In this document: positions 1-64,000 of the stretch, piece by piece | Layout of the letters: each line of letters opens with the position of its first letter | Position numbering within the stretch: the stretch's first letter is position 1 | Origin: a virus | DNA length: 64,000 bases | Virus record (IMG/VR): IMGVR_UViG_3300025000_000096 | Coordinates: 1 to 64,000 of that record | Strand: one strand, 5' to 3' | The notes under the pieces: generated by a model | The model's input: the letters and a program-made list of their open reading frames with translations, nothing else | Told to the model about the DNA's origin: nothing | Database searches by the model: none | Program-made: the position numbers and the translations under genes

Positions 1-69
1 CCGCATCGACCATTGCAACCTTTCCCCCTATTCCTAACAAACCCCCCAGCCACCTATATGAAGTCCCAC

Positions 70-98
70 TTGCGTATGAGGAAGAGCCATGGTATAAT
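70..98 (+). promoter_or_regulatory. sigma70-type early promoter
   Basis: TTGCGT (70-75), a 17-bp spacer and TATAAT (93-98) preceded by TGG, an extended -10. It sits 25 bp before the first rightward early gene. The -10 is perfect and the -35 is a partial match. Confidence 0.65.
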
Positions 99-122
99 TA
101 AGCATTGTATAAAAGGAGCATT

Positions 123-323
123 ATGGCTAAAATTGTTGAGCGTCATGACAATGGGCAGGTTTTCACAGCCACGTTAGAGTTGAGCAAAGATGAAAAGCGT
201 GTTATCCTGACAACGGAAACCGCCGAATTTGGAATGGAGTACCGGACCTTTACAGCCATGTCTGTTGATGCGTGGGATCTTTTGTGCTCAGAGTTTGAGA
301 AGGAGCGGGCATGTGGAATTTAG
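123..323 (+). CDS. small early protein, 66 aa, unknown
   Basis: First gene of the rightward early run. The ATG at 123 is chosen over an upstream TTG because AGGAG lies at 114-118, inside the would-be extension. The product is acidic with alternating hydrophobic residues and no cysteine motif, signal or membrane segment. I recognise no family. It overlaps the next gene by 13 nt, so the two are probably translationally coupled, and the promoter at 70-98 drives it. Confidence 0.75.
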   Translation: MAKIVERHDNGQVFTATLELSKDEKRVILTTETAEFGMEYRTFTAMSVDAWDLLCSEFEKERACGI

Positions 324-667
324 AAGTCCCCATTAATGAAGAGAAGAAGGTAATCCAGAGTTATGTAACGTCTTGGGAACTTGAGCACGGAACAGCGTAT
401 GTAAGGATCAATCCATTCAAATCTCGTATAAAGCTGTTGGGGGTCGAACGGGGAAGGTCTGCTGCCCACTTCTTGATTGAGCTGGACGAAGTAATCCCTC
501 TGGAGTATTGGTGGTTGGAAGGCTACAAAGCAACCCTATTCATGACAGACCTCTTCTCAATGCTGACACAGGATCAATGTTTGTTCATGGCCGGGGTTTC
601 TCCTATTTTTACATTGGCGCCTGTTAAGCGGGGGCAGAACTATGGAATAGGGTTAGCAAAGCCGTGA
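311..667 (+). CDS. early protein, 118 aa, unknown
   Basis: ATG at 311 with AAGGAG about 6 nt upstream, inside the end of the previous gene. Mixed alpha/beta composition with one tryptophan-rich stretch near residue 60; no membrane segment or known motif. Its stop overlaps the next gene's GTG start (GTGA), as is typical for this operon. Function not recognised. Confidence 0.75.
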   Translation: MWNLEVPINEEKKVIQSYVTSWELEHGTAYVRINPFKSRIKLLGVERGRSAAHFLIELDEVIPLEYWWLEGYKATLFMTDLFSMLTQDQCLFMAGVSPIFTLAPVKRGQNYGIGLAKP

Positions 668-885
668 AAACCAAACACAAAGGGTACACAATTACCGTGG
701 ACAGGTCGGCCTCCCAAGCAGGGTACTCCATGCTCTACTGGTCAATCTTTAGAGACAGTGACGATCTTGAATGCGCCAGCGGATTCGAGGACAGTGCAGA
801 AACTGTAAGATCACTAACTGGCCTTCTGAAGCAGCGGGTAGATTCTGAAGTGCAAGAGCCTGTTCCTTTTGGTGAGGAAATGTGA
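664..885 (+). CDS. early protein, 73 aa, unknown
   Basis: GTG start overlapping the preceding TGA (GTGA), which suggests coupled translation. The small soluble product opens with a basic beta-strand-like stretch (KGYTITVDRS) and ends acidic. No family recognised. It overlaps the downstream Lar-like gene. Confidence 0.7.
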   Translation: MKTKHKGYTITVDRSASQAGYSMLYWSIFRDSDDLECASGFEDSAETVRSLTGLLKQRVDSEVQEPVPFGEEM

Positions 886-1124
886 TGGCCGACAACAAGG
901 AGCTATTCGCAGCGCTGGGGGTGAGCGCACCTGTGTCGTGCCCACGATGCAAAGCTACCCCAGTTGTAATCTGGCTATCCATTGGTAAATGGGCAGTTGT
1001 CTGCGGCAAATGCCTGGAGCAGACTGGCTCGGATCGGTTCTACGAATTGGGCCAATTTAGAGAAGCAACGGTGCAAGCATGGAACAGCAAACAGGAAACA
1101 AAGGAGAGACTATGGACATCGTAG
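885..1124 (+). CDS. Lar-like zinc-ribbon protein
   Basis: 79 aa. The arrangement CPRC (residues about 19-22), then VVCGKC, then a C-terminal QAWN resembles the Lar family of small zinc-ribbon proteins, some of which alleviate host type I restriction. The motif and size are seen; the anti-restriction role is inferred from family resemblance only. ATG at 885 is preferred over GTG at 882 because GAGG lies 8 nt upstream. It overlaps both neighbours in the early operon. Confidence 0.65.
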   Translation: MADNKELFAALGVSAPVSCPRCKATPVVIWLSIGKWAVVCGKCLEQTGSDRFYELGQFREATVQAWNSKQETKERLWTS

Positions 1125-1384
1125 AAGATTTTAAGCGGGCAGTTGTGTTGTCTGAACTGGCAAATGTGCCATTAACTTTGACAATGACTCAGGCAAAGGC
1201 GTTGTCGGATAGGATTTCCGTACTTGAGGCGTATAGCAGGCTTACTCTGGCGCAGTATCATAGGTACCTGGCAGAGATGCAGTTCTGGCGAGACGCATGC
1301 GCTGCGCACATTGGTCGATCCGAGCTTTCAGCGTTGCTGAGTGAGTCTATGAGAATTGGCGAGGAGGCTGCAAATGAGTGCTGA
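1112..1384 (+). CDS. early protein, 90 aa, helical
   Basis: ATG at 1112 with AAGGAGAG directly upstream, so the in-frame ATG at 1079 is judged too early. The product is almost wholly predicted helical (long runs of L, A, E, Q and R) with no cysteine motif or membrane segment. It could be a small regulator or structural adaptor. Family not recognised. Confidence 0.7.
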   Translation: MDIVEDFKRAVVLSELANVPLTLTMTQAKALSDRISVLEAYSRLTLAQYHRYLAEMQFWRDACAAHIGRSELSALLSESMRIGEEAANEC

Positions 1385-1505
1385 CAGAAAGAATGAACTG
1401 TTCCTTCTGGCAAAGGATAAAGAGGCGGCCTGTGCAAAAGAGTCCGATTTGGGAGACGCTGCCTACGATATTTTAAAAACTGCTGTGTTTGAGGAGGACT
1501 TATGA
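1374..1505 (+). CDS. very small early protein, 43 aa
   Basis: Short gene between two larger ones. ATG at 1374 follows a strong GAGGAGG ribosome site, and its TGA overlaps the ATG of the next gene. The encoded peptide is charged and helical and ends FEEDL. Supported by the ribosome site, the tight overlaps and the absence of another gene in the gap. Function unknown. Confidence 0.6.
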   Translation: MSADRKNELFLLAKDKEAACAKESDLGDAAYDILKTAVFEEDL

Positions 1506-1852
1506 GGCTTGCAACCGTTTCTGAAGAGCTGATCAACCGGCTGGTGCATAGGGTAGAGACCCTTACAAGTCAGGATGTGTTTGAGCAAGCTGGAACACAA
1601 AGCCTGCTTGCAGATGTAAAATCAGAGCTCGAAAGTCAGCAAGATTATATGCTTATCCGGTCCGACCACTCAGATGTGTGGTACATCATCCCAGACACAG
1701 ATGAGGATAAATTTGATTTATGGGTCCGGGCGTGTGAGTCTGACAACCCCCGAATGTTTGATTCGTTAAACGGATGGTCGCCAGAGGCCATTTCCAAGGT
1801 TTCAGACATCCACTTCACTTCCTGGTATGACGAAACAGACCCTTTTAGTTAA
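1502..1852 (+). CDS. early protein, 116 aa, unknown
   Basis: ATG at 1502 follows GAGGAGG, and the start overlaps the preceding stop (ATGA). Acidic protein with a helical N-terminal half and a tryptophan-rich C-terminal half (VWYIIPD, WSPE, TSWYDE). No known motif. Lies in the continuous early operon. Confidence 0.75.
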   Translation: MRLATVSEELINRLVHRVETLTSQDVFEQAGTQSLLADVKSELESQQDYMLIRSDHSDVWYIIPDTDEDKFDLWVRACESDNPRMFDSLNGWSPEAISKVSDIHFTSWYDETDPFS

Positions 1853-1864
1853 TTGGAGGTTACT

Positions 1865-2107
1865 TTGATTTACGTAGCTGTTCAAACATGCGAAAAGACT
1901 GATCCTGAAAATCCTGGATTTAAAATCACCCAGCTGGCCTTTAATGCAGAGGACGACCAGTCAGCCATTCAAAAAGTGCTTGAGGATTGGGTAGTACCGA
2001 CAACTTACCTCATCCACCGATTAGAGATTGTTGATGGTGTTCTTGAAAAGCTGGTTGGTGTGGCAAAGGTTGTTGATGGGAATGTGCAAGTGGTGACGTA
2101 TGACTGA
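1865..2107 (+). CDS. early protein, 80 aa, unknown
   Basis: TTG at 1865 is taken as the start because TTGGAGGT lies just before it; the TTG at 1853 is part of that ribosome site. Small alpha/beta protein ending in short beta-like stretches rich in V and D. No membrane or metal motif. Unknown function. Confidence 0.7.
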   Translation: MIYVAVQTCEKTDPENPGFKITQLAFNAEDDQSAIQKVLEDWVVPTTYLIHRLEIVDGVLEKLVGVAKVVDGNVQVVTYD

Positions 2108-2121
2108 GAAGGAGAGAGCAT

Positions 2122-2739
2122 ATGGCAAAGATTAAGACGGTTTATGGGCACGATGGAACAAAGAATGTCCAATTGACCATGCAGTACTCTGCAAGAGAGG
2201 AGGTCTTCTCTGTTGTGCTGCCAAGTTATGTAGCAGATGCTATTGGAATTTCCGAAGTTGAGGAGGGTACACAGAGCAGTTGCGAAGCGGAGCTGAAGAA
2301 GGCGTTTGACCTCTATGTAAAGGCCAACCGGCAAGTGAGGAAGGTTATTGTTACAGAGCTGAAAACCAACCCTAGTGGTGACCGCTGGAAGAACAAAGTG
2401 TCCCACTTTGATCCCGTTGTTGGCCTGACTTTTTCCGCTGGCGTGTTTGAAGAAACCACCTACTTGTCCGAGGGAAAAACAACCGTCCGGCACGTACTTT
2501 TGGAAAGCAGGATACCCGACTCGTATGAGCTTCGCAGCTACGATTCTCGGTACTCTGGAAAGCGGGTTATCCCCTACACAGAAGATGCAGAGTTGGGAAT
2601 CTGTGCCTTGATTGCTGCTATAGAGGCTGCAGCTAAGAAGTTGGAGAACCTGTTTAGCGGAACGGATGCCAGCGTTGCTAATATTTTGGAGGCTGCAGCC
2701 ACACAAAGCCTCCAACTACCTTCTGGACTTGGGGAATGA
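2122..2739 (+). CDS. early protein, 205 aa, unknown
   Basis: ATG at 2122 with GAAGGAGAG upstream. The largest gene of the first operon. Charged, soluble, with a central beta-rich stretch and a C-terminal alanine-rich helix; no catalytic motif seen. Shares a 4-nt ATGA overlap with the next gene. Could be a host-takeover factor by position, but nothing in the sequence proves it. Confidence 0.75.
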   Translation: MAKIKTVYGHDGTKNVQLTMQYSAREEVFSVVLPSYVADAIGISEVEEGTQSSCEAELKKAFDLYVKANRQVRKVIVTELKTNPSGDRWKNKVSHFDPVVGLTFSAGVFEETTYLSEGKTTVRHVLLESRIPDSYELRSYDSRYSGKRVIPYTEDAELGICALIAAIEAAAKKLENLFSGTDASVANILEAAATQSLQLPSGLGE

Positions 2740-2948
2740 AAGCCGAAGCTAAGTGTTTGTTCGATGGTGCTACTGGTGACTGCAGCATGTGCGGTACAAG
2801 CGTAACCCTTGAATGGGGTGATAGGCCCTTTTGCAGGCATCAGGGCAATGACTACGATGATTCTTTTAAGGTGGTGGCCACCTTCAATGTTTGGAACATA
2901 GAATGCCCAATATGTGGGAGTACAATAGAGTGCTCTATCCCAAGGTAG
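2736..2948 (+). CDS. zinc-ribbon protein, 70 aa
   Basis: Two CxxC knuckles (CSMC near residue 17 and CPIC near 59) make a likely structural zinc site. Such small ribbons are common in phage early regions and usually bind nucleic acid or protein partners, but no specific family is recognised. Starts by ATGA overlap with the upstream gene. Confidence 0.7.
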   Translation: MKAEAKCLFDGATGDCSMCGTSVTLEWGDRPFCRHQGNDYDDSFKVVATFNVWNIECPICGSTIECSIPR

Positions 2949-2955
2949 ATCCATA

Positions 2956-3129
2956 ATGCCAACAGTAGTTGTGTCCATTTGCTGCTCCTCTTGCACAGAA
3001 AAGTACTTCGGGCTTCTCCAATTTCGCCCCACTGGCTGGGTTGTTAGGGCGGAAGATTACCCCGGCCAAGAGGAAAGATACCTGTGTCCTATTTGTGTAA
3101 GACACGCCCCACCAACGAGCAATAGGTAA
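2956..3129 (+). CDS. small Cys-rich protein, 57 aa
   Basis: ATG at 2956 with AAGGTAG upstream, ending TAA at 3127. Contains CCSSC near the N-terminus and CPIC near the C-terminus, again a likely zinc knuckle pair. Last gene of the rightward early operon, immediately before a strong terminator. Function unknown. Confidence 0.6.
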   Translation: MPTVVVSICCSSCTEKYFGLLQFRPTGWVVRAEDYPGQEERYLCPICVRHAPPTSNR

Positions 3130-3135
3130 ATAAAA

Positions 3136-3167
3136 AGACCCTGGAGTTTTCCAGGGTCTCTTCTTTT
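3136..3167. terminator. bidirectional terminator between convergent operons
   Basis: 10-bp stem AGACCCTGGA/TCCAGGGTCT with a short loop, flanked by an A-run on one side and CTTCTTTT on the other, so it can stop transcription from both strands. It separates the rightward early genes from the convergent leftward block. Confidence 0.85.
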
Positions 3168-3192
3168 ATATTGGCCGAACGTCTAAGTTGCC

Positions 3193-3402
3193 TTAAATGG
3201 ATGATATGCTCAGTATGAACCGGGCAGTATACTCAATTTCTAAGTTGTCAGCCTGGTCAGAATCAAATGAGAAGGAAACTACGTGCTTGGTGATGTCCAC
3301 TACTTGCCCATCCGGGCCAACAACCTCGAATCTGTACCCAAACTTATTGGGGATGCTGGTAGTCCTTATGGCGTTTACAATTACTGGTCTTGGCCGGGCC
3401 AT
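3193..3402 (-). CDS. small protein, 69 aa, unknown
   Basis: Last gene of the leftward block. The internal ATG at 3402 is chosen because a GGGGGATTT site precedes it and the longer form would overlap the upstream gene by 76 nt. The product has a basic N-terminus followed by beta-like strands. No family recognised. Confidence 0.6.
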   Translation of the reverse strand: MARPRPVIVNAIRTTSIPNKFGYRFEVVGPDGQVVDITKHVVSFSFDSDQADNLEIEYTARFILSISSI

Positions 3403-3734
3403 AAATCCCCCAAACCTGCAAATAGGTTGTACACCCACCGGCTCAGCCTTGCCCAATTCGTGTCCGAGTAGGCATCAATCAGCGCTGACTGAAGAGTTTT
3501 GTAGTAGCTGCCGTAAACACGGAAATGGGTGGCGGGTTCAGCGTCCCATTCAATCGTTATCGTAGAACACCCAGGTATGACAATTTCCGTTTCCCAGGGC
3601 CATTCCCCATCAGTGTGAAACTCTTGAAAGGCGGCTGGGAGAACCTTTGTTCGAGCAGCGAATATGGCCTCCGCTTCTTCCTCCCGCTTGTTTAGCGCAG
3701 CTGCCACCAAAGCATCAACTTCTTTTGTAGACAT
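3381..3734 (-). CDS. protein, 117 aa, unknown
   Basis: Helical, charged N-terminus (AALNKREEEAEA), then a beta-rich middle and an aromatic C-terminus. No catalytic or metal motif seen. Packed between two small genes in the leftward operon. Function unknown. Confidence 0.65.
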   Translation of the reverse strand: MSTKEVDALVAAALNKREEEAEAIFAARTKVLPAAFQEFHTDGEWPWETEIVIPGCSTITIEWDAEPATHFRVYGSYYKTLQSALIDAYSDTNWARLSRWVYNLFAGLGDLWPGQDQ

Positions 3735-3740
3735 GCTTAA

Positions 3741-4058
3741 TCACTCAATCGAGTACGTTGCTGAGCAGCCGTTGCAATGAGCCTTTTTCCCGTCTGCACT
3801 TTTCCGAAAGACGTTGGAGCCACAGTCGCAGCGAAAAGAATCCTTTGATCCGCCAACGCGGAACATGGTATCCTTTTCAACCCAAACAGTGTCATCTATA
3901 AGGCCCGTGCCTTCTGCAAACTCCAGAAACAGGGCAGCATCCTGCAGCCACTTGTCTATTTTCCCCTGGGCGCTGGCCGGGATGTCTGCCTTAATCTCTT
4001 CGAAGGCCGCTTTAAACTCCCGGATAAGATTATAGGATTCCTGAAAAACGTTGCTCAT
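3741..4058 (-). CDS. protein with C-terminal zinc ribbon, 105 aa
   Basis: Long helical N-terminal half, then a four-cysteine ribbon (CDCG near residue 79, CNGC near 97). The stop of the upstream nuclease overlaps this ATG. The ribbon implies binding to nucleic acid or a partner. Not assigned to a family. Confidence 0.65.
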   Translation of the reverse strand: MSNVFQESYNLIREFKAAFEEIKADIPASAQGKIDKWLQDAALFLEFAEGTGLIDDTVWVEKDTMFRVGGSKDSFRCDCGSNVFRKSADGKKAHCNGCSATYSIE

Positions 4059-4747
4059 AAATTCTCCTTTATGTATAACCGAGCAGGAACGTCAGAACTA
4101 TCAATTCTGCACCAGTCCTGTTCATACTGAGACAGGCCCACCATGATTGAGGATCGAGCAGACTTGCTCGTTGCATAGTGCATTTTACCGAGGGCCTCAA
4201 CCACCTCTGCAACTGAACAGCCAAGATGGTCGGACACATACCCTCGAACAAGCGCCATCGTCTCTTTATATTTTGTGAAATATCCGCCTTTGGACGACCC
4301 CGCAGAGACCAGGTCTTTGTGCTCTTGGCGCAGCATACTTTTGTACAGCTTCGACGTTCTTTCGTGCTCGGGCATAAAAGGGGCAGCCAGCATTTCACGG
4401 ACTCCGAATGAACCCACTTCCAATATGCCAACTTTTGCATAGTCCTTGGCAACCCCCTTCACGAATTGCTTAAGGCTGATCTGGGAAGGCTTGCCAGTCT
4501 GGAACATTGGAACGGCTACGGATCTGTAATGGACCGGCCAGCTGTACGCTTGGTGCATAACGAGCAGGCTTGCTGCAGTTTTGCACTCAATGATCCACAA
4601 ACGATCATCCTTCACAGCAGCAATGTCTGCTCGGGTATTAGCTGCGGAGAAGACAACTTCAGAGTATACGTCCCATCCCAACGCTTCTAAATAAGTGACC
4701 ACCTTACCGGCCAGCTCTGTCTCGTCTTTAAATCCTCTATGAGCCAT
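4055..4747 (-). CDS. putative PD-(D/E)XK nuclease
   Basis: 230 aa. After an N-terminal helix comes TRADIAAVKDDRLWIIECK (about residues 43-61), a D...ExK arrangement typical of the restriction-endonuclease-like fold; the C-terminal half is helical, with a possible winged-helix region. It may be a VRR/Holliday-resolvase-like or modification-associated nuclease. The motif is seen; substrate and role are inferred. ATG at 4747 overlaps the upstream membrane gene's stop, and longer in-frame starts would run through that gene. Confidence 0.6.
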   Translation of the reverse strand: MAHRGFKDETELAGKVVTYLEALGWDVYSEVVFSAANTRADIAAVKDDRLWIIECKTAASLLVMHQAYSWPVHYRSVAVPMFQTGKPSQISLKQFVKGVAKDYAKVGILEVGSFGVREMLAAPFMPEHERTSKLYKSMLRQEHKDLVSAGSSKGGYFTKYKETMALVRGYVSDHLGCSVAEVVEALGKMHYATSKSARSSIMVGLSQYEQDWCRIDSSDVPARLYIKENL

Positions 4748-5019
4748 TATTGCATCCGAGAAAGCACAATGTAGATGATGAACGTGACAGCAATCACAGA
4801 GGCTGCTAAGGCCGCAATCGCCACCCAAATGATAGTCTTCCCAAAAGTGGCAATATCATCCGGTGTGTAGTATGCCTTTGGGTAGACAGGTGCATGCCTC
4901 TCAGAAGACTTTCCACCAGCTTTTGGGTTGAACTCTACAGTGATCTCTTTCCCATCCAGAGTGGACTCTGGTAGGTAGTTTGCTGGGCGCATGTCTATAC
5001 CATGGTTGTTAGGGTGCAT
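4747..5019 (-). CDS. small membrane protein, 90 aa
   Basis: Proline-rich soluble N-terminus followed by one C-terminal transmembrane helix (about residues 63-86) ending SRMQ. Start is uncertain: ATG at 5019 is taken, TTG at 5040 is possible. Directly follows another single-pass protein, so the two may form a membrane pair. Function unknown. Confidence 0.55.
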   Translation of the reverse strand: MHPNNHGIDMRPANYLPESTLDGKEITVEFNPKAGGKSSERHAPVYPKAYYTPDDIATFGKTIIWVAIAALAASVIAVTFIIYIVLSRMQ

Positions 5020-5170
5020 GCGTGACCGCCGAATAAACAAGGACTATGACAGCAGCAACTAAAGTGCTTGCAAGAAGCAAGACCAATACTGCAGCCCACT
5101 TCTCAGCGTTTCGCAAAAACTTGCTCGTTTCCTTGGACATGCCCATGTCAGCATCTGGATGATCAAACAT
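5009..5170 (-). CDS. small membrane protein, 53 aa
   Basis: Acidic N-terminus and one strong transmembrane helix (about residues 26-47, rich in V, L and A). ATG at 5170 has an AAGGA site, which rules against the longer form. Overlaps the downstream membrane gene by 11 nt. No family recognised. Confidence 0.6.
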   Translation of the reverse strand: MFDHPDADMGMSKETSKFLRNAEKWAAVLVLLLASTLVAAVIVLVYSAVTHAP

Positions 5171-5666
5171 ATGCGTAGAATCCTTCACCGGCAGAGTAAT
5201 AGATTCCGGCCTCTTCAAGCGCCTCAACTTGTGCAACTGTCAGCTTGTGCAGGTCCTCTTCTTCATCCGTTGAGGGACCAGTTGGTGCGAACCAAACATG
5301 GTCGTGCTCGGCAGATGAGATCATAACTGAGCCCCATGCAAAGCGGAGAATTGTTAAGGCAGCTACCAGGTCGAGAGTCTCTGCAGGTTTCTCAATTTCA
5401 AGCATAAAGCCCTTTGAAAACCCGCCCTTAGCCTCGTGCTTTTCCATCTGTTTGCGGAGTACGGCCTCCAGGTCTACAAGCCTACCAAGAGTGCCCATAA
5501 CTTCGGCCACATCGCACAACTCTTCCGCAGCACCAGTCTGCAGATACTCGACAGCCTCTTCCACCAGCTTTTCCCGAAGAGCCAGCACAAGCTCCTCACC
5601 AGACACTTGAGAATATTTCCCATCAGGGTACAATGAGGGGACCAGGTCTCTTACAAGTTTGTTCAT
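5163..5666 (-). CDS. MazG-like / phosphoribosyl-ATP pyrophosphohydrolase-like protein
   Basis: 167 aa. The N-terminal 90 residues match the all-alpha NTP pyrophosphohydrolase pattern: KLVRDLVP opening, EKLVEEAVEYL (metal-binding ExxE helix) and EELCDVAEV (ExxD helix). The C-terminal 70 residues are an acidic extension of unknown role. The fold hydrolyses NTPs to NMP and pyrophosphate and may clean the nucleotide pool or lower alarmones. A second such enzyme lies at 9212-9550. Confidence 0.7.
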   Translation of the reverse strand: MNKLVRDLVPSLYPDGKYSQVSGEELVLALREKLVEEAVEYLQTGAAEELCDVAEVMGTLGRLVDLEAVLRKQMEKHEAKGGFSKGFMLEIEKPAETLDLVAALTILRFAWGSVMISSAEHDHVWFAPTGPSTDEEEDLHKLTVAQVEALEEAGIYYSAGEGFYAYV

Positions 5667-5667
5667 A

Positions 5668-6012
5668 TCAGCTCCTTAAAATAAGATCCATAATTTTGTC
5701 AATTGATTGCTTGGCATGGGCCACAAACTCGTATCGGGAAGGCTTTTTTGCCAGCCACACCCTGCGAACAGTAGCCTCAAAAAACTCGTAAACCACCTCC
5801 AGCTTTACCTCTTTTGGCAGGGTTGCAGAGTACGGCCCCCCTACGGGCTCCTCTACCAGCCACTGAACATATGCTGTCTTATTGCGGTCATAGAAAACAA
5901 CACTCGTGGTTTTGGTTGTTTCTGTGTACGTGGTTTCTTGAAAGACCACAAATAGGTCCGGGCGCTCGCCTGCAAGCGCTTCCAAAAGTTCGTTGGAGTA
6001 GTAGAATGGCAT
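5668..6012 (-). CDS. protein, 114 aa, unknown
   Basis: ATG at 6012 has AGGAG 6 nt upstream, so the longer form reaching 6108 is rejected. Soluble alpha/beta protein with aromatic-rich N-terminus and basic C-terminal helix. No known motif. Follows the downstream gene order of the leftward operon with only 1-2 nt gaps. Confidence 0.65.
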   Translation of the reverse strand: MPFYYSNELLEALAGERPDLFVVFQETTYTETTKTTSVVFYDRNKTAYVQWLVEEPVGGPYSATLPKEVKLEVVYEFFEATVRRVWLAKKPSRYEFVAHAKQSIDKIMDLILRS

Positions 6013-6014
6013 AC

Positions 6015-6401
6015 CTACTCCTGGCCCTCTTCTATATAGTTCAACGGATTGTACCCGCTTAGGGTGACTGAGCCCTCCGTGCTGTACGTTGCAATTCCAC
6101 CTTTGCACAACGCAAACGCAATAGCCTCTGGCGTGCTCACATCCAGACGAGTAACATCCTCCTCCTCGAATGTGCCAGAAACTTCAGAGAACTTGCCAAG
6201 GACCTCTCCAAAGTACAGCTGCTTGCCAATGGCCGCTTGCACATCCTCTTCATTGGCCAGGAACAGGCCATCTAATCGGCCATATCGAGTATTCCAAAGG
6301 AACTTGTACAGCTGCCGCCCCTGCGGCAGCGTGACAGCCTTGCTAAAAATTGGAGAGAACATTTCTCCTATGCGCTGCTCAGCGTACAATGATACACTCA
6401 T
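6015..6401 (-). CDS. protein, 128 aa, unknown
   Basis: Soluble protein with no cysteine motif or membrane segment. ATG overlaps the stop of the upstream 53-aa zinc-ribbon gene (ATGA), so translation is coupled. Family not recognised. Confidence 0.65.
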   Translation of the reverse strand: MSVSLYAEQRIGEMFSPIFSKAVTLPQGRQLYKFLWNTRYGRLDGLFLANEEDVQAAIGKQLYFGEVLGKFSEVSGTFEEEDVTRLDVSTPEAIAFALCKGGIATYSTEGSVTLSGYNPLNYIEEGQE

Positions 6402-6559
6402 TTGACCCTCCCAACATATGGTTTACAAAGTGGACATTTTAGCTTGCTGGTTGGGTACATCCAACCGTTGCAAAACTTGCACTGGACAGCTCCGGGCGGA
6501 TTATCCGGTGGCCTACCAGCAGTTATCCCGTTCCCGAGCACTATCGTTGGCCCGCTCAT
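6398..6559 (-). CDS. tiny zinc-ribbon protein, 53 aa
   Basis: Short reading frame linking two larger genes with ATGA overlaps at both ends. Gly/Pro-rich N-terminus, then two CxxC knuckles (CKFC near 27 and CPLC near 43), as in rubredoxin-like ribbons. The tight overlaps and the paired knuckles support it as real. Function unknown. Confidence 0.65.
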   Translation of the reverse strand: MSGPTIVLGNGITAGRPPDNPPGAVQCKFCNGWMYPTSKLKCPLCKPYVGRVK

Positions 6560-6837
6560 TTCACCACCTGCATCTTTGCCCGGTCATGGTTCTTTTTAAT
6601 AGCGTTCAGCCAGAAAGGGTCACTGTTTGGATCAGAAATCCAAGTCATCTGAAAACCTCCAGGGTACTTTTCTCGAAGCCTGTCCATGTGCCACTGACCA
6701 CCAGAGTAGCCAATGTCCCACATAGCCCATTCAAGGGAAGAAGACAGGTGGTGGCCCATGCACTCACCATCTTCTGTGTCCAAGGAGAAGACTTCGAATC
6801 CACCAGGACCTGGAAAAGCGGCGCAAAGGATAGTCAT
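6556..6837 (-). CDS. protein, 93 aa, unknown
   Basis: Small soluble protein, tryptophan- and glycine-rich in the middle with a basic C-terminus. Start overlaps the upstream membrane gene's stop (ATGA). No family recognised. Confidence 0.65.
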   Translation of the reverse strand: MTILCAAFPGPGGFEVFSLDTEDGECMGHHLSSSLEWAMWDIGYSGGQWHMDRLREKYPGGFQMTWISDPNSDPFWLNAIKKNHDRAKMQVVK

Positions 6838-7070
6838 GCCTGCCTCCGGGCTTTAAGTTGAGCATCTAACAGGATGAGAAAACCGAATGGAATTGATAAG
6901 AACCACAAAGCTCCAATAATTAAGCTGGCTGCTTGGGCTGCACGCAGGGTTGAGTCATTCATGGTTGAGGATGGGATTATTTGCATGAGCCGAGAATACA
7001 CGAAGTGGCAAGAATAGACGGCAATCATTCCGTATCCGCCAACAAGAATTGATAATAGTCCAAGATCCAT
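6834..7070 (-). CDS. membrane protein with two helices, 78 aa
   Basis: Two predicted transmembrane helices (about residues 5-26 and 46-69) and a short basic C-terminus. Size and topology would fit a class II holin, but it lies among early genes without a lysin neighbour, so that role is not claimed. Confidence 0.6.
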   Translation of the reverse strand: MDLGLLSILVGGYGMIAVYSCHFVYSRLMQIIPSSTMNDSTLRAAQAASLIIGALWFLSIPFGFLILLDAQLKARRQA

Positions 7071-7079
7071 ATAGTGCTC

Positions 7080-7529
7080 CTAAAAGTAGCAAACAGTTAC
7101 ATTATCCGGCAGAGTGCTGGACAGCGCCTTCTCAATCTCTGCCCGGTTGGAAATCCTACCGCCATACCCTATCCCTGGAAAGTTCATACGAATGCTGACC
7201 GTTGGAAATTCATCAGCATAAACGGCCAATAGGACAGCGGACAGACGGATCAGCATCATCTCTGCCTTGTCCCGCCAATCATATTTTACCTGAAAAAGTC
7301 CAATGGGATAATTTGGAAGGGTCGCAAACCCATATGCTCTGTTGTTCAACCGCTGAGTGCGCAAAGCAACAACCTTACCAGCTTCTGCAGCCAGGCCATG
7401 ATACTTGTCAGCCGCCTGCTTAGCCGCCCCAACACCCATGATTAGACCGTGCTTGCCAACTGTCCCATTCGTTGTTACAACCCATAAGTCGGCCTTTTTC
7501 CAAAGGTCCTCTTCTCTAATCTGGCACAT
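7080..7529 (-). CDS. macrodomain-like ADP-ribose-binding protein
   Basis: 149 aa. Macrodomain features in order: VVTTNGTVG (about 17-25), the glycine-rich GVGAAKQA loop (about 32-39) and FPGIGYGG (about 116-123). Family members bind ADP-ribose and may hydrolyse ADP-ribose-1''-phosphate or remove ADP-ribose from proteins or nucleic acids. In a phage this could reverse host ADP-ribosylation defence or act on the by-product of 2'-phosphate removal in RNA repair; both are inferences. Confidence 0.65.
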   Translation of the reverse strand: MCQIREEDLWKKADLWVVTTNGTVGKHGLIMGVGAAKQAADKYHGLAAEAGKVVALRTQRLNNRAYGFATLPNYPIGLFQVKYDWRDKAEMMLIRLSAVLLAVYADEFPTVSIRMNFPGIGYGGRISNRAEIEKALSSTLPDNVTVCYF

Positions 7530-7893
7530 ATCTGATTAGGAAGGCTCTGTATACTGCACATGCAAAAAAGAAAGAATCGTCAACATCCATGCTCATGTGG
7601 TGGCGTACTTCCTTAAGAAGCTTATCTGGGAGGTCTACCATGGAATGATGGTTCTGATCTTCCAGCTCTCCGGCTACGTAAGACATAATTGAGGAGTACC
7701 CAATTGTTTTGTGAAAGGCTTCAAGGCTGCTGTCATCCAGGGTTATGATCGTTGGAACAGGCTGTGGATCGGCCACTGCGCATACCCCACAGGAAAAGCT
7801 ATAATCCTCATAGATCTCTTTGTCTGGTATTTCTCCAGAGATAAGATTCCCAGAGCCTTTATGCTTGTGGCAGAAAACGTATTTCAAAAGCAT
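7516..7893 (-). CDS. protein, 125 aa, unknown
   Basis: Cys/His-containing N-terminus (CHKHKG, CGVCAV) that could bind metal, then an acidic helical C-terminal half. Overlaps the macrodomain gene by 14 nt. No family recognised. Confidence 0.6.
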   Translation of the reverse strand: MLLKYVFCHKHKGSGNLISGEIPDKEIYEDYSFSCGVCAVADPQPVPTIITLDDSSLEAFHKTIGYSSIMSYVAGELEDQNHHSMVDLPDKLLKEVRHHMSMDVDDSFFFACAVYRAFLIRYVPD

Positions 7894-7954
7894 GCTAAAC
7901 CTCCTTCTTTATTGTTACAACCAGTAAGTCAGCCCTCTGCCGCAAAGTGGCACA

Positions 7955-8170
7955 TTACTTCTGCACTCGCTTGCTTATGAAAGCCTCAGCCGCCTTGATT
8001 GCGTCCCCTTCGGCAAGGGCATTTCCACAATGGCGGATGCCATCTGCGTCATCTGCCCACCAGGAATAGATAACCTGACGGCACTCAATGTTTGACGTGA
8101 TCGCCGCAACCACTACGCCATTGGCGTAGCACTCCAAAAGATTAACTCCGTTAGAACTCCAAAAAGGCAT
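7955..8170 (-). CDS. protein, 71 aa, unknown
   Basis: ATG at 8170 is preceded by AGGAGG, the best ribosome site in the area, so the longer frame reaching 8218 is rejected. Small alpha/beta protein with two tryptophans and a C-terminal basic helix. Unknown function. Confidence 0.65.
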   Translation of the reverse strand: MPFWSSNGVNLLECYANGVVVAAITSNIECRQVIYSWWADDADGIRHCGNALAEGDAIKAAEAFISKRVQK

Positions 8171-8178
8171 AAGACCTC

Positions 8179-8424
8179 CTAGATCCCTATTCGAGCAGAT
8201 ATGACGGCCAATGCACAACAGGCAAGTTCAATAACCCTAAAATAGCCCTTGTTGTACCAATCAAACCAGTACAAGCTCATAACAGGGGCTCCGGCGCCTA
8301 TAAAGGAAATAGCTGCACCAGAAAGTCCAGCAGACAGCAAAAGCAGGCCGGTTACAAATTTACCGAGGAAGAAAAAGGCCGAAGCCGTGATCAGCAAGAG
8401 AAAGAAGAAAATTGTTTCAATCAT
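8179..8424 (-). CDS. membrane protein, 81 aa
   Basis: Highly hydrophobic with two or three predicted membrane helices (about 3-20, 26-47, 60-78). Coupled to the 53-aa gene upstream by ATGA. Could be a holin-like or inner-membrane protein. Function unknown. Confidence 0.6.
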   Translation of the reverse strand: MIETIFFFLLLITASAFFFLGKFVTGLLLLSAGLSGAAISFIGAGAPVMSLYWFDWYNKGYFRVIELACCALAVISARIGI

Positions 8425-8582
8425 ATCGAGAACACTCCTGAGTATTCTACATGCAGGAAACCTGCAGTATCTTTGTGGGCTGCTGTTGCAAGATCCGTTG
8501 CCTCAGATTTTGAAGTGGCAAAAACAAAAATGTAAAAGTCTTCTGTTACTGTCCTGACTATGAATCTATACTTTCTGAGCAT
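8421..8582 (-). CDS. small protein, 53 aa
   Basis: Short gene with a GGAG site before ATG at 8582 and overlaps at both ends. Basic N-terminal strand, then an alanine-rich helix. Spacing and coupling support coding; function unknown. Confidence 0.6.
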   Translation of the reverse strand: MLRKYRFIVRTVTEDFYIFVFATSKSEATDLATAAHKDTAGFLHVEYSGVFSI

Positions 8583-8815
8583 TAGTTTCTCCGGGCACGC
8601 TCATTTGGGAACGTGCTGTCAAGCAAAGCGATCTCTGGGTAAGAGTACCAGGAAACAACACCTTTGACGCCGCAAATGCACAGCATGATAAAGTCCTTTG
8701 TAGCGTCTCCGTTGCGGCAGTTCTCATCTTGAAAAACCACCCACTCCTGGCGCAGGCACCTCGGGCACTTGTACATTTCTGATATTCCCTGTTTTATCTT
8801 CTCAACGTCTACCAT
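8582..8815 (-). CDS. zinc-ribbon protein, 77 aa
   Basis: CPRC (about residue 17) and CICG (about 47) form a split zinc ribbon, with a helical N-terminus. First gene after the promoter at 8823-8852, so it opens this leftward transcription unit. Not assigned to a family. Confidence 0.65.
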   Translation of the reverse strand: MVDVEKIKQGISEMYKCPRCLRQEWVVFQDENCRNGDATKDFIMLCICGVKGVVSWYSYPEIALLDSTFPNERARRN

Positions 8816-8822
8816 GCTGTAT

Positions 8823-8852
8823 ATTATACCACATAACTCTACAGATATGCAA
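8823..8852 (-). promoter_or_regulatory. leftward sigma70 promoter
   Basis: Read leftward: TTGCAT, 18-bp spacer, TATAAT with TGTGG before the -10. It matches the 18-bp-spacer class used across the window and starts the unit 8815 to 3193. Confidence 0.75.
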
Positions 8853-8885
8853 TGGGCAATTTTTTAAGCGTGTAACTCTACGAAA

Positions 8886-8932
8886 AAGAGCCAACATACA
8901 CACACTTGTACATTGGCTCCTTTCCTATTTGT
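8886..8932 (-). terminator. intrinsic terminator (leftward)
   Basis: GAGCCAA/TTGGCTC stem with a long loop, followed leftward by a U-run. It ends the unit carrying 9909-8946 just before the next leftward promoter. Confidence 0.7.
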
Positions 8933-8945
8933 AGATTCCGTAGAG

Positions 8946-9215
8946 TTAGTACGGCTTGCGCTTTTCGCCCTCTAAGTACCCTGCATTGAAGTTGTCGAGG
9001 GCAGTTTCGAGGATTGGTGAGCTTCCGTACAGTGTTTCACCATCTTCGACCTGCCAATAATTGTCCTCTGCGTGGAAACGAACAATTGCGGATGGGTGTT
9101 GGTGAACAGCTGATCCGCTGCACCGAGGACAGACTCTTTCCTTGTTGCTGGCAAACAAGGTTAGGCAATGCAGTGCCCGGCACTGATAAACGTTACGCTT
9201 TGTAGTGTTTGTCAT
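8946..9215 (-). CDS. zinc-ribbon protein, 89 aa
   Basis: Two cysteine pairs (CRALHC near residue 12 and CPRC near 29) followed by an alpha/beta region. Overlaps the MazG-like gene by 4 nt. Last gene before the leftward terminator. Function unknown. Confidence 0.65.
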   Translation of the reverse strand: MTNTTKRNVYQCRALHCLTLFASNKERVCPRCSGSAVHQHPSAIVRFHAEDNYWQVEDGETLYGSSPILETALDNFNAGYLEGEKRKPY

Positions 9216-9550
9216 CTTGAATCTCCGCTACCTGAAAGTACTCCTCGCTCTTTTCGACTCTGGAGTTTGTGAAGGTTACTTTGAGCAATAGCGCTCAGGT
9301 CCAAGCCTAGCTCAGTCGCCAAGTTGGCAGCATACCAGAGAACATCGCCAATCTCCTCTGAAAGGGCTGCCTTTGACTTATCCAGGACATCGGCGTACTC
9401 TTCTGGAGGAGAGTCCCTAAGAATCTTCTTGATCTTCCCAGCAACCTCCCCCGCCTCAGACGCCAGGCCGAGAGTTAGATAAACTATGGCTATCTCGTCC
9501 GGGTAGATGGCTGTGTCATACGCCTTTGTTTGGTACTGTGCAAATTCCAT
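9212..9550 (-). CDS. MazG-like NTP pyrophosphohydrolase
   Basis: 112 aa, the length of a single-domain MazG. Shows the metal-binding helices EAGEVAGKIKK (ExxE, about 33-43) and EEIGDVLWY (ExxD, about 66-74). Hydrolyses nucleoside triphosphates to monophosphates plus pyrophosphate. In phages such enzymes are thought to sanitise or rebalance nucleotide pools and fit with the reductase in the same block. Confidence 0.85.
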   Translation of the reverse strand: MEFAQYQTKAYDTAIYPDEIAIVYLTLGLASEAGEVAGKIKKILRDSPPEEYADVLDKSKAALSEEIGDVLWYAANLATELGLDLSAIAQSNLHKLQSRKERGVLSGSGDSR

Positions 9551-9909
9551 CAGAACAACCGACCAGTGGGTTTTTGCCCCTTCTTTTGCATGTTCTGGTG
9601 CTGCACAATTTCTGGATACTCGTAGTCGTCATCCATGGGTCTTGACCGGCCACCCGTAGCTGTTGGACGGGCTTTTGGCTTTGTGGGTAGGAACGAGCCA
9701 ATACCACTCCCCATCCGCTTTGTATGGGAGATAGCTGTATCAGACGGCTCGGCAAATGTGACCAGGATCAGCACTAACAAAATTCCAGCCGCAACTTTCT
9801 GCCAAGAAAATACATCAAAGGCAGTCGGATCGGAGAGGCCAAGAGCATAGATTGCAATGGCCAGGATTGTGTCGAGGACAAAGTCCTTCCAACGGGATAA
9901 AATGATCAT
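9550..9909 (-). CDS. membrane protein, 119 aa
   Basis: Two hydrophobic helices in the N-terminal half (about 9-25 and 36-53), then a long basic, Pro/Gly-rich soluble tail. The topology would also fit a holin-like or membrane-anchor protein, but no lysis genes adjoin it. Coupled to the downstream MazG gene. Confidence 0.6.
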   Translation of the reverse strand: MIILSRWKDFVLDTILAIAIYALGLSDPTAFDVFSWQKVAAGILLVLILVTFAEPSDTAISHTKRMGSGIGSFLPTKPKARPTATGGRSRPMDDDYEYPEIVQHQNMQKKGQKPTGRLF

Positions 9910-10595
9910 GTAAGAACCATCCCTTCCACGCCTGATTTAAGAGCGTGAATTTTGCAAAGGAGCGTGAATACTTCAAATGGGTAATCCAGATTCTCGAAGT
10001 AGTGGTGGTGGAACTCTTCACCCGTCTTTGAGATCCGCAAGAGGTGTGCTGGAAGGTAAATTCCAGTCTTTTCGTAGAACGCCATCTGGTAGGCTGACAG
10101 CTGGATAATGTGGTCAGCGTAGACCCCGTTACTGGTCTTGAAATCAATCAAGCACAGCTTACCGCTTAGAGGGGCAATGAAGTCAATTGTGCCACCATAG
10201 CTGTACATCTCGCTCACAATCCCCATTTCGGATCGGATGTCTGCTGATGAGAAGTCCAGGCTAACTGACTCTGACCACTTGATAAAGGCGTTGAAACCGT
10301 TAGTAGCCTTTTCAAGCTGCTCAGGCGTGTACATGCGCCGGTCAATCGTTGTGGGTGTTAGATGGGGAACATGCGAAGTGATGTACTCCTCAATCATTCC
10401 GTGAGCCAATGTGCCCGTGTCGGCAGCTTCCTGCTTGACAGCGTCCGGGTCTAAGCCAGCAAGCGCCGTCTTCTTGGCCCAGGCAATTAGGACGTTCTTG
10501 TTCCATCCCAGGTTTGTGCCAATGATCGTTGTAACAGAGGGGACAACAATCCCTGCAGCATTCCTATACTTCTGATGTGCCTTTGTGTTAGCCAC
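9906..10595 (-). CDS. RecB/Cas4-like PD-(D/E)XK exonuclease
   Basis: 229 aa. Motifs in order: TLAHGMIEEYI (helix with the family's His, near residue 70), GGTIDFIAPLSGKLCLIDFKTS (the D...DxK nuclease core, near 135-155) and QLSAYQMAFYE (QxxxY motif). This is the RecB-type nuclease arrangement seen in phage exonucleases that process DNA ends with an SSB or annealing partner. GTG at 10595 is chosen because AGGAGG lies 10 nt upstream. Confidence 0.75.
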   Translation of the reverse strand: MANTKAHQKYRNAAGIVVPSVTTIIGTNLGWNKNVLIAWAKKTALAGLDPDAVKQEAADTGTLAHGMIEEYITSHVPHLTPTTIDRRMYTPEQLEKATNGFNAFIKWSESVSLDFSSADIRSEMGIVSEMYSYGGTIDFIAPLSGKLCLIDFKTSNGVYADHIIQLSAYQMAFYEKTGIYLPAHLLRISKTGEEFHHHYFENLDYPFEVFTLLCKIHALKSGVEGMVLT

Positions 10596-10851
10596 TGACT
10601 TTTTCCTCCTCAACCTGGGGTTCTGTCTTCTTTCCCGTCAAACGGGCATAACGCTCAAGGACCTTTGCAAAGTGGTCCGCATTCGACATTCTGCGGACAC
10701 TTCGAGCAGCGACCAATTTACCCAAAGCATCCGCTTCTGATGCTCGACGCTTTGGCCGGTGTGTAAGAATGGCCTGCCCAGCCAATGGGTAGTACACCTT
10801 ATGCCCGTCCGGTAATCTCTTGGCAATATAATGCCTAATTGGTGATAGCAT
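10588..10851 (-). CDS. protein, 87 aa, unknown
   Basis: Basic, arginine-rich protein (HRPKRRASEAD, AARSVRRM) with a helical C-terminal half. The basic character suggests nucleic-acid contact and it lies directly before the RecB-like nuclease, but no family is recognised. Confidence 0.6.
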   Translation of the reverse strand: MLSPIRHYIAKRLPDGHKVYYPLAGQAILTHRPKRRASEADALGKLVAARSVRRMSNADHFAKVLERYARLTGKKTEPQVEEEKVSG

Positions 10852-11203
10852 TCAGTTCCTCCTGGAGAGAGCTAATCAGCGCCTTGATGGTTTCTGCACG
10901 CTCTGCATCCGCTGTTTGAAAGGTGGGCCACTTCCCCAGTAGGAGGAGTTGCCCGATGATTGCATAGTTGGAAATGTCAAGGAGCGTGTCCTGCACAGAC
11001 TCATCAACTACGGACGGTCCATCGGACGTAAGCAGGTTGTTCAGCCGGGACACTTTGTCCATCAGGCGGATAACCACACCTGGGTACCCAGCCTTTCCAA
11101 TATTCCCAGGGCCGTAGTCTCGCATCTTTGCCCGAAAGGTGAGAAACGCCTGATCCTGTAGCCCTACGAAGGTGTTAAAAACGCTTTCTAGTTCTTGGTT
11201 CAT
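10835..11203 (-). CDS. DUF1599-like protein
   Basis: 122 aa. MRDYGPGNIGKAGYPGVVIR followed by MDKVSRLNNLL and ESVQDTLLDISNYAIIG matches the DUF1599 family (nucleotide-modification-associated), found widely in phages next to nucleotide metabolism genes. Activity is not established. ATG at 11203 has AGGAG 6 nt upstream. First gene after promoter 11226-11255. Confidence 0.75.
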   Translation of the reverse strand: MNQELESVFNTFVGLQDQAFLTFRAKMRDYGPGNIGKAGYPGVVIRLMDKVSRLNNLLTSDGPSVVDESVQDTLLDISNYAIIGQLLLLGKWPTFQTADAERAETIKALISSLQEELNAITN

Positions 11204-11225
11204 GCACACTCCTATATGATACATA

Positions 11226-11255
11226 AGTATACCACGTAACCTGTAAAAGTGTCAA
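11226..11255 (-). promoter_or_regulatory. leftward sigma70 promoter
   Basis: Read leftward: TTGACA, 18-bp spacer, TATACT with TGTGG before the -10. Drives 11203 to 8946. Confidence 0.8.
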
Positions 11256-11257
11256 GA

Positions 11258-11281
11258 AAGAAAAATCCCCCGAAGGGGACT
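11258..11281 (-). terminator. intrinsic terminator after ribonucleotide reductase
   Basis: Read leftward: GTCCCC, TTCG loop, GGGGAT, then a U-run. Immediately after the reductase stop and just upstream of the next leftward promoter. Confidence 0.85.
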
Positions 11282-11283
11282 TT

Positions 11284-13137
11284 CTACGTTGAGCACACTG
11301 ACCACTCACATGAGGAGCAGGATTTACACCCCTCAGAGTGGATAACTCCGTTTCCACAAAGCGGACACGACTCTTCTGTATCTTTCGGAGGCTCTTTCTT
11401 CCCCATCAAAATCTGCTCTGCCCGGCTGTTGTCCCGGTACACAGACAGCCCCTTCAAACCAAGATTGTACGCCAGTTTATAAGCCTCTTGAACATCTCCC
11501 TCTGTTGCAGAGGATGGAAAGTTTACCGTCTTGCTGGTGGACTGGTCTATGTACTTTTGGGCAAGGGCGCACACAAATATGTGGTCTTCTGGAGATACTG
11601 AGTAGGCTGTGTCCCATACAGCGTCTGCTTTTCCAAGACTCCGAGAGAGCTGAACGGAGGGATGGACGTAGTTTACAAACTGATCCTCTCCACCAAACAT
11701 CTTAACCCTGCGAACGTACTCCAATGCAAAAACAGGCTCTATGCCGGACGAGCACCCGAATAGGTTGCTAATCGACCCCGTAGGGGCTATGCTCAGCACT
11801 GTAACATTTCGAGTACCGGAGTGAACAATCCGCTTCTTTAGGGTGTCTGGTAGGGTTTCGAAGAACGCAAACTGTACAATCTCTGCACGTTCTGTCTTTG
11901 TTTTCTCAAGCCAAACAGGGGCTGGTCCAAACAGCTCGGCCAAATGTGCAGAGGCACTGTACGAACCGTCCCTTAAAGTCGAGAACACACCAATTAGAAA
12001 GGCGACAGTCTTTGGATTGTTTGAGTACTTAAGCCCCAGCATGGCAAGGGCGTCTGCCAGGCCCATAACCCCAAGACCAATTCTGCGTAGCTCTTCAAGT
12101 GATCGTCTTTGAGTTTCGGAAATGTAGTACCCTCTTTCGAGCTCAAGGGTAATGACGTTGTCCAAGAGATTAACAGCAGACAGAATGTCCTCTGAAAAGT
12201 CCAGGAAGTTAAAAGAGGCTTGGTCGGTGAACGGATTATTTACGTAGGCTCCCAGGTTTAGAGAACCCAAGTTGCAAACGCCTTCCTGATCCAGAACCTG
12301 CTCCGAACATGCGTTAACCCCAACAATTGGGTAGCCAAACAAGTCACTGTTCGACATCTTCTTGGCCGTATCCCAGAACAGGATACCCGGCTCTGCAGAT
12401 GCCCATGCACTGTCCGACAGCTTCTTGAACAGGTCTGCTGCCTTTACAGCGTGCCAGGTTTCTTCTCCATGCGTTGTAAAGCTCATACGCCAATCAGCAC
12501 CGCCTTCGACAGCCTGCATAAGGGCGTCAGACACCCTCACAGAAATGTTTGCGTTCTCTACCCGGCCAGGAGTCCTCTTTATGTGGAGGAAGTCGTAGGG
12601 AAGGGTTCCAGCTTCCTCCTCAAACGGGCGCCAAAGATCTGGGTGGTCATCTGCTATTGAGAAGAGTAGGGCTGCCCGCCTGCCCTCCTGACCAATGGTC
12701 TTACCAGCAGAGGCAATCAGCTCCATAAAGCTTACTGAGCCGGTAGAGGTCTTGGCTGCATTCTTTACAGGAGCACCCTTTGGCCGCAACTTGGAAATGT
12801 CAATTCCGATACCCTGTCCACGAGAAGATGCACGCATAACTGATTGAATAGTGGCTGATATGCTCTCAATCGTGTCCTGCTCTACTTCATGGGTTGTGCA
12901 GTTCATAAGGCTTACCCGAGCATCTTGCACACCGGCAAACGCCAATATGCGCCCGCCCGGAGAGAACCTCTTCAGCATGAACATGCGCAGCGCAGAATAT
13001 TCAAGAGTTGGATCACCCAAAGATAGAAGGCTTGCCAGTTCTTTGAAAAAGGCTGTGGGGTCTTCGAACTTGCCAGCGTACTTCTTGAAGAAAACTGCCC
13101 GGCTGAAAGGGTCACTAAAGTTAAATTCCGATGTCAT
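11284..13137 (-). CDS. nrdJ: class II (B12-dependent) ribonucleotide reductase
   Basis: 617 aa. Reduces ribonucleotides to deoxyribonucleotides using adenosylcobalamin. Seen: the N-A-C-S-E active-site loop (near residue 275) preceded by GVNACSEQ, the P-T-G-S-I phosphate-binding stretch, and a C-terminal zinc-type tail with CPLCG and CKSCSSCEWSVC cysteines that re-reduces the active site. No radical-generating subunit adjoins it, as expected for class II. Shorter than many cellular homologues. Followed by a strong terminator. Confidence 0.9.
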   Translation of the reverse strand: MTSEFNFSDPFSRAVFFKKYAGKFEDPTAFFKELASLLSLGDPTLEYSALRMFMLKRFSPGGRILAFAGVQDARVSLMNCTTHEVEQDTIESISATIQSVMRASSRGQGIGIDISKLRPKGAPVKNAAKTSTGSVSFMELIASAGKTIGQEGRRAALLFSIADDHPDLWRPFEEEAGTLPYDFLHIKRTPGRVENANISVRVSDALMQAVEGGADWRMSFTTHGEETWHAVKAADLFKKLSDSAWASAEPGILFWDTAKKMSNSDLFGYPIVGVNACSEQVLDQEGVCNLGSLNLGAYVNNPFTDQASFNFLDFSEDILSAVNLLDNVITLELERGYYISETQRRSLEELRRIGLGVMGLADALAMLGLKYSNNPKTVAFLIGVFSTLRDGSYSASAHLAELFGPAPVWLEKTKTERAEIVQFAFFETLPDTLKKRIVHSGTRNVTVLSIAPTGSISNLFGCSSGIEPVFALEYVRRVKMFGGEDQFVNYVHPSVQLSRSLGKADAVWDTAYSVSPEDHIFVCALAQKYIDQSTSKTVNFPSSATEGDVQEAYKLAYNLGLKGLSVYRDNSRAEQILMGKKEPPKDTEESCPLCGNGVIHSEGCKSCSSCEWSVCST

Positions 13138-13541
13138 AAAATGTAGTCCTTGATAATGTATAATTTGATAATTGCCCGTGGGTTTTTTGTGTCTCGGTGC
13201 TTGTATAGGTGCTGCTCAACAATTTGGTTATCATTCTTGATAACCTCAGCCGTCTGTAGACAGTCCATGATCATTTCACTGGACAGGTCTGACCTTACAT
13301 TGGCATAGAAAATCCAAGCATCTAAGCGGAGCTTTTCGACCCATTTTACTTTGCAAGCACTCGGAACCTGTGTACAAAAATCCTCCACGTACTTTAACGC
13401 TTTGGAGGATTTTATGATCAATGGCTTTTTGCCGTCTGCAGTGCTTCTATACACCAACTGGCGGCTATTAGACTTCCGGGGTGGAGACCCAAGGATAGTT
13501 TGCTCAAAGATGAGCCTGTACTTATCTTCAATCTGTGTCAT
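13134..13541 (-). CDS. RusA-like Holliday-junction resolvase
   Basis: 135 aa, the family's usual size. Shows GSPPRKSNSRQL near the start, DAWIFYANVRSDLSSEMIMD in the middle and NDNQI later, matching the acidic residues (D/E, D, D) that hold metal in RusA. Resolves branched DNA before packaging. Lies between RNR and an HNH protein in the leftward replication/recombination block. One canonical Asp appears as a Ser/Glu variant, so activity is likely rather than certain. Confidence 0.7.
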   Translation of the reverse strand: MTQIEDKYRLIFEQTILGSPPRKSNSRQLVYRSTADGKKPLIIKSSKALKYVEDFCTQVPSACKVKWVEKLRLDAWIFYANVRSDLSSEMIMDCLQTAEVIKNDNQIVEQHLYKHRDTKNPRAIIKLYIIKDYIL

Positions 13542-13824
13542 GTTTAAAATCCTTGTTAATTGGCGTGTTGTTAGCTTTCTCTAATACTAGCTCTTGCTCA
13601 GAGTCTCCTGTTGGGAACAACAGTGGCCTGTACAGTTCGTGGCAGGCCCGGCATAGAAATAGCTGACTCTTATAGCTCTCTTTGTAGCTTTCAAGGTGCT
13701 TTGCCCGGCCATATACATGATGCACCTCTGCCCCAGCAACCAGCTGCTTTAGAATAAAGAAATGGCGAGTGCAGTACCCGCCATCTCTGTAGATTACCCT
13801 CTTTCTAGTTGGTCCCCGGTCTAT
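13528..13824 (-). CDS. HNH endonuclease with apparent AUA start
   Basis: 98 aa. RDGGYC, EVHHVYGR and LCRACH form a complete HNH (beta-beta-alpha metal) motif. No ATG, GTG or TTG exists between the upstream in-frame stop and the domain. The best-placed start is ATA at 13824, 8 nt after GGGAGG and overlapping the RNase H stop as ATAG. A -1 slip on the A-run AAAAAG could instead fuse it to RNase H. The domain call is firm; the start is uncertain. Confidence 0.6.
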   Translation of the reverse strand: MDRGPTRKRVIYRDGGYCTRHFFILKQLVAGAEVHHVYGRAKHLESYKESYKSQLFLCRACHELYRPLLFPTGDSEQELVLEKANNTPINKDFKHDTD

Positions 13825-14408
13825 CTTTTTATCCTCCCGTTCGAGTGTGTGTACCAGTATTCAACGGCAATGTCCAAGGCGGTTGCGTATGGGTCACCAA
13901 CCTGTCCCTGACAAGCCAGCTTTGCGAGCTGGTCAACCCGCTCATTGTTTTCTACGCCGCTGTGAGCTTTTACCTTTAAGATTGCGACGTTGTGAAAGAC
14001 CGAGAGGGTTAGGATTTCCCCCCAAAGATCTTGGTGGCTTTGGAGGATTTTTGACTTGTTCTTTATGTTTGAGTAGCCATCTATTACATACTGGCTGTCT
14101 GTGTAAACCGCCACATTTGAGGGAGCTTGGAGGGCTCGAAGTGCCCGTAGAAAGGCGGTAAGCTCCATGCGTATGTTTGTAGAGTGCCAAGAAGACCCGG
14201 ACATCTCCTTCTCAACAACTTCTCCGCTACTCCTCATCGTCCGAAGGTAGCAGGCCCACCCACCCCTTCCTGGGTTTGTTGGCATTGTTGATCCGTCCGT
14301 CCACACCTGAACGCCTGGCCAGCCAGACTCTGGTTTTCTCAGTGCGGACTCTAACCTTTCCTGCCGGATTACGCCTGGGTAGGGGCAGGGGGTGTGATTT
14401 TCTGTCAA
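13821..14408 (-). CDS. rnhA: ribonuclease HI
   Basis: 195 aa. The catalytic carboxylates are all visible: D38 (WTDGS), E82 (RMELTAF), D104 (YTDSQYV) and D159 (ERVDQLA), plus H149 (KAHSG). Degrades RNA in RNA-DNA hybrids, for example replication primers. TTG at 14408 with GTAGGAGA upstream. The first 30 residues are an extra N-terminal extension. The N-terminal 182 nt overlap another frame (14227-14628). Confidence 0.88.
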   Translation of the reverse strand: MTENHTPCPYPGVIRQERLESALRKPESGWPGVQVWTDGSTMPTNPGRGGWACYLRTMRSSGEVVEKEMSGSSWHSTNIRMELTAFLRALRALQAPSNVAVYTDSQYVIDGYSNIKNKSKILQSHQDLWGEILTLSVFHNVAILKVKAHSGVENNERVDQLAKLACQGQVGDPYATALDIAVEYWYTHSNGRIKR

Positions 14409-14628
14409 GGTATCTTTCTCCTACCTCTGGTAACGTTTTACGGGCCGACAACAGCAGCTCCCAGCAAGTGCCTAATTGGATGTTCAACAGGCGCCGAGTA
14501 TTGTTCTTTGGGAGCTTGTCAACCCGTTCCTGGCAGGCGGCCAACAGAAGGAGTAAATCCTCCGTTGGCTCGCCAGAGAACAAAGGAATCTGTGCCTTGT
14601 ATAGGGCTAAGAAGGCACGGAGTCGCAT
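14227..14628 (-). CDS. protein, 133 aa, overlapping RNase H
   Basis: Begins 2 nt after the SSB stop (TAATATG). The first 75 residues are leucine-rich and helical and fill the otherwise empty space between SSB and RNase H. The remaining frame runs 182 nt into RNase H in another frame, so the C-terminal part may be incidental read-through. No family recognised. Confidence 0.45.
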   Translation of the reverse strand: MRLRAFLALYKAQIPLFSGEPTEDLLLLLAACQERVDKLPKNNTRRLLNIQLGTCWELLLSARKTLPEVGERYLDRKSHPLPLPRRNPAGKVRVRTEKTRVWLARRSGVDGRINNANKPRKGWVGLLPSDDEE

Positions 14629-14629
14629 A

Positions 14630-14980
14630 TTAGAAAGGCATATTAGCCGGAGACTCTTCTGCCGGAACTTCTCGGTCATTTGCCGGTGGGCGGGGGACGA
14701 AGAAAGCCTGACGGACCACAAACTCGGCAGACTTCTTCTGCACGCCTTCTTTGTCTGTGTAGGCGTTTTCTGTGTACTCAGAGGTGATCCCAATGACATC
14801 ACCCTTCTCAAAGTACTTGCTGATGAACTCGGCAGAGCTGCCAAAAGCTACAGCGTTCACCCACACAACTTCCTCTTTGCTGCGCTGAACAGCCACTGAG
14901 AACTTTGTAACCGCTTTGCCAGCGGCAGAGGTTTTGCCCTCAATCCGACCAATACGCCCAACAAAACTGCATGTGTTCAT
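14630..14980 (-). CDS. ssb: single-stranded DNA-binding protein
   Basis: 116 aa OB-fold protein: opens MNTCSFVGRIGR, then the FSVAVQRS strand, VVWVNAVAFG and a beta-strand ending in VVRQAFF. An acidic, proline-containing tail ends NMPF, resembling the D-D-I/L-P-F tip of SSBs that recruits partner enzymes. Coats single-stranded DNA in replication and recombination. First gene after promoter 15012-15041. Confidence 0.88.
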   Translation of the reverse strand: MNTCSFVGRIGRIEGKTSAAGKAVTKFSVAVQRSKEEVVWVNAVAFGSSAEFISKYFEKGDVIGITSEYTENAYTDKEGVQKKSAEFVVRQAFFVPRPPANDREVPAEESPANMPF

Positions 14981-15011
14981 AAATCGTTTCTCCTATAGTT
15001 GAATAACTAAT

Positions 15012-15041
15012 AGTATACCACATAAATCCACAAATTGTCAA
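15012..15041 (-). promoter_or_regulatory. leftward sigma70 promoter of the ssb unit
   Basis: Read leftward: TTGACA, 18-bp spacer, TATACT with TGTGG before the -10. Opposite it, an extended -10 TGTGGTATACT at 15047-15057 points rightward, so this is a divergent promoter region for ssb and 15079. Confidence 0.8.
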
Positions 15042-15078
15042 GCTTTTGTGGTATACTAATTGAAGTTAGATACACACA

Positions 15079-15357
15079 ATGGAGACATCATTATTGGACG
15101 ACATTACTATAGATGAGTTGTTAATCGACTCTGACGAACCTCTTTTAGAAGATACATTAGCCATCGAAGTAGATATTACAGGGGCAGTGCTCTTACTTCC
15201 CAGCAGGGACATCGTAGTTGTGTGCCTGCGCTCTTTGGGTTATACCCAGCAGGTTGTTGCAGACCTTATGGAGCTGAAAAGGACGACCATTAGCAATGCT
15301 GAGCAGGAAGCCTATGCCAGATTGGCAGAGCTTTTAAAGGACTATAAGAATGACTAA
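15079..15357 (+). CDS. HTH protein resembling sigma region 4
   Basis: 92 aa. Very acidic N-terminus (residues 1-35), then RDIVVVCLRSLGYTQQVVADLM followed by a recognition-like helix, as in sigma70 region 4 or transposase-type HTH. Could be a phage regulator or a co-sigma for the ATTGTAG sites; that link is inference. Driven by the extended -10 at 15047-15057; ribosome site weak. Confidence 0.6.
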   Translation: METSLLDDITIDELLIDSDEPLLEDTLAIEVDITGAVLLLPSRDIVVVCLRSLGYTQQVVADLMELKRTTISNAEQEAYARLAELLKDYKND

Positions 15358-15577
15358 TGGGCATACCTGCTTAGGATGTGACGACACCTGGATTACTTAT
15401 CGGTTTGCCATATGTACAAAGTGTGAGCAAGTGTATGGTCGCAGAGCTACGCAGTGGCCGGACTGGCTACGGGCTCGTTGGAACATGACCCAGAAAGAGC
15501 GAAGAAGCAATCGCAGAAACAGCATAAACTCTGTCAGCTTTTCAGAGCTAGAGGCAGGCTTAAGTGGACCAGGATAA
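15350..15577 (+). CDS. zinc-ribbon protein, 75 aa
   Basis: CLGC (about residue 7) and CTKC (about 22) form a small zinc knuckle; the C-terminal half is basic and serine-rich. Starts by overlap with the HTH gene and runs into the putative small terminase gene. Function unknown. Confidence 0.65.
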   Translation: MTNGHTCLGCDDTWITYRFAICTKCEQVYGRRATQWPDWLRARWNMTQKERRSNRRNSINSVSFSELEAGLSGPG

Positions 15578-16325
15578 AAGCCTAGCTAAAAGAGTTTTGT
15601 CGTTCACAGAGGCTGTGCAGCATGTAGAAGATGTTGCTCCAGAGGCAGAAGTTGATAGCATTGTTCGTGCAACGGAAATGCTGGTCAGTGGTATGACAAT
15701 TGCACAAGTGGCTAAGCAGCTTGATATTAAAAAAGCTGTTGTGCTGGGCTGGCTGCAGAACACGCCCGGCATGGTCGATGCTATCCGAATTGGCAAAAGC
15801 AACCTAGAAGACTGGCGCATGGCCCTTATTCAGCGACAGTTTGCACTAGCTGCAAATATCTCACAAGGTATATTAAGCCTTGACATGGAGCTGCTAACTC
15901 TTCCGCCCAAACTTTTGGCAATTATACAAAAGCAGGCAAACGCAGTTTTGGATATGGGGATGAAGAAGAACTTGGAGATCAGAGAGGAGGAGCAGGAGGC
16001 AACTTTGTCTGCTGCTGTAAGCGCTTTGGACTATCTGGCCTCAGTCATAGCCACCAACCAGGCGCCTGTGTCAGAAGTTCGTATAATCATCCCTGGAGAG
16101 TTCACATCCGAGGAAGTGGTTGAAGCAACCATTAAGGATGATCAACCAACTTTTGGAGTGTTCGGGTCGGTGGATCGAACAGATAAGGGCTTCCTGTGCC
16201 ACATTTGTGGAGAAGAGGCTAAGAACTTGCACAGCCACGTAACTCGATCACATCATATGAAGGCTGCAACGTATGAAGCGACATATTTGCTTGATACTGG
16301 GAAGTTGAAAACATGTCAAATTTAG
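15564..16325 (+). CDS. putative small terminase subunit with C2H2 finger
   Basis: 253 aa, GTG start. An N-terminal HTH (SGMTIAQVAKQLDIKKAVVLGWLQ region, about 45-68) is followed by long helices and a C-terminal CHICG...HSHVTRSHH zinc finger (about 212-230). Position directly before and overlapping TerL, plus HTH followed by helices, fits a small terminase that recognises packaging DNA. The C2H2 finger resembles Ros/MucR fingers and is unusual in this role. Assigned mainly by context. Confidence 0.6.
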   Translation: MDQDKSLAKRVLSFTEAVQHVEDVAPEAEVDSIVRATEMLVSGMTIAQVAKQLDIKKAVVLGWLQNTPGMVDAIRIGKSNLEDWRMALIQRQFALAANISQGILSLDMELLTLPPKLLAIIQKQANAVLDMGMKKNLEIREEEQEATLSAAVSALDYLASVIATNQAPVSEVRIIIPGEFTSEEVVEATIKDDQPTFGVFGSVDRTDKGFLCHICGEEAKNLHSHVTRSHHMKAATYEATYLLDTGKLKTCQI

Positions 16326-18235
16326 CCCTAAGTTCTGCTACAAAAGAGAACCCGCTGGCCTATGGAATATCCTACGTTGACCTTTTGGAAGGCAAGAAGT
16401 GGGATCTTTCCCGTAGAAAGTGGTCTGTTGAGCTCTACCAGGCTGCAAACCCATACCTTATCAGCCAATACCCAGACGAGTATGCCCGCAGCGTAGTGAT
16501 GATGAAACCTACGCAAATTGGAATGAGTACACTGTCCATCGTTAAGATGTTCCATTTTGCAGACAACTTCCCTGCTCGGGTGATGTACATCCTTCCCCGG
16601 CAACAGGACTATTTAGACTTTGTAACTACTCGTGTAGACCCCATGATCAAGCGGTCTGCTCGTCTTTCTGCTCTTCTTGGCAGTCCTGACTCTACAAGAG
16701 CTAAGCAGTTCGGGCAGAGCTACTTGTTCTTTATGGAATCCACTGTCGAGCCCAGAATGATGCCTGCTGATGCTTTGTTCATGGATGAGGTTGATTTGTG
16801 CAACCCGGACAACCTAGGCACTGCTCAAAACCGTTTAGATGATTCCAAGTGGAAGCTTAAGTTCTGGCTGTCTACTCCAACGATTCCTAACTATGGAGTG
16901 CACAGCCGATACCTTCAGTCCGATATGCGCACCTGGCTTATCCGCTGCAAAGGGTGCGGTTTTTGGCAGCCGGTAGAGTGGGAGTCAAACCTTAAAGTCT
17001 ATGGCGCAGACGATGCCCCTGAGAAGGTCCAGCTTGAGTGTGTGAAGTGTGCAAAGGTAATTGACATGGAGACCATTCAGGCCGGGAAGTGGGTGGCTGA
17101 ACGTCCCGACAGAAGCAAAGATATTGTTGGCTACCACGTCTCCCAGCTCATGGTGCATGACGTAGCAACGGTGTACAAGGCATATTTGGACCCAGAGACT
17201 ACAACACTTGAGTTTTGGAGGAAGAGGCTAGGGAAGCCATACGAGCTTGCAGGGGGCAGCGTTTCTCGGGAAGACATTCTCGGCGCCTGCTACGACGACA
17301 CCCTCTACCTGGAGCCTGCATATGACGGCAAGAGCACGTACTTTATGGGGGTTGACCAGGGTAATGAACTTCAAGTAGTCATTGCAAAGACCGAGCCAAA
17401 CTCACGCAGGCTTAAGGTTATCCACATTGAATTTGTTCCGTACTCTGCAGAAGTTGCAGACAACAACTCCGGGTTTAACCGGATTGCCAACCTGATTCGG
17501 CAGTACCGGGTAAAAACAGCCGTTATAGACGCTGATCCAAACCGGCACTCGGTACGGGCGCTGCAGCAGATCTTCCCAGGCACAGTGTTCCTGGCCGACT
17601 ATCTGAATATCAAAACTCGGGTGGAAAAGATTACTGGCAGGATTGGGAAGATGGAAGGCGTCACCATTGGCCTGAAGGTGAATAGAACAGAGGGCCTGGA
17701 CTACCTTATGCAGACCATTCGAGATGGGCTGTGGCAGCTGCCAACAACCGCTGGAGGAGCAATCCCTACCATGGTGGAAAACCTGATCTCACATGTAACA
17801 GCGCTTAAGCGGGATGTGGAAGAGAAGAGAACGCCCAGTGGTATGGAGCAAGAAGCTGTTTGGCGCACGATCCGCCCGGACCACTTAGCACACAGTATGC
17901 TGTTCCTAAAGCTGGGGGTTGACATGCGCAGGGCAAACTCTGGTAAGATCGCCATCATTGGAACCGGCCCTTCAGCAACAGCAGTTGAGCAGCCTACAGA
18001 AGATGCAACCCTAAAGGTTATGGCCCTTTTAGCAGAGGTTCCACAGGTGCAAGTTCAGGAGTTTTTAAAGGACCCAGAATCATTGGCCATCCCATTCCCA
18101 TTGTCCCACAAGCTCCCAAAGGCCCTTGAAGAGTTCTCAAAAGAGGATGTTTTTTGGGTGCTTCGGCACATAGCCACTTTTGGAAATGCACCAATACCGA
18201 AGACACGAGAAGAACGAATCTTGCGTTTTTCGTAA
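16313..18235 (+). CDS. terL: terminase large subunit (GpA-like)
   Basis: 640 aa. ATPase half: KPTQIGMS (Walker-A-like, about residue 65) and LFMDEVD (Walker B, about 156). Nuclease half: GVDQGNE (about 345), AVIDADPN and DHLAHSMLF carry metal-binding acids. A CxxC pair near residues 215 and 243 suggests a zinc ribbon, as seen in GpA-type terminases. Translocates and cuts phage DNA at the portal. Overlaps the upstream gene by 13 nt. Confidence 0.9.
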   Translation: MSNLALSSATKENPLAYGISYVDLLEGKKWDLSRRKWSVELYQAANPYLISQYPDEYARSVVMMKPTQIGMSTLSIVKMFHFADNFPARVMYILPRQQDYLDFVTTRVDPMIKRSARLSALLGSPDSTRAKQFGQSYLFFMESTVEPRMMPADALFMDEVDLCNPDNLGTAQNRLDDSKWKLKFWLSTPTIPNYGVHSRYLQSDMRTWLIRCKGCGFWQPVEWESNLKVYGADDAPEKVQLECVKCAKVIDMETIQAGKWVAERPDRSKDIVGYHVSQLMVHDVATVYKAYLDPETTTLEFWRKRLGKPYELAGGSVSREDILGACYDDTLYLEPAYDGKSTYFMGVDQGNELQVVIAKTEPNSRRLKVIHIEFVPYSAEVADNNSGFNRIANLIRQYRVKTAVIDADPNRHSVRALQQIFPGTVFLADYLNIKTRVEKITGRIGKMEGVTIGLKVNRTEGLDYLMQTIRDGLWQLPTTAGGAIPTMVENLISHVTALKRDVEEKRTPSGMEQEAVWRTIRPDHLAHSMLFLKLGVDMRRANSGKIAIIGTGPSATAVEQPTEDATLKVMALLAEVPQVQVQEFLKDPESLAIPFPLSHKLPKALEEFSKEDVFWVLRHIATFGNAPIPKTREERILRFS

Positions 18236-18243
18236 ATTGGTAC

Positions 18244-18273
18244 TTGACAGATCTTAAAAAGACATGGTATAAT
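18244..18273 (+). promoter_or_regulatory. sigma70 promoter of a non-coding RNA
   Basis: TTGACA, 18-bp spacer, TATAAT with TGG before the -10. Directly after the terminase stop and followed by about 400 nt without a gene. Confidence 0.82.
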
Positions 18274-18280
18274 AGAGCTG

Positions 18281-18623
18281 TGTAATAATCCGTGACTGGA
18301 TTGGCTGTAGCCCCGACAATGCACATTGCGAAAAGCCAGATTACATCTCGGGTACATAAAGGATTATGCCAACGGTAACCAATGGCCGGGCAAGTACGTG
18401 CATGTACGGGATTCGAAATCCGGCTCTTGCCGAGGCAGTACCTGCTAAGGAACAACAATGAGCGAACTTGACAATTGTCATTTCCAGCAAACTTTTTAGG
18501 ATACCCTTCTGAGAAGTCCTCCGAGATGCTATGGGTGATGCAGAGACTGGCATAGCGTACACACAAAGTTAGGCGGTGTGTCCAAGGACAGAGACTTCTG
18601 GAGAGAGATATTTATATCTTTTT
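18281..18623 (+). ncRNA. candidate structured non-coding RNA, about 340 nt
   Basis: Bounded by its own promoter (18244-18273) and a weak terminator (AGATA/TATCT then U5, 18606-18623). Contains paired segments such as TGGCT/AGCCA, TGTAAT/ATTACA, and a GGCAAG/CTTGCC helix enclosing a T-loop-like GATTCGAAATC hairpin. No ORF of note. Not recognised as tmRNA, RNase P or 6S RNA. Confidence 0.55.
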
Positions 18624-18681
18624 CCCTTTCGTAGGGAGAGATGCGTCTACTGCCGTAAGATCATATGAATTGGAGAAAATC

Positions 18682-18984
18682 TTGGAAAACGTAATAACAG
18701 GCTTAGTTGTAGCAGTAATTGTAATCGTGATTATGAGCACAGAGCATGCTCAGAAATTGATGAGTAACTTTAAGAGATTGCTTACAGGGCATCTAGGAGA
18801 TAAACTCAAAGCTATCGAGTTTAAACCTGATGGGTTGTACCTCCTGGTTCTACCAGAGAGTACAACTGAAAAGGAATTAGATGAACTTGCAAAACAGTTA
18901 AACAGTACTTACTCCGATGCGATCTCTAAAGGTTTAAGGATAGTTATACATATAGGCCGGATGACAATCATCACGGCTGAGTAA
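18682..18984 (+). CDS. membrane-anchored small protein, 100 aa
   Basis: TTG at 18682 is chosen over TTG 18670 because GGAG lies at 18672-18675. An N-terminal transmembrane helix (about residues 4-21) is followed by a soluble alpha/beta domain. No family recognised. Lies between the non-coding RNA and the first tRNA. Confidence 0.65.
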   Translation: MENVITGLVVAVIVIVIMSTEHAQKLMSNFKRLLTGHLGDKLKAIEFKPDGLYLLVLPESTTEKELDELAKQLNSTYSDAISKGLRIVIHIGRMTIITAE

Positions 18985-19003
18985 TTGTAGACTTTACACA
19001 CAT

Positions 19004-19075
19004 TCCCTGATACCATATATGGTAATGGACCTGCTTGGTAAGCAAGTTAAAAGAGTTCAAGTCTCTTTCGGGGAT
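19004..19075 (+). tRNA. tRNA-Thr(GGT)
   Basis: Acceptor TCCCTGA/TCGGGGA, D stem CCAT/ATGG with GG in the loop, anticodon loop TTGGTAA (GGT) and T-loop TTCAAGT in an AAGAG/CTCTT stem. CCA is not encoded. First tRNA of the island. Confidence 0.88.
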
Positions 19076-19085
19076 CAAGGAAATT

Positions 19086-19304
19086 ATGATTTATCAATAC
19101 CGATGCCTCGCCTGCAAAATAGAATATCAAAGACGTGAGTCCATGCTGGAAAAGCACATTTACGTATGCCCCGCTTGCGGAAACGTTACTCGGCGTATGT
19201 TCTTTGCAACAGCCGCAATCGTCAATGGTACCCACTTTGTTGGGCAGCACAAAAATGAGGGTATCACCAGTTCGAATGTTTTAGAGTATGCCTCTAGGAC
19301 TTGA
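19086..19304 (+). CDS. FmdB-like zinc-ribbon protein
   Basis: 72 aa. MIYQYRCLACKIEYQRRE then CPACGNVTRRMFF is the FmdB/CxxC-CxxC-SSSS pattern: an N-terminal YxYxC ribbon of about 40 residues plus a low-complexity tail. ATG at 19086 has AAGGA upstream; the longer frame would run through the tRNA-Thr gene. Role in phages unknown. Confidence 0.75.
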   Translation: MIYQYRCLACKIEYQRRESMLEKHIYVCPACGNVTRRMFFATAAIVNGTHFVGQHKNEGITSSNVLEYASRT

Positions 19305-19330
19305 CAAAATAATCTAAACCATAGTATAAT
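19301..19330 (+). promoter_or_regulatory. sigma70 promoter at the head of the tRNA cluster
   Basis: TTGACA, 18-bp spacer, TATAAT. Overlaps the stop of the FmdB-like gene. Confidence 0.82.
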
Positions 19331-19353
19331 AGTAGTCTAACAAATAAATAATG

Positions 19354-19375
19354 ATCTCCGAAAGGGGATTTTTTA
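19354..19375 (+). terminator. terminator or attenuator before the tRNA cluster
   Basis: ATCTCC, GAAA tetraloop, GGGGAT, then a U-run, only 25-30 nt after the promoter start point. Such a placement suggests attenuation or a processing hairpin in the tRNA leader. Confidence 0.65.
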
Positions 19376-19382
19376 TTCTCTT

Positions 19383-19461
19383 AGGGGTGTGGGCTAGTTC
19401 GGTTTTGGCCACCCGCCTTGGACGCGGGAATATCACGCTGGTTCAAATCCAGCCGCTCCTA
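19383..19461 (+). tRNA. tRNA-Pro(TGG)
   Basis: Acceptor AGGGGTG/CGCTCCT, anticodon stem CCCGC/GCGGG with loop CTTGGAC (TGG), T-arm GCTGG TTCAAAT CCAGC. Somewhat long variable loop. CCA not encoded. Confidence 0.85.
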
Positions 19462-19464
19462 CAT

Positions 19465-19536
19465 GTGCTGGTCGTTCAGTGAATAGGACGTAGATTTGCG
19501 AAATCTACAACAGGGGTTTGACTCCCCTCCAGCACT
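19465..19536 (+). tRNA. tRNA-Arg(GCG)
   Basis: Acceptor GTGCTGG/CCAGCAC, anticodon stem TAGAT/ATCTA with loop TTGCGAA (GCG). The T-loop is TTTGACT, with U56 where C56 is near-universal. Confidence 0.83.
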
Positions 19537-19550
19537 CACAAACTTGGTCC

Positions 19551-19580
19551 TTGACAGAAACACCCAACCAGGTGTATAAT
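19551..19580 (+). promoter_or_regulatory. sigma70 promoter upstream of tRNA-Ala and the large RNA
   Basis: TTGACA, 18-bp spacer, TATAAT (preceded by GTG). It would transcribe tRNA-Ala and the large structured region ending at 20608. Confidence 0.82.
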
Positions 19581-19644
19581 TATAGGGCATTGAACATTTA
19601 CACACGAAAGGCATCTGGTGTAGAAGCTTCCAGAGAAATTTTTT

Positions 19645-19715
19645 GGGCGGATAATATAATGGGATTATACCTGTTTTGCAATCAGAAAATTGGGGTTCGA
19701 TTCCCCATCTGTCCA
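19645..19715 (+). tRNA. tRNA-Ala(TGC)
   Basis: Acceptor GGGCGGA/TCTGTCC includes the G3:U70 alanine identity pair. T-arm TGGGG TTCGATT CCCCA. Anticodon loop reads TGC; the stem is weak, with 27:43 and 31:39 mismatches. Confidence 0.8.
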
Positions 19716-20608
19716 CAACGCACATTTGCCAGGGTCAGTGTCCGACCAACCAGAGGTAAAAACCTGGGCTGGGAACGCAAATGTGTACGGGAACCTCTAG
19801 TTCCCTGGATAAACGCAGCAATGCTTAATAAAGGGATGTGCAGTTACTTGCACGCCCGACTTTAAAAAGTTCAACTAGACGAACACCCGACGCTGTTTAT
19901 CAGGGGTCCCACAGAGCCAATCGGTGAGTGGCTGATACACAGCCTTGTGAAAAGCAGGTGAGGCAGATAAGGCCAAAACAAGAGGGTGGGGCTGCACAGG
20001 CGCTCTAGCAGGCGTGCATGCGGAAAGGTTACAGGCGCTTACACCATACCCCAATGGTCAGGGTCGGAGTAACCATAAGATTGGTAGGGACCGCTAATCC
20101 CGAATAGTCAACAGTTGGTTGCAGTCACTCCATCCGCACAGGCTGGAAAGCTCGGCAGGGTGCAACCGATAAAACAGTATACAAACCTGGCCCGTAAAGG
20201 CCACTTCCCATATTAGTGGAAACCGTATAAAATTGACAAGCCCTGCCGGGGGCATTTGTGACAGACTCCCCTTTGCTCAGGCACTTTACCAGAAATGGGA
20301 GACGAGGCCCATGAGCTCACCGAAAGGTCAAAACTGACGGTGATGTTGTACAGCTGCAGGATTCGTTTCGTCTAGCTAACGCAACGGGTAAGGTGGTATG
20401 GCAGCAGAAAAACAGATGCTTCCTCAGAGGTATGGCACAAACCTCGAAGAGAAACCTACAACCCGATAGCTGATAGGGTCATGGTGTGCGGAGAGACTCG
20501 TTGGGTGCTCCTGGAGACGGGGGTGCGGCTAAACCTGGACACGCAGATGATGCGGACTGGGTAACGCAGCGAGAGTTACTAAGTGGCTACGGTAGTAACA
20601 AATTTTTA
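19716..20608 (+). ncRNA. candidate ornate large RNA (GOLLD/ROOL-like setting)
   Basis: About 890 nt without a credible gene, in a tRNA cluster, downstream of promoter 19551-19580 and ended by a stem-U5 terminator (GTTACTA/TAGTAAC, 20575-20608). Visible helices: a 9-bp long-range stem 19721-19729/19777-19785, a perfect hairpin 19789-19805, GTGCA/TGCAC at 19838-19853, and a GAAA tetraloop at 20322-20325. Size, ornateness and tRNA/phage context match the GOLLD and ROOL RNA classes. I cannot confirm either consensus by eye. Confidence 0.55.
20575..20608 (+). terminator. 3'-end terminator of the large RNA
   Basis: 7-bp stem GTTACTA/TAGTAAC with an 11-nt loop, then AAA and five U's. Confidence 0.65.
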
Positions 20609-20764
20609 TGGACGCATAGATAACAGTAAGTCGCCTTCCCCTACAAGAAAGGAGTCCTGGGGCAGTACCAGGTGTGTCCACACGCTAAGATTTAGCTTTC
20701 AGACCGTTTACCGACTTCATAGGCCGCCTTGCGTGAGCGAGTTTGGGTGCGTAGAAACGGATCT
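20609..20764 (+). other. non-coding spacer, 156 nt
   Basis: No gene seen. Contains short hairpins (CCCC...GGGG, GTGTG/CACAC). Could be leader sequence of the following tRNAs or a part of the large RNA if the terminator is read through. Confidence 0.3.
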
Positions 20765-20833
20765 GCTGTCACTTCCTGGGGATAAGAGGCCCTTGTAGCG
20801 CTTCTGTGGTTGGTTCGACTCCAATTGGCAGCT
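20765..20833 (+). tRNA. tRNA-Thr(TGT), degenerate D-arm
   Basis: Acceptor GCTGTCA/TGGCAGC, T-arm GTTGG TTCGACT CCAAT, loop CTTGTAG reading TGT with a C31-C39 mismatch. The D-arm is 4 nt short with only a 3-bp stem. Length 69 nt. Confidence 0.5.
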
Positions 20834-21029
20834 CATGTCCCGGCCATGGTCTGATCCCATAAATAGGGGTGCGCATGGTTGGGACCGAATTTTCCGAGGG
20901 CTGGTTTTTTGTACATGTCCAGCGGCATCTTCGGAAAAGCCTACAGGCCCTTGCTCCCCCTGCGTGATGGTATTGCGCCAGGCCCGTAAGACGGCGAATG
21001 CAACCAGGGGGACGCAAGAGCACAAATTT
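20834..21029 (+). other. non-coding segment with strong helices
   Basis: A long interrupted helix pairs TTGCTCCCCCTG with CAGGGGGACGCAA (near 20960-21017), and there are GTCCC/GGGAC and CTGG...CCAG pairings. No tRNA or gene recognised. Confidence 0.35.
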
Positions 21030-21103
21030 GCCACCTTAGCTCAAATGGATGGAGCACCCGCCTTCGAAGCGGTAGGCTGCTGGATCGTACCCTGCAGGTG
21101 GCA
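21030..21103 (+). tRNA. tRNA-Arg(TCG) with swapped T-loop
   Basis: Acceptor GCCACCT/AGGTGGC, D stem GCTC/GAGC, anticodon loop CTTCGAA (TCG). The T-loop is ATCGTAC (21084-21090): A54 and U58 instead of U54 and A58. One U-U mismatch in the T stem. Confidence 0.85.
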
Positions 21104-21204
21104 CTCAGCTGCGCACGCTGATCAAAGGCTATCAATAATTCGAGGCCAAGACAGCTAATTAGTACGGTCCGAAAGGGCGTGTGGCAGCTTCTTTGGGAAA
21201 TCAT
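21104..21204 (+). other. non-coding spacer
   Basis: About 100 nt between two tRNAs. No gene, promoter or complete tRNA fold seen. Confidence 0.3.
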
Positions 21205-21277
21205 TGCCTCTGGGTGCGGATAGTATGCACGTATCGCTTTGAACGATAAGACGCAGGGGCGGAGCCTGCAGAGGCAA
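21205..21277 (+). tRNA. tRNA-Gln(TTG), non-canonical T-loop
   Basis: All four helices are perfect: TGCCTCT/AGAGGCA, GTGC/GCAC, TATCG/CGATA and GCAGG/CCTGC. The anticodon loop CTTTGAA reads TTG. The T-loop is GGCGGAG and positions 8-9 are GG, so most tertiary-contact bases differ from normal tRNAs. Confidence 0.6.
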
Positions 21278-21323
21278 CTTGGGCTAGGTGGTAGGCCATT
21301 ATTTACAACACCAGCCTAGTTCG

Positions 21324-21330
21324 ATTGTAG
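21324..21330 (+). promoter_or_regulatory. ATTGTAG motif
   Basis: Copy of the recurrent ATTGTAG motif, 5 nt before the ATG of the HNH gene. See the motif finding. Confidence 0.4.
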
Positions 21331-21335
21331 CAAGC

Positions 21336-21908
21336 ATGAGCACAAATAAAAAAGCCAATAAAGTAAAAGAGCTGCTACGATTAGGGGTCTCTACAAAAGA
21401 GATTTGTGAGGCAACCGGCCTTAAGAAGGGGGTTATTAGCTACCATCGTAACCGCCTCGGGGTAGAGATTGGTAAATATGGCAACCGATATGATTGGGAA
21501 GATATTCAGCGGGTGTATGACGCTGAGCAGCTTACCTATGATGAACTACATGCCAGATTTGGGGTCACAAAAACACCAATAAGTCTTGCCATCTCCCGTG
21601 GTGACTTTACACCGAGAGTTACAGAAGCCACATTTTCAGAAAGAACCCTTTTCGAGGTGGATCAAAGTCACAGAGTGGGTGGAACAAACAGGCAAGCTAT
21701 CAGGAGACACGCCCGAACAGTGCTTAACAGAGCAGGAGTTCCCAAGGTTTGCTCCTCTTGTGACTGGAAAGAGCATGTAGAGGCTTGTCATATCAGGCCA
21801 ATAGTTTCTTTCCCCCCAAGCACGCCTATCTCTGAGATCAATGCGCTAGACAACTTAACGTATTTATGCCCAAATTGCCATTGGGTACACGACCACAAGT
21901 CAGAATAG
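21336..21908 (+). CDS. HNH endonuclease with HTH domains
   Basis: 190 aa. Two N-terminal HTH-like segments (about 9-35 and 50-80) resemble DNA-binding modules of homing enzymes. The C-terminal HNH has CSSCDW, EACHIRP and CPNCH with a zinc-binding cysteine pair. Probably a free-standing homing endonuclease in the tRNA island. ATG at 21336 lacks a clear ribosome site, and an ATTGTAG motif ends 5 nt upstream. Related to the HNH at 29399-29986. Confidence 0.82.
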   Translation: MSTNKKANKVKELLRLGVSTKEICEATGLKKGVISYHRNRLGVEIGKYGNRYDWEDIQRVYDAEQLTYDELHARFGVTKTPISLAISRGDFTPRVTEATFSERTLFEVDQSHRVGGTNRQAIRRHARTVLNRAGVPKVCSSCDWKEHVEACHIRPIVSFPPSTPISEINALDNLTYLCPNCHWVHDHKSE

Positions 21909-21921
21909 CCTTTTATATCAT

Positions 21922-21996
21922 TTCCCCTTAGTCTAATTGGTAGCTTGACGGAACTTTCTGAAAGTTCAGATCTTGGTTCGAGTCCAGGAGGGGAAA
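21922..21996 (+). tRNA. tRNA-Gln(CTG)
   Basis: Acceptor TTCCCCT/AGGGGAA, anticodon stem GAACT/AGTTC with loop TTCTGAA (CTG), T-arm CTTGG TTCGAGT CCAGG. Enlarged D-loop. Confidence 0.8.
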
Positions 21997-22037
21997 CACG
22001 AGACCCTTTAGTAGTCAAGAGAATTTAAGGAGCAAGC

Positions 22038-22424
22038 ATGTATCATTACCCTGACAGGTCTTTGAGCACTCCAGCCTTTATCATCACAGTCCTTTCCGCA
22101 ATCCTTTTGACTGGTTGGTACTTTTTCGCCTACTGGGGCACTCAGCAAACAGCACAGATAACAGTCCTTAGAACAGACACAGTTATTTCCGGGGTAGGAG
22201 ACACTGCTTCTGGAAAATACCTGGTGTATGCAGAGTTCCCATCCGGTGCTCGGGAAACGCTTGAAAACGAGGACTGCCTACTCACTGGTAAGTTCAACTC
22301 CTCCGATGTGCAAAATGAACTTGCAACAAACATTGGCGGAAAGTACTCTGTAGAGCTCTACGGTTGGCGAATACCGTGGCTGTCAGCATACCGAGGAATC
22401 TGTAGAATCTCTCCCATTGAATAA
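22038..22424 (+). CDS. membrane-anchored protein, 128 aa
   Basis: Short cytoplasmic N-terminus, one transmembrane helix (about residues 12-32), then a beta-rich domain starting TAQITVLRTD. It resembles the DUF1523-type family by general layout only. AAGGAGCAAGC precedes the ATG. Placed between tRNA genes. Function unknown. Confidence 0.7.
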   Translation: MYHYPDRSLSTPAFIITVLSAILLTGWYFFAYWGTQQTAQITVLRTDTVISGVGDTASGKYLVYAEFPSGARETLENEDCLLTGKFNSSDVQNELATNIGGKYSVELYGWRIPWLSAYRGICRISPIE

Positions 22425-22943
22425 GACGATACCCTGGGGTGTACACTCCGGCAGAAAATAGGAAGCTCCCTAAAGACATGGCATCTTTCCGCTTCAAGAG
22501 GTGGATAAGACTGTCTCCTCGGACTAGCCGGGGTGTGGGGTCGGACAAGGCTTCTGCAACGGACTGTTTCGCAGGTTACATAGCCCAACGTAGAAACCTG
22601 CACGATCAGGAAGACTGTTACCCCTTTTCATAGAGGCGTTCCACCGAGCATAGAAAAGAGGCTTGGATTCTTAGTATAAATGGAAAATACACCGGGCCGT
22701 AACCCCGCGAATGCTGAATCATACTCAGCAGAATCCACCTAGGCATGCCAGATTCGGTTCTGGCCTCTGCAAAAAGTTATAGGTCAACGCATTCTGAGAT
22801 ACTGAATGAAAGACCTCCCAGAAACCCTGGGTACTCTTAGGACATTATGCTACTCCTGTGGGAATAAGAGCCCAAACGAGCATACAAGGGCAGGCCGGGA
22901 AGTGTGCCCAAGCTGGATAAGCCCCTAGGCCAGCAGGCACTAT
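22425..22943 (+). other. 519-nt non-coding stretch with structured elements
   Basis: No convincing gene. Contains a GCTGA/TCAGC hairpin with loop ATCATAC (anticodon-like CAT), a GCCAG/CTGGC hairpin with loop ATTCGGTT, a CGGG/CCCG hairpin and AGAGGC/GCCTCT long-range pairing near 22660-22775. It may hold a second structured RNA or a tRNA-Met relic. Confidence 0.4.
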
Positions 22944-23017
22944 GCGTCTTTAGGATCAACTTGGTAGACCAACTCGTTGCCAATGAGTAGGTGCCGGATC
23001 GTACCCGGCAAGACGCA
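22944..23017 (+). tRNA. tRNA-Gly(GCC) with swapped T-loop
   Basis: Acceptor GCGTCTT/AAGACGC and T stem GCCGG/CCGGC are perfect; anticodon loop TTGCCAA (GCC). The T-loop ATCGTAC (22998-23004) carries A54/U58. The cleanest example of the swap. Confidence 0.87.
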
Positions 23018-23087
23018 CAAGCGAGCACACGCTATATGCCTAGGCCCGTTGCAAAGGCCCATGTGACTTTAGGCTACAGTCGCTTGA
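23018..23087 (+). tRNA. tRNA-like element, possible Ala(TGC)
   Basis: Abuts the previous tRNA. Acceptor CAAGCGA/TCGCTTG is perfect. GGCC/GGCC closes a 9-nt loop CGTTGCAAA that reads TGC with a C31-A39 mismatch. T-arm TGTG/CTACA has loop CTTTAGG without UUCG. G3:U70 is absent. May be a degenerate tRNA or a mimic. Confidence 0.35.
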
Positions 23088-23278
23088 CAACAGCTGCGTG
23101 TACCGGACAGTCATAGTTGGCGCCGGTGTAACAAATGCAACTTCCAGCAACCAGGCTCTGGACACCAAAAGCCTGATCGGCCACCAGATTAATGGGTGGA
23201 AATCCCTGGCAGGACAGACAGACGAACCGGGAACTGCACATACCGGGTGGGGTGGAGGCCAGGACAAAGTGCTTATTT

Positions 23279-23354
23279 CGGCGCATAGTTTAGGTGGTCA
23301 AAATGCCCGTCTTATGAATGGGGATGCCTGGTTCGAGTCCAGGTGCGCCGACCA
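23279..23354 (+). tRNA. tRNA-Ile(TAT)
   Basis: Acceptor CGGCGCA/TGCGCCG with A73 and encoded CCA; anticodon stem CCCGT/ATGGG with loop CTTATGA (TAT); T-arm CCTGG TTCGAGT CCAGG. Reads AUA. Confidence 0.85.
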
Positions 23355-23376
23355 CATGCCCCAATAAAAAAAAAAT

Positions 23377-23461
23377 GCTCTCTTGGCGGAATGGTATACG
23401 CAGCAGTTTGAGATGCTGTGAGACGTAATGTCTCGTGAGAGTTCGAATCTCTCAGAGAGCA
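23377..23461 (+). tRNA. tRNA-Leu(GAG)
   Basis: Acceptor GCTCTCT/AGAGAGC, anticodon loop TTGAGAT (GAG), long variable arm GAGAC/GTCTC, T-arm GAGAG TTCGAAT CTCTC. Confidence 0.88.
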
Positions 23462-23464
23462 CAC

Positions 23465-23535
23465 GCTGTGATAGTTTAACGAAAACGTCCGGGATCATGC
23501 ACCGGAAGACCCTGGAACCGTACCCAGGTGTGGCA
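23465..23535 (+). tRNA. tRNA-Met(CAT), degenerate
   Basis: Anticodon arm CCGG...CCGG with loop ATCATGC (CAT) and a G31-A39 mismatch; D stem GTTT/AAAC with a 5-nt loop lacking GG; acceptor GCTGTGA/GTGTGGC relies on wobble pairs; T-loop AACCGTAC is 8 nt. Could be a decayed or specialised tRNA. Confidence 0.4.
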
Positions 23536-23761
23536 CATAAATCGGCTTCCAGAGGACCTGCAGAGAGTCTGGGAGTGGACAGGACTTCATCTCGGTAAAT
23601 AGTATAATTCTACCGAGGGTTTTCTCCAGACACCATACATTGGGGAGGTTTAGCTAAGTCGTTTCTTCCAAAAACCTTAGTCCCAGGCAACTGGGCAGTT
23701 TTGTGTGCGAGTGGTCACTAAACCATCACCGTTATGGGTTTTGTCGAAAAAAGCCCAACTT
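23536..23761 (+). other. non-coding spacer with hairpins
   Basis: Holds a CTCGGTA/TACCGAG stem followed by GGTTTTC (terminator-like, about 23591-23623) and a CCCAG-GCAA-CTGGG hairpin near 23681-23695. No gene seen. Confidence 0.4.
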
Positions 23762-23832
23762 TGCCCCATCGGCTAATGGCAAGTCGTCTTTCTGTTAAAG
23801 AGATTATCCAGGTCCGATTCCTGGTGGGGCAG
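23762..23832 (+). tRNA. tRNA-Asn(GTT)
   Basis: Acceptor TGCCCCA/TGGGGCA, loop CTGTTAA (GTT), T-loop TCCGATT (C55), G73 as expected for Asn. Confidence 0.85.
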
Positions 23833-23945
23833 CTGAGGGTTGGTCTGCTAATATCCAAAGTCGAGGAGTCTGCACTCGGAAACTTGGCAGCCGTAAAATG
23901 GAAGCTGGGGATTGACTAACCCCAACCAAGTTAACCTGATCTTTT

Positions 23946-24019
23946 GGCCTGTTGGTCTATGGGTATGACTACACTCTGTCGAAGTGTGTGAGCGAGTCCG
24001 AGTCTCGCACAGGCCGCCA
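23946..24019 (+). tRNA. tRNA-Asp(GTC)
   Basis: Acceptor GGCCTGT/ACAGGCC, loop CTGTCGA (GTC), T-loop TCCGAGT (C55), G73 and encoded CCA. Confidence 0.87.
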
Positions 24020-24195
24020 CAGGCCCAGAAGTGGGTGTTGCAGCAGAGATAACTCTCCTACACAAAAAACTATGCTGGAGGCAGACGCAGGCCAACGACC
24101 CTCTGAAATAAGTGGGTATGCTTTGGCGAACGGATAGAACCTCGGTTGAAATGACCGAATACGCCCCCCACCTGACGGCACCTGGAGGGGAATAC

Positions 24196-24266
24196 GCTTC
24201 CTTCTGCTAAAAGTAGGCTCTGTCCCCCTCACGGACAGGATGCGGTTGCAAGATCCGCAGGAAGCA
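24196..24266 (+). tRNA. tRNA-Glu(CTC) with C33
   Basis: Acceptor GCTTCCT/AGGAAGC, D-arm TGCT...GGCT like the neighbouring tRNA-Glu, anticodon stem TGTCC/GGACA with loop CCCTCAC (CTC, C33). T stem GCGG/CCGC closes TTGCAAGAT with a U53-U61 mismatch. Confidence 0.6.
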
Positions 24267-24268
24267 CA

Positions 24269-24408
24269 GGGCACACAAGGCTGTCCAGTTTCAGCGCATG
24301 GTCAAACGCACGCCTAGGCTACGTGTTAGTAGTAAGTTGTGTGGGTTCGACTCCCCACCACCAGTAGCTTCTGGTATCGGTTCCGGTAAGACTCCGGGAT
24401 GTGTGCCC
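24269..24408 (+). other. 140-nt structured element closed by a 9-bp helix
   Basis: GGGCACACA (24269-24277) pairs perfectly with TGTGTGCCC (24400-24408). Inside are a T-arm-like TCCGG TAAGACT CCGGG (24382-24398), a GTGGG/CCCAC hairpin over TTCGACTC, and GCTAC/GTAGC. Tightly packed between two tRNAs. Too long for a normal tRNA; identity unknown. Confidence 0.45.
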
Positions 24409-24412
24409 AAAT

Positions 24413-24487
24413 GGTTGCTTAGCTCAGTTGGATAGAGCGCTGCCTCGACATGGCAGAGGTTCACTGGTTCGAGCCCAGTAGCTACCA
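24413..24487 (+). tRNA. tRNA-Val(GAC) with C33
   Basis: Acceptor GGTTGCT/AGCTACC (one U-U), D stem GCTC/GAGC, anticodon stem CTGCC/GGCAG with loop TCGACAT: anticodon GAC and C33 instead of U33. T-arm ACTGG TTCGAGC CCAGT. Confidence 0.83.
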
Positions 24488-24497
24488 CAAGAAGTCC

Positions 24498-24597
24498 GTA
24501 ACCTTGCCGCCAGGGGCATTAACGGTTCGAGTCCGTTTTGGTGCTGAACACGCCATAAGTTATGGGAACAAACCTGTTCGACCCAGGAGAGGTTACG
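24498..24597 (+). tRNA. tRNA-like element, ambiguous (Phe or Ser-like)
   Basis: GTAACCT (24498) pairs with AGGTTAC (24590). Between them are a CCTG TTCGACC CAGG T-arm, a TGGTG/CGCCA arm with loop CTGAACA (GAA) and an AACGG/CCGTT arm with loop TTCGAGT (CGA). About 100 nt, with one arm too many for a standard tRNA. Confidence 0.35.
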
Positions 24598-24607
24598 GTT
24601 TCTACTT

Positions 24608-24678
24608 GTCCCCTTCTGCTAAAGGAAGGCACACTCGTTTTCAGCGAGAAAATAGGATTTCGAGATTCCTAGGGGACA
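24608..24678 (+). tRNA. tRNA-Glu(TTC)
   Basis: Acceptor GTCCCCT/AGGGGAC, D stem TGCT/GGCA, anticodon loop TTTTCAG (TTC), T-loop TTCGAGA with a U53-U61 mismatch. Confidence 0.8.
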
Positions 24679-24970
24679 CAAGTTCCTTTATGCCTGATAC
24701 GCATAAGAAAGAGACCATAATTGGCTCGTTAAAAAAGTAGGTGGTCTACTGCAGATAAGCAGCGATAAGGTCCGTTGCTCCTACGTTAAGGAGCCCACTG
24801 CTGAGGCCCTGGACGGGCGAGGGGTTCGACTCCCCATAATCCCCCGGATGGGGACTTTGTTCGATTCAATAAAGCAGTCATGTGTGCGCAGCGCATTGGA
24901 GGAAGGCCCCCTAGGCACATAAATTACAAGGGGGGTAGCCCACGCTCGTTGGGTTTATGCGTGGATAACT
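24679..24970 (+). other. 292-nt non-coding stretch with many hairpins
   Basis: No gene seen. Includes a TATGC/GCATA arm with loop CTGATAC (anticodon-like GAT), AGTAG/CTACT, GCTCCT/AGGAGC and GGGG TTCGACT CCCC hairpins, and a CCCC-CGGAT-GGGG stem. Probably one or more structured RNAs or tRNA relics. Confidence 0.4.
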
Positions 24971-25061
24971 TGGGTGGTGACAGAGTGGTAATGTTGCCGT
25001 CTTGAAAATGGACGATGTCCCGAAGAGGGGCACGGGGGTTCAACTCCCTCCCACCCAGCCA
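24971..25061 (+). tRNA. tRNA-Ser(TGA)
   Basis: Acceptor TGGGTGG/CCACCCA, G73 and encoded CCA, loop CTTGAAA (TGA), long variable arm, T-arm GGGGG TTCAACT CCCTC. Confidence 0.85.
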
Positions 25062-25089
25062 CAAACAGTGACCGTTAGGAGATGAGAGA

Positions 25090-25299
25090 ATGGAAAACAG
25101 CAAGTACACGGCAGAGTCGGCCTTGGGCCGGATCAGCAGGTCTGGTGGAGCAGTGTCGGACAAGGCCATCTACGCCCCAAATGTTGGGTGTGGCACACAG
25201 GGAGCGATTGATTTTCTGGTGAAGGTGCACGGCTACCACAGAACGCTGGTCGCCCCTGAAAAGAAGGCGTTTGTGAAGAAGGAATTTGTTGGCTCCTAG
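25090..25299 (+). CDS. small protein, 69 aa, ending inside tRNA-Cys
   Basis: ATG at 25090 with AGGAG upstream. Basic product with a Gly/Ser-rich N-terminal half and a KKAFVKKEF tail. The last nine bases, including the TAG stop, are the 5' end of tRNA-Cys, so processing the tRNA would destroy the 3' end of this mRNA. No family recognised. Confidence 0.6.
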   Translation: MENSKYTAESALGRISRSGGAVSDKAIYAPNVGCGTQGAIDFLVKVHGYHRTLVAPEKKAFVKKEFVGS

Positions 25300-25362
25300 T
25301 CCGATAGGCTGAGGAGGTAGTCCGCAAAACTACTGAAGGCGGATCGTTACCGCCAGGAGCCT
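25291..25362 (+). tRNA. tRNA-Cys(GCA) with C33 and swapped T-loop
   Basis: Acceptor GGCTCCT/AGGAGCC with U73, the Cys identity base. Anticodon stem GTAGT/ACTAC, loop CCGCAAA (GCA, C33). T stem GGCGG/CCGCC perfect, loop ATCGTTA (A54/U58). Confidence 0.82.
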
Positions 25363-25367
25363 CATAC

Positions 25368-25439
25368 ACGAGCACGGTCCGATGGTCGGGTGGCAGCCTT
25401 CCAAGCTCGCAGGTCTCGGTTCGAGTCCGAGTGTTCGTA
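25368..25439 (+). tRNA. tRNA-Gly(TCC)
   Basis: Acceptor ACGAGCA/TGTTCGT, loop CTTCCAA (TCC), T-arm CTCGG TTCGAGT CCGAG. The two outer anticodon-stem pairs are mismatched. Confidence 0.78.
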
Positions 25440-25627
25440 CAAAGTTGTCAGTAAGAACGTGGTTTTGCATCCACTAAAGCTTAAACTGGACAAAGACCAT
25501 TCGTCCTGTAGAAAATATCCGGCGCCAGCAATAGCCTGGCCTCCTGCTAAGGGGTATATCAAAAGCTCGGTTTCAGAAGATGTGCGGCAGCAGTGGTCCC
25601 TCCGGTAGTGTGCCTGGAACCGGAAAT
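25440..25627 (+). other. non-coding spacer
   Basis: 188 nt between tRNAs. Contains GTGG/CCAC, CTGCT/AGCAG and CCGG pairings but no complete tRNA or gene that I can support. Confidence 0.3.
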
Positions 25628-25699
25628 GCTCTCTTAGGTTAATCGGCAAGCCCCCTGTTTCGTAGACAGGATTCCCGAGATCGTAACTCGGAGAGAGCT
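25628..25699 (+). tRNA. tRNA-Thr(CGT) with swapped T-loop
   Basis: Acceptor GCTCTCT/AGAGAGC, D stem GGTT/AGCC, anticodon stem CCTGT/ACAGG with loop TTCGTAG (CGT), T stem CCGAG/CTCGG with loop ATCGTAA (A54/U58). Confidence 0.85.
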
Positions 25700-25703
25700 C
25701 AAT

Positions 25704-25774
25704 GGCCTGATAGTTTTTAAAGCGGCAGAACAGACGAAAATCGGAAAGTGCTGGTTCGAGCCCAGCAAAGGCCA
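25704..25774 (+). tRNA. tRNA-like element without a readable anticodon arm
   Basis: GGCCT/AGGCC acceptor core and a perfect T-arm GCTGG TTCGAGC CCAGC; D stem GTTT/GAAC. The middle (around ACGAAAATCG) forms no 5-bp arm with U33. Possibly a decayed tRNA. Confidence 0.4.
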
Positions 25775-25781
25775 GGTACTT

Positions 25782-25869
25782 GGATAGCTGAAAGAGTGGT
25801 AATTTGCCCAGTTGCTAACTGGAGGCCGCCCGGAAGGGCACGTAGGTTCGATTCCTACGCTATCCGCCA
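25782..25869 (+). tRNA. tRNA-Ser(GCT)
   Basis: Acceptor GGATAGC/GCTATCC, G73 and encoded CCA, loop TTGCTAA (GCT), long variable arm, T-arm CGTAGG TTCGATT CCTACG region. Confidence 0.9.
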
Positions 25870-25879
25870 GAGGACTTTT

Positions 25880-26794
25880 ATGAATATTTTTACTTTAGTG
25901 GTTACTTACACAGTATTCCTCCCCATGATGTTTGCTCCGGTTATCAAGCCAGAGGAGTCAAAACTTGGGGGGTACTTTTTAGACGTTCAGACTATGGTAC
26001 CCCATCAGTGGGGTAAAATCGACAGTCGTTGGGCTGAGGGCACAGAGTCATCAAACGGTGTATACGACTGGACGTATTTAGACAGAGCAGTAGGCAAGAT
26101 CCGAGCAGCTGGCGGGTTCGTGATGATAAATATTCATCGAACACCTGATTGGGCCAGAACATCCCCCTACAAGTGTCACTTACCCGACGACTTGTTTTAT
26201 CTGAGAAGGTTTGCAAAGGCCATAATTGACAGGTACCATCCAGAGTATTTAGAGTTCTGGAATGAGCCTGAAATGTCACAAGAAACTGCGACCAGCCTAC
26301 AGAGTTGCTGTGGCTGCCTATACCCAAATGAGTATAGGCTTGCCCTAAATGACCTGTACACAAACGTTGTAAATAACACAGACACAAAGTTGGTCGCCGG
26401 TGCCTTCCTATTTGATTGGCCCTGGATACAAGAGTTCTTCGAAAGTGGACCAGTGGCTGCGGACGTAATATCCTACCACCACTACAATTATGGCTTGGAT
26501 ACAAGCCCGACCAGCCTGCTGATCGAGAGGGGCCTTTTGCAGGGGTACACAAGTATCCCTATCATCTTGACAGAAACAAGTTTGATCTGCGATAAGTGTG
26601 CTCCCCAGTTCAGAGATTACCAAGCGCTGTGGATGTATGAAGTCAACAAGCACGACTTTCCGCTGGTTATCTGGTATAGCCAGGACAACGTTGGCTGGCG
26701 GTTTTGCAACTTGACAAGCTCTAAGGGCTTTGTAAAGTACCCAGCCTTTTACGCTCTTAAGGACATTGTAGAGTCCCCGTGGTGGCTCCCATGA
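25880..26794 (+). CDS. clan GH-A glycoside hydrolase
   Basis: 304 aa. TIM-barrel glycosidase features: YLEFWNEP (about 123-130, acid/base E129), SYHHYNY (about 198-204) and IILTETS (nucleophile E231), as in GH39/GH5-like enzymes. A hydrophobic N-terminal segment (about 3-20) may be a signal peptide or membrane anchor. Substrate unknown; it could act on host surface polysaccharide. ATG at 25880 lies just after tRNA-Ser; the longer frame would run through that tRNA. Shares an ATGA overlap with the next gene. Confidence 0.75.
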   Translation: MNIFTLVVTYTVFLPMMFAPVIKPEESKLGGYFLDVQTMVPHQWGKIDSRWAEGTESSNGVYDWTYLDRAVGKIRAAGGFVMINIHRTPDWARTSPYKCHLPDDLFYLRRFAKAIIDRYHPEYLEFWNEPEMSQETATSLQSCCGCLYPNEYRLALNDLYTNVVNNTDTKLVAGAFLFDWPWIQEFFESGPVAADVISYHHYNYGLDTSPTSLLIERGLLQGYTSIPIILTETSLICDKCAPQFRDYQALWMYEVNKHDFPLVIWYSQDNVGWRFCNLTSSKGFVKYPAFYALKDIVESPWWLP

Positions 26795-27249
26795 AAATCT
26801 TAACTTCCCTCCTTCTCCTTGTTACTCTTCTGCTGATTAGCTTTTCGGGTGCGTCTGCAGAGGCTATTTTCCAGCCAGTAATTGGAATCAGCTACCAGCC
26901 GACAGAGTACGTGGTCATTGTAACGGCCACGCTCACAAACCCGCACAAGTCAGTTTGCATGATCAGTCAGGTTGACAGCGGAAACTTCAACTTTACAGTG
27001 TGCGAATTTGGAACAGTGTCCTACTTCTGCCACTTACCATTAGCGCCCGCAGACACTACTGTAGCTTGGGCTGTCAATGCAACAACGGGCAATGGCTGCA
27101 ACGGCGCATTTACGCCTGGCCCAAGCGGATCTTTCCCAAGTCGAGAGGCCCCACCAACCGCTGTGAGGGTTGTAAGGGCTCGGGTGTACATTAAGACCTG
27201 GATAGCAGATCTGTACAACTTTATCTCACAAAACATATTTCAACGATAA
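26791..27249 (+). CDS. predicted secreted protein, 152 aa
   Basis: A clear signal peptide (hydrophobic residues about 4-22, ending GASAEA) is followed by a beta-rich domain with four cysteines, perhaps two disulfides. Starts inside the glycosidase stop, so the two are co-translated and probably exported or surface-linked partners. No family recognised. Confidence 0.7.
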   Translation: MKILTSLLLLVTLLLISFSGASAEAIFQPVIGISYQPTEYVVIVTATLTNPHKSVCMISQVDSGNFNFTVCEFGTVSYFCHLPLAPADTTVAWAVNATTGNGCNGAFTPGPSGSFPSREAPPTAVRVVRARVYIKTWIADLYNFISQNIFQR

Positions 27250-27255
27250 CTACTC

Positions 27256-27328
27256 GGCAGCATAGTTCAGGGGTAAGAACACACGCCTTTTAAGCGTCGA
27301 AACGTGGGATCGAGATCCACTACTGCCA
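27256..27328 (+). tRNA. tRNA-Lys(TTT)
   Basis: Acceptor GGCAGCA/TACTGCC (one mismatch), D stem GTTC/GAAC, loop CTTTTAA (TTT), T-loop ATCGAGA closed by G-U. Confidence 0.83.
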
Positions 27329-27428
27329 CTAGCCTGTACCAGCTGAACCCAGGCATAATACTGAGCCTGGCTAGACTATACGTGGTAATCCCAGAAATGG
27401 GGCAATCTCTTGCTGGCAGGCTTCTTAT

Positions 27429-27519
27429 GTCCTATAGGTGGTATTGGCGCTACACGCCGCACTTAAAATGTGGTGCTGGACTAACTCCCCAGCTACAAGT
27501 TCGAATCTTGTATAGGACA
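27429..27519 (+). tRNA. tRNA-Leu(TAA)
   Basis: Acceptor GTCCTAT/ATAGGAC, anticodon stem CCGCA/TGTGG with loop CTTAAAA (TAA), long variable arm GCTGG/CCAGC, canonical T-arm. Confidence 0.9.
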
Positions 27520-27523
27520 CTAC

Positions 27524-27610
27524 GGGCTTATGGTGGAATGCAGACACGCTACCCTCAGAAGGTAGAGGCCATAGGAATATGCCGTGCAGGGTCGAGTCCT
27601 GCTAAGCCCA
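27524..27610 (+). tRNA. tRNA-Leu(CAG)
   Basis: Acceptor GGGCTTA/TAAGCCC, stem CTACC/GGTAG with loop CTCAGAA (CAG), long variable arm, T-loop GTCGAGT (G54). Confidence 0.88.
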
Positions 27611-27672
27611 CAAACCCATTGAACAATTAAAGCGCTTATGGCTGGAGGACGACACTCCGAATGGGTTTATAC

Positions 27673-27751
27673 GTCCCATTGGCGGAATTGGTCTACGCAA
27701 TACCCTTAGAAGGTATCCGAAAGGGTCTCAGTCCGAATCTGAGATGGGACA
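27673..27751 (+). tRNA. tRNA-Leu(TAG)
   Basis: Acceptor GTCCCAT/ATGGGAC, stem ATACC/GGTAT with loop CTTAGAA (TAG), variable arm CCGAAAGG, T-loop TCCGAAT (C55). Confidence 0.87.
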
Positions 27752-27801
27752 CACAAAACACCAAATCTGTGGTATACTTAAGGGATCAGGAGACAAACAC
27801 G

Positions 27802-28770
27802 TTGACAAAGCTACTTGAGGATGCTGTAGCCGGTGTGAATAAGAAGTATGGGTCGCTGAGCATTTTAACCCTTGACAGTGACAGCGTAGAGGCGGTGGAC
27901 GTTATCTCTACTGGATCTTTAATGCTTGACAGGGCAATTGGCGTGGGCGGGATACCTCGTGGGAAGATCACAGAGATCTACGGACCAGAGTCCTCTGGAA
28001 AGACCACCCTCTGCCAGCACATAGTTGCCAATGCTCAGCGTAAAGGAATTGCAAGCCTCTACATTGATATGGAGCACGCAACCGACCCCACATACCTTGC
28101 AAGGACTGGGGTGGACCTGCACAAGCTGCTCTTCTCCCAGCCGGACGATGGAACCCAGGCTCTTGGAATTGCAGAAGATATGATCAAGTCTGGTCAGGTC
28201 GGCCTGGTGATCATTGACTCTGTGTCCTCTCTTGTCCCAAAGGCTGAGGCAGAGGATGCTGACATGGGCGATGCTGTAATGGGCATGCAGGCCAGGTTGA
28301 TGTCCCAGGCCCTTAGAAAGATCAACCCAGCGATAAAACGATCAAACACAGCTGTCATTTTCACAAACCAGTTGCGTAACAAGATTGGAATTTTTTTTGG
28401 GAGCTCTGAGACAACCTCTGGTGGGAACGCCCTCAAATTCTACGCCTCTCTCCGATTGGACATCCGCCGAGCAGAGTTTCTAAAGGTGGGCACGGAGATT
28501 GTTGGGATCGAGAGCAAAGTGACCATCAAGAAGAACAAGGTGGCTGCACCGTTCAAAGAAGCTAGATTCGAGATCCGTTACCCAAACGGGATAGACGAGG
28601 TCTCAGATGTGTTTTCAGCATCCGTTGAAACAGGGGTTATTGAGCAGCGAGGTGGGCACTACTACTACAACGGTGAGAAGCTGGGTCATGGACGGGACGC
28701 TGTATTGGCTATTTTACGATCAGCCCCTGGAACAGTTGAAGATCTGAGAAATCAGGTATTGACAAGATAG
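27802..28770 (+). CDS. recA: RecA recombinase
   Basis: 322 aa. GPESSGKTT (Walker A, about residue 60), VIIDSV (Walker B, about 136), loop 2 region with FTNQLRNKIG and the GGNALKFYASLRLDI segment are all canonical. Forms ATP-dependent filaments on single-stranded DNA for strand exchange. TTG at 27802 with AGGAGA upstream; the longer frame would run through tRNA-Leu. An extended -10 (TGTGGTATACT) at 27768-27778 may drive it. Lacks most of the usual C-terminal acidic tail. Confidence 0.93.
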   Translation: MTKLLEDAVAGVNKKYGSLSILTLDSDSVEAVDVISTGSLMLDRAIGVGGIPRGKITEIYGPESSGKTTLCQHIVANAQRKGIASLYIDMEHATDPTYLARTGVDLHKLLFSQPDDGTQALGIAEDMIKSGQVGLVIIDSVSSLVPKAEAEDADMGDAVMGMQARLMSQALRKINPAIKRSNTAVIFTNQLRNKIGIFFGSSETTSGGNALKFYASLRLDIRRAEFLKVGTEIVGIESKVTIKKNKVAAPFKEARFEIRYPNGIDEVSDVFSASVETGVIEQRGGHYYYNGEKLGHGRDAVLAILRSAPGTVEDLRNQVLTR

Positions 28771-28788
28771 CACCTTTGGGTGTATAAT
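28759..28788 (+). promoter_or_regulatory. sigma70 promoter at the end of recA
   Basis: TTGACA, 18-bp spacer, TATAAT, overlapping the recA stop and followed at once by an ATTGTAG copy (28787-28793). Confidence 0.82.
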
Positions 28789-28794
28789 TGTAGT

Positions 28795-29150
28795 TAATAA
28801 GAACGGGCCTGAAAAGTTTCGATTCTTGCACATAAAGCTAAGTGGTCATGCACAAAAATCAAATGCTAAAGAAGAACCAATCAACGTGACTTCCGAGTTT
28901 GAACAGCTCTTTGCCGGGGTTTTCTCCGGGGCAGTGGCAGCCTAGCACAGCTAAAAGGCTCCTGGTGGAAAGCCAGTCATCCCTAAACTGGCAAGTATGT
29001 ACCTCACATAGTAAAATATAGAGGAAAGCATGTAAGGACACGACCCAAAAGCGAGAAGACGACGCTGCAATGCGTCCAGGTCCACAGAATGGGTGACCGG
29101 GTAAATCCGGGGGTAGCTTGGAAGAGGCAAACCAGGCAGAACATTAACAT
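28795..29150 (+). ncRNA. candidate non-coding RNA, about 355 nt
   Basis: Gene-free stretch just after promoter 28759-28788 and before tRNA-Leu(CAA). Contains GCCAGT/ACTGGC and CTGG/CCAG hairpins and TGCC...GGCA around CCGG/CCGG. No terminator seen, so it may be processed from the tRNA transcript. Confidence 0.45.
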
Positions 29151-29155
29151 AGCAT

Positions 29156-29229
29156 GCCCTTATGGTGGAACGGCTTACACAAGCGCCTCAAAACCGCTAC
29201 AATTCCAGGTTCGAATCCTGGTAAGGGCA
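29156..29229 (+). tRNA. tRNA-Leu(CAA) lacking a long variable arm
   Basis: Acceptor GCCCTTA/TAAGGGC, Leu-like D-arm (TGGTGG...CAC), loop CTCAAAA (CAA) with a C31-C39 mismatch, perfect T-arm. The variable loop is only about 6 nt. Confidence 0.78.
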
Positions 29230-29319
29230 CAATCCACATTTATGTGGCGTGGGCATCTGCGTTAATGGCTGTAACGGTTTATATGCTGACACGTAACACG
29301 GAGGAAGCATAATTAATTT

Positions 29320-29398
29320 TGTGGGATGCCGCAGTGGACCACCGGCGCGGGCTCATAACCCGATGATATGATCAGCAGTTCGAATCTGCTTCCCGCAA
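29320..29398 (+). tRNA. tRNA-Met(CAT), initiator-like
   Basis: Acceptor TGTGGGA/TCCCGCA, anticodon arm with the three G:C pairs GGG/CCC around CTCATAA, as in initiator tRNA. T-arm AGCAG TTCGAAT CTGCT. The 1:72 pair is a weak U-A. The variable loop is about 10 nt. Confidence 0.8.
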
Positions 29399-29986
29399 CT
29401 ACAAAAGCGTGATGCCTTTGTCAAACTCCCAGTGACAGTTTGGGCATAGCAGGACAAGGTTATCCGGGTCTGATATTACTGATAGCAGCGTGTCTCCTGA
29501 AAAGGAGCTTACAGACTTTATGTGACAGACCTCAACATGTTTATTGTACCCACAGACAAAGCACTTTTTCTCTCTTGCCGCTACTGCCTCTATGGCTAGG
29601 GTGCGAAACTCGCTCCTTGCAGACTGCCAAGAGTTCCTTTTGGCAAACATTTCTTTCTTGGTTAGGGAAAGTGAGGACCTACCGCCTCTTTTTGTGCATT
29701 TGCGGCAGCGTAACCCCCTACTCGACTTACTTGCACCACACTGTAGGCAGACGTGCTTCTTTGGTGGGCAGCTGATTCCTCGTTGTCGGTTATTAAATAT
29801 GGCAGCACAGGATCTTGTGCAGAATGTTTTCTGCCGAATATCAGATACTTTTTGATCCCCAACCACAATCACCTCTCCGCACTCCTTACAGTGCTTGGGA
29901 TTCTCGTAGTACTTTGACAATGCTTCGTTTCGCAGTTTTATTGCGGTAGCTTTTCCACCAGTAGTCCAAGAGTTTCGATTTGGCAT
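29399..29986 (-). CDS. HNH endonuclease with zinc ribbons
   Basis: 195 aa. An N-terminal CKECG...C ribbon, a CLQCG...CRKC ribbon, then a C-terminal HNH (CFVCGYNKH, EVCHIK, LVLLCPNCHW) similar to the HNH at 21336. Only gene on the minus strand inside the tRNA island, ending against the initiator-like tRNA. ATG at 29986 is used because the upstream part of the frame is low-complexity and shows no domain. An ATTGTAG motif lies 29 nt upstream on its strand. Confidence 0.8.
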   Translation of the reverse strand: MPNRNSWTTGGKATAIKLRNEALSKYYENPKHCKECGEVIVVGDQKVSDIRQKTFCTRSCAAIFNNRQRGISCPPKKHVCLQCGASKSSRGLRCRKCTKRGGRSSLSLTKKEMFAKRNSWQSARSEFRTLAIEAVAAREKKCFVCGYNKHVEVCHIKSVSSFSGDTLLSVISDPDNLVLLCPNCHWEFDKGITLL

Positions 29987-30014
29987 ATGTAGCGCCCTCC
30001 ATAGACGCTGATTT

Positions 30015-30021
30015 CTACAAT
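30015..30021 (-). promoter_or_regulatory. ATTGTAG motif (minus strand)
   Basis: Copy of the recurrent motif in the orientation of, and 29 nt before, the minus-strand HNH gene. Confidence 0.45.
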
Positions 30022-30343
30022 CAAACTCGAAATACTGCTGCGCTACCAACCTATATCCCCATAATTCATTCAGATAGAATAGTCGCCCCCTAAGCGACAG
30101 GGCTCGGAGCATAGCCGAGTGGGGATACATAGCAGACAGGTAATGGTGACACCTTGTAAATGCGTGCACGACATCACCCGGCAGTCGAGTTTGCAGCTTG
30201 CGTAGCCAAAAACTCTGATGAGCGCCAACTAAACCGAGAGCGCACGACAAAAGAAAGTTGATAACTAAACTCCTTTCCAGTTGGCTAGGTAAACTGACTG
30301 CGCAAGCTGTTTCCCCGTTCAGATGAAAAACGGGGAACAACAT
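30022..30343. other. about 320 nt without a supported gene
   Basis: Open frames exist on the minus strand but lack domains. A strong CCCCGTT/AACGGGG hairpin at about 30312-30335 lies just before tRNA-Arg and may be a terminator-like or processing structure. Confidence 0.35.
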
Positions 30344-30415
30344 ACCTCTATCGTTCAACGGATAGGACGGCACATTTCTAAGGTGCATATCTCGGTTCAA
30401 GTCCGGGTGGGGGTA
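30344..30415 (+). tRNA. tRNA-Arg(TCT)
   Basis: Acceptor ACCTCTA/TGGGGGT, D stem GTTC/GGAC, anticodon arm GCAC/GTGC with loop TTTCTAA (TCT) and an A31-G39 mismatch, T-arm CTCGG TTCAAGT CCGGG. Confidence 0.84.
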
Positions 30416-30483
30416 CAACAGAGACTGTTATACGTACATAGACCCGGATTTAACCAGGGGTATCATAGAACGTCAGATCACTT

Positions 30484-30554
30484 GCCACTTTCGTATAAAG
30501 GTATTACACTACTCTGAAGAAGTAATTATCTGGTTTCGAGATCCAGGGGTGGCA
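30484..30554 (+). tRNA. tRNA-Phe(GAA)
   Basis: Acceptor GCCACTT/GGGTGGC, loop CTGAAGA (GAA), T stem CTGG/CCAG with TTCGAGA and a U53-U61 mismatch. G37 rather than A37. Confidence 0.75.
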
Positions 30555-30704
30555 CAACAGGCGGATTTGCTTGCCGAGGCACGACATCCTTATCAAGGGG
30601 GGTGTCGGCCCTTAGAAGTATCGGAGAAATCTAGTGGGTGAGAGACCCATCCAATAGGGTGCAAGGCCCAGCACTTTCCCCCATAGCAAAGCTGGTTAAG
30701 CTCA
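30555..30704 (+). other. 150-nt non-coding spacer with a large hairpin
   Basis: A long hairpin around GACATCC/GGGGTGTC (about 30583-30609) is the main feature. No gene seen. Confidence 0.35.
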
Positions 30705-30711
30705 ATTGTAG
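30705..30711 (+). promoter_or_regulatory. ATTGTAG motif
   Basis: Motif copy 22 nt before the ATG of the HNH gene at 30734. Confidence 0.45.
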
Positions 30712-30733
30712 CTTGTGGGAGATGGTAACATTT

Positions 30734-31579
30734 ATGGGAAACTCAACACACGTAACAGCATTTAGGAAGAGGAGAATCCAATACGCAAGGGGGCTTCTTG
30801 GAAGCAAGTGCTGCCTGTGCGGCTACAGTACCTTTGGTGGTGCTTTAGACTTTCATCACATAGATCCAGCAGAGAAAGTGTTCATTATTTGCACAAGTAA
30901 GACACCCGGATCATTACAGTTTTTCAAAGAGTTGGCTAAGTGTGTCCTTTTGTGTGCAAATTGTCACCGGGAAGTTGAGGCTGGTGTCACTGAGGTACCC
31001 CCAGACGTCTATAGGTACTCCTTCTCGGAGGAGGATGTTAAGCGGTTCTTTAGCACCGCCAGCAACTATCACGTCAAACCTACCAGGGTGTGCTCAGTGT
31101 GTGGGGGTCCTGTCCCTGGACAGAGGGTATACTGCTCTCCCGCTTGTTCTGGCCTTTCCGCAGAGCATAAACGAAAAATCCCCAGCTCTGTAGAGGAACT
31201 AACCAGTCTCCTACAAGAGCATAATTGGAACATATCATCAGTTGCTCGTTCTCTTTTTGTAACCCAATCTGGGGTTAGGAAGGCCCTTAAGGCTGCTGGC
31301 CTGATCCGGCGCAGGGAGACAGCTACTGCGGTTTGCGGTTTTTGCGGGGAGGAAATCCCCAAGGGCACCTACAATAAGTACTGTTCCCGTGCCTGTCAGA
31401 ATCGTGGAAATCCTTCTGCGGTGTTATTTGAGGAGGATTTAGCCCGTGTTTTACAGGAATACGAGCGTAGTGGTTTTATTCTTAGGGTTGCCGCTAGGCA
31501 GCTCGGAATAAACTACAGCACGCTAAAGGGTTTTTTGGTCAGAAATAAAGTATATCATGCCAGTATAACTCAGAGGTAA
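30734..31579 (+). CDS. HNH endonuclease with HTH and zinc ribbons
   Basis: 281 aa. N-terminal HNH (CCLCGY, LDFHHIDP, CVLLCANCHREV, about residues 26-85), then two Cys-rich ribbons (CSVCGGP, CGFCGEE) each followed by an HTH-like segment (about 145-190 and 230-275). The order suggests a homing enzyme with a modular DNA-reading tail. ATG at 30734 is preferred (GGAG 12 nt upstream); 30722 is possible. The last 21 nt overlap tRNA-Lys(CTT). Confidence 0.82.
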   Translation: MGNSTHVTAFRKRRIQYARGLLGSKCCLCGYSTFGGALDFHHIDPAEKVFIICTSKTPGSLQFFKELAKCVLLCANCHREVEAGVTEVPPDVYRYSFSEEDVKRFFSTASNYHVKPTRVCSVCGGPVPGQRVYCSPACSGLSAEHKRKIPSSVEELTSLLQEHNWNISSVARSLFVTQSGVRKALKAAGLIRRRETATAVCGFCGEEIPKGTYNKYCSRACQNRGNPSAVLFEEDLARVLQEYERSGFILRVAARQLGINYSTLKGFLVRNKVYHASITQR

Positions 31580-31631
31580 GAGTTTCCGCCCCTTAAGCGG
31601 AGAGTCGCAGCGTCGAGACCTGCTACTGGCA
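31559..31631 (+). tRNA. tRNA-Lys(CTT) with C33
   Basis: Acceptor GCCAGTA/TACTGGC, D stem ACTC/GAGT, anticodon stem TCCGC/GCGGA with loop CCCTTAA (CTT, C33). T stem GCAG/CTGC around GTCGAGA with a C53-C61 mismatch. Confidence 0.82.
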
Positions 31632-31633
31632 CA

Positions 31634-31709
31634 CGCGCGTTAGTTTATTCGGATGAAAGAATGCTCGGCTGTGACCCGAGAGGGAGGGGATCGTAGCCCC
31701 TACGTGCGA
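31634..31709 (+). tRNA. tRNA-His(GTG) with swapped T-loop
   Basis: Acceptor CGCGCGT/ACGTGCG, anticodon stem CTCGG/CCGAG with loop CTGTGAC (GTG), T stem AGGGG/CCCCT with loop ATCGTAG (A54/U58). The usual G-1:C73 is not evident. Confidence 0.8.
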
Positions 31710-31714
31710 CTTTT

Positions 31715-31787
31715 GCTCGCTTAGCATAAGTGGTCAGTGCAGGCGTCTGATAAATGCCAGAACTGCGTTCAAGTCGCAGAGTGAGCA
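31715..31787 (+). tRNA. tRNA-Ile(GAT)
   Basis: Acceptor GCTCGCT/AGTGAGC, anticodon stem GGCGT/ATGCC with loop CTGATAA (GAT), T-arm CTGCG TTCAAGT CGCAG. Confidence 0.9.
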
Positions 31788-31810
31788 CAGCCCCTACGAA
31801 GGGGGGAAAT

Positions 31811-31882
31811 GTGTCTATGGTGTAGTTGGTAGCACGAAGGTCTCCAAAATCTTTGGCGGTTGTTCAAAGCAACCTAGGCACG
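31811..31882 (+). tRNA. tRNA-Trp(CCA)
   Basis: Acceptor GTGTCTA/TAGGCAC, G73, anticodon stem AAGGT/ATCTT with loop CTCCAAA (CCA), T-arm GGTTG TTCAAAG CAACC. Last tRNA of the island. Confidence 0.9.
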
Positions 31883-31920
31883 CTGTATCTTGTGTTCTGT
31901 TGTCGTTTACCTGGAGAAAG

Positions 31921-32292
31921 ATGAATAGTCTAAAGCCCCTGTTGATCATCATTGTTGTTGCTGTAGCCCTCTTGTTTGGCGCTGGCGGGTTTTCATACGT
32001 GTACGCAGAGTACATTGCACCATTAGAGGTTCAAAAGGCGTATGAGGAGATACCAGAGTCTGTTCGACAGGACCCGGACGCTGCATTAACCTTTAACGCC
32101 CAAGAAGGCGTTGTAGAGGTTGCTGAAAAAGGCTTCGACACTGTCGCAGAGGTTGTGCAGAGTGGCAACAGGACCCTTACAACGGTTGTTGTTTCAAGTA
32201 ATGTTAGAGACATTGTTTTAGTCGTTGGCGTTGTGTTCGGTATCTTCATGCTGATGGGTGGTCTCAAGAAACCTAACGGAAGCAGTGCCTAA
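31921..32292 (+). CDS. membrane protein with terminal helices, 123 aa
   Basis: Transmembrane helices at both ends (about residues 6-30 and 100-117) flank an acidic, helical linker. ATG at 31921 has GGAGAAAG upstream. Followed by a strong terminator. Could be a holin- or spanin-like membrane factor, but no lysin adjoins it. Confidence 0.65.
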   Translation: MNSLKPLLIIIVVAVALLFGAGGFSYVYAEYIAPLEVQKAYEEIPESVRQDPDAALTFNAQEGVVEVAEKGFDTVAEVVQSGNRTLTTVVVSSNVRDIVLVVGVVFGIFMLMGGLKKPNGSSA

Positions 32293-32338
32293 TGCCGGAC
32301 GGCAAGACCCACTTTCATAACTGGAAGAAGCTAATCCC

Positions 32339-32368
32339 AGCCGCAGGAGTTTTCTCTTGCGGCTTTTT
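32339..32368 (+). terminator. intrinsic terminator
   Basis: 7-bp stem AGCCGCA/TGCGGCT, then U5. Ends the tRNA-island transcription before the structural genes. Confidence 0.88.
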
Positions 32369-32389
32369 GCTTATCTAGGACCAGCTATG

Positions 32390-32396
32390 ATTGTAG
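32390..32396 (+). promoter_or_regulatory. ATTGTAG motif
   Basis: Copy 22 nt before the HNH gene at 32419 and just after a terminator, where a new promoter is expected. Confidence 0.5.
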
Positions 32397-32418
32397 TTAC
32401 TAGACGGAGGCTAATATA

Positions 32419-33294
32419 ATGGGACAAGCTACTTGCTCTCGCTGTGGTAACTCATTTTTGCGTACAAGGGATACCGGCTCTAGGCAGCTGTACTGCTCAA
32501 AAGAATGCAGATACGGACCTCGTGTATCTCTTGTGTGTGACACCTGCGGGCTCTCTTTCACTAGACAGGCTAGTAGGGTTAACCGGACAGACAGAAAGAG
32601 CAGCGCTGGTAACTTCTGCTCTAAAAAATGTCAGTTCTCCTTTGTTAGGCATACCCCAGTTGAAAGAGTTCCTGTTCCATGCGCTGCCTGTGGCAAAGTG
32701 CTTCTTTTGACGCGGGTAGAACATCTTAGGCGGATAAATAAGACTATTGGTGGCGCCGTGTACTGCTCCCGCAAATGCCAAGCAGCGGGGTCCTCCCTTC
32801 GAGTACCTATGGTGTCCTTATCCTGTGTCGTCTGTGGGAAGGAATTTTCTAGGCGTGCGTCAAAGCAAAGGGAGCTAAAGAAAAACAATCCCAGAGACTG
32901 CTGCGGAATTTCTTGCTCTATGAAACTCCGGCAAGAGGATAGGAAAGAGTATGATCCTTTTAGGACAGTGCTCTCTTCTCTGCTTGCCAAGTTTTCTAAG
33001 CAGTCTGGAAACGCAGTAGCACTCTCCTTGGTTGATTTGAAGGAACAGTGGGATTCTCAGGGTGGGAGGTGCCCATACACTGGTATTGAGCTAATTCTTC
33101 GGCCAGCCAGGAAGAGGGGTGGCAAAGACCCATATCAGGCAAGTGTTGACAGAATAGACTCTTCTTTGGGATACACTCCGGGAAACATAGAGTTTGTAGC
33201 GCTGTGGGTTAACTATGCAAAGAACTCTTGGAGTAGGGAGGAGACAATGTCTTTCTTAAACAGGTATGCGGAGTACTCCCTTGCCAGGCGGTGA
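32419..33294 (+). CDS. HNH endonuclease with repeated zinc ribbons
   Basis: 291 aa. Four N-terminal Cys ribbons with a CxxCG...YCSxxC spacing (residues about 6-170), then a C-terminal endonuclease segment: CPYTGIEL, SVDRIDSSLGYTPGNIEFV and a final NYAKN, typical of phage HNH enzymes of the DRID type. Sits just before the portal operon and carries its own ATTGTAG motif. Its stop is followed directly by the next gene. Confidence 0.82.
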   Translation: MGQATCSRCGNSFLRTRDTGSRQLYCSKECRYGPRVSLVCDTCGLSFTRQASRVNRTDRKSSAGNFCSKKCQFSFVRHTPVERVPVPCAACGKVLLLTRVEHLRRINKTIGGAVYCSRKCQAAGSSLRVPMVSLSCVVCGKEFSRRASKQRELKKNNPRDCCGISCSMKLRQEDRKEYDPFRTVLSSLLAKFSKQSGNAVALSLVDLKEQWDSQGGRCPYTGIELILRPARKRGGKDPYQASVDRIDSSLGYTPGNIEFVALWVNYAKNSWSREETMSFLNRYAEYSLARR

Positions 33295-33295
33295 A

Positions 33296-33811
33296 GTGCA
33301 TGACGCTGAGTGGAAAAAGAGAGTTGCTTACCCCACAATTATCTCTGTTGTTGGGATCACATTAAGCCTGTACTATCAAGAAGTGCTACTAGCCCTAGCA
33401 TTCTTGGGGGTATCCGCTGGCTACGTTCTTGGAAGGTTCATAACCCCAGACGCTGACCAGCTTACCTTTACTCGTGGTTCTGGCCTCTTAATGCAGAAAT
33501 TTGGTTTTTTCGGGCTCCTAATAGCTATGTGGTTCATGCCCTACGCATACATGCTCAAGTACATTGGCTTGGGTGGCAGGAAGGGGCACAGATCCACTAT
33601 GTCACATGGTATAATTATAGGTACCGTTTTCCGCCTGGCTTGGCTCTTGTTACCAGCCGCTCTTGCTGCACTCTGGTCCGGGCTGGCAATCCCAGCCGTT
33701 GTTGCCTGGTTCTTCTTGGGTGTCCTTGCTGGTCTTTCCCTGTCAGACTACATCCACATAGCAGCCGACTTCGCATACTTTCCATTTACTAAACGAAAGA
33801 GGAGATTGTAG
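33296..33811 (+). CDS. DUF2227-like membrane metal-binding protein
   Basis: 171 aa, GTG start right after the HNH stop (ATG 33266 would overlap it). Family pattern: FITPDADQ, HRSTMSHG and SDYIHIAADF, with several membrane helices between. These His/Asp residues resemble DUF2227/YdjM-type predicted metal-dependent membrane hydrolases. Role in a phage is unknown; lysis or envelope modification are guesses. Confidence 0.65.
   Translation: MHDAEWKKRVAYPTIISVVGITLSLYYQEVLLALAFLGVSAGYVLGRFITPDADQLTFTRGSGLLMQKFGFFGLLIAMWFMPYAYMLKYIGLGGRKGHRSTMSHGIIIGTVFRLAWLLLPAALAALWSGLAIPAVVAWFFLGVLAGLSLSDYIHIAADFAYFPFTKRKRRL
33805..33811 (+). promoter_or_regulatory. ATTGTAG motif
   Basis: Copy 7 nt before the portal ATG; its TAG is also the stop of the preceding gene. 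Confidence 0.4.
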
Positions 33812-33817
33812 AGATTG

Positions 33818-35230
33818 ATGAAGACGCTATCACTTGCACCAAAAAAGACCTCATCAAATCGAATAGAGGTTATTCGTGGCATACAGGCGAGCGGCCTAGC
33901 TTCCGTTTCCCAGGGTGAGGAAGTAAATTCAAGTAACCAAAAGTTTACCCTGTTCTGGGCTATGATGGGGGCGATCCACATCCACTCCTATGTTAGAGCT
34001 GCTATGGGGTCTATTGGCCGGGCAGTTGTAGGTACCTGGTGGAAGGTTGCACGCAAGCCGGGGGATAAGCAAGGTACCCGCCTGCAGAAGAAGCGCCTTG
34101 AGGCGTTCTACGAAGCCACGGAGGCAAAGACCTGGACAAATGTTCAGGATTACTACTCTGTTGCATACAAGTTTATGATCGGCGCAATGTATCTGCGCTA
34201 CTTTGGCCAGACAGCTTACAAAATCCACAGGAATAGAGGAGGGGACCCTATCGGGTTCGACCACTTGCCCGGCCTTATCGTTCCAAATACAGACAGCAAT
34301 GGCTCGTTCAGAACACCTGCTTTTACACAGTACCTGACCAGCGACTTGATGAGCAAGGTTGACTATGCAGATCCGAAAGATATAATCTACATCATCAACC
34401 CGGACTGGGAAGGCTCTCCGATAGGTGCGAGTGACTTAGAGGCCCTTGCCGAGTTTACATTACCGCTGGACATCTACCTCCAAACAGCTGCACGAAGCTA
34501 TCTGGAGAACTCTGCAAAACCCGAGATCGTCTACATGCTTCCACAAGACGTGTCTGATGAGGCTTTCAACGCCTTTGTGGCCAAGCTGAATGAGAAATAT
34601 ACGGGCGCTGCGAATGCTGGGCGAAACCCGGTAGCTGTTCAAGGTGACTTGAAGATTTTGCGGGTGGATGACATGCCTGCCAGCGTCCCATATCAAGAAG
34701 CACGCAAAGATACTCGGGACGAAACATTAGCGGTGAGCGGAACAGGTGCAGCTTTAATGGGTGTGTCAGAGAGCTTGTCGAGTGCAAACATTCGAGAGAC
34801 TCGGCGCCAGTTCCATGAGTCAACGATGGTGCCCCTGCTTAAATTTATCGAGCTTGCGTTTTATGAGCAGGTGCACCTTCGTTTGTTCAAGATCTCTGGG
34901 TGGATTCTTAAGTTCAATCAGCCCGACTTTCTAACGGCTGTTGAGCGGGCCACTGTCCATATGCGCTACGTAGATATGGGCGTACTTTGTAGAAATGAAG
35001 TTCGTGAAGAGCTCGGTCTTGAGCCTGTTCCGGGCGGAGACACATACAATGTCCCAGTTCCTCCGGGTTCCCAGACAAGCAACCCGCCAGCCGGACGGCA
35101 GCCAAAGCCGGATGATCCGTCTGCCACAGGTGAACCAACAATGGATGACCAGGACCCACCCAGAGGGGATCAGAACGGGGACAAGCCGAGAGATTCTATG
35201 ATTAGAAGTTTTGAAGAGGATGAGGAGTAA
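33818..35230 (+). CDS. portal protein (HK97-like)
   Basis: 470 aa. Layout of phage portals: N-terminal helix, a central beta/wing domain, a VSGTGAALMGV stretch before the tunnel helix, and an acidic, proline-rich C-terminus. Forms the dodecameric ring at one capsid vertex through which terminase pumps DNA and to which the tail joins. ATG 33818 is taken; TTG 33815 is adjacent. Order terminase-portal-protease-capsid supports it, although a tRNA island and a fibre cassette interrupt the usual run. Confidence 0.85.
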   Translation: MKTLSLAPKKTSSNRIEVIRGIQASGLASVSQGEEVNSSNQKFTLFWAMMGAIHIHSYVRAAMGSIGRAVVGTWWKVARKPGDKQGTRLQKKRLEAFYEATEAKTWTNVQDYYSVAYKFMIGAMYLRYFGQTAYKIHRNRGGDPIGFDHLPGLIVPNTDSNGSFRTPAFTQYLTSDLMSKVDYADPKDIIYIINPDWEGSPIGASDLEALAEFTLPLDIYLQTAARSYLENSAKPEIVYMLPQDVSDEAFNAFVAKLNEKYTGAANAGRNPVAVQGDLKILRVDDMPASVPYQEARKDTRDETLAVSGTGAALMGVSESLSSANIRETRRQFHESTMVPLLKFIELAFYEQVHLRLFKISGWILKFNQPDFLTAVERATVHMRYVDMGVLCRNEVREELGLEPVPGGDTYNVPVPPGSQTSNPPAGRQPKPDDPSATGEPTMDDQDPPRGDQNGDKPRDSMIRSFEEDEE

Positions 35231-35234
35231 TGCT

Positions 35235-35483
35235 ATGCCAGAGCAAATGTGGTATTGTGTACAATGTTCCGAGGTTCTTGGAACAACAGTAGCGAACGAG
35301 CTAACAACGAACCCAGGAGTAGTTGTTTCTACTCGTGGAGCAAATCTTTTAGTGAACTGCCCAAAATGTTTTGCACAAAAGGTATGGTACCCCAACGACC
35401 AAATCGTAAGGGCCGTGTACCAGATGATTGATGCCTTTGCAAGTGTGGCAGTTGCCCGAATGGTCCGAAAGCAGTCGCCATGA
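35235..35483 (+). CDS. small zinc-ribbon protein, 82 aa
   Basis: ATG at 35235 with GAGGAG 8 nt upstream. CVQC near residue 7 and CPKC near 39 make a zinc knuckle; helical C-terminus. Directly after the portal gene. Function unknown. Confidence 0.65.
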   Translation: MPEQMWYCVQCSEVLGTTVANELTTNPGVVVSTRGANLLVNCPKCFAQKVWYPNDQIVRAVYQMIDAFASVAVARMVRKQSP

Positions 35484-35803
35484 TCAAAGTATCTCGGGGT
35501 AATTTGTACTATGGTGGGGCTGTCCTTTTAAAAGTCTATCAGCAGGTGAGCTTTACCTTTGAAACAGCACTTGCCTACTCTGCCGCTTTTGAGGAGCTCA
35601 GCAAGAACATACGGGGCCTAATCAAGGCAGTGGAGTCGGAAGAAGACAAGGAAGTTGTCCAGGCTTTTTTGGAGATCGAAGAAGAGATTCCCATTGAGAG
35701 AATCCTGCTCACGAAAAAGGACCTTGAAAAGCTGAACAAAGTTGATTTCACCCCTGGAGAAGTCGGCCTGATTAAGTGGCTCTTCCAGTTCCCGGAAAAA
35801 TAA
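35480..35803 (+). CDS. protein, 107 aa, unknown
   Basis: ATGA overlap with the previous gene. Soluble, acidic, mostly helical after a short beta start. Last gene before a bidirectional terminator. Family not recognised. Confidence 0.65.
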   Translation: MIKVSRGNLYYGGAVLLKVYQQVSFTFETALAYSAAFEELSKNIRGLIKAVESEEDKEVVQAFLEIEEEIPIERILLTKKDLEKLNKVDFTPGEVGLIKWLFQFPEK

Positions 35804-35828
35804 AAGAGGCTCATACGAGCCTCTTTTT
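35804..35828. terminator. bidirectional terminator
   Basis: 8-bp stem AGAGGCTC/GAGCCTCT with ATAC loop, A-run before and T-run after. Separates the portal unit from the convergent leftward fibre cassette. Confidence 0.9.
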
Positions 35829-35845
35829 GTTTACTTGTCGGTCAC

Positions 35846-37303
35846 CTATGCAAAGGTGATTGCGTCTGACACTGCCAATTTTCCATTGGCAAGAACTAGG
35901 ACCAGGTACCAGGTAGCCACACCAGCCTCTGTAATATTCACGTCAATGTCGCCGTCTGACTCAGATACAAGCTGCCAAGCCTTAGCTGCAGCAACCGCAG
36001 TTTCTGACGAATCATTGAAAGCAGCAGTGGTTACATCGCTGGCATTGGTGAGGTCGTCGGTGTTGGCTGTCCAATCACCGGCATTGTTCTCAATAGCAAT
36101 GTAACCAATGGCAATGTTGCCAGCATCTGCTGCAGGCAGCGCTGCCAAAGCGGTTGGGGCATCGTTGTAAGCCTGCGGAGATCCAGGAACTTTGGATGAG
36201 ATGGTGCCTGCGGCGTTGATTTGGACCAGGATAACACCAAACTTGGAAGCTGTGATCACATGTGCCGCTGAGAACAGAAGGGCTGTCTCAGGAGCCTTTA
36301 CATGGGAAACACCACCAATTAGGAATGCGGAAGATTGGGTTGTTTTGAACTTTTCCGCAACAGCATCAATGGCCAGGTTACCATCAACCAGCAAAGCGTT
36401 TGTCAGGGCTGGGGTCATCGGAATTGCTAACCCGTCAGTGCCAATAACGGCGCCACCAGAAGGAGCTGCTACAGCAATTGAGTCACCAGCCGCATCGCTG
36501 CTCAAATAGGCAGGAACAGAGCTGCGAACAGCCAAGTCCCCACCAGCTGCATCTTTCAGCTGAACAGCAACATTGATGACGTTTCCGCCCTCGGCGCCAA
36601 CTACAAATGTGGCATCCATGGCTGCGCCGTTCAAGACGTTGATCTCTGCAGCGGTAGGAGTAACCAGTGTACCGGCTGCTGCACCCAGGTAGAGGGCTGC
36701 TGTGTGGAACTCATCAAGCTCCTTGTTAGCACCCAAAGCTGCCGCTTTCGAAGCAACAGCTGTGCCCACAATTGAGCCATCGAGCAAGTTCAATTCTGCC
36801 GCTGAGCCCGTTACAGCAGTTCCTGCGCCCGCACCAACCTTAAGGCCGCCTTCCGCAATAGCAATGGTGTCCAGGTTCTTATTGGCTCCGAGTACAGCGG
36901 CCTTGCTTGCAACAGCAGTTCCAGCCACAGATCCGTCGATCAGGTTCATCTCCGCTGCACTTGCGGTAACGCCCTCAACGGAGGTTCCTGCAGAGCCTAC
37001 AAAACTGCCGGAGAACTCGGTAACAACCGTGTTGTCCTTCTTGATCACTTTGAAGGTGTAGGTTGTGCTGCGCTCAGAAGCCTGAGCTGCTGGGATGTCG
37101 AGCAGGAACCGACCAAGCAAAGCGTCAACTTTGACGTAGCCGTTCCCAGTTGACCAGATTGTGCCGTCTGATGCCACCGTTAAGAAGGCGGACTTGACAG
37201 CGTCAAAGTAGTCCTGGAGAGTGTAGCCGCTGGCGGGGGTAATGTCGAAAGCCACAAGTAGGTCGTGGGTATTGGTGTATGCAATATTTTTAGTAGTTGT
37301 CAT
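35846..37303 (-). CDS. repetitive fibre-like structural protein
   Basis: 485 aa, Ala-rich and low in Cys/Trp. Three repeats of the pattern AAE(M/L)NL(I/L)DGS followed by GTAVASKAA and LGANK (about residues 110-240) are typical of phage head-fibre or decoration proteins. The C-terminal part is a beta-rich globular domain. Likely a trimeric surface fibre. Last gene of the leftward cassette. Confidence 0.65.
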   Translation of the reverse strand: MTTTKNIAYTNTHDLLVAFDITPASGYTLQDYFDAVKSAFLTVASDGTIWSTGNGYVKVDALLGRFLLDIPAAQASERSTTYTFKVIKKDNTVVTEFSGSFVGSAGTSVEGVTASAAEMNLIDGSVAGTAVASKAAVLGANKNLDTIAIAEGGLKVGAGAGTAVTGSAAELNLLDGSIVGTAVASKAAALGANKELDEFHTAALYLGAAAGTLVTPTAAEINVLNGAAMDATFVVGAEGGNVINVAVQLKDAAGGDLAVRSSVPAYLSSDAAGDSIAVAAPSGGAVIGTDGLAIPMTPALTNALLVDGNLAIDAVAEKFKTTQSSAFLIGGVSHVKAPETALLFSAAHVITASKFGVILVQINAAGTISSKVPGSPQAYNDAPTALAALPAADAGNIAIGYIAIENNAGDWTANTDDLTNASDVTTAAFNDSSETAVAAAKAWQLVSESDGDIDVNITEAGVATWYLVLVLANGKLAVSDAITFA

Positions 37304-37343
37304 GTGATAATAGCTCCTTTTGTCTAATCACTTCAATCGTAAA

Positions 37344-37730
37344 TCAGCCGATCATCACTTCCGGTGACTTGCCAGCCGCCCCAAGAACGGCATTGATAGC
37401 AGATGAGACTTCAGCAGATACAGCATTTTGCTTAGTTCTTTCAAGGTACGCCTCAACTGCTGAACGGACGCTGGCAACATCGAACGTGCCAACCTGAGTA
37501 GTTGCAAGTTTGACAACGTAGCCAGCCAGTATCTCGAACGCCTCAGAGGGGTCTTTTACCGCTCCGAGAGCAGATGCAACGTCTGCTGCAGGGACCAGAA
37601 CTGTGCCGTGCAGCCCAATGGCGAGCTCATTTTTTTCATCATCTACGTAGAACGCTTCAACGTTCGCAGCGATCATGCCGCTGCCATCTGTTCGAGGTTC
37701 AACCCCGTTTATTTTTAGTTTTAGTGCCAT
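37344..37730 (-). CDS. small structural-like protein, 128 aa
   Basis: N-terminal beta-like half (LKINGVEPRTDGSG, LAIGLHGTVLVPA), then an Ala/Val-rich helical half. Encoded between two fibre-like genes, so possibly an assembly or head-decoration partner. No family recognised. Confidence 0.55.
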   Translation of the reverse strand: MALKLKINGVEPRTDGSGMIAANVEAFYVDDEKNELAIGLHGTVLVPAADVASALGAVKDPSEAFEILAGYVVKLATTQVGTFDVASVRSAVEAYLERTKQNAVSAEVSSAINAVLGAAGKSPEVMIG

Positions 37731-37755
37731 AGTAGTAACCTCCTGTGATTACTGA

Positions 37756-40700
37756 TTACGAGAAAACTGCGTCCGAATTTACTGATGCTGCTGATCCACC
37801 AAAGTAAGCAACGGTCATACCAGCAATATTGAAAAGGATCGGTGTTAGGTTGTTGATTCGTTCTACGCCATCAATATATGCTTTACAACCACCAGCGGTA
37901 TACACAATCTTAATCTTATAGGTTGTTCCGGCAACAATAGCGCCTGTTGCGTTCCATGTGGCAGTTGTTTCTGACGCAGCGTTTGATCGAATACGCAGCC
38001 TAAGCGTATTGGCCGCAGACCACTCAAAGGAAAGATAGTTGTTTATCCCATCACTAAAGACAAAAATAGAGGCTGATGTTGACCCGAACTTTAACATATC
38101 TGCGGCATTGTGTCGTGGCGTGTAATTGAATTGAATAATCCCGCTATTAGCCTTTAGGTTTTTTAGAGGCATTGTCGTTGTATCTGCTCCATCGTTTCTG
38201 ATCCCCGTTCCCTCTGTGCTGTTTGCAAGAGAAGCGGGAGTGACGGTGAGAGAAACGGCATCGAGAGCGATGATATACATATCGTCTGTATACTGTGTTT
38301 GCGTTCTAGCAGCTTCGGCAAGTATGTTAAACTGCCTTCCTGTGTTTAATGCCCTTCCTACCCCACAAACATGACGCCAATAGCCACCAACAGATGATGT
38401 CCAGTTGGGTAGTGCTTTGTTTCGCTGGATATGCCCATGAAAAGAGGCATTATAGAACCCAAATTTTACGGTTGGCCCGGATAGTATATTTGCCCACCAA
38501 CCTATTCCAAGATAGCCGATAGGATTTCCTGTTGTCTGATAAATGTAATCGGATACAAACCCACTTGTAGCCAAGAGGGATGAGCCTGTTGAGTGGGTAA
38601 TCGTTGTTTCTTGTGCCAGATCACCAGCGTCAGCATTATCGTTTGTCCAACCAGAAGGTATCCAGGGATTGCCAGCCCCGACTGTGAGACTCGGATTATC
38701 GAGTAGATTAGTATACTGCTCTACCTGATGTACCCCAATTTCCCCACTCGCCGCCACGTTGCTGACGATCACGCTTACACTGACACAATCTGCCACAGTT
38801 CCATTTCGTGCAATCGTAGGCAGTTCATAGGATAGGAGCAGGTTGTTGGGATGGTTGTATTCGCTGATGAAAGTCACGCTGATGTTGTCAATGTCACCGA
38901 TGAAATCTGCATCACCAGCAAAATAGATCGTGGTATCCGTTGTGCATCTGAGATATTCTGTGTAAGTGCCATCTGCTGATCTTGCAGTTCCGCTTGCGCT
39001 ACTGCCCACTTTCGGAGTAAGTGTACCGGCAGAATACCCACTGATCGTGTAAACCAGCTTGTACAGCTTAGTTATAACAAGCCCACCTACAAGCTGATTT
39101 GCGATTGCTTGCGAGAGATTGCTTACTGCTGCTTGTGACCCATCACAGTGAGCTACACCGGCTGCTATTGACCAGCCTGTTCCTTTTACCCACAACGTAT
39201 CACCAGCGGCAAAGTCACCGTTTGCGACAATCTCTTTTGACCAATCCCCATCCAAATGGGTAATCTCTGCCCCATTCGTCTCATCGTAAATCGTTAGACG
39301 AGGTTGTGCAAGTCTGTCAACGCCAGCAAAGGCAAGAGCACGAGTGACGTAATTCGCACCCGCTGATAATCCTACGTATGTTTGCTGGATGCCCTCATTT
39401 GCTGCATCCGATCCAAAGTCCTGGCCCCAGTTGAACAGCCGAGCACCCGGAGCATCGGTTTCGAGTGACGGTGTGTTGTTCCATGTGCCAGCCGAAAGAG
39501 TTCCGTGATTACCCAAACCGGATTGGTCGGTTGTTGTGGTTCCGTATCCTTCATTACTGTTGCAAAGAAGAAGGGTGTTTGCGTCTGTAGCTGGTGGTGT
39601 AAATCTATCGTTCGGAGTAAAGGCGGCAGTATAGCGGATTGTGTTGGAAATTCGCACCCAACCCAAATCACCAGCCCGACCATAGGCATTGTTGTTATTG
39701 ACGCTTCTGGCTGCGTCACTATCATACACGCCACCAAATATATTGCTATTCCGTGAAACTCCATTGACATACAGAATAAATTGTTTTGTAGCGAAATTGT
39801 ATGTGAAACAGACGTGATTCCATTTTCCAAAGCGTTCAGTGGTTGATTCGTTGAGTAAACTTACACCATCAACATATAGGTACACCGTACCCCTACTTAT
39901 GCTGTAAAGACCCCAACCACTCTCGCCACCAGGAATATGGCCCTTTGACAAAATTGTTCTTGTGGCAGTAGCCAGATCTAAGTTACACCAAAGCTCTACG
40001 GTAAAATCTGTAGTCAATGGCAGGTCATCAAGTGAGGCCGCACTTCCAAAGCTAACATTGTCGTTTATACTCACGGGCACAATCGGTGTCCCATACGGAT
40101 ACCATTGCGGTTCCCAGGTTCCGTTGGTTATTGTGCCATTCGCCGCTGCACCTATCGTGCCCACATTGGTAACTGTTACCCCGGTTCCTTCTGACATACT
40201 CCACTGACCGAGCGTGTTTGCGTCAGGTGCGGGTGGGGTACGAGAGGGGAGGAAATTGGCGGAGTAGCGGACAACGTTGGAGATGCGTGTCCAGCCGACT
40301 GTGCCGTTCATGTAATATCCGAACCCAAAACCTAGATTTAAGGTGTACGGAACATCGGAAACAACCGCTCCGATTGCTGCCCCCGATGTGCTTACTAGAA
40401 CACCATCAACATACAAGCGAACTTTTCTATCGCCATCATCATCAAATGTGAAACAGAAATTGTGGAACTTCCCATCTGTGAAACCAGACGCAGTGGCCAT
40501 GGCGTCTCCAGATACCGTCCCAATCCTGGCCCTCATTGATCCGTTATCTGTATATAATTCCCACCCCCCGACCCCAGGATTTCCTTTAGCCACCAATGGA
40601 TGATAGGAAGTGCTACTATTTATTTTAGCCCAAGTCTCAACCGTAAAAGCGTTGTCGTGTAAATTCTGAACACCAGCATCGTTTCCACAACCGATATAGT

Positions 40701-41598
40701 CACCGCTACCGTCGAAAGCCACTCCCCACTGATTACCGTAGTAACCATTGGCGAGCCAGCCGTCTTTGACAACACTTGACAGATGTGGGTGTGAATGCCC
40801 CTCACCTGTACCCGTAACCAAAGCCCCCGCTGTTTGATTAGTGGGTAAGTTGAAACTCTCTCCCCAACTACCGAGAATTTCAGTGATATCATTACCACTT
40901 CCTGAATTGTGCTTTAGATTGACAACATCCCCGTTGCCTAAATCTGCTCCATACCTTCCATCAAAATGCACACCTTCTCTGCTGATGTGTAGACCGATGA
41001 TTTCCCCGCTGTTTACCAGCGTTCCATCGGTGTTACAACCCACATAGATTGCTGCGTTCGGAGCGGCTACAGTTGGGCGAGTGCTGATACCAAAAGTGTG
41101 TACATCATTGATCGACACCCTTGCGTAATTCGTACCATCTATGGGATTTTTAGTATCCCACGCAAAGACCAGAGTAACCATCGTTCCAGCGGTCAATGCG
41201 CTGGCAACGGTCATTGTCTGCCCGCCAACCGTAAAGCTGTACCGTGAGTTTGCATAGTCGTAAGCGATTGTGACTACACCGGCATGTAGAATGTACGCAA
41301 ATAGTGTAGCAATCGCCCCACTGGAAGAATATTCCGGTATCCAGAATAGACTTACATCCCCCTGATACGGGTCAAAGTTTGCGTACCAGTAATCCTTGAC
41401 CTGCGTTCCGCGACTGAAAGAGAGAACGTCACCAACATAAGCACCAGGACGACTTTGCACAATCGGAGCCGTTGCAAATGGCCCGGCGCTAGTTGCCCGT
41501 TTCGCCAGCGAGGGCGTGAAGGTGGCAAGAGCAGGGTCAAACCTGAATATTTTCTGTGCAGATGCAAGAAGTTTCTTTATAAGTGTCATAGCTGGCAT
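37756..41598 (-). CDS. giant LamG-domain surface protein
   Basis: 1,280 aa. At least three concanavalin/LamG-like jelly-rolls can be seen: about residues 300-450 (FTVETWAKI...RLYVDG), 530-690 (FTVELWCNL...LYVNG) and 1,180-1,280 (IQFNYTP...KAYIDG). Between them are carbohydrate-binding-like beta regions. Likely binds glycans on the host surface. The gene is AT-richer and uses different codons from its neighbours, suggesting later acquisition. Confidence 0.72.
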   Translation of the reverse strand: MPAMTLIKKLLASAQKIFRFDPALATFTPSLAKRATSAGPFATAPIVQSRPGAYVGDVLSFSRGTQVKDYWYANFDPYQGDVSLFWIPEYSSSGAIATLFAYILHAGVVTIAYDYANSRYSFTVGGQTMTVASALTAGTMVTLVFAWDTKNPIDGTNYARVSINDVHTFGISTRPTVAAPNAAIYVGCNTDGTLVNSGEIIGLHISREGVHFDGRYGADLGNGDVVNLKHNSGSGNDITEILGSWGESFNLPTNQTAGALVTGTGEGHSHPHLSSVVKDGWLANGYYGNQWGVAFDGSGDYIGCGNDAGVQNLHDNAFTVETWAKINSSTSYHPLVAKGNPGVGGWELYTDNGSMRARIGTVSGDAMATASGFTDGKFHNFCFTFDDDGDRKVRLYVDGVLVSTSGAAIGAVVSDVPYTLNLGFGFGYYMNGTVGWTRISNVVRYSANFLPSRTPPAPDANTLGQWSMSEGTGVTVTNVGTIGAAANGTITNGTWEPQWYPYGTPIVPVSINDNVSFGSAASLDDLPLTTDFTVELWCNLDLATATRTILSKGHIPGGESGWGLYSISRGTVYLYVDGVSLLNESTTERFGKWNHVCFTYNFATKQFILYVNGVSRNSNIFGGVYDSDAARSVNNNNAYGRAGDLGWVRISNTIRYTAAFTPNDRFTPPATDANTLLLCNSNEGYGTTTTDQSGLGNHGTLSAGTWNNTPSLETDAPGARLFNWGQDFGSDAANEGIQQTYVGLSAGANYVTRALAFAGVDRLAQPRLTIYDETNGAEITHLDGDWSKEIVANGDFAAGDTLWVKGTGWSIAAGVAHCDGSQAAVSNLSQAIANQLVGGLVITKLYKLVYTISGYSAGTLTPKVGSSASGTARSADGTYTEYLRCTTDTTIYFAGDADFIGDIDNISVTFISEYNHPNNLLLSYELPTIARNGTVADCVSVSVIVSNVAASGEIGVHQVEQYTNLLDNPSLTVGAGNPWIPSGWTNDNADAGDLAQETTITHSTGSSLLATSGFVSDYIYQTTGNPIGYLGIGWWANILSGPTVKFGFYNASFHGHIQRNKALPNWTSSVGGYWRHVCGVGRALNTGRQFNILAEAARTQTQYTDDMYIIALDAVSLTVTPASLANSTEGTGIRNDGADTTTMPLKNLKANSGIIQFNYTPRHNAADMLKFGSTSASIFVFSDGINNYLSFEWSAANTLRLRIRSNAASETTATWNATGAIVAGTTYKIKIVYTAGGCKAYIDGVERINNLTPILFNIAGMTVAYFGGSAASVNSDAVFS

Positions 41599-41841
41599 TT
41601 ATGCTCCGCTAAAAAGGTAATCGTAGATTACTTTTCCAAGTGTGGTTGTGTACGCAGGAACTGCTATCCCCAGCAGTTGTACAACCGGGGTTTTAGCCAT
41701 CCGTGGTTGGGATGTGGGGGGCTCTTCTAAGCCTGGTACTGGGATCTTTAGTGGTACGATCAGAACCTCTAACGAGCTCCCTGATAGAGCTGCTTTTCTA
41801 GGCTGTGTAAGAACTGTACGCAAAGCAGCTGGGCTTGGCAT
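41599..41841 (-). CDS. protein, 80 aa, unknown
   Basis: Proline-rich, basic N-terminus and a hydrophobic C-terminal stretch ending YLFSGA. Fits exactly between two fibre genes with a few bases of spacing. No family recognised. Confidence 0.5.
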   Translation of the reverse strand: MPSPAALRTVLTQPRKAALSGSSLEVLIVPLKIPVPGLEEPPTSQPRMAKTPVVQLLGIAVPAYTTTLGKVIYDYLFSGA

Positions 41842-41845
41842 CTGG

Positions 41846-42571
41846 CTAGTCCTGGAGAATATTGAGGCGGATTGTTACATCCCCTGTTGCATACGTTGGA
41901 GCACCTCGTGTGACAATACACCCATAGATGTTAGCGCTACCAACAGCCTTGAATCCAATCCCCAAATTAGAGGCCATGGATACGGAGTTTGCAGCAGAGG
42001 CGTAGTAGGTGTCAAAGTTTATGATGCCGATCAGGGTTGCTGCATGTGCATCTGATAGGGTCCATGCCGCATTGTCGGCTGGTGGGGTAACTGCCGTGTC
42101 GAACAACCAAAGCTCACACGTCTTCGACTGGAGTGCAAAGTCAATTAACTCAGCCGACACGATCAGCCCAGTACCACCCGAGAGCCGAACAGCGTCTGTG
42201 AAGACCGCTGCTACACCGTTAGCGCCTACATAATCCCCCGCAATATAGGCACCGGCAGTTGGGAGCGCCGGAGTAACCTGCACAGTGGCAAGTTTACCCC
42301 CAACCTCCCCTATGTGTAACTCGCTTGCAGGCACGTTAGCAGTCACTGCTCCATCAACAGTAATTACCCCGCCGCCATCATCAATGGACAGGGTGCTACC
42401 ATTGTCGTCTACTGAGATGGCCGCCCCACCATCATCGACTGACAAAGTGGCGCCGTTGTCATCAACACTGACAGGCTCTGTAACACCCACCGTACCAGAA
42501 GTCTTCAGGGTCTTGGTTGCGGGATCGTAGGCGTTAATAATGGCTTCATTTGCAGTAATATTGTCGGTCAT
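41846..42571 (-). CDS. fibre-like protein with D-D-N/G-G repeats
   Basis: 241 aa. After a short head comes four to five tandem repeats of about nine residues of the form SVDDNGxTL/SVDDGGxxI (residues about 33-75), likely a small beta-solenoid or fibre shaft, then a beta-rich domain. First gene of the leftward cassette, reading from the divergent region at 42572-42681. Confidence 0.65.
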   Translation of the reverse strand: MTDNITANEAIINAYDPATKTLKTSGTVGVTEPVSVDDNGATLSVDDGGAAISVDDNGSTLSIDDGGGVITVDGAVTANVPASELHIGEVGGKLATVQVTPALPTAGAYIAGDYVGANGVAAVFTDAVRLSGGTGLIVSAELIDFALQSKTCELWLFDTAVTPPADNAAWTLSDAHAATLIGIINFDTYYASAANSVSMASNLGIGFKAVGSANIYGCIVTRGAPTYATGDVTIRLNILQD

Positions 42572-42629
42572 TTATCATCTCCAAGATGTTTTAGTGTTCT
42601 ATTTGTGGGCACTTTTCTGCCTCTTATCC

Positions 42630-42636
42630 CTACAAT
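42630..42636 (-). promoter_or_regulatory. ATTGTAG motif (minus strand)
   Basis: Copy oriented toward the leftward fibre cassette, about 60 nt before its first gene. Forms a divergent pair with the motif at 42659. Confidence 0.55.
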
Positions 42637-42658
42637 TGATACACTTCTAACTTACTTA

Positions 42659-42665
42659 ATTGTAG
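42659..42665 (+). promoter_or_regulatory. ATTGTAG motif
   Basis: Copy oriented toward the head genes, 17 nt before the TTG start at 42682. Confidence 0.55.
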
Positions 42666-42681
42666 TCAGTGAGGTGATCAT

Positions 42682-42939
42682 TTGACTATTATTACTATTC
42701 GAAGCGGTTTGTCTTTTGCGAGAAGCCCTGACATGTTCCACTTCCTTTCTGATGAGGAGCTTCAGCTTCTTTATACCACATGGGATAAACATGTTTGGGA
42801 TTGCGACACCCTCAGTGGCGGGACGAAGAGCATTACCTGCCAGCATGTTTTGGACGTGGGTAAGGAAAAGCTCGTAAAGGCGTTTGGTAAGAAACTTGCC
42901 GTTCGCTTGTTGGAGATTGCTGAGAGGGAAAATGTCTAA
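42682..42939 (+). CDS. protein, 85 aa, unknown
   Basis: TTG start after an excellent GAGGTGATC site. Acidic and helical, with two Cys. First gene of the rightward head operon; may be a small head-assembly factor. Overlaps the protease gene. Confidence 0.7.
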   Translation: MTIITIRSGLSFARSPDMFHFLSDEELQLLYTTWDKHVWDCDTLSGGTKSITCQHVLDVGKEKLVKAFGKKLAVRLLEIAERENV

Positions 42940-44056
42940 GCAAGTAACGCTGAGCAAGGTATACGGTGTGCCCGTTGAGAAGGTTGCTATGGCTCCAGAA
43001 GGCGGATCTGTAGTAATGCGTGGGTTCTTTACATCAGACGCAGTTGATATGACGGGCGACACCATCACAAGATCTGCCACAAAGAAAGCTATTGGAACAT
43101 ACCGTCGATGGGCGAATTTGCGCCTTATGCACCAGCCTATGCCCGTTGGAAAGGTCCTCCGTATTGGGGAGGAGGACGGCCTAGCTTGGAATGAGCTTGA
43201 GCTGGAAGTTATAGACCCGCAAGCCATTTTCATGGTAGAAAGAGGGCTAGTTACCGCCCTTTCTGTTGGCATCCTCGTAAACATGGATGCTGTAGAGATC
43301 AACAAAGACACTGGTGGCTTTATCATCAATGACTACCTCATGGCTGAGATCAGCCTGGTGGACCACCCAGCAAACTATGATGCTGCTCTTTCCTATGGGA
43401 AGGGCTCCAGCATAGAACTAGACCCAGTTATCCGTGCTCGCCTTGCACATGAAGGCAAAATAGCACTTAAAAGTATTTTTGCAATTACCGAGGAGAAAAC
43501 CATGCCTGATACCGAAATCACTCCTCTTGAAGAAGCCACCCCTGCTCAGGCAGAGTTGCCAATCGAGAAGGACCTGCCCGTAGAAGAGCCCGTTGCAGAA
43601 GACGTTCCTGACACAGTTGTTGCAGAGGCTGATTCCCAGGCCTCAGAAGCACTTGTGCACATTGACACCTCTGCATTTGAAAAAGCTATTGAAGCTCGAA
43701 TGGTTGAGTTCATAAAAGAAATCAGCGACAAGATTGAGAAAGCCATTGCCCCGCCAGCAGTAGAAGAAGCCCCATCAGCAGTAGAAGAAGCCCCATCAGC
43801 AGATGAGGCAGAATTGAGATTGAAGAACATTGAGGACAGATTAACTGCCGCTCTTGCAGAGAACGAAAAACTGGTAGCCCAGAATGACGAACTCACCAAG
43901 CGCCTGCAGGAACCTGCCGAACGAACCAACGAGATTACCTCGGTAGATTTGCCGAGTGAATCAGCAGAAACAGAAGAAGCCGGACCTTTGAAGAAGGCGC
44001 TGAATGCGTACTTTAACAGCGGTCAGCCAAACGTTATCATTCAAGCGAGGAAATAA
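42932..44056 (+). CDS. prohead protease fused to scaffold
   Basis: 374 aa. N-terminal serine protease of the phage assembly (herpesvirus-like) type: H67 in LRLMHQPMPVGKVL and S111 in TALSVGI, followed by LVDHPAN near residue 150. The C-terminal part is acidic with a long coiled coil, a scaffold-like tail; a 21-bp tandem repeat encodes AVEEAPS twice near residue 275. ATG at 42932 overlaps the preceding gene. Matures the capsid by cleaving scaffold and capsid delta regions. Confidence 0.85.
   Translation: MSKQVTLSKVYGVPVEKVAMAPEGGSVVMRGFFTSDAVDMTGDTITRSATKKAIGTYRRWANLRLMHQPMPVGKVLRIGEEDGLAWNELELEVIDPQAIFMVERGLVTALSVGILVNMDAVEINKDTGGFIINDYLMAEISLVDHPANYDAALSYGKGSSIELDPVIRARLAHEGKIALKSIFAITEEKTMPDTEITPLEEATPAQAELPIEKDLPVEEPVAEDVPDTVVAEADSQASEALVHIDTSAFEKAIEARMVEFIKEISDKIEKAIAPPAVEEAPSAVEEAPSADEAELRLKNIEDRLTAALAENEKLVAQNDELTKRLQEPAERTNEITSVDLPSESAETEEAGPLKKALNAYFNSGQPNVIIQARK
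43502..44056 (+). CDS. internal in-frame scaffold protein
   Basis: 184 aa. A perfect GAGGAG site lies 7 nt before the in-frame ATG at 43502, exactly where the protease domain ends. The product would be the acidic, coiled-coil scaffold alone, as in lambda (Nu3 nested within C). Seen: ribosome site, spacing, domain break. Inferred: independent expression. Confidence 0.6.
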   Translation: MPDTEITPLEEATPAQAELPIEKDLPVEEPVAEDVPDTVVAEADSQASEALVHIDTSAFEKAIEARMVEFIKEISDKIEKAIAPPAVEEAPSAVEEAPSADEAELRLKNIEDRLTAALAENEKLVAQNDELTKRLQEPAERTNEITSVDLPSESAETEEAGPLKKALNAYFNSGQPNVIIQARK

Positions 44057-44059
44057 CAC

Positions 44060-45412
44060 ATGATTGACACTACAAAACTGACGAGTGCCCTCCAGAAGCA
44101 TTTCGGCGCCAACCTACAGAAGGCTTTGACAACCACCGGCGACGGTGCTGCTCTTTTGCCCTATGATCTGGACTCCGTCCTGCACGAAGAGCTCTTGAAG
44201 AATCAGCCATTGGCTGTTCTTATGAACATTGCACCGGCTGGTGGGAAGACCCATGAGTATCGTGTGCGCAGCAGCCATCCGCAGGCTTGGTACGAGGGTG
44301 AAACAACCCCAGCCAACAACAAGAACTCAGTGTACGCTGCAAAGACCGTTGCTATGAAGATCCAGCGCATCTGGGGTCAGGTTTCTGGCTTTGCACAGGC
44401 AGCCGATGCCCGCTTCATCAATGCCCTTATGACCGAGCTCGAAGGCTCTGTTGAGGGTATGGGCAACGTTCTTGAGTTCGGCACTATGTGGGGCGCTTCG
44501 AATGACATCACCTTTACCGGCGATGCGTATCAGTACTCCGGCATTATCAGCCGATTGTTCAAGTACGCTCCTGAGAACGTTGTAGACGCTGGCGGTGACA
44601 AGATCACCCTGGACGACTTCGACGTTGCGATTTCCCGCTCTGCCAGCTTCCGAGGCGTCAGGAATGACCCCAAGTTGTGGCTGATGGGCACTCGTATGCG
44701 CCAGGTGTGCGACGGTCTTCAGACCAAGGTTCAGATCCCTCTGACTTCTGCCGTATTGGCCGATGGCAAGATCACGATGAATGCCTACGCAAACATCCCG
44801 ATCTACGAAACCGACTACATTGTGCCTGCTGACACTTCAAGCTCTCCTGCCGATGGTGCAGCTGCTACTGGTGGTGTTGGTGGTACCCTGACTCAAGGTA
44901 CACAGTACTTCTACAAGATCTCCTCTGTCACTATGCAGGGCGAGCAGATCTCAAGTGCTCAGTTCGATGGCACAACTGGTGGCGCCGACCACACAATTAA
45001 CCTGACCTGGACTGCCGATCCTTCGGCTCTTCTGTACTACATCTTCCGTGGAACTGTCACCGGCCAGACCAAGCTGATTGACATCATCCCAGCGCTGACC
45101 TACGACTCAGCCGGAACGGTAAACGGAACAGTTGCTTCTTACGCCGACACCGGCGCAAAGACGGCGATCACCCAGGTCAAGCCTCTGTTGACCGGCGAGC
45201 AGAACATCCTGCTTGTGAACACCAGCGCTTCTCGTGGCTACAACCACTTGGGCCTGATTGACGACATGGGCAGCCCAATTGATCAGCTGTTCAAGTATGT
45301 GGAGCTCGCGAGGGTTAAGGATACTTACGATTACCTCCTTAAGGGTTACTTAAGTGGTAAATTGGTCTATCCAAATTTAGTTGCGCTAGTCCGAAATTGC
45401 AAATTGTCGTGA
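44060..45412 (+). CDS. major capsid protein with inserted beta domain
   Basis: 450 aa. HK97-fold by context and content: N-terminal helix region, then A-domain-like segments ending LLVNTSASRGYNHLG and YDYLLKGYLSGKLV. Residues about 250-367 form a Thr/Gly-rich beta insertion resembling an Ig/FN3-like domain (TLTQGTQYFYKISSVT...YYIFRG...SYADTGA), probably displayed on the capsid surface. The last 20 codons are AT-rich and unlike the rest. Lies directly after the protease/scaffold. Confidence 0.82.
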   Translation: MIDTTKLTSALQKHFGANLQKALTTTGDGAALLPYDLDSVLHEELLKNQPLAVLMNIAPAGGKTHEYRVRSSHPQAWYEGETTPANNKNSVYAAKTVAMKIQRIWGQVSGFAQAADARFINALMTELEGSVEGMGNVLEFGTMWGASNDITFTGDAYQYSGIISRLFKYAPENVVDAGGDKITLDDFDVAISRSASFRGVRNDPKLWLMGTRMRQVCDGLQTKVQIPLTSAVLADGKITMNAYANIPIYETDYIVPADTSSSPADGAAATGGVGGTLTQGTQYFYKISSVTMQGEQISSAQFDGTTGGADHTINLTWTADPSALLYYIFRGTVTGQTKLIDIIPALTYDSAGTVNGTVASYADTGAKTAITQVKPLLTGEQNILLVNTSASRGYNHLGLIDDMGSPIDQLFKYVELARVKDTYDYLLKGYLSGKLVYPNLVALVRNCKLS

Positions 45413-45469
45413 TAAACGGAAAACTAATCTTGTGTGATTAACTCACGCAAGTTCGACAGATAAACGATT

Positions 45470-45497
45470 GTAGGAGGTGGAGACATCTCCTACTTTT
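45470..45497 (+). terminator. terminator after the capsid gene
   Basis: 7-bp stem GTAGGAG/CTCCTAC followed by TTTTGTTTT. It overlaps an ATTGTAG copy (45467-45473), which may therefore be incidental. Confidence 0.8.
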
Positions 45498-45513
45498 GTT
45501 TTATGGAGGACGT

Positions 45514-46347
45514 ATGATTTTAGCTGAAGAGTCTGGGAAGTTGCTTGTCAGGTGCGACAACTGCGAAAAAGAGTGGTGGATTACAGAAAGTAGCAACACC
45601 GCAAAAAATAAGGGTGATGAGCACCATTGTTCGAGGGAATGTCGTCTGGCCAATAAGAAGAACGGCATAAGCCCCTGCGCCTGGTGTGGAACACCCGTTA
45701 AGCAGTACCTATCCGCCATCAAGCGGGGAAGGACTCCTTTCTGCTCTACGGAGTGTAGCAAAGCCCACCACGCAGCAAACAACACAACAGAGGTTACATG
45801 CTCTGTGTGTGGTAAGCCTTTTACCATTACAAACGCCCGGCTTAAGAATGAGCAGAAAACCCTCTGTTGCTCAATGTCTTGCTCGAACAAGGTGAGGGCC
45901 ATTTCTCGTAGGAAGGAAAAGGAGCGGGTTATCTGCCCTGTTTGCGGAGAGGGATTTGCATCTGACAGCCAGAACATTGGCCAGGAGTGCTGCTCAAGAA
46001 CCTGTGCTGCCATCAACAAAACGGGTAAGTACGCAGGGGACAAAAGTCATATGTGGAGGGGAGGGACTACTAGAGACACTGTTCTTCGGGCCTCCAAGAT
46101 CTACTGGAAGCGGATAGCGGATTCTATCCGGGAGATAAGGGGAAATGTGTGCGAGGTTTGTGGAAAGCCTGGTACAGGAAGAAAACTCCCTGTTCACCAC
46201 ATAATCCCGTGGCAAACTTCCCACGACGACTCTCCCGAGAACCTTCTCGTTGTTTGCTTAAGGTGCCACAAAACCCTGGACAATGTTTATGCCTATCAGG
46301 GCATTGCCCCTTTCAAAAGCTCCCACCCCTCCGTTACCGGATTGTAG
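45514..46347 (+). CDS. HNH endonuclease with zinc ribbons
   Basis: 277 aa. Three N-terminal Cys ribbons (CDNCEKEW, CAWCGTP, CSVCGKP and later CPVCGEG), then an HNH domain: CEVCGKPGTGRKLPVHHIIPWQ and LLVVCLRCHK. Inserted between the capsid and connector genes, a common niche for homing endonucleases. ATG at 45514 follows GGAGGA. Confidence 0.85.
   Translation: MILAEESGKLLVRCDNCEKEWWITESSNTAKNKGDEHHCSRECRLANKKNGISPCAWCGTPVKQYLSAIKRGRTPFCSTECSKAHHAANNTTEVTCSVCGKPFTITNARLKNEQKTLCCSMSCSNKVRAISRRKEKERVICPVCGEGFASDSQNIGQECCSRTCAAINKTGKYAGDKSHMWRGGTTRDTVLRASKIYWKRIADSIREIRGNVCEVCGKPGTGRKLPVHHIIPWQTSHDDSPENLLVVCLRCHKTLDNVYAYQGIAPFKSSHPSVTGL
46341..46347 (+). promoter_or_regulatory. ATTGTAG motif
   Basis: Copy at the end of the HNH gene (its TAG is the stop) and 18 nt before the connector gene at 46365. 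Confidence 0.45.
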
Positions 46348-46364
46348 ACTTTAGGAGATTTCCC

Positions 46365-46934
46365 ATGGCCTGGACCCTTTGCTCAAAACAAGACGTAATT
46401 TCTATCCACCCCGTACAAGCCGACTACCTCCAGGACTTCTGGAGCGATGCTGTCGAGAGCTTGATCAGGAAGCACGTAAATGCTCCAAATTTGGGAGTGC
46501 CCACCGTTGTCGTTGCTGAAAAGCATGACGGAGATGGCTCTCCTATTCTTGTTACCAACAACCCAAACATTATATCTGTTCAGGCCATTCGAGTGTCGGA
46601 CGTAGCATTGGTTTCCGGTGACTATGTCTCTTACGGCAGCCACATAGCCCTCATCTCGGGTGTGTTTCCTGCGGGTTTTGGAAACATTGCAATAGATTAC
46701 ACCCTGGGCTCTGCAACGGTTGACCCTCTTGTGCGCTTTACAGCGGCTACCATGGTTGTGGCAGTTGTGAACTATAAGCGTAGAATGGGCGCCGATGCCT
46801 CGATCAAGTGGGGAAATGCCAACGATGGGACAGAAATGGACAACAAGTCTGCCAACATCAACATAGGGCTGACCAGCCATATGAAGGTGATAATGACTCG
46901 TATGCTTCCAAGGGAGAAGATTCTCCTTGGCTAA
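46365..46934 (+). CDS. putative head-tail connector
   Basis: 189 aa. Opens MAWTLCSKQDV; mixed helical N-terminal and beta-rich C-terminal halves. TTTAGGAGA precedes ATG 46365, rejecting longer frames through the HNH gene. Position after the capsid and before a gp10-like gene fits an adaptor or connector protein. Assigned by context. Confidence 0.55.
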   Translation: MAWTLCSKQDVISIHPVQADYLQDFWSDAVESLIRKHVNAPNLGVPTVVVAEKHDGDGSPILVTNNPNIISVQAIRVSDVALVSGDYVSYGSHIALISGVFPAGFGNIAIDYTLGSATVDPLVRFTAATMVVAVVNYKRRMGADASIKWGNANDGTEMDNKSANINIGLTSHMKVIMTRMLPREKILLG

Positions 46935-47712
46935 GGGTGGTTTTACCAACCGGGGCTTTGCAAACACTAGACTAAACGACTGGTCTGGGTGGGTAAGCTC
47001 ATATAACCAGTCTCCGTTCGTCATAATGATGGAACTGAGAATGGTGAACCTAAAGGGGGTGGAGGCCGGACCAGAAGCGTATGACGCTGCGGTACTTGCC
47101 TCTTTGCGTGGGGCTGCTCGTGCTCTGGGAAAAGCTATTAGGGATGAGGCGCATGCTCGTCTTGAGCCAAAGAAAGATGCCAGTACTGTAGGTGCTTCTG
47201 GCGACACTATGAAGTCTGTTCGGTATAAAGACACTGGCAGAGCTGTCATAGTTTACGATGATGGCTCTGGTCAGCTTCCGTTCCTGGCAGATGATTCTCC
47301 AAGAAAAGGGCCGCCGAGCGAAAGCGTTGTTGCTGCTTGGATGCGTGCCAAAGGACTTCAGATCCAAATTATGGACAAGGATAAAAAGCCAGTAACTAAA
47401 AAGGCACCAAGCATTGGAGTTTCTAGGATAATCGGAAAAGCACCACAAGAGGCTCTTGCAAAAAAGAAGCCCCGAGACACTGAACAAATTGCCTTAAGAA
47501 AGATCGCCATGAGCATCTGGAAGAAGGGCAGAACATCTCTGCTTGACAAGCATCCACAGGGCAAGAAAGCCTACGATTTGTGGGATGAGCTGATGATCAA
47601 GGACCGTCAAATGGTGGATGAGATGGCACTGAAAGCCATAAACGGTGCGTCTGAAAGGCTTAAGTACTACATTGCCACAGGTAGGAAGCCAAGAATGACC
47701 AACATGGATTGA
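46927..47712 (+). CDS. HK97 gp10-like neck/tail-completion protein
   Basis: 261 aa from TTG 46927 (GGGAGAAG upstream, overlapping the previous gene). Contains the pattern LGKAIRDEAHARLEP...TGRAVIVYDDGSGQLPF seen in gp10-type proteins that close the head-tail joint; the C-terminal third is basic and helical. The start is uncertain. Confidence 0.55.
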   Translation: MAKGGFTNRGFANTRLNDWSGWVSSYNQSPFVIMMELRMVNLKGVEAGPEAYDAAVLASLRGAARALGKAIRDEAHARLEPKKDASTVGASGDTMKSVRYKDTGRAVIVYDDGSGQLPFLADDSPRKGPPSESVVAAWMRAKGLQIQIMDKDKKPVTKKAPSIGVSRIIGKAPQEALAKKKPRDTEQIALRKIAMSIWKKGRTSLLDKHPQGKKAYDLWDELMIKDRQMVDEMALKAINGASERLKYYIATGRKPRMTNMD

Positions 47713-47723
47713 GGAGAGAAGAC

Positions 47724-48170
47724 ATGTCATTTCAAGATTTAAGCGATGCTGTTCTTGGTGAAGTAAAAACAGCCTTTGCAAGCCTGGTAGAATACAAAGA
47801 TGCTATCCAGATGGGTGACCTGGACCGCATGTTAAATGTGGTCTTTGAGGGGAACAGCACAATAGGGATTATGCTGGACTTTGTAGGGGGTGTTCGAGAA
47901 GCGAATGCCCAATTTGCTGGTAAGCGCTGGCGCTGGAGCTGGGTAGGGGCTGTGATGATCCTGTACAAGGGTGAAGACGCCCTTATAGAAGACCAGCTGG
48001 CCCAGACCCTGGACATTTTAAGAACCTTAATGGTTGGGAACCACACATTGGGTGGTGCCGTGTTCGCCGGGCACGTTGTAAGCATCTCAACTCCTGAGAA
48101 AGTTGCGGTTGGTGACGGGGTTGCTTATTGGGTTCCGTTCAACATAGAAGTTACAGACAAGATACAATAG
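47724..48170 (+). CDS. putative tail terminator/neck protein
   Basis: 148 aa, ATG 47724 after GAGGAGAG. Alpha/beta protein with VAYWVPFNIEVTDKI at the end, like tail-terminator (gpU-type) proteins that cap the tail tube. Family assignment is by size and gene order. Confidence 0.55.
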   Translation: MSFQDLSDAVLGEVKTAFASLVEYKDAIQMGDLDRMLNVVFEGNSTIGIMLDFVGGVREANAQFAGKRWRWSWVGAVMILYKGEDALIEDQLAQTLDILRTLMVGNHTLGGAVFAGHVVSISTPEKVAVGDGVAYWVPFNIEVTDKIQ

Positions 48171-48178
48171 GAGGGCAC

Positions 48179-48601
48179 ATGCCTAAGAAACTAAAAAGTG
48201 AATCATTGGACATTGAAGAGTCTGTTTTTGAGGAGCCGGTTCTTGCAGAGGAAGAGACCCATCCTTTGGAAGAGGAGCTCCCTGTTGTTTTTGCATCAGA
48301 AGATCCAGAGTTCCCGGACGGTTGTCGCTTCTTTGACGAGAACGACTTCTACAAGTGGGCTCACGAAGCAAATATGCGCAAGCCGATCTACTCGGACGTT
48401 GTAGTGTTCTCTGGTGGGTTTTCATCCGCCCCCACACTTGAACGATTCGTGATCGGCCTGGCCCTCTCAAGGATGCACACAGGAGCAACAGCCTACCTTC
48501 CTGAGCGGTTGGGAGTTATTGCCCCCCTTGCTCAGTTCGGATTTAAAGAGACGGGGAATTTGGCTCCGGTAGGCTTTGTAGCGTACTTAAAGGTGCGGTG
48601 A
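48179..48601 (+). CDS. tail-region protein, 140 aa
   Basis: ATG 48179 after AGGAGG. Very acidic N-terminal third (residues 1-45), then an alpha/beta domain. Lies between the tail terminator and tail tube genes. Function unknown; could be a tail completion factor. Confidence 0.6.
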   Translation: MPKKLKSESLDIEESVFEEPVLAEEETHPLEEELPVVFASEDPEFPDGCRFFDENDFYKWAHEANMRKPIYSDVVVFSGGFSSAPTLERFVIGLALSRMHTGATAYLPERLGVIAPLAQFGFKETGNLAPVGFVAYLKVR

Positions 48602-48607
48602 TTGTAG
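48601..48607 (+). promoter_or_regulatory. ATTGTAG motif
   Basis: Copy in the intergenic gap about 98 nt before the tail tube gene. Confidence 0.5.
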
Positions 48608-48704
48608 TCAATGAGCACGAGAGGATTTGAGAGCAAAAATATGGGGCTTCCTATTGAGAATATGGAGGACACACGTACACATAATTTCATAGGAGGAACA
48701 ACTT

Positions 48705-49121
48705 ATGTCAGCTATCGTAGGCATTGACGCAAAAGTAGATATGTCATTGGACAGTGGGGCGACCTGGGCAACCTTGCCCGAGCGCAACGAATTTACAATC
48801 TCCATTTCGGTGGATGTTGCAGAGCGAAAGCCGTTCGTAGCCAGCCTGTCTGATGCTTGGGTCTTCAAAGCGAGGACCTGGATGAACTGGAGTGGAAGTC
48901 TGCAGGGTTATTTTGACGACGCAGACGACACCATCTTCACCAATATGAAGTTGGGAGAAACTGTACGGCTTCGCTTCTTTGACAGCCGGGCAACCCTGAC
49001 CAAGTACTGGGAAGGTGACGTGCTTCTGACCAACGTCGAGCACGCAGTTACCACAGAAGATTTTGCGACCTTGAGCGTAGATTTCGAAGGCGTTGGCGCC
49101 CTTTCACGAGTGACCAGCTAA
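48705..49121 (+). CDS. major tail (tube) protein
   Basis: 138 aa, ATG after AGGAGG, the best ribosome site in the tail operon, as expected for an abundant protein. Sandwich-like beta pattern: FTISISVDVAERK, WSGSLQGYFDDAD, WEGDVLLTNVEHAVTTEDFATLSVDFEG, typical of siphovirus tube proteins. Forms the stacked hexamer tube around the tape measure. Followed by a terminator-like hairpin. Confidence 0.8.
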   Translation: MSAIVGIDAKVDMSLDSGATWATLPERNEFTISISVDVAERKPFVASLSDAWVFKARTWMNWSGSLQGYFDDADDTIFTNMKLGETVRLRFFDSRATLTKYWEGDVLLTNVEHAVTTEDFATLSVDFEGVGALSRVTS

Positions 49122-49141
49122 CCCGAATATCATCTATCCAA

Positions 49142-49178
49142 GTGCCCGTAGCTATTTCTAGTAGTTACGGGCACTATT
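49142..49178 (+). terminator. hairpin after the tail tube gene
   Basis: 9-bp stem GTGCCCGTA/TACGGGCAC with a 15-nt loop, then TATTTGTTTC. A partial terminator that would raise tube protein over the downstream genes. Confidence 0.65.
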
Positions 49179-49200
49179 TGTTTCTTTAGGAGTTTTGAGA

Positions 49201-49566
49201 ATGTCTGAATACAAAGTTTTGGTTGGCGCAGTAGAGTACGATCTTGTCAAGAAAGGTCGAGCACAGGCTGAGCAGGTTGGCTTGTTGAGCAAGTGGCTGA
49301 GCGTTTACGGTGGGGCGATCAAAGTGGATGGGGCTCTTGAGAACGGGCTGGACCTTGTAAAGGCCATCACAGGGGCGCTGTCAGCGGATGCTCTGCTCGC
49401 ACTGTTCGTGGTTGTTACCGGCTGCACACCCGCAGAGGCAGAGGAGCACTTTGACGTTGGAATCTTGTTAGATTCTGTGATCATCATTTACGAGAACCAG
49501 GAGCACATTAAAAAGGTCCTGTCTCGTTTTTTCTCCGTAGAATCCTCTCTGAACGCTTCGGAGTAA
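49201..49566 (+). CDS. tail assembly chaperone (gpG-like)
   Basis: 121 aa, ATG 49201 after TTTAGGAG. Helical, acidic protein located between tail tube and tape measure, the fixed place of the gpG chaperone. Near its end is the slippery T-TTT-TTC. Coats and folds the tape measure protein during tail assembly. Confidence 0.75.
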   Translation: MSEYKVLVGAVEYDLVKKGRAQAEQVGLLSKWLSVYGGAIKVDGALENGLDLVKAITGALSADALLALFVVVTGCTPAEAEEHFDVGILLDSVIIIYENQEHIKKVLSRFFSVESSLNASE

Positions 49567-49952
49567 GGGTTCTTCACGAAATCAGGAAAGCGTATGGCTG
49601 GACTGATGACGTTATCCTGGATCAGGTAGAGCTGTATGGGCTAGGCTGGATAGAGGAAACATTCAAGCTGATTAGAGAAGACTATGTGTCGGATCTGCGC
49701 TGGCTATCAGCCATGCTCCCATTGGCACGAACACCAATGGACAGAAAGGCCGGACAGTCTCTTCAGAAGCACCAAGAAAAGCTTGGGCGAATCCTAGACA
49801 GCCTGGTTCCTTGGCAGAAGACTGCACAATTTAATGCTTTAAGGCGCAAGAATAAGCAACTCGGGCGTGGGAAAGAGACGCAGATTATAGTAATGCTGGA
49901 CGGAGACATGGCGAACAATCCGTTATTTAAAGATGCTGCAATAGGAAAATAA
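49201..49952 (+). CDS. tail assembly chaperone gpGT by -1 frameshift
   Basis: About 250 aa. Ribosomes slipping -1 at 49527-49533 continue in an overlapping frame (F-L-R-R-I-L...) through 49952, adding about 139 residues that end before the tape measure start. This matches the conserved gpG/gpGT arrangement of siphoviruses. The downstream frame lacks its own plausible start and ribosome site. Confidence 0.75.
49527..49533 (+). promoter_or_regulatory. -1 frameshift heptamer T-TTT-TTC
   Basis: Canonical X-XXY-YYZ slippery site in the chaperone frame, 11 codons before its stop. Confidence 0.8.
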
Positions 49953-49955
49953 CGA

Positions 49956-52900
49956 ATGCCAACTTCACAGATAGTAATTGCTTATAAGGGAACGGGGCTT
50001 ACTCAAGTTATTGCTGGAGTTAGCAAGGTACGTGCGGCCATGGCTGCGCCAATAAAGACACCTATGCAGGTTGTCCCCACAAGTGCTGCTCCGGTTTCTC
50101 AAAATCAAGCAGGAATAAACGCCCTAAAAGCCAGCCTCCCACAGGCAGGGCAAGCCCCCGCAGCGCTGGCGACTGGGCTAGGGAAGGTTGTTGCAGCTGC
50201 CAATGCCGCAGCCCCAGCTATACGGGCTGTTGCAGCTGCCATAACTGCGGTTAACAATGCCGCAGCATCCCCCGCCACCCAAGCTCTTGCTGCAGAGAGC
50301 AAAAAAGACGCTGCTGACCAGGAAGCGCTCCACAAGAGGATTATAGGTTGGCAAAAAGCCCAGGCTAAAGAGGCTCAGAAAGCGGCAGCAGACAAGGAAA
50401 AGGCTGCTAAGAAGGCTGAGCAGGCGGTTAAGAAGCTCGCATCGGAAGAGAAGAAGGCCGGTCAAGAAGCTAACAGGTCAGCTGCTGCTGTTGAGTCCGG
50501 CTTTAGGAGGGTTGAGCGATCTGTCCTAAAAGCGGCGAACGTGGTTACCAGTTTTGGCAACCAGGCTCGCATGGTTTTGCAAGGTATAATGTCTATATCA
50601 AAGGCGTTCTCTATGACCGTTACACCAGCGATCATAGGGGCTTTTGTCTATTCTGGAAAAGCTGCTATCGACTTTGATGAGTCCCTTGTTAGGGTGGCTA
50701 AGACAACTGGAATAACCGGCAAGAACTTTACAAAGCTCTCCTCACATCTGAGGGAATTGGCACTCCACACATCTACCTCTGTAGTTGACCTTGCGAAGAT
50801 TGCTGAGCAGTTGGGACAGGTTGGTGTAACAGACGTTGATCGAATTAAAGAGCTCACGCACACATTTGACATGCTGTCCACGTCCACAGATATTTCAGCT
50901 GACACGGTTGGTATCTCCATGGGTAGGATTGCAAACGCCTTTGGTATTGATCTAAACACTGCAGAGGGCACAACCCAGATTGCCAAGCTGTCGTCTGTCA
51001 TCAACCGGCTAGAAAACGAGATGGCGGCCACTGCTCCACAAATCCTGGACTTCATGGACACCTTTGCCCAGACTGGATCGCTGTTTAAAACAGATGACCC
51101 TCTCAAATTTGCTGCACAAATGGCTGGGCTTGGCTCTACACTGACCTCTGTTGGCTTCTCATCATCAGAGGCAGGCACAGCTATGCGTAGGTTCTTGGCT
51201 GAGATTGTCCAGAACGTGGACAAGGTTCAGGACCTTATGGGTGGGATTAAGGGCTGGGGCTCTGAGCAGGAGATTCTGAATAGGATCAACACGGATGCTG
51301 TTCAGGTTGTGCAAGAACTGGCCGCTGCTGCTGGAAATGGAAATGGTGCTGCGCAAGTCTTGTTCAAGACTTTGGAGGTTGGTGGAGATCGAGGCGGAAA
51401 GGCTTGGGCAGCCCTTGCGTCAAGCACGGACCTTGCAGGGAAGTCTATTGCCCTTGTAAACGACGAATTAAAAGCAGGCAACTCTCTGTATTGGGAGCAC
51501 CAAAGGGCTCTTCTTTCTACGAAGGGTCAGCTTGGCGTTTTGCGGAACGGGTTTAACGAGGTTGTGCTCGTGCTGGGCGACACCCTTCTCCCAGTGATCA
51601 ACCAGGTTATCCAGACAATTATCCCCCTTGTAAGAACATTGGCAAAGAGCTTCCAAACAATGTCAGAAAAGAATAAGCTGATGATTGTTGGGCTTGCCAT
51701 GCTGGTGGCCGTTGCTGGTCCAGTTGTACTGTTCCTATCCCAGATCGGGTTTGGCCTGGCTATGGCAAGTGTGGCTGCTGGTGGGTTTGTAAAGAACATT
51801 CTGCAGATAGCCTTTGCAGTTGCTCGTTTATTCCGGGGAATTGTGCCTCTTGGAAAGATTATAGCCTCTTTCGGTTCCCTATTCAAGAAAGCTGGCGTGG
51901 CTATTAAGGGCTTTGGGGGCTTGTTCGGCACGCTAACCAGCTTGTTTGGCTCCTTTGGTGGGGCTATTTCTGGTTTTGTGTCTGGTCTGTTTTCTGCTGC
52001 AAGCGCCGTGTTTGTGGTTATTGGCTCTGCTGTCGGCTTCCTGATTGGCGGAGTTGTAAAAGCTATGGGGGTTGGGGAAGAAATTGCAGAGTTCTTCTTC
52101 CAGCTTGCGTCAAACGCCCGTGAATGGGGCGCCAACATTGTAAACACGTTTGCAGGTGGAATGCTGTCAGCGGTTGCCACCACCCTTGCAAATGTTATGC
52201 AGTCTATTGGTAACTTTATTGGAAAGTACCTGGCTGGAAATTCTCCGCCAGACATGGGTCCGCTCTCTCACATTGACTTGTGGGGCAAGAACGTATTTGA
52301 CGCTTTTCTTGAGGGATTCAAGCAGGCGGACTTTGGCGTTCTTGCTGATATTGGCGAGCGGATCAAGAGAATCATAGACACCTTTGTAAAGGTGGGATTG
52401 GCCGGGGATCAGGACCCATTCAAGTTTACGCTGGAAGCAAGAAAGAACCTGGCAGAGCTGATCAAGGTCTTTAACGAGACTGGGAAGATTTCAGAAGAGC
52501 TTTTGGCTGCCACTGTAAAAGATGTTGGTGAGCAGAAAGAGGAAGTCAGCAAGCTGGTTGTCCTCTGGTTGAAGTACAACAAGATCCAGCAGGACCTGGC
52601 CGATCTGGAGAAGCGCAAGAAGGGTGTCCTTAAGGGCTACGAAGCAGAGGTAGCTCTGATTGCGAAAAGCAACATGTCCGCCGAAGAAAAGGTGGAAGCT
52701 ATCCGGGCGGCTATGCGTGGGCGGAACGATGAGCTTAGGGTCATTGAGCAGGAGAAAGAGGGCCTTGAGGAACAGGAAGATGCTGCTAAAGGACTGTTAG
52801 AAGTTCAAAAAGAAATGCTTGAGGCTATGCAGCGGCAAGACGAACTTCAACTGGGCTTGATAGACGCTTTAAAGGGGGGCTCAGACGACCCGAATATTGG

Positions 52901-54485
52901 CGGGAAGGCTTGGACGCTGCCAGAGGGTGTGTTTGACGGTATCCGAAATGCTATCCAGGGATTTGAGACCCTTGAAGAGAAGATAGGCAGAGCCCAACTT
53001 AAGTGGGAAGCGTTCCTTGCTGGTTTGCAGGGTACAGGGGACCGTCCAGAATGGATTATGCCTACGGACCAGGGTGGTGTTGGTAGAAATGGGATAGTCG
53101 AGGATGTTGGAGGAACCCCGACAGACTTCTTTGACCAGCAGAAAGCCTTTGATTTTGGTGCGAAGATTAAGGCCCAGATAGACATTGCTAGGGGTGCTTT
53201 TGATAGCGTCTTTGGCGAGGGTGGCTCTATTTCTGGCCTGTTTAATGGCCTATTTGGTGAGGGTGGCACTGTAGGAACCCTGCTTACTGGGTTATTCGGG
53301 GAGGGAGGAACCCTAACAAAGTCTTTGGATGAGCTCCCAGGGAAGATAACTGCGGCGTTTACGGGAATAGTTGTTCCTCAAGCGCTATTAGACATAGCAG
53401 CGGCTTTCCAGAAAGGCTTCGACTGGGCTAACCTATTTTTCGACAAGGTAAACAGCTGGATTACCCTGGTTGGTTTTGACCTTGTTCTGGATGGGATAGC
53501 GGAAGCACTGACGAATATTGGCCTATCTTTCGACACCAATAAAGGAAAATGGGATGCCTTCTCAATTGTTGTTGGGGCCATTGCCTTTTCCCTTGGCGTT
53601 ATTGCCGCTGCCCTTCTTCCAATTGCTTTGCTGATTGTACTTCTTGGCGGGGTAATTACCTTGTTTATTGCGAAGCTGTTTGAGGCTTGGCTGTTCCTAG
53701 GTGAGCTTAAGGACATGCTCGCAAAGATAGTAGAGCTGGTTTTGCTGAAGGTTATCACCGGGTTTAATGAGGTTAAAGACTTTCTACACGGGTGGTTTGA
53801 TGACAGGAAAATGGACTTTGTTGCCTTTCTGTGGACGATTGGGGATAAGGTACGGGCTGGCCTGGCAAAGGTTGTTGAGGGGTGGATTTGGATCTTCACA
53901 GTCATCAGAAATAGGCTTGTTGAGTTCTTCGCACATGTCGAGAGCGGCTGGACAAAGCTATTAAACACTGTAAAGGGCTTTATCGAGACAAAGGTTGCGG
54001 AGTGGAAGGCCCTATTTGAAACTAAAATCTCCGAAATTCAGTCTCTGTTTTCGGTAGACACTTTAAAGACGGCTGGCGTAAACCTTATCCAGGGTTTGTG
54101 GAACGGAATATCTGAAAAGTGGGAAGAGTTCAAAAAGTGGTGGGCAGCCGCCTCTTCTGGTATACTGGAAACCATAAAGGATATTTTCAACATTCAATCC
54201 CCATCTGTGGTTATGGAGGGAGTTGGCAAGAACATTGGCGCTGGCCTTGAGAACGGTCTTTCTGCCTCCATGGACTCTGCAAAGGCTGCGTTCTCTGCCA
54301 GCCTGGGCGGGATGATCAACGAGCCAGTTGGTGCGGGTGCTGGGGTTTCCGGTGGTGGAATGACTCTGGTATTCAACAGAGATTCTGTCCGTTCAGATGC
54401 CGACATAAAGGCAATTGCTGATCAGGTTCAGCGTGTGTATGAGAAGAAGGCCCGAGGGGCAATGAATATGCGAGGTAGCAAGTAA
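49956..54485 (+). CDS. tape measure protein
   Basis: 1,509 aa. Long helical/coiled-coil N-terminus rich in A, Q and K (residues about 90-190), a conserved TP901-type segment with KLSSHLRELALHTSTS and FGI repeats, several hydrophobic patches (about 570-720 and 1,200-1,250), and a C-terminal amphipathic region. Its length predicts a tail of roughly 200 nm or more by the usual 0.15 nm per residue. Passed through the tube at ejection. Confidence 0.92.
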   Translation: MPTSQIVIAYKGTGLTQVIAGVSKVRAAMAAPIKTPMQVVPTSAAPVSQNQAGINALKASLPQAGQAPAALATGLGKVVAAANAAAPAIRAVAAAITAVNNAAASPATQALAAESKKDAADQEALHKRIIGWQKAQAKEAQKAAADKEKAAKKAEQAVKKLASEEKKAGQEANRSAAAVESGFRRVERSVLKAANVVTSFGNQARMVLQGIMSISKAFSMTVTPAIIGAFVYSGKAAIDFDESLVRVAKTTGITGKNFTKLSSHLRELALHTSTSVVDLAKIAEQLGQVGVTDVDRIKELTHTFDMLSTSTDISADTVGISMGRIANAFGIDLNTAEGTTQIAKLSSVINRLENEMAATAPQILDFMDTFAQTGSLFKTDDPLKFAAQMAGLGSTLTSVGFSSSEAGTAMRRFLAEIVQNVDKVQDLMGGIKGWGSEQEILNRINTDAVQVVQELAAAAGNGNGAAQVLFKTLEVGGDRGGKAWAALASSTDLAGKSIALVNDELKAGNSLYWEHQRALLSTKGQLGVLRNGFNEVVLVLGDTLLPVINQVIQTIIPLVRTLAKSFQTMSEKNKLMIVGLAMLVAVAGPVVLFLSQIGFGLAMASVAAGGFVKNILQIAFAVARLFRGIVPLGKIIASFGSLFKKAGVAIKGFGGLFGTLTSLFGSFGGAISGFVSGLFSAASAVFVVIGSAVGFLIGGVVKAMGVGEEIAEFFFQLASNAREWGANIVNTFAGGMLSAVATTLANVMQSIGNFIGKYLAGNSPPDMGPLSHIDLWGKNVFDAFLEGFKQADFGVLADIGERIKRIIDTFVKVGLAGDQDPFKFTLEARKNLAELIKVFNETGKISEELLAATVKDVGEQKEEVSKLVVLWLKYNKIQQDLADLEKRKKGVLKGYEAEVALIAKSNMSAEEKVEAIRAAMRGRNDELRVIEQEKEGLEEQEDAAKGLLEVQKEMLEAMQRQDELQLGLIDALKGGSDDPNIGGKAWTLPEGVFDGIRNAIQGFETLEEKIGRAQLKWEAFLAGLQGTGDRPEWIMPTDQGGVGRNGIVEDVGGTPTDFFDQQKAFDFGAKIKAQIDIARGAFDSVFGEGGSISGLFNGLFGEGGTVGTLLTGLFGEGGTLTKSLDELPGKITAAFTGIVVPQALLDIAAAFQKGFDWANLFFDKVNSWITLVGFDLVLDGIAEALTNIGLSFDTNKGKWDAFSIVVGAIAFSLGVIAAALLPIALLIVLLGGVITLFIAKLFEAWLFLGELKDMLAKIVELVLLKVITGFNEVKDFLHGWFDDRKMDFVAFLWTIGDKVRAGLAKVVEGWIWIFTVIRNRLVEFFAHVESGWTKLLNTVKGFIETKVAEWKALFETKISEIQSLFSVDTLKTAGVNLIQGLWNGISEKWEEFKKWWAAASSGILETIKDIFNIQSPSVVMEGVGKNIGAGLENGLSASMDSAKAAFSASLGGMINEPVGAGAGVSGGGMTLVFNRDSVRSDADIKAIADQVQRVYEKKARGAMNMRGSK

Positions 54486-55957
54486 TGGCTTTTATTCTAA
54501 AACTTACAGATGGCACACTGGTTGCCGACTTCATATCAGCAGGTACGGGCTTTCATCTGGAAGATGCCGGGTTCAAGATCGGACCGGCTAAGCAGAAGGA
54601 GATGTGGGGTGGCGGCTCCATCTTTTCAAAGTCCGGTGCTCAAATTGTTGCAAACACACTTGAGAACCGGGAATTGGAAATTACATTTACCTTGTCTGGT
54701 GCAACCCCGGCAGCGCTGTCTACAGCCGCCTCTACGATTGAAAACCTGATAGAGGCTGCCAGGACCAGATCCAAAGATAGGATGGGGGCTCGGGTGGAAC
54801 TTCAGTATGCGTGGAATGCAGCAACGGCTACCACTTACTTTGAGGTAATTACTGGTGAAGTCCTTTGGCCGGACGATGTAATGTCCGTTGAGCAGATCCA
54901 CCAGGTAAATGCAGACGGAGACTTGGAGATTTGGGGCATGCAGCTGACTTTGACAGTGACTCCCGCAGCTTCCAATATCTCTCCTGTGAACGGGACACCA
55001 TTAGCTATCCAGCTTACAAACGGCAACGGAACAGACGTTACCACCGGCCTGGCTGTTTGGAATCATAACGACGCTGGCACTGGCCATGATAACTATGTAG
55101 AAATTGATGGTGCTGACCTTCTGGGAAATTACCCAATGAAGACCGTCTTAAGTTTGCAATCCGACTCTGGAGAGTCTGAAAAGACCAGCGTAGTTTACAT
55201 AGGCGCTCGGGTTGGCAGCTTTGCATTTAAGAGCATCCTAGAAGATGATGCAGCCTCTTATGCCAAAGGTAGCCCAACACCAACGGTGGATGTGGACTAC
55301 TCATCGGCTGGAACCCATACAGCGGTTTCCTTAACCTCTACCACGGGAGAGTCCTTGTTTAAATGGACGCTTACGGACCAGGAAACTGAGGATACTCGGG
55401 GGGCTTTCCGCTTCTTTGGGCGGGTGGCGCCGAGTACCCACTGGCCCAGCAATGCTAACTTCCGAGTCGTTGTTCTATATGGAACGACCAGCTTGTACGC
55501 TTCTGAGTGGCGTAAGCCTGTCAGCACAACCATCGAGCTCTTTGACTTGGGCACGATATTCTTGCCACCATGGCTGTCTGGTGTGTCCACTGCTTTGGCT
55601 GGATTGGTCATCTCATTGGAAGGCAAGTTGGACGCTGCAGGTACGCAGGCGGTTGATTTGGACTACGTAGCCCTCCTCCCCCAGGATGGTGGGTACCGGG
55701 TCTTAAAGTTTCGAACAACTGGAATGGCACAAACAGAGTACCTTATAGACGATGGCTGGGAGGACTCTGTGTACCACATAAACACCTCAGCTAAGAAAAC
55801 GGGCATCCCATTCGGAATTATGCAAAGGATTTCGTTGACCCCCGCAAAGGATGTTCGCTTGTACTTCCTAATGGAAGGAACTGCCCAAAATGCGGAAATT
55901 ACACGAAAGCTAAAGGTGATAGTTAACGTTGCTGGTCAGTATAACGGAGTGGCATAA
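54485..55957 (+). CDS. distal tail protein (Dit-like)
   Basis: 490 aa, start overlapping the tape measure stop. The N-terminal half (residues 1-165) resembles the tail-ring domain of Dit proteins; the C-terminal half (residues about 170-490) is a beta-rich jelly-roll/CBM-like extension. Position after the tape measure supports a hub role. Families are remote, so the call rests on order and fold-like features. Confidence 0.65.
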   Translation: MAFILKLTDGTLVADFISAGTGFHLEDAGFKIGPAKQKEMWGGGSIFSKSGAQIVANTLENRELEITFTLSGATPAALSTAASTIENLIEAARTRSKDRMGARVELQYAWNAATATTYFEVITGEVLWPDDVMSVEQIHQVNADGDLEIWGMQLTLTVTPAASNISPVNGTPLAIQLTNGNGTDVTTGLAVWNHNDAGTGHDNYVEIDGADLLGNYPMKTVLSLQSDSGESEKTSVVYIGARVGSFAFKSILEDDAASYAKGSPTPTVDVDYSSAGTHTAVSLTSTTGESLFKWTLTDQETEDTRGAFRFFGRVAPSTHWPSNANFRVVVLYGTTSLYASEWRKPVSTTIELFDLGTIFLPPWLSGVSTALAGLVISLEGKLDAAGTQAVDLDYVALLPQDGGYRVLKFRTTGMAQTEYLIDDGWEDSVYHINTSAKKTGIPFGIMQRISLTPAKDVRLYFLMEGTAQNAEITRKLKVIVNVAGQYNGVA

Positions 55958-57093
55958 TGTTCTTAGGCGCCGCTATCTGGCGGACATATACAGAGCTTGA
56001 CACAGACTTTGTGGAGTGGGTGGAATCTATTGATGATTTCAACTTTGACACAATCGTTGTTGGCGGATTTGGTTCTGCCAGCTTTAGTGTTGGCGTTTCT
56101 GGGTGGTCTGCCAGTCGGTGGTATAGGGACTATGTTGGCTACCACGTAGTCATTTTTGACTTCTTCGGGCGCAGAGTGTATGAGGGTCGAGTCCAAGCCA
56201 CTGATGGCTCTCTTGGAAAAGTGTCTGTCAGCTTGGCCGGGTACTACGTCCATGCGGGGGATTTGACCCATGGGATAGAGTACCCTGCAAGCGTTCCAAC
56301 GTCCATATCGGACATCATAATTGACACGGTCACTCTGGCCGATCAGTGGAGCACGGACTTGACCCACATTGACCTGACTGTTACAGACATCACTCCCCAG
56401 GACTTTAGGGGTGAGACAAAACTGCAAGATGCCATAGATGCCACAATCAAGTTTGGCTCAGACGGAATATTGCCCGTTCCTCTTCACTTTGGAATCTGGG
56501 AAAATAGGGTTGCTTATCTCACGCCATATAAAGAGCCAACAGGTGAGCCTGAGTGGCTGATCTACACAACGGATTTTGTAGACTCTGGTAGCTTCTCAAT
56601 TGCCCGGTCAAGGGATAACCTGTTCAACAAGTTACAGGTTCTGTATGATGACCCGGACATTGGCCAGGACTTTACTGGTTGGTTTGAGGACCTTGTTAGC
56701 CAAAGCCTTTTCGGCGTCAGAGAAGGCAGTTTGAACATAGGAGCGGCTGAGCCTGGCTTGGCGAATATTATAGGGGCGCTTGCCCTTCGAAGCTACGCAT
56801 ACCCAACTCAGGAATCCAAGATAGAAGTATCCGGTAGAGTGTATGCCTGGGCTGGAGCAGCGGATTATCCATACATGGTTAGGGCCGGGGATCTGGTAAT
56901 GATCCCGGACTATGACCCCTCTGTTGCCCAGTCTGTTGCTGGCCAGGCCGGTCAAGATTTTGCAATTGCAGTTGTTACAAGGACAAGCTACTCTGCGAAT
57001 GACAACAAGCTGAGTATAGAGTTTGGCAAGGCGAACCCAACCCTGGATTTGCTGCTGGCCAGATTGGGTATGAGCAGCGGGTCTGTGAGGTAA
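55957..57093 (+). CDS. baseplate/tail hub protein (Tal or gp27-like)
   Basis: 378 aa, ATG overlapping the previous stop. Beta-rich N-terminus (WVESIDDFNFDTI) and the LTHGIEYPA...DIIIDTVTLADQ segment fit the siphovirus tail-hub proteins. No lysozyme or peptidase motif seen. Follows Dit as expected. Confidence 0.62.
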   Translation: MFLGAAIWRTYTELDTDFVEWVESIDDFNFDTIVVGGFGSASFSVGVSGWSASRWYRDYVGYHVVIFDFFGRRVYEGRVQATDGSLGKVSVSLAGYYVHAGDLTHGIEYPASVPTSISDIIIDTVTLADQWSTDLTHIDLTVTDITPQDFRGETKLQDAIDATIKFGSDGILPVPLHFGIWENRVAYLTPYKEPTGEPEWLIYTTDFVDSGSFSIARSRDNLFNKLQVLYDDPDIGQDFTGWFEDLVSQSLFGVREGSLNIGAAEPGLANIIGALALRSYAYPTQESKIEVSGRVYAWAGAADYPYMVRAGDLVMIPDYDPSVAQSVAGQAGQDFAIAVVTRTSYSANDNKLSIEFGKANPTLDLLLARLGMSSGSVR

Positions 57094-57095
57094 TC

Positions 57096-59357
57096 TTGGA
57101 CCAGACAACGATCAATGAACTAAATTCATACTTCCTCAGCAAAAAGGGTGGCGGCGTAGATGGCTTTATCAAGCCTGCAGTAGATGACACCCACGATCTT
57201 GGAGCGGCTGACCAGCGTTGGAGGACGATTTATGCTACCAGTGTTGTTGCTGGCAGCATTACGGGTGGTTCTGTAGACTCGGCCACGGACGCTGACCGAG
57301 TAGATGGCTTTGATGCTGCTCAAAACCCAATCCCTGGTTACTTGCTGGCCCTTGACCCGCAAGGAACGTACCCAATCTCCGTATACCCAGAGGCCATTCT
57401 TAAGGATGGGTCTCGGGCACTGGAAGGCAGCTTGACGGTTGTTGCTGGTGCTCTAATTGATGCTGTTGACATTGGCGCCCACAACCATTCAGGCGCTGCT
57501 GGTATGGGCACACAAATGGGGCATGCTCTTTTAACTGGGCTTGACGCAGACGACCATCCTCAGTATGCTCAGCGTGGTCAGGATGAAATCATTACGGGGG
57601 ATTGGGCCTTCACAGACCTTGTTGACCGTACAAAGGGTTGGCAATTCTTAGCAGAAGAGTACAAGTTTGTTGCCCTTGCTCACAGCTTGTTTATGGAGGC
57701 AACAACCTCCTATGCTCGAATAGCGTTAGGTGCCCTTGTTGCAACAGAGTACGGAATTACCCTGTTTGATGATACAACAAACACCTACATCAAGGTTGGC
57801 CGGGGCGACGATGTAATCATGCTGTCCTCTACAGACGCTGCCTACCTTTTGTGGGCGGGGGATGCGATAGCGGCGGATGCTCCATTCTCTGTCGCAAAAG
57901 ATGGGTCAATCTACTCCATAGCTGGGGAGATTGCTGGCTGGACCATCTCAGCCGCCTCTCTTGAGTCGAATCTTCTAAGCCTGCAAAGTGCTGGCAGGAT
58001 CGTGGCCGGGTCCGGCAATGACATCATTTATTTGGATTCCCAAGATGCTACTTGGCGCTTGTGGGCTGGAAATGCAACAGCGTCTTCTGCAGCGTTTAGG
58101 GTTAGCAAGACTGGTCGAGCCTACTTTGCAGACGCCTATGTTGTAGGAACTTTACGTAGCACAAATTTTGTATCTGGTACTTCCGGCTTTTCTATGAACT
58201 CAGATGGAACAGCCGAGTTTGATAACATTATTGCCCGTGGTAGATTGACAGCATACGTGTTGGCAGAGGCAACCATCTCTGTTGCAAGCGGCAGGACGAT
58301 CATTTCGGATGGGGCAGTTCTGGCAGTGGACATGTCAAACACAGATGACTTTATCATCTTTGATGCTCCTGCATTCGAGGCGAGTGACATCATCCGCTTG
58401 AAGCCGGATATAAACAGGGACGAGTGGATGCTTGTATCCTCTGCCCCAATCATTGTGGCTGAGGGGTTCAAGTACTTTGTTGTTAGGAGCCTAAACTCGG
58501 CAGAAGTGGGGTATGTTCAGTCGGCCTTCTACGCTGGTGAGAATGCGGCCAGGTTTGGAAGCGCTTCCGAAACCGGGTCTGGTGCTCCCCTATCCGCAGG
58601 TGAGGAGGGCCAAGAGCTTGGTGAGTTTCAGCCTGGTGGTCCTAACCTGGCAACTTCTGGCGGGTACCTTATCTTGGAGGGTGGGAGGGCCTGGGGTCCA
58701 TATTTTGGGGTTGTGCGCAGGTATGGGCCATTGTATGATCAACTCCTGGATGTTGTAAGGATTGGAAACCTTTCTGGTATCCTGGACTATACAACGGAGA
58801 TTTACGGTGCAGTCTTTGGCGACTCAAATGACTTCATGTCTTACGATCCAACAAACGGGCTCAGAATATCTACTCGATCAGGAGTTACAACAATCAACCA
58901 GGCCGGAATGGCAACAGATGTGTTTTCGCTAATCCAAGAGGACACTGTACCGGACTACCTAGACAACCACATGAATTTGTGGAACGACTACGCATCCAGC
59001 GGACACCGATTAAAGGTTAGGTCAAAGTTTGGAGCGGACGAGCTCACAACAGAGGTGATGCTTGGCTATCTGGGGGATCTGCCAATTGTAACAGTTACGG
59101 GAGATCACACAGCCACGCTGTACAATTGTACAATTCTGGTTTCTTGCAGCTCTGTTAACATCACCATAAATCTGCCTGCTGCAGCATCCTGTGCTCGGCA
59201 CGTCTACCACATAAAGAAAATAGATGCCACCGGATATACGGTGATCATTGATCCAAACGGAAGTGAGCTGGTTGACGGAGTTTCTACAAACACAATCAGC
59301 GCCGCAATGGCCACAGTTTCTGTTCAGAGTGACGGATCTGGCTGGTTTACCATATGA
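57096..59357 (+). CDS. tail fibre / baseplate fibre protein
   Basis: 753 aa from TTG 57096 (GAGGT upstream). Early DTHDLGAADQRWRTIYAT is the fibre 'LGxxxxRWxxIYA' motif. Two repeats of about 70 residues (LWAGDA...FSVAKDGSIY and LWAGNA...FRVSKTGRAYF; about 245-350) form a fibre shaft, followed by beta-rich tip domains. Likely trimeric, host-contacting. Confidence 0.75.
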   Translation: MDQTTINELNSYFLSKKGGGVDGFIKPAVDDTHDLGAADQRWRTIYATSVVAGSITGGSVDSATDADRVDGFDAAQNPIPGYLLALDPQGTYPISVYPEAILKDGSRALEGSLTVVAGALIDAVDIGAHNHSGAAGMGTQMGHALLTGLDADDHPQYAQRGQDEIITGDWAFTDLVDRTKGWQFLAEEYKFVALAHSLFMEATTSYARIALGALVATEYGITLFDDTTNTYIKVGRGDDVIMLSSTDAAYLLWAGDAIAADAPFSVAKDGSIYSIAGEIAGWTISAASLESNLLSLQSAGRIVAGSGNDIIYLDSQDATWRLWAGNATASSAAFRVSKTGRAYFADAYVVGTLRSTNFVSGTSGFSMNSDGTAEFDNIIARGRLTAYVLAEATISVASGRTIISDGAVLAVDMSNTDDFIIFDAPAFEASDIIRLKPDINRDEWMLVSSAPIIVAEGFKYFVVRSLNSAEVGYVQSAFYAGENAARFGSASETGSGAPLSAGEEGQELGEFQPGGPNLATSGGYLILEGGRAWGPYFGVVRRYGPLYDQLLDVVRIGNLSGILDYTTEIYGAVFGDSNDFMSYDPTNGLRISTRSGVTTINQAGMATDVFSLIQEDTVPDYLDNHMNLWNDYASSGHRLKVRSKFGADELTTEVMLGYLGDLPIVTVTGDHTATLYNCTILVSCSSVNITINLPAAASCARHVYHIKKIDATGYTVIIDPNGSELVDGVSTNTISAAMATVSVQSDGSGWFTI

Positions 59358-59371
59358 GAGGCTTTTAAACA

Positions 59372-60841
59372 ATGACGGCTAATTTTCCAACAACTTATGA
59401 TGCTGTGTCTGATGTATTCGGAGCGCTTAGCAGCTTAGCCGTGCTAACCCTGAACGGTGGACACAACTTTGCAGCTACCACATTCACATTCAATGAAAGC
59501 GTGGTGGGTATCGGCATTGATACTACCTTGGTGGCGGCAGGGTCTGGGTTTTCAGAAGTCGTTTTTACAGGCGCTGGCCTGGACGATGAGACCTTTGGTG
59601 GAACTTACGATGGGATACCCAATCGGGTAGATTTCGTCGTTCAGATAGATGGAACAGGCAGCCCAGACACTTTTAAGTGGTCAAAGGATGCGGGTGCTAC
59701 ATGGGAAGATACGGCTGTCCCATGCTCTACGGGGGCAACGGCTCTTTCGGACGGGGTTACTATCCTATTTGCCGCCTCAACTGGTCACACAATCGGCAAT
59801 AATTGGGCACTTTCTGCCGGTATAGAACTCATAAGGGTTACCGTTAACAACACAACGAACCTGACAGTTACTCGTGGATTTGACAATTCTGTAATCCGGG
59901 CCTACACTACGGGCCATACATTTACTCAGGACATCACATCTGGAGACTTTACAAGGCTTCGAGACGTGGTACTGGCTGCCCAAAAGTTTGCGGGGCTTGT
60001 TGGACTGTTTGCTGCAAGGCCGATGGGGTGCTTGCCCGGAGAAGTGTACATTGCAACGAACACATCTACTGTGTACGTCTGTTTTGAAACAGACACTTGG
60101 ACGGCCTTTCAAATAGCAGACCATGGCGGGTTTTCCGGCCTAGCAGACGATGACCACACCCAGTACCAAAATGATGCAAGAGCTCTTTCTTGGCATTCAG
60201 GGATTGGTAGCCACATATCGGCGGTTGCGCATGACCACTCAGGGACTACAGAAGGTGCCCCAGTTACCAGATTTCACAGTGGCTTGGACTCTGCAAAAGG
60301 GACACCAACAGCCGTTGGTCAGCTGTACATGGCATATGACACTGGTAATTTGTACTTTGCGAATGCTGCAGGAACTTCCTGGGTTCAATATCAGGGTGTG
60401 CAGAAGGGCTCGATCATGTTTTTTGAATCTGCATGCCCGTCTGGGTGGACAGCTGTTGGTTCTCTTGATGGGAAGTATCCAAAGGCGGCTGACACATCAG
60501 AATGGACCGGGCTAACTTCTGGCGGAGAAGCTACCCATCTTCACAGCGTGCCAGAGGTGCCTGCACACAGTCACATAATCGAGAGGGGTGGCTTTGCAAC
60601 AAACACAATTGGTGCCCACACCCATACATACGCTGTTCGGTCAGGTGCTGGAGGTACAACGCTTCCATACTTCGTAGCTGATTATGGAACGGATAACTTG
60701 TCCACTTCCTCAGCCGGTGCCCACACCCACTCGGCCACAATTGCTGCGCACAACACAAACAGTGTAGACCCAATAGCGGCGACAAACGCCAGTAGCATTG
60801 GCCTGCAAACATACACTTTGAGAGCTTGTAGAAAGGATTAG
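59372..60841 (+). CDS. tail-collar-domain fibre protein A
   Basis: 489 aa. Ends with a collar-type receptor domain: GSIMFFESACPSGWTAVGSLDGKYPKA followed by several HxH motifs (HLHSVPEVPAHSH, HTHTYA, AGAHTHS) that bind metal in T4 gp12-like tips, and a terminal LRACRKD. Upstream DDDHTQYQNDARA...SGIGSH is a common fibre segment. A paralogue lies at 61174-62427. Confidence 0.8.
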   Translation: MTANFPTTYDAVSDVFGALSSLAVLTLNGGHNFAATTFTFNESVVGIGIDTTLVAAGSGFSEVVFTGAGLDDETFGGTYDGIPNRVDFVVQIDGTGSPDTFKWSKDAGATWEDTAVPCSTGATALSDGVTILFAASTGHTIGNNWALSAGIELIRVTVNNTTNLTVTRGFDNSVIRAYTTGHTFTQDITSGDFTRLRDVVLAAQKFAGLVGLFAARPMGCLPGEVYIATNTSTVYVCFETDTWTAFQIADHGGFSGLADDDHTQYQNDARALSWHSGIGSHISAVAHDHSGTTEGAPVTRFHSGLDSAKGTPTAVGQLYMAYDTGNLYFANAAGTSWVQYQGVQKGSIMFFESACPSGWTAVGSLDGKYPKAADTSEWTGLTSGGEATHLHSVPEVPAHSHIIERGGFATNTIGAHTHTYAVRSGAGGTTLPYFVADYGTDNLSTSSAGAHTHSATIAAHNTNSVDPIAATNASSIGLQTYTLRACRKD

Positions 60842-60845
60842 GGAA

Positions 60846-61196
60846 ATGGTTGAAGAGAAAGATTTAAGAGTAAAGATCATTATATCACATGATAAGAACG
60901 AACTGGTCAGGGTGGATGCCAGCATCCTTGAGAGTTTGCTAATTTTAGGGTTTGTCCGGCAGGATATTTTCCTGATGCTTGCGAGCAACTCAGCCTGGCC
61001 GTTTGTAGAGGAAAGAACCTATTACCCAGCAGCGGATGGTGAGGATCGAAAAGTGTGTGCAGTGTACAATAGGGTGCTTAACAAGCTCCAGTACTCTGTT
61101 ACCGGATTTACCCCATTCGAAGCGCTTGAGCAAGTGGTACTGTTTGAGCAGGTACTTCAGAAGGACCTTTTAAGTGGCACGACCAACAGCCTCTAA
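60846..61196 (+). CDS. small protein between fibre genes, 116 aa
   Basis: Soluble, starts with a basic strand-rich segment, then helical. Overlaps the next fibre gene by 23 nt. Could be a fibre chaperone by position; nothing in the sequence proves it. Confidence 0.6.
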   Translation: MVEEKDLRVKIIISHDKNELVRVDASILESLLILGFVRQDIFLMLASNSAWPFVEERTYYPAADGEDRKVCAVYNRVLNKLQYSVTGFTPFEALEQVVLFEQVLQKDLLSGTTNSL

Positions 61197-62427
61197 CTTT
61201 CCAGCAGCGCTTGACAGCGCATTGTCTCTGTTTGCTGTTCCAGGGGATCGGCAAACGGCTCTTCTTGCTGCCAGCATGTCGGTGTCTGACTTGATTGCGA
61301 CACTGAACATAGAAGCGCCAAACATAGAAACGGCCCCCTGTTTCCTGCTTTTCCAGGGTGGGGAGATTTGGTTTGTGGATGTTGGAGAGGCCACTGTCAC
61401 AGGCGGGCAAACGATCATAAATCTGTCCGCCATTACACAGAGGGGTATGTTTGGCACCAGCCTTCAACCGCATGAGACGAATGAAGAAGTGTACATAACG
61501 GTCACGGCTGAGGTTTACAACCAACTTAAGAGAGCAACAGAGGCACTTCAGCAATATGGCTTTCTAATTGGGACGACTGCTCAGAGGACGGCGTATACTC
61601 CTGTAGCTGGGGAGGGGTGGCTCGACACAACTACGAATGCGGTGTACTATTGCTTTACGGGTGGCTCTTTTACAAAAGTGAGCCTGTCTGCCCACTCAGA
61701 AATGACTGGATTGGCTGATGATGACCATGCTCAGTACCACAATGACAGCCGGGCAAATACCTGGCATGGGACTCTTTCTGGGGTGCACATTACTTCTGGA
61801 GATTCCCACAACCACCTATCTGCTGGTGAGGGAGACGCTGTGTTGGTGGTCAAGGCGGGTATCTACGCTTCTATTGGATCTCCTGCCAACATTGGTGACT
61901 TATACTTTGCAACGGATACTGCAGAGGGTGGGACGCTCTACATTTCATTGAACGGGTCCGTTTGGACTGCTGTTTCAGGAGTTCCGTCTGGTGCCATTGC
62001 ACCCTTTACAGGGGCCTGCCCATCTGGTTGGACCAGGTTTACAGCACTTGACGGAAAGTATATGAAAGTTGACAACACCTCCCCTGGCGCAGCTTCTGGC
62101 GGGGCAACACACACCCACTTCCTGGGTGGAAACGCTGCACACTATCACCCAGTAGCTTCACAAGCGTCTGCAAGTAGCACAGACCCAGGCACACACGTTC
62201 ACTTGGTAACCACTGAGAACGACACACCAGAGGTTGGCTACTCCGAACTTAGAGACCTCAACCTTACAACGGGTACGATCACAACCTCATCTGCCGGAGC
62301 CCACACCCACTCATTGACAATTCCCGCAGGAACTACAGCACCTGCAGGGGGCTCTGCAGGGGAAAACATAGACACAGCAGCTGCAGAACCTCCTTATAAA
62401 GAGGCTGTTTGGTGCAAACGAGACTAG
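61174..62427 (+). CDS. tail-collar-domain fibre protein B
   Basis: 417 aa, GTG 61174 with AAGGA upstream. Shares with fibre protein A the DDDHAQYHNDSRANTWHG segment, GAIAPFTGACPSGWTRFTALDGKYMKV and HxH motifs (THTHFLGG, AGAHTHS), ending VWCKRD. The N-terminal 150 residues differ, so it is a diverged duplicate with a new head-binding part. Confidence 0.8.
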   Translation: MARPTASNFPAALDSALSLFAVPGDRQTALLAASMSVSDLIATLNIEAPNIETAPCFLLFQGGEIWFVDVGEATVTGGQTIINLSAITQRGMFGTSLQPHETNEEVYITVTAEVYNQLKRATEALQQYGFLIGTTAQRTAYTPVAGEGWLDTTTNAVYYCFTGGSFTKVSLSAHSEMTGLADDDHAQYHNDSRANTWHGTLSGVHITSGDSHNHLSAGEGDAVLVVKAGIYASIGSPANIGDLYFATDTAEGGTLYISLNGSVWTAVSGVPSGAIAPFTGACPSGWTRFTALDGKYMKVDNTSPGAASGGATHTHFLGGNAAHYHPVASQASASSTDPGTHVHLVTTENDTPEVGYSELRDLNLTTGTITTSSAGAHTHSLTIPAGTTAPAGGSAGENIDTAAAEPPYKEAVWCKRD

Positions 62428-62428
62428 C

Positions 62429-64000
62429 ATGACAATTTATGTAAGCGACTCCTACACAGATACAGACGCAGTAGCCCTCCCATCCCATACACCGGAAACG
62501 GACGTACAAGCTGGCGGGTGGGTAGCTGTTAGTGGCTCCTACGGTGGTGTTGCCATCGTAGACTTTAATATTGCCTCGAACAAGGCAGCTGCCAACAACG
62601 CAGTAAACAACACCCCAGCCATAAACGTCATAGATGCTGGTGTCTACAACTTGGAGATGCTGGCTACTGTCACATTTAGAAACCAGGTAACGTCTACACA
62701 GGATGAGGGGTTTTTCTTTCGCTATGTTGATCTGAGCAACTACTGGCGCCTGACATTTACATCGGACGGTACAGGCGGATTGGCCTTGGAAAAGGTCGTT
62801 TCTGGGGCAGTAACGCTGATTGATCGTTTCCACATGTCTGGTTTGGAGAACACAACGCACACTCTTCGACTGCGAGCAGATGGTAATGACTGCTGGGTTG
62901 GCATGGATTCCTTCTGGATTTGCATACCAGGCGTTTTGAGCACTGGAACCAGCATAGACACTGCCACATACGCAGGCATTATTGGAAGTAGCCGATCAGG
63001 CAGCCATACCAGATTTGATAGCCTGGTTATCTCTTCTGTTACTGCGGAAACGAATGTGGACCCTGACAAGCTACTTTGGTACAGAGCGGACGATACCCAA
63101 TACCTTATGACCACTGGGCTTGTTAGCCCTTCCGCCAGCGGAACAGATGCTGTGGCCTTTGTATTAGACAGGACAAACCATGGACACGCTCTTTACCTGC
63201 CAAACACAACGACTGAAGCCCCAATCTGGCATTATGACGATGATGCTGGCTTGGACAATCGAGCCTACTCAGATGGAGACGGCAGCAACGACTCACTGGA
63301 CCACTCCGATGTTAGCCTTAAGACATTTGTTGACAAGACTGTTGGCTGCTCCGTGTGCGCCGTATTTCGATATGTGTCTGATGCAGCTTTTGGGGATAGC
63401 CACCGGGACATTCTCCGTCTTTATGACTCTGGTAACACGGAAAGAGTTTCTATTTGGCAATTTGGGGGTGCTGGTGGGTATGGTGCTGCCGCATACGAAG
63501 TTCTGGTATCCCTTCAAGGTGTTCCGGCCTACTACTGGCCCACCGGCTGGTTGCCTGGTGCAGGGTCAAACGATTGGCACTTTGTAGGAATCAGCTTTGA
63601 CGGGACAACCAAAGAGGTTAACCTAAACCTTGACGGCGTTCTTGTAGACACTTCCACAATCACGAACACTTGGAACGCTGACCTTAAGCGTTTTACAATG
63701 CACTCAGGCGACGCTTACGAGTCCGACAGCCGGATAGCCGAAGTTAAGATCTTTGACCGACCACTGACCGCTGCAGAGCTGAACAGCCAATACAACTACA
63801 TGTTCTTGGGCCTTCCAGAGACAGTAGCTCCAACATTGGACTCAACAATGCCTACGGCATACGACACCTTTGTAGGGGACTTGCTTGACCAGAAAACCCT
63901 GTCTCTTGCAGCGAACATAGATGACGTTGAGGCAACAATTCAGATCATTGAAAATCTTGGTGATCTGGAAATGCCACAATACTTCTTTGTTGGTGGGGAG
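62429..64000 (+). CDS. LamG-like surface protein, 3' truncated by the window
   Basis: At least 524 aa with no stop to the window end. The N-terminal part (about 1-205) is a beta-sandwich with LRLRADGNDCWVGMDS; the second (about 215-455) is LamG-like with HFVGISFDGTTKEVNLNLDGVLVD and IAEVKIFDRPLTAAELN. Likely a glycan-binding tail or capsid-surface protein, functionally akin to the 1,280-aa cassette protein. Starts just after the previous stop. Confidence 0.75.
   Translation, partial: MTIYVSDSYTDTDAVALPSHTPETDVQAGGWVAVSGSYGGVAIVDFNIASNKAAANNAVNNTPAINVIDAGVYNLEMLATVTFRNQVTSTQDEGFFFRYVDLSNYWRLTFTSDGTGGLALEKVVSGAVTLIDRFHMSGLENTTHTLRLRADGNDCWVGMDSFWICIPGVLSTGTSIDTATYAGIIGSSRSGSHTRFDSLVISSVTAETNVDPDKLLWYRADDTQYLMTTGLVSPSASGTDAVAFVLDRTNHGHALYLPNTTTEAPIWHYDDDAGLDNRAYSDGDGSNDSLDHSDVSLKTFVDKTVGCSVCAVFRYVSDAAFGDSHRDILRLYDSGNTERVSIWQFGGAGGYGAAAYEVLVSLQGVPAYYWPTGWLPGAGSNDWHFVGISFDGTTKEVNLNLDGVLVDTSTITNTWNADLKRFTMHSGDAYESDSRIAEVKIFDRPLTAAELNSQYNYMFLGLPETVAPTLDSTMPTAYDTFVGDLLDQKTLSLAANIDDVEATIQIIENLGDLEMPQYFFVGGE

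Follow-up and report, generated by a model that had tools for sequence, protein, structure and literature searches.

The question raised by this locus was whether a gene-free stretch of about 890 nt among the tRNA genes of a phage encodes a structured RNA and to which class such an RNA would belong. The window (the whole stretch of DNA analysed, 64,000 nt) comes from a virus record of 64.6 kb with terminase, portal, RNR, RecA and other phage genes; its tRNA cluster occupies 19004–31883 and holds at least 29 tRNAs (29 by ARAGORN), so that the phage tRNA cluster named in the preliminary description was found around the RNA. The stretch 19717–20609 begins one base past tRNA-Ala and was confirmed as gene-free (each frame has 10–16 stops, and no open run exceeds 63 codons). 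A conserved coding frame, which had been named as evidence against an RNA, was not found when the frames of the window sequence and its homologue were compared, and the conserved-coding reading was rejected, no frame being shared. The fold of the stretch was somewhat better than that of shuffles (z −2.6).

Relatives were found via the portal protein (portal alignment, 14 loci), tRNA clusters were located in them, and the RNA was compared with those clusters; TerL-based and genome-contig searches for relatives gave none. One full-length homologue was obtained from a related 92-kb phage record (G005; L039 3340–4207, with nhmmer homology over L039 3357–4237 at E 2.9e-26), with 54% identity over ungapped columns. 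It lies inside a tRNA cluster, with a degenerate tRNA-like sequence on one side and tRNA-Trp directly following on the other, an ORF being present only upstream; it also stands behind a perfect promoter (L039 3212–3240), and both copies have a perfect TTGACA/TATAAT promoter upstream and tRNAs or tRNA-like cloverleaves on either side. Motif scanning, four times over viral contigs and once over genome contigs, yielded no third member and returned the known homologue only; the remaining matches failed nhmmer and the covariance model and were rejected. When phage and plasmid collections were searched by BLASTN, with each homologue and with the 3′ domain as query, the result was nothing or chance matches of 19–35 nt; in 16 phage records the 3′ domain model matched the two members and no other. 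In the other relatives with tRNA clusters the RNA is absent as far as their records go; because most related phages with tRNA clusters are without it, the RNA is not essential to this phage group.

Full-length folds computed from each sequence singly agreed poorly between the homologues, and consensus and helix-level tests with shuffles were therefore used; RNAalifold, when given the raw alignment, overfits wherever that alignment is poor, and it was left out of the helix claims. On the unadjusted MAFFT alignment of the two sequences, the best non-crossing helix set contained 95 base pairs in 18 helices common to both RNAs, 43 of them with both bases changed, versus 47 shared pairs and 22 double changes in shuffles of the pair alignment; score: 233 (real), 104 ± 13.5 with a maximum of 137 (shuffles), 141 (reverse complement). 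Since the reverse complement was much weaker, the RNA was assigned to the plus strand. Consensus-fold energy on the sequence-only alignment lay 7.6 SD below column shuffles for the whole RNA and 6.8 SD below them for the 3′ domain. In the 3′ three-way junction 22 of 22 pairs are kept and 8 are doubly changed; when pair partners in the 3′ domain were slid by 1–3 columns, 0–1 double changes were left. The covariation check on homologues that the preliminary description had proposed was thus run on one homologue, with shared pairs and double changes far beyond shuffles, and the large structured RNA postulated there is strongly supported by this independent sequence. The stretch 19717–20609 is almost certainly a real structured RNA, the folded shape of which has been kept by evolution while its letters largely changed. 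Two known sequences limit pair-by-pair significance; parts of the 5′ domain are uncertain and the model (Table 1) is provisional.

Table 1. Features of the large RNA and its flanks (window coordinates).
Feature	Coordinates	Strand	Evidence and remarks
Sigma-70 promoter TTGACA-N18-TATAAT	19551–19580	+	12/12 consensus; 5′ of tRNA-Ala and large RNA
tRNA-Ala (UGC)	19645–19716	+	Abuts 5′ end of large RNA
Large structured RNA body	19717–20609	+	nhmmer homology, covariation, no Rfam match; ~883–893 nt, exact ends inferred
5′ helix CACAUUUGC/GCAAAUGUG	19721–19785	+	Structure-aided alignment; encloses covarying hairpin 19750–19753/19764–19767
Large 5′ domain	19730–20245	+	Closing long-range helix 19730–19735/20240–20245, CAGGGU/GCCCUG; homologue CAGGGG/CCCCUG
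Possible loop pairing (pseudoknot) 19796–19801/19874–19879	19796–19879	+	Kept in homologue
Long arm, four stacked covarying helices	20254–20417	+	11 double changes
Longest invariant run UUCGUCUAGCUAACG	20367–20381	+	Hairpin CGU[CUAGCUA]ACG capping long arm
Hairpin GAGGU/ACCUC (homologue GAUGU/GCAUC)	20427–20445	+	Loop motif UGGCA in both
3′ three-way junction	20497–20573	+	Closed by CUCGUUG/CAGCGAG; homologue GCUGUAC/GUGCAGC
9-bp GNRA-capped hairpin (GAGA; homologue GAAA)	20505–20526	+	3 double changes
Invariant junction segment GGCUAAACCUGG, stem ACCUGG/CUGGGU and inner hairpin	20527–20562	+	
Terminal hairpin UUACUA/UAGUAA (homologue UAUGAG/CUCGUA)	20575–20599	+	5 double changes
AU-rich spacer AAATTTTTAT before tRNA-like cloverleaf	20600–20609	+	Homologue: AATTTCAT before tRNA-Trp
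tRNA-like cloverleaf, non-canonical T loop, 7-bp acceptor stem, 5-bp T stem	20610–20681	+	Fold

Local elements proposed earlier fared differently. The 9-bp helix 19721–19729/19777–19785 exists, and its pairing is kept in the homologue (GCUGGC/GCCAGU); the hairpin that it encloses has 3 double changes. The hairpin 19789–19805 likewise exists, and its loop may pair with 19874–19879 (UCUAGU/ACUAGA; homologue UCUGGU/ACCAGG). The GAAA tetraloop at 20322–20325 is not conserved and lies inside a 31-nt stretch missing from the homologue. The long arm is built of helices 20254–20259/20412–20417, 20273–20277/20400–20404, 20354–20357/20393–20396 and 20364–20367/20383–20386; the CUAGCUA loop at its tip is the most constrained element and holds a 6-nt palindrome, UAGCUA (20373–20378), and an invariant run of 15 was reached in 0.7% of column shuffles. 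In the 3′ junction 5 of the 7 pairs of the closing helix are changed on both sides; the inner hairpin, identified by inspection of both sequences, is CGCA-GAUGA-UGCG (homologue CUGU-GAUGA-GUAG). The stem of the terminal hairpin is almost wholly replaced between the homologues, its loop core UGGCUAC being invariant.

The 3′ end had been described as a stem-U5 terminator at 20575–20608. The terminator scan reports none and, since the homologue has the hairpin followed by its own spacer and tRNA-Trp, this segment is better read as a structural hairpin and spacer. The cloverleaf that follows was not called by ARAGORN. Sequences that are tRNA-like or low-scoring as tRNAs were observed at 20610–20681, 20765–20834 and 21205–21278, one with a non-canonical T loop; they are possibly decayed tRNAs or processing signals.

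As to the upstream promoter that the RNA was said to own, the promoter is real (Table 1) and its exclusive assignment was withdrawn: it lies upstream of tRNA-Ala, so that tRNA-Ala and the large RNA share it. The RNA would accordingly be transcribed with the neighbouring tRNAs from a strong sigma-70 promoter and would be released by tRNA end-processing enzymes: RNase P would act at the downstream tRNA, and the upstream tRNA would undergo its own 3′ processing. As tRNA-Ala directly borders the RNA on the 5′ side, such release would be the simplest route to a discrete RNA, and excision together with the tRNAs is considered fairly probable. A second perfect TTGACA-N18-TATAAT promoter was observed at 19301–19330, upstream of tRNA-Pro, which suggests several strong promoters inside the tRNA cluster. 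HNH-type or zinc-finger endonuclease-like genes lie in or beside the cluster (21288–21908, 30638–31579, 32419–33294), and the RecA gene (27661–28770) lies within it.

A second stretch of the cluster, 28790–29150, likely contains a divergent phage tmRNA behind a perfect promoter. It was missed by ARAGORN and Rfam; 28796–29012 resembles tmRNAs that ARAGORN calls in two relatives, L045 2188–2490 (nhmmer E 5.9e-6) and L043 5478–5741 (E 0.003), and the candidate has a readable tag, AKEEPINVTSEFEQLFAGVFSGAVAA*, that ends like ssrA tags. In related phages tmRNAs were observed at L042 3585–3876, L044 4583–4911 and at the L043 and L045 positions just given; three of these have unusually long predicted tags (about 26–30 aa).

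The preliminary description had left the choice between GOLLD, ROOL and a new class, to be settled by a scan with the Rfam models, and the scan matched neither. GOLLD (RF02032; gathering 150 bits) and ROOL (RF03087; gathering 99.1 bits) gave no match at E up to 10 in the window (positions 19300–21400), the homologue and ten phage records (the window phage and nine related ones). The positive control of the library was ROOL only, the known pMP118 ROOL being recovered at 130.4 bits; the ROOL scan of the ten records was silent in control genomes too, and the ROOL negative is carried by the window and homologue scans with the pMP118 control. HEARO, OLE, group I and group II intron models gave no match in window or homologue at E up to 10, and Rfam on the RNA stretch returned tRNAs and below-threshold chance matches only (gathering thresholds; E up to 10). 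With both models unmatched, the new-class branch stands and the GOLLD/ROOL branch is not supported; by these comparisons the RNA is very probably neither. One test for a new family, a secondary structure that is conserved through compensatory changes and assignable to one strand, gave a positive result, and there is a strong case that the RNA represents a new family, so far of two members, among the ornate type of phage RNA that adjoins tRNA genes.

The overall explanation that we prefer, and consider reasonably probable, is a phage non-coding RNA of about 890 nt, of a new family, that would be co-transcribed with tRNAs and serve as a self-assembling scaffold acting on translation. Its fold would comprise a large 5′ domain, then a long arm capped by the invariant palindromic loop, and at the 3′ side a three-way junction that includes a GNRA loop. 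Copies would join by loop–loop contacts, in which CUAGCUA pairs either with its counterpart or with UGGCUAC in a second copy; UAGCUA of the arm loop is also complementary to UGGCUA of the terminal loop. The predicted loop–loop duplexes are modest, about −5.3 and −5.5 kcal/mol. CUAGCUA is a possible kissing-loop site for self-assembly, by comparison with GOLLD and ROOL; a palindromic loop is expected by chance in about 3% of 7-nt loops, of which there are many, and the palindrome alone is weak evidence. Self-assembly in the manner of GOLLD and ROOL is put forward tentatively; RNA-only multimers would be compatible with a palindromic loop that is invariant and sits on a covarying arm. That the RNA is a new ornate class, sequence-unrelated to these two, that would build an RNA-only multimer via the palindromic loop on its long arm, is possible though rather unlikely. 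A role in translation during infection, in which the RNA might, for example, hold tRNAs or ribosomes, is doubtful.

The same invariant loops could be binding sites and not self-contacts, in which case the structured RNA would act as a monomer, with the ribosome or a protein of phage or host as its partner, in the manner of the 6S and OLE RNAs with theirs. Invariant unpaired GGCUAAACCUGG, UGGCUAC and CUAGCUA beside fully diverged helices suit a binding site equally, and a 6-nt palindrome could be chance; no partner gene, however, is linked to the RNA, and its size and ornateness resemble RNA-only multimers (PMC12286853). This monomeric reading is conceivable, its probability being rather low. 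That the RNA is a very divergent GOLLD or ROOL beyond recognition by the Rfam models is improbable. The phage tRNA cluster, a size near that of GOLLD (env-38: 833 nt), a division into a 5′ and a 3′ domain and a loop complementary to itself would agree with it, and GOLLD has self-interacting kissing loops in its 3′ region (PMC12286853); the absence of any match at E up to 10, while a known ROOL scores 130 bits, argues against it, as does the most conserved 3′ region of the window RNA, which is unmatched although the GOLLD model covers the conserved GOLLD 3′ region. That the RNA is a ribozyme tied to the HNH endonuclease gene at 21288–21908, whether a divergent self-splicing intron or of another kind, is very unlikely: HNH genes are common in the cluster and large ORF-less RNAs beside them can be introns or HEARO, but none of these models matched, the element lies between tRNAs and not inside a gene, and in the homologue tRNA-Trp follows directly, with the ORF only upstream. 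Equally slight is the probability of a mere long spacer of a pre-tRNA transcript, structured incidentally and by itself functionless, which the position within a tRNA operon and the long spacers elsewhere in the cluster would allow, since covariation is far beyond shuffles and this is the sole ORF-free inter-tRNA stretch strongly similar to a relative, the tmRNA-like one excepted.

PMC12286853 leaves open how widespread nanocages are among large natural RNAs, and a second question is why such RNAs adjoin phage tRNA genes. Both questions become testable with an additional family that occupies this niche and shows no detectable relationship to those already described; the homologue pair is divergent enough to define helices, and UAGCUA is a specific, mutable candidate contact. 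If the reading as a new class with an RNA-only multimer is true, RNA-cage or RNA-scaffold formation would have an independent example within phage tRNA clusters. The RNA may be a further member of the small set of giant "ornate" RNAs encoded by phages.

Among known systems, OLE is likewise a large ornate bacterial RNA and forms homo-oligomers, but its model does not match and it is not known as a phage tRNA-cluster RNA. Staphylococcus phage K has a non-coding stretch of ~1 kb beside tRNAs (37679–38650), and PMC9241854 reports abundant, unclassified lncRNAs in this phage that are GOLLD/ROOL-like by location; this stretch showed no similarity to the window RNA profile, and the 3′ domain model did not rise above noise on it. 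Like the window RNA, ROOL is a phage or prophage RNA near tRNAs with ornate secondary structure; its model (574 positions) is unmatched by the window RNA. GOLLD is an RNA-only homo-14-mer cage and ROOL an RNA-only nanocage. Self-interacting kissing loops occur in the 3′ region of GOLLD (PMC12286853), and the likeness of the palindromic loop to them would be one of functional analogy, not homology. The window RNA differs from GOLLD in having no covariance-model match at E up to 10, but it shares with it phage encoding, a length above 800 nt, a two-domain layout, a candidate self-complementary kissing loop and, together with its homologue, the phage or prophage location near tRNAs.
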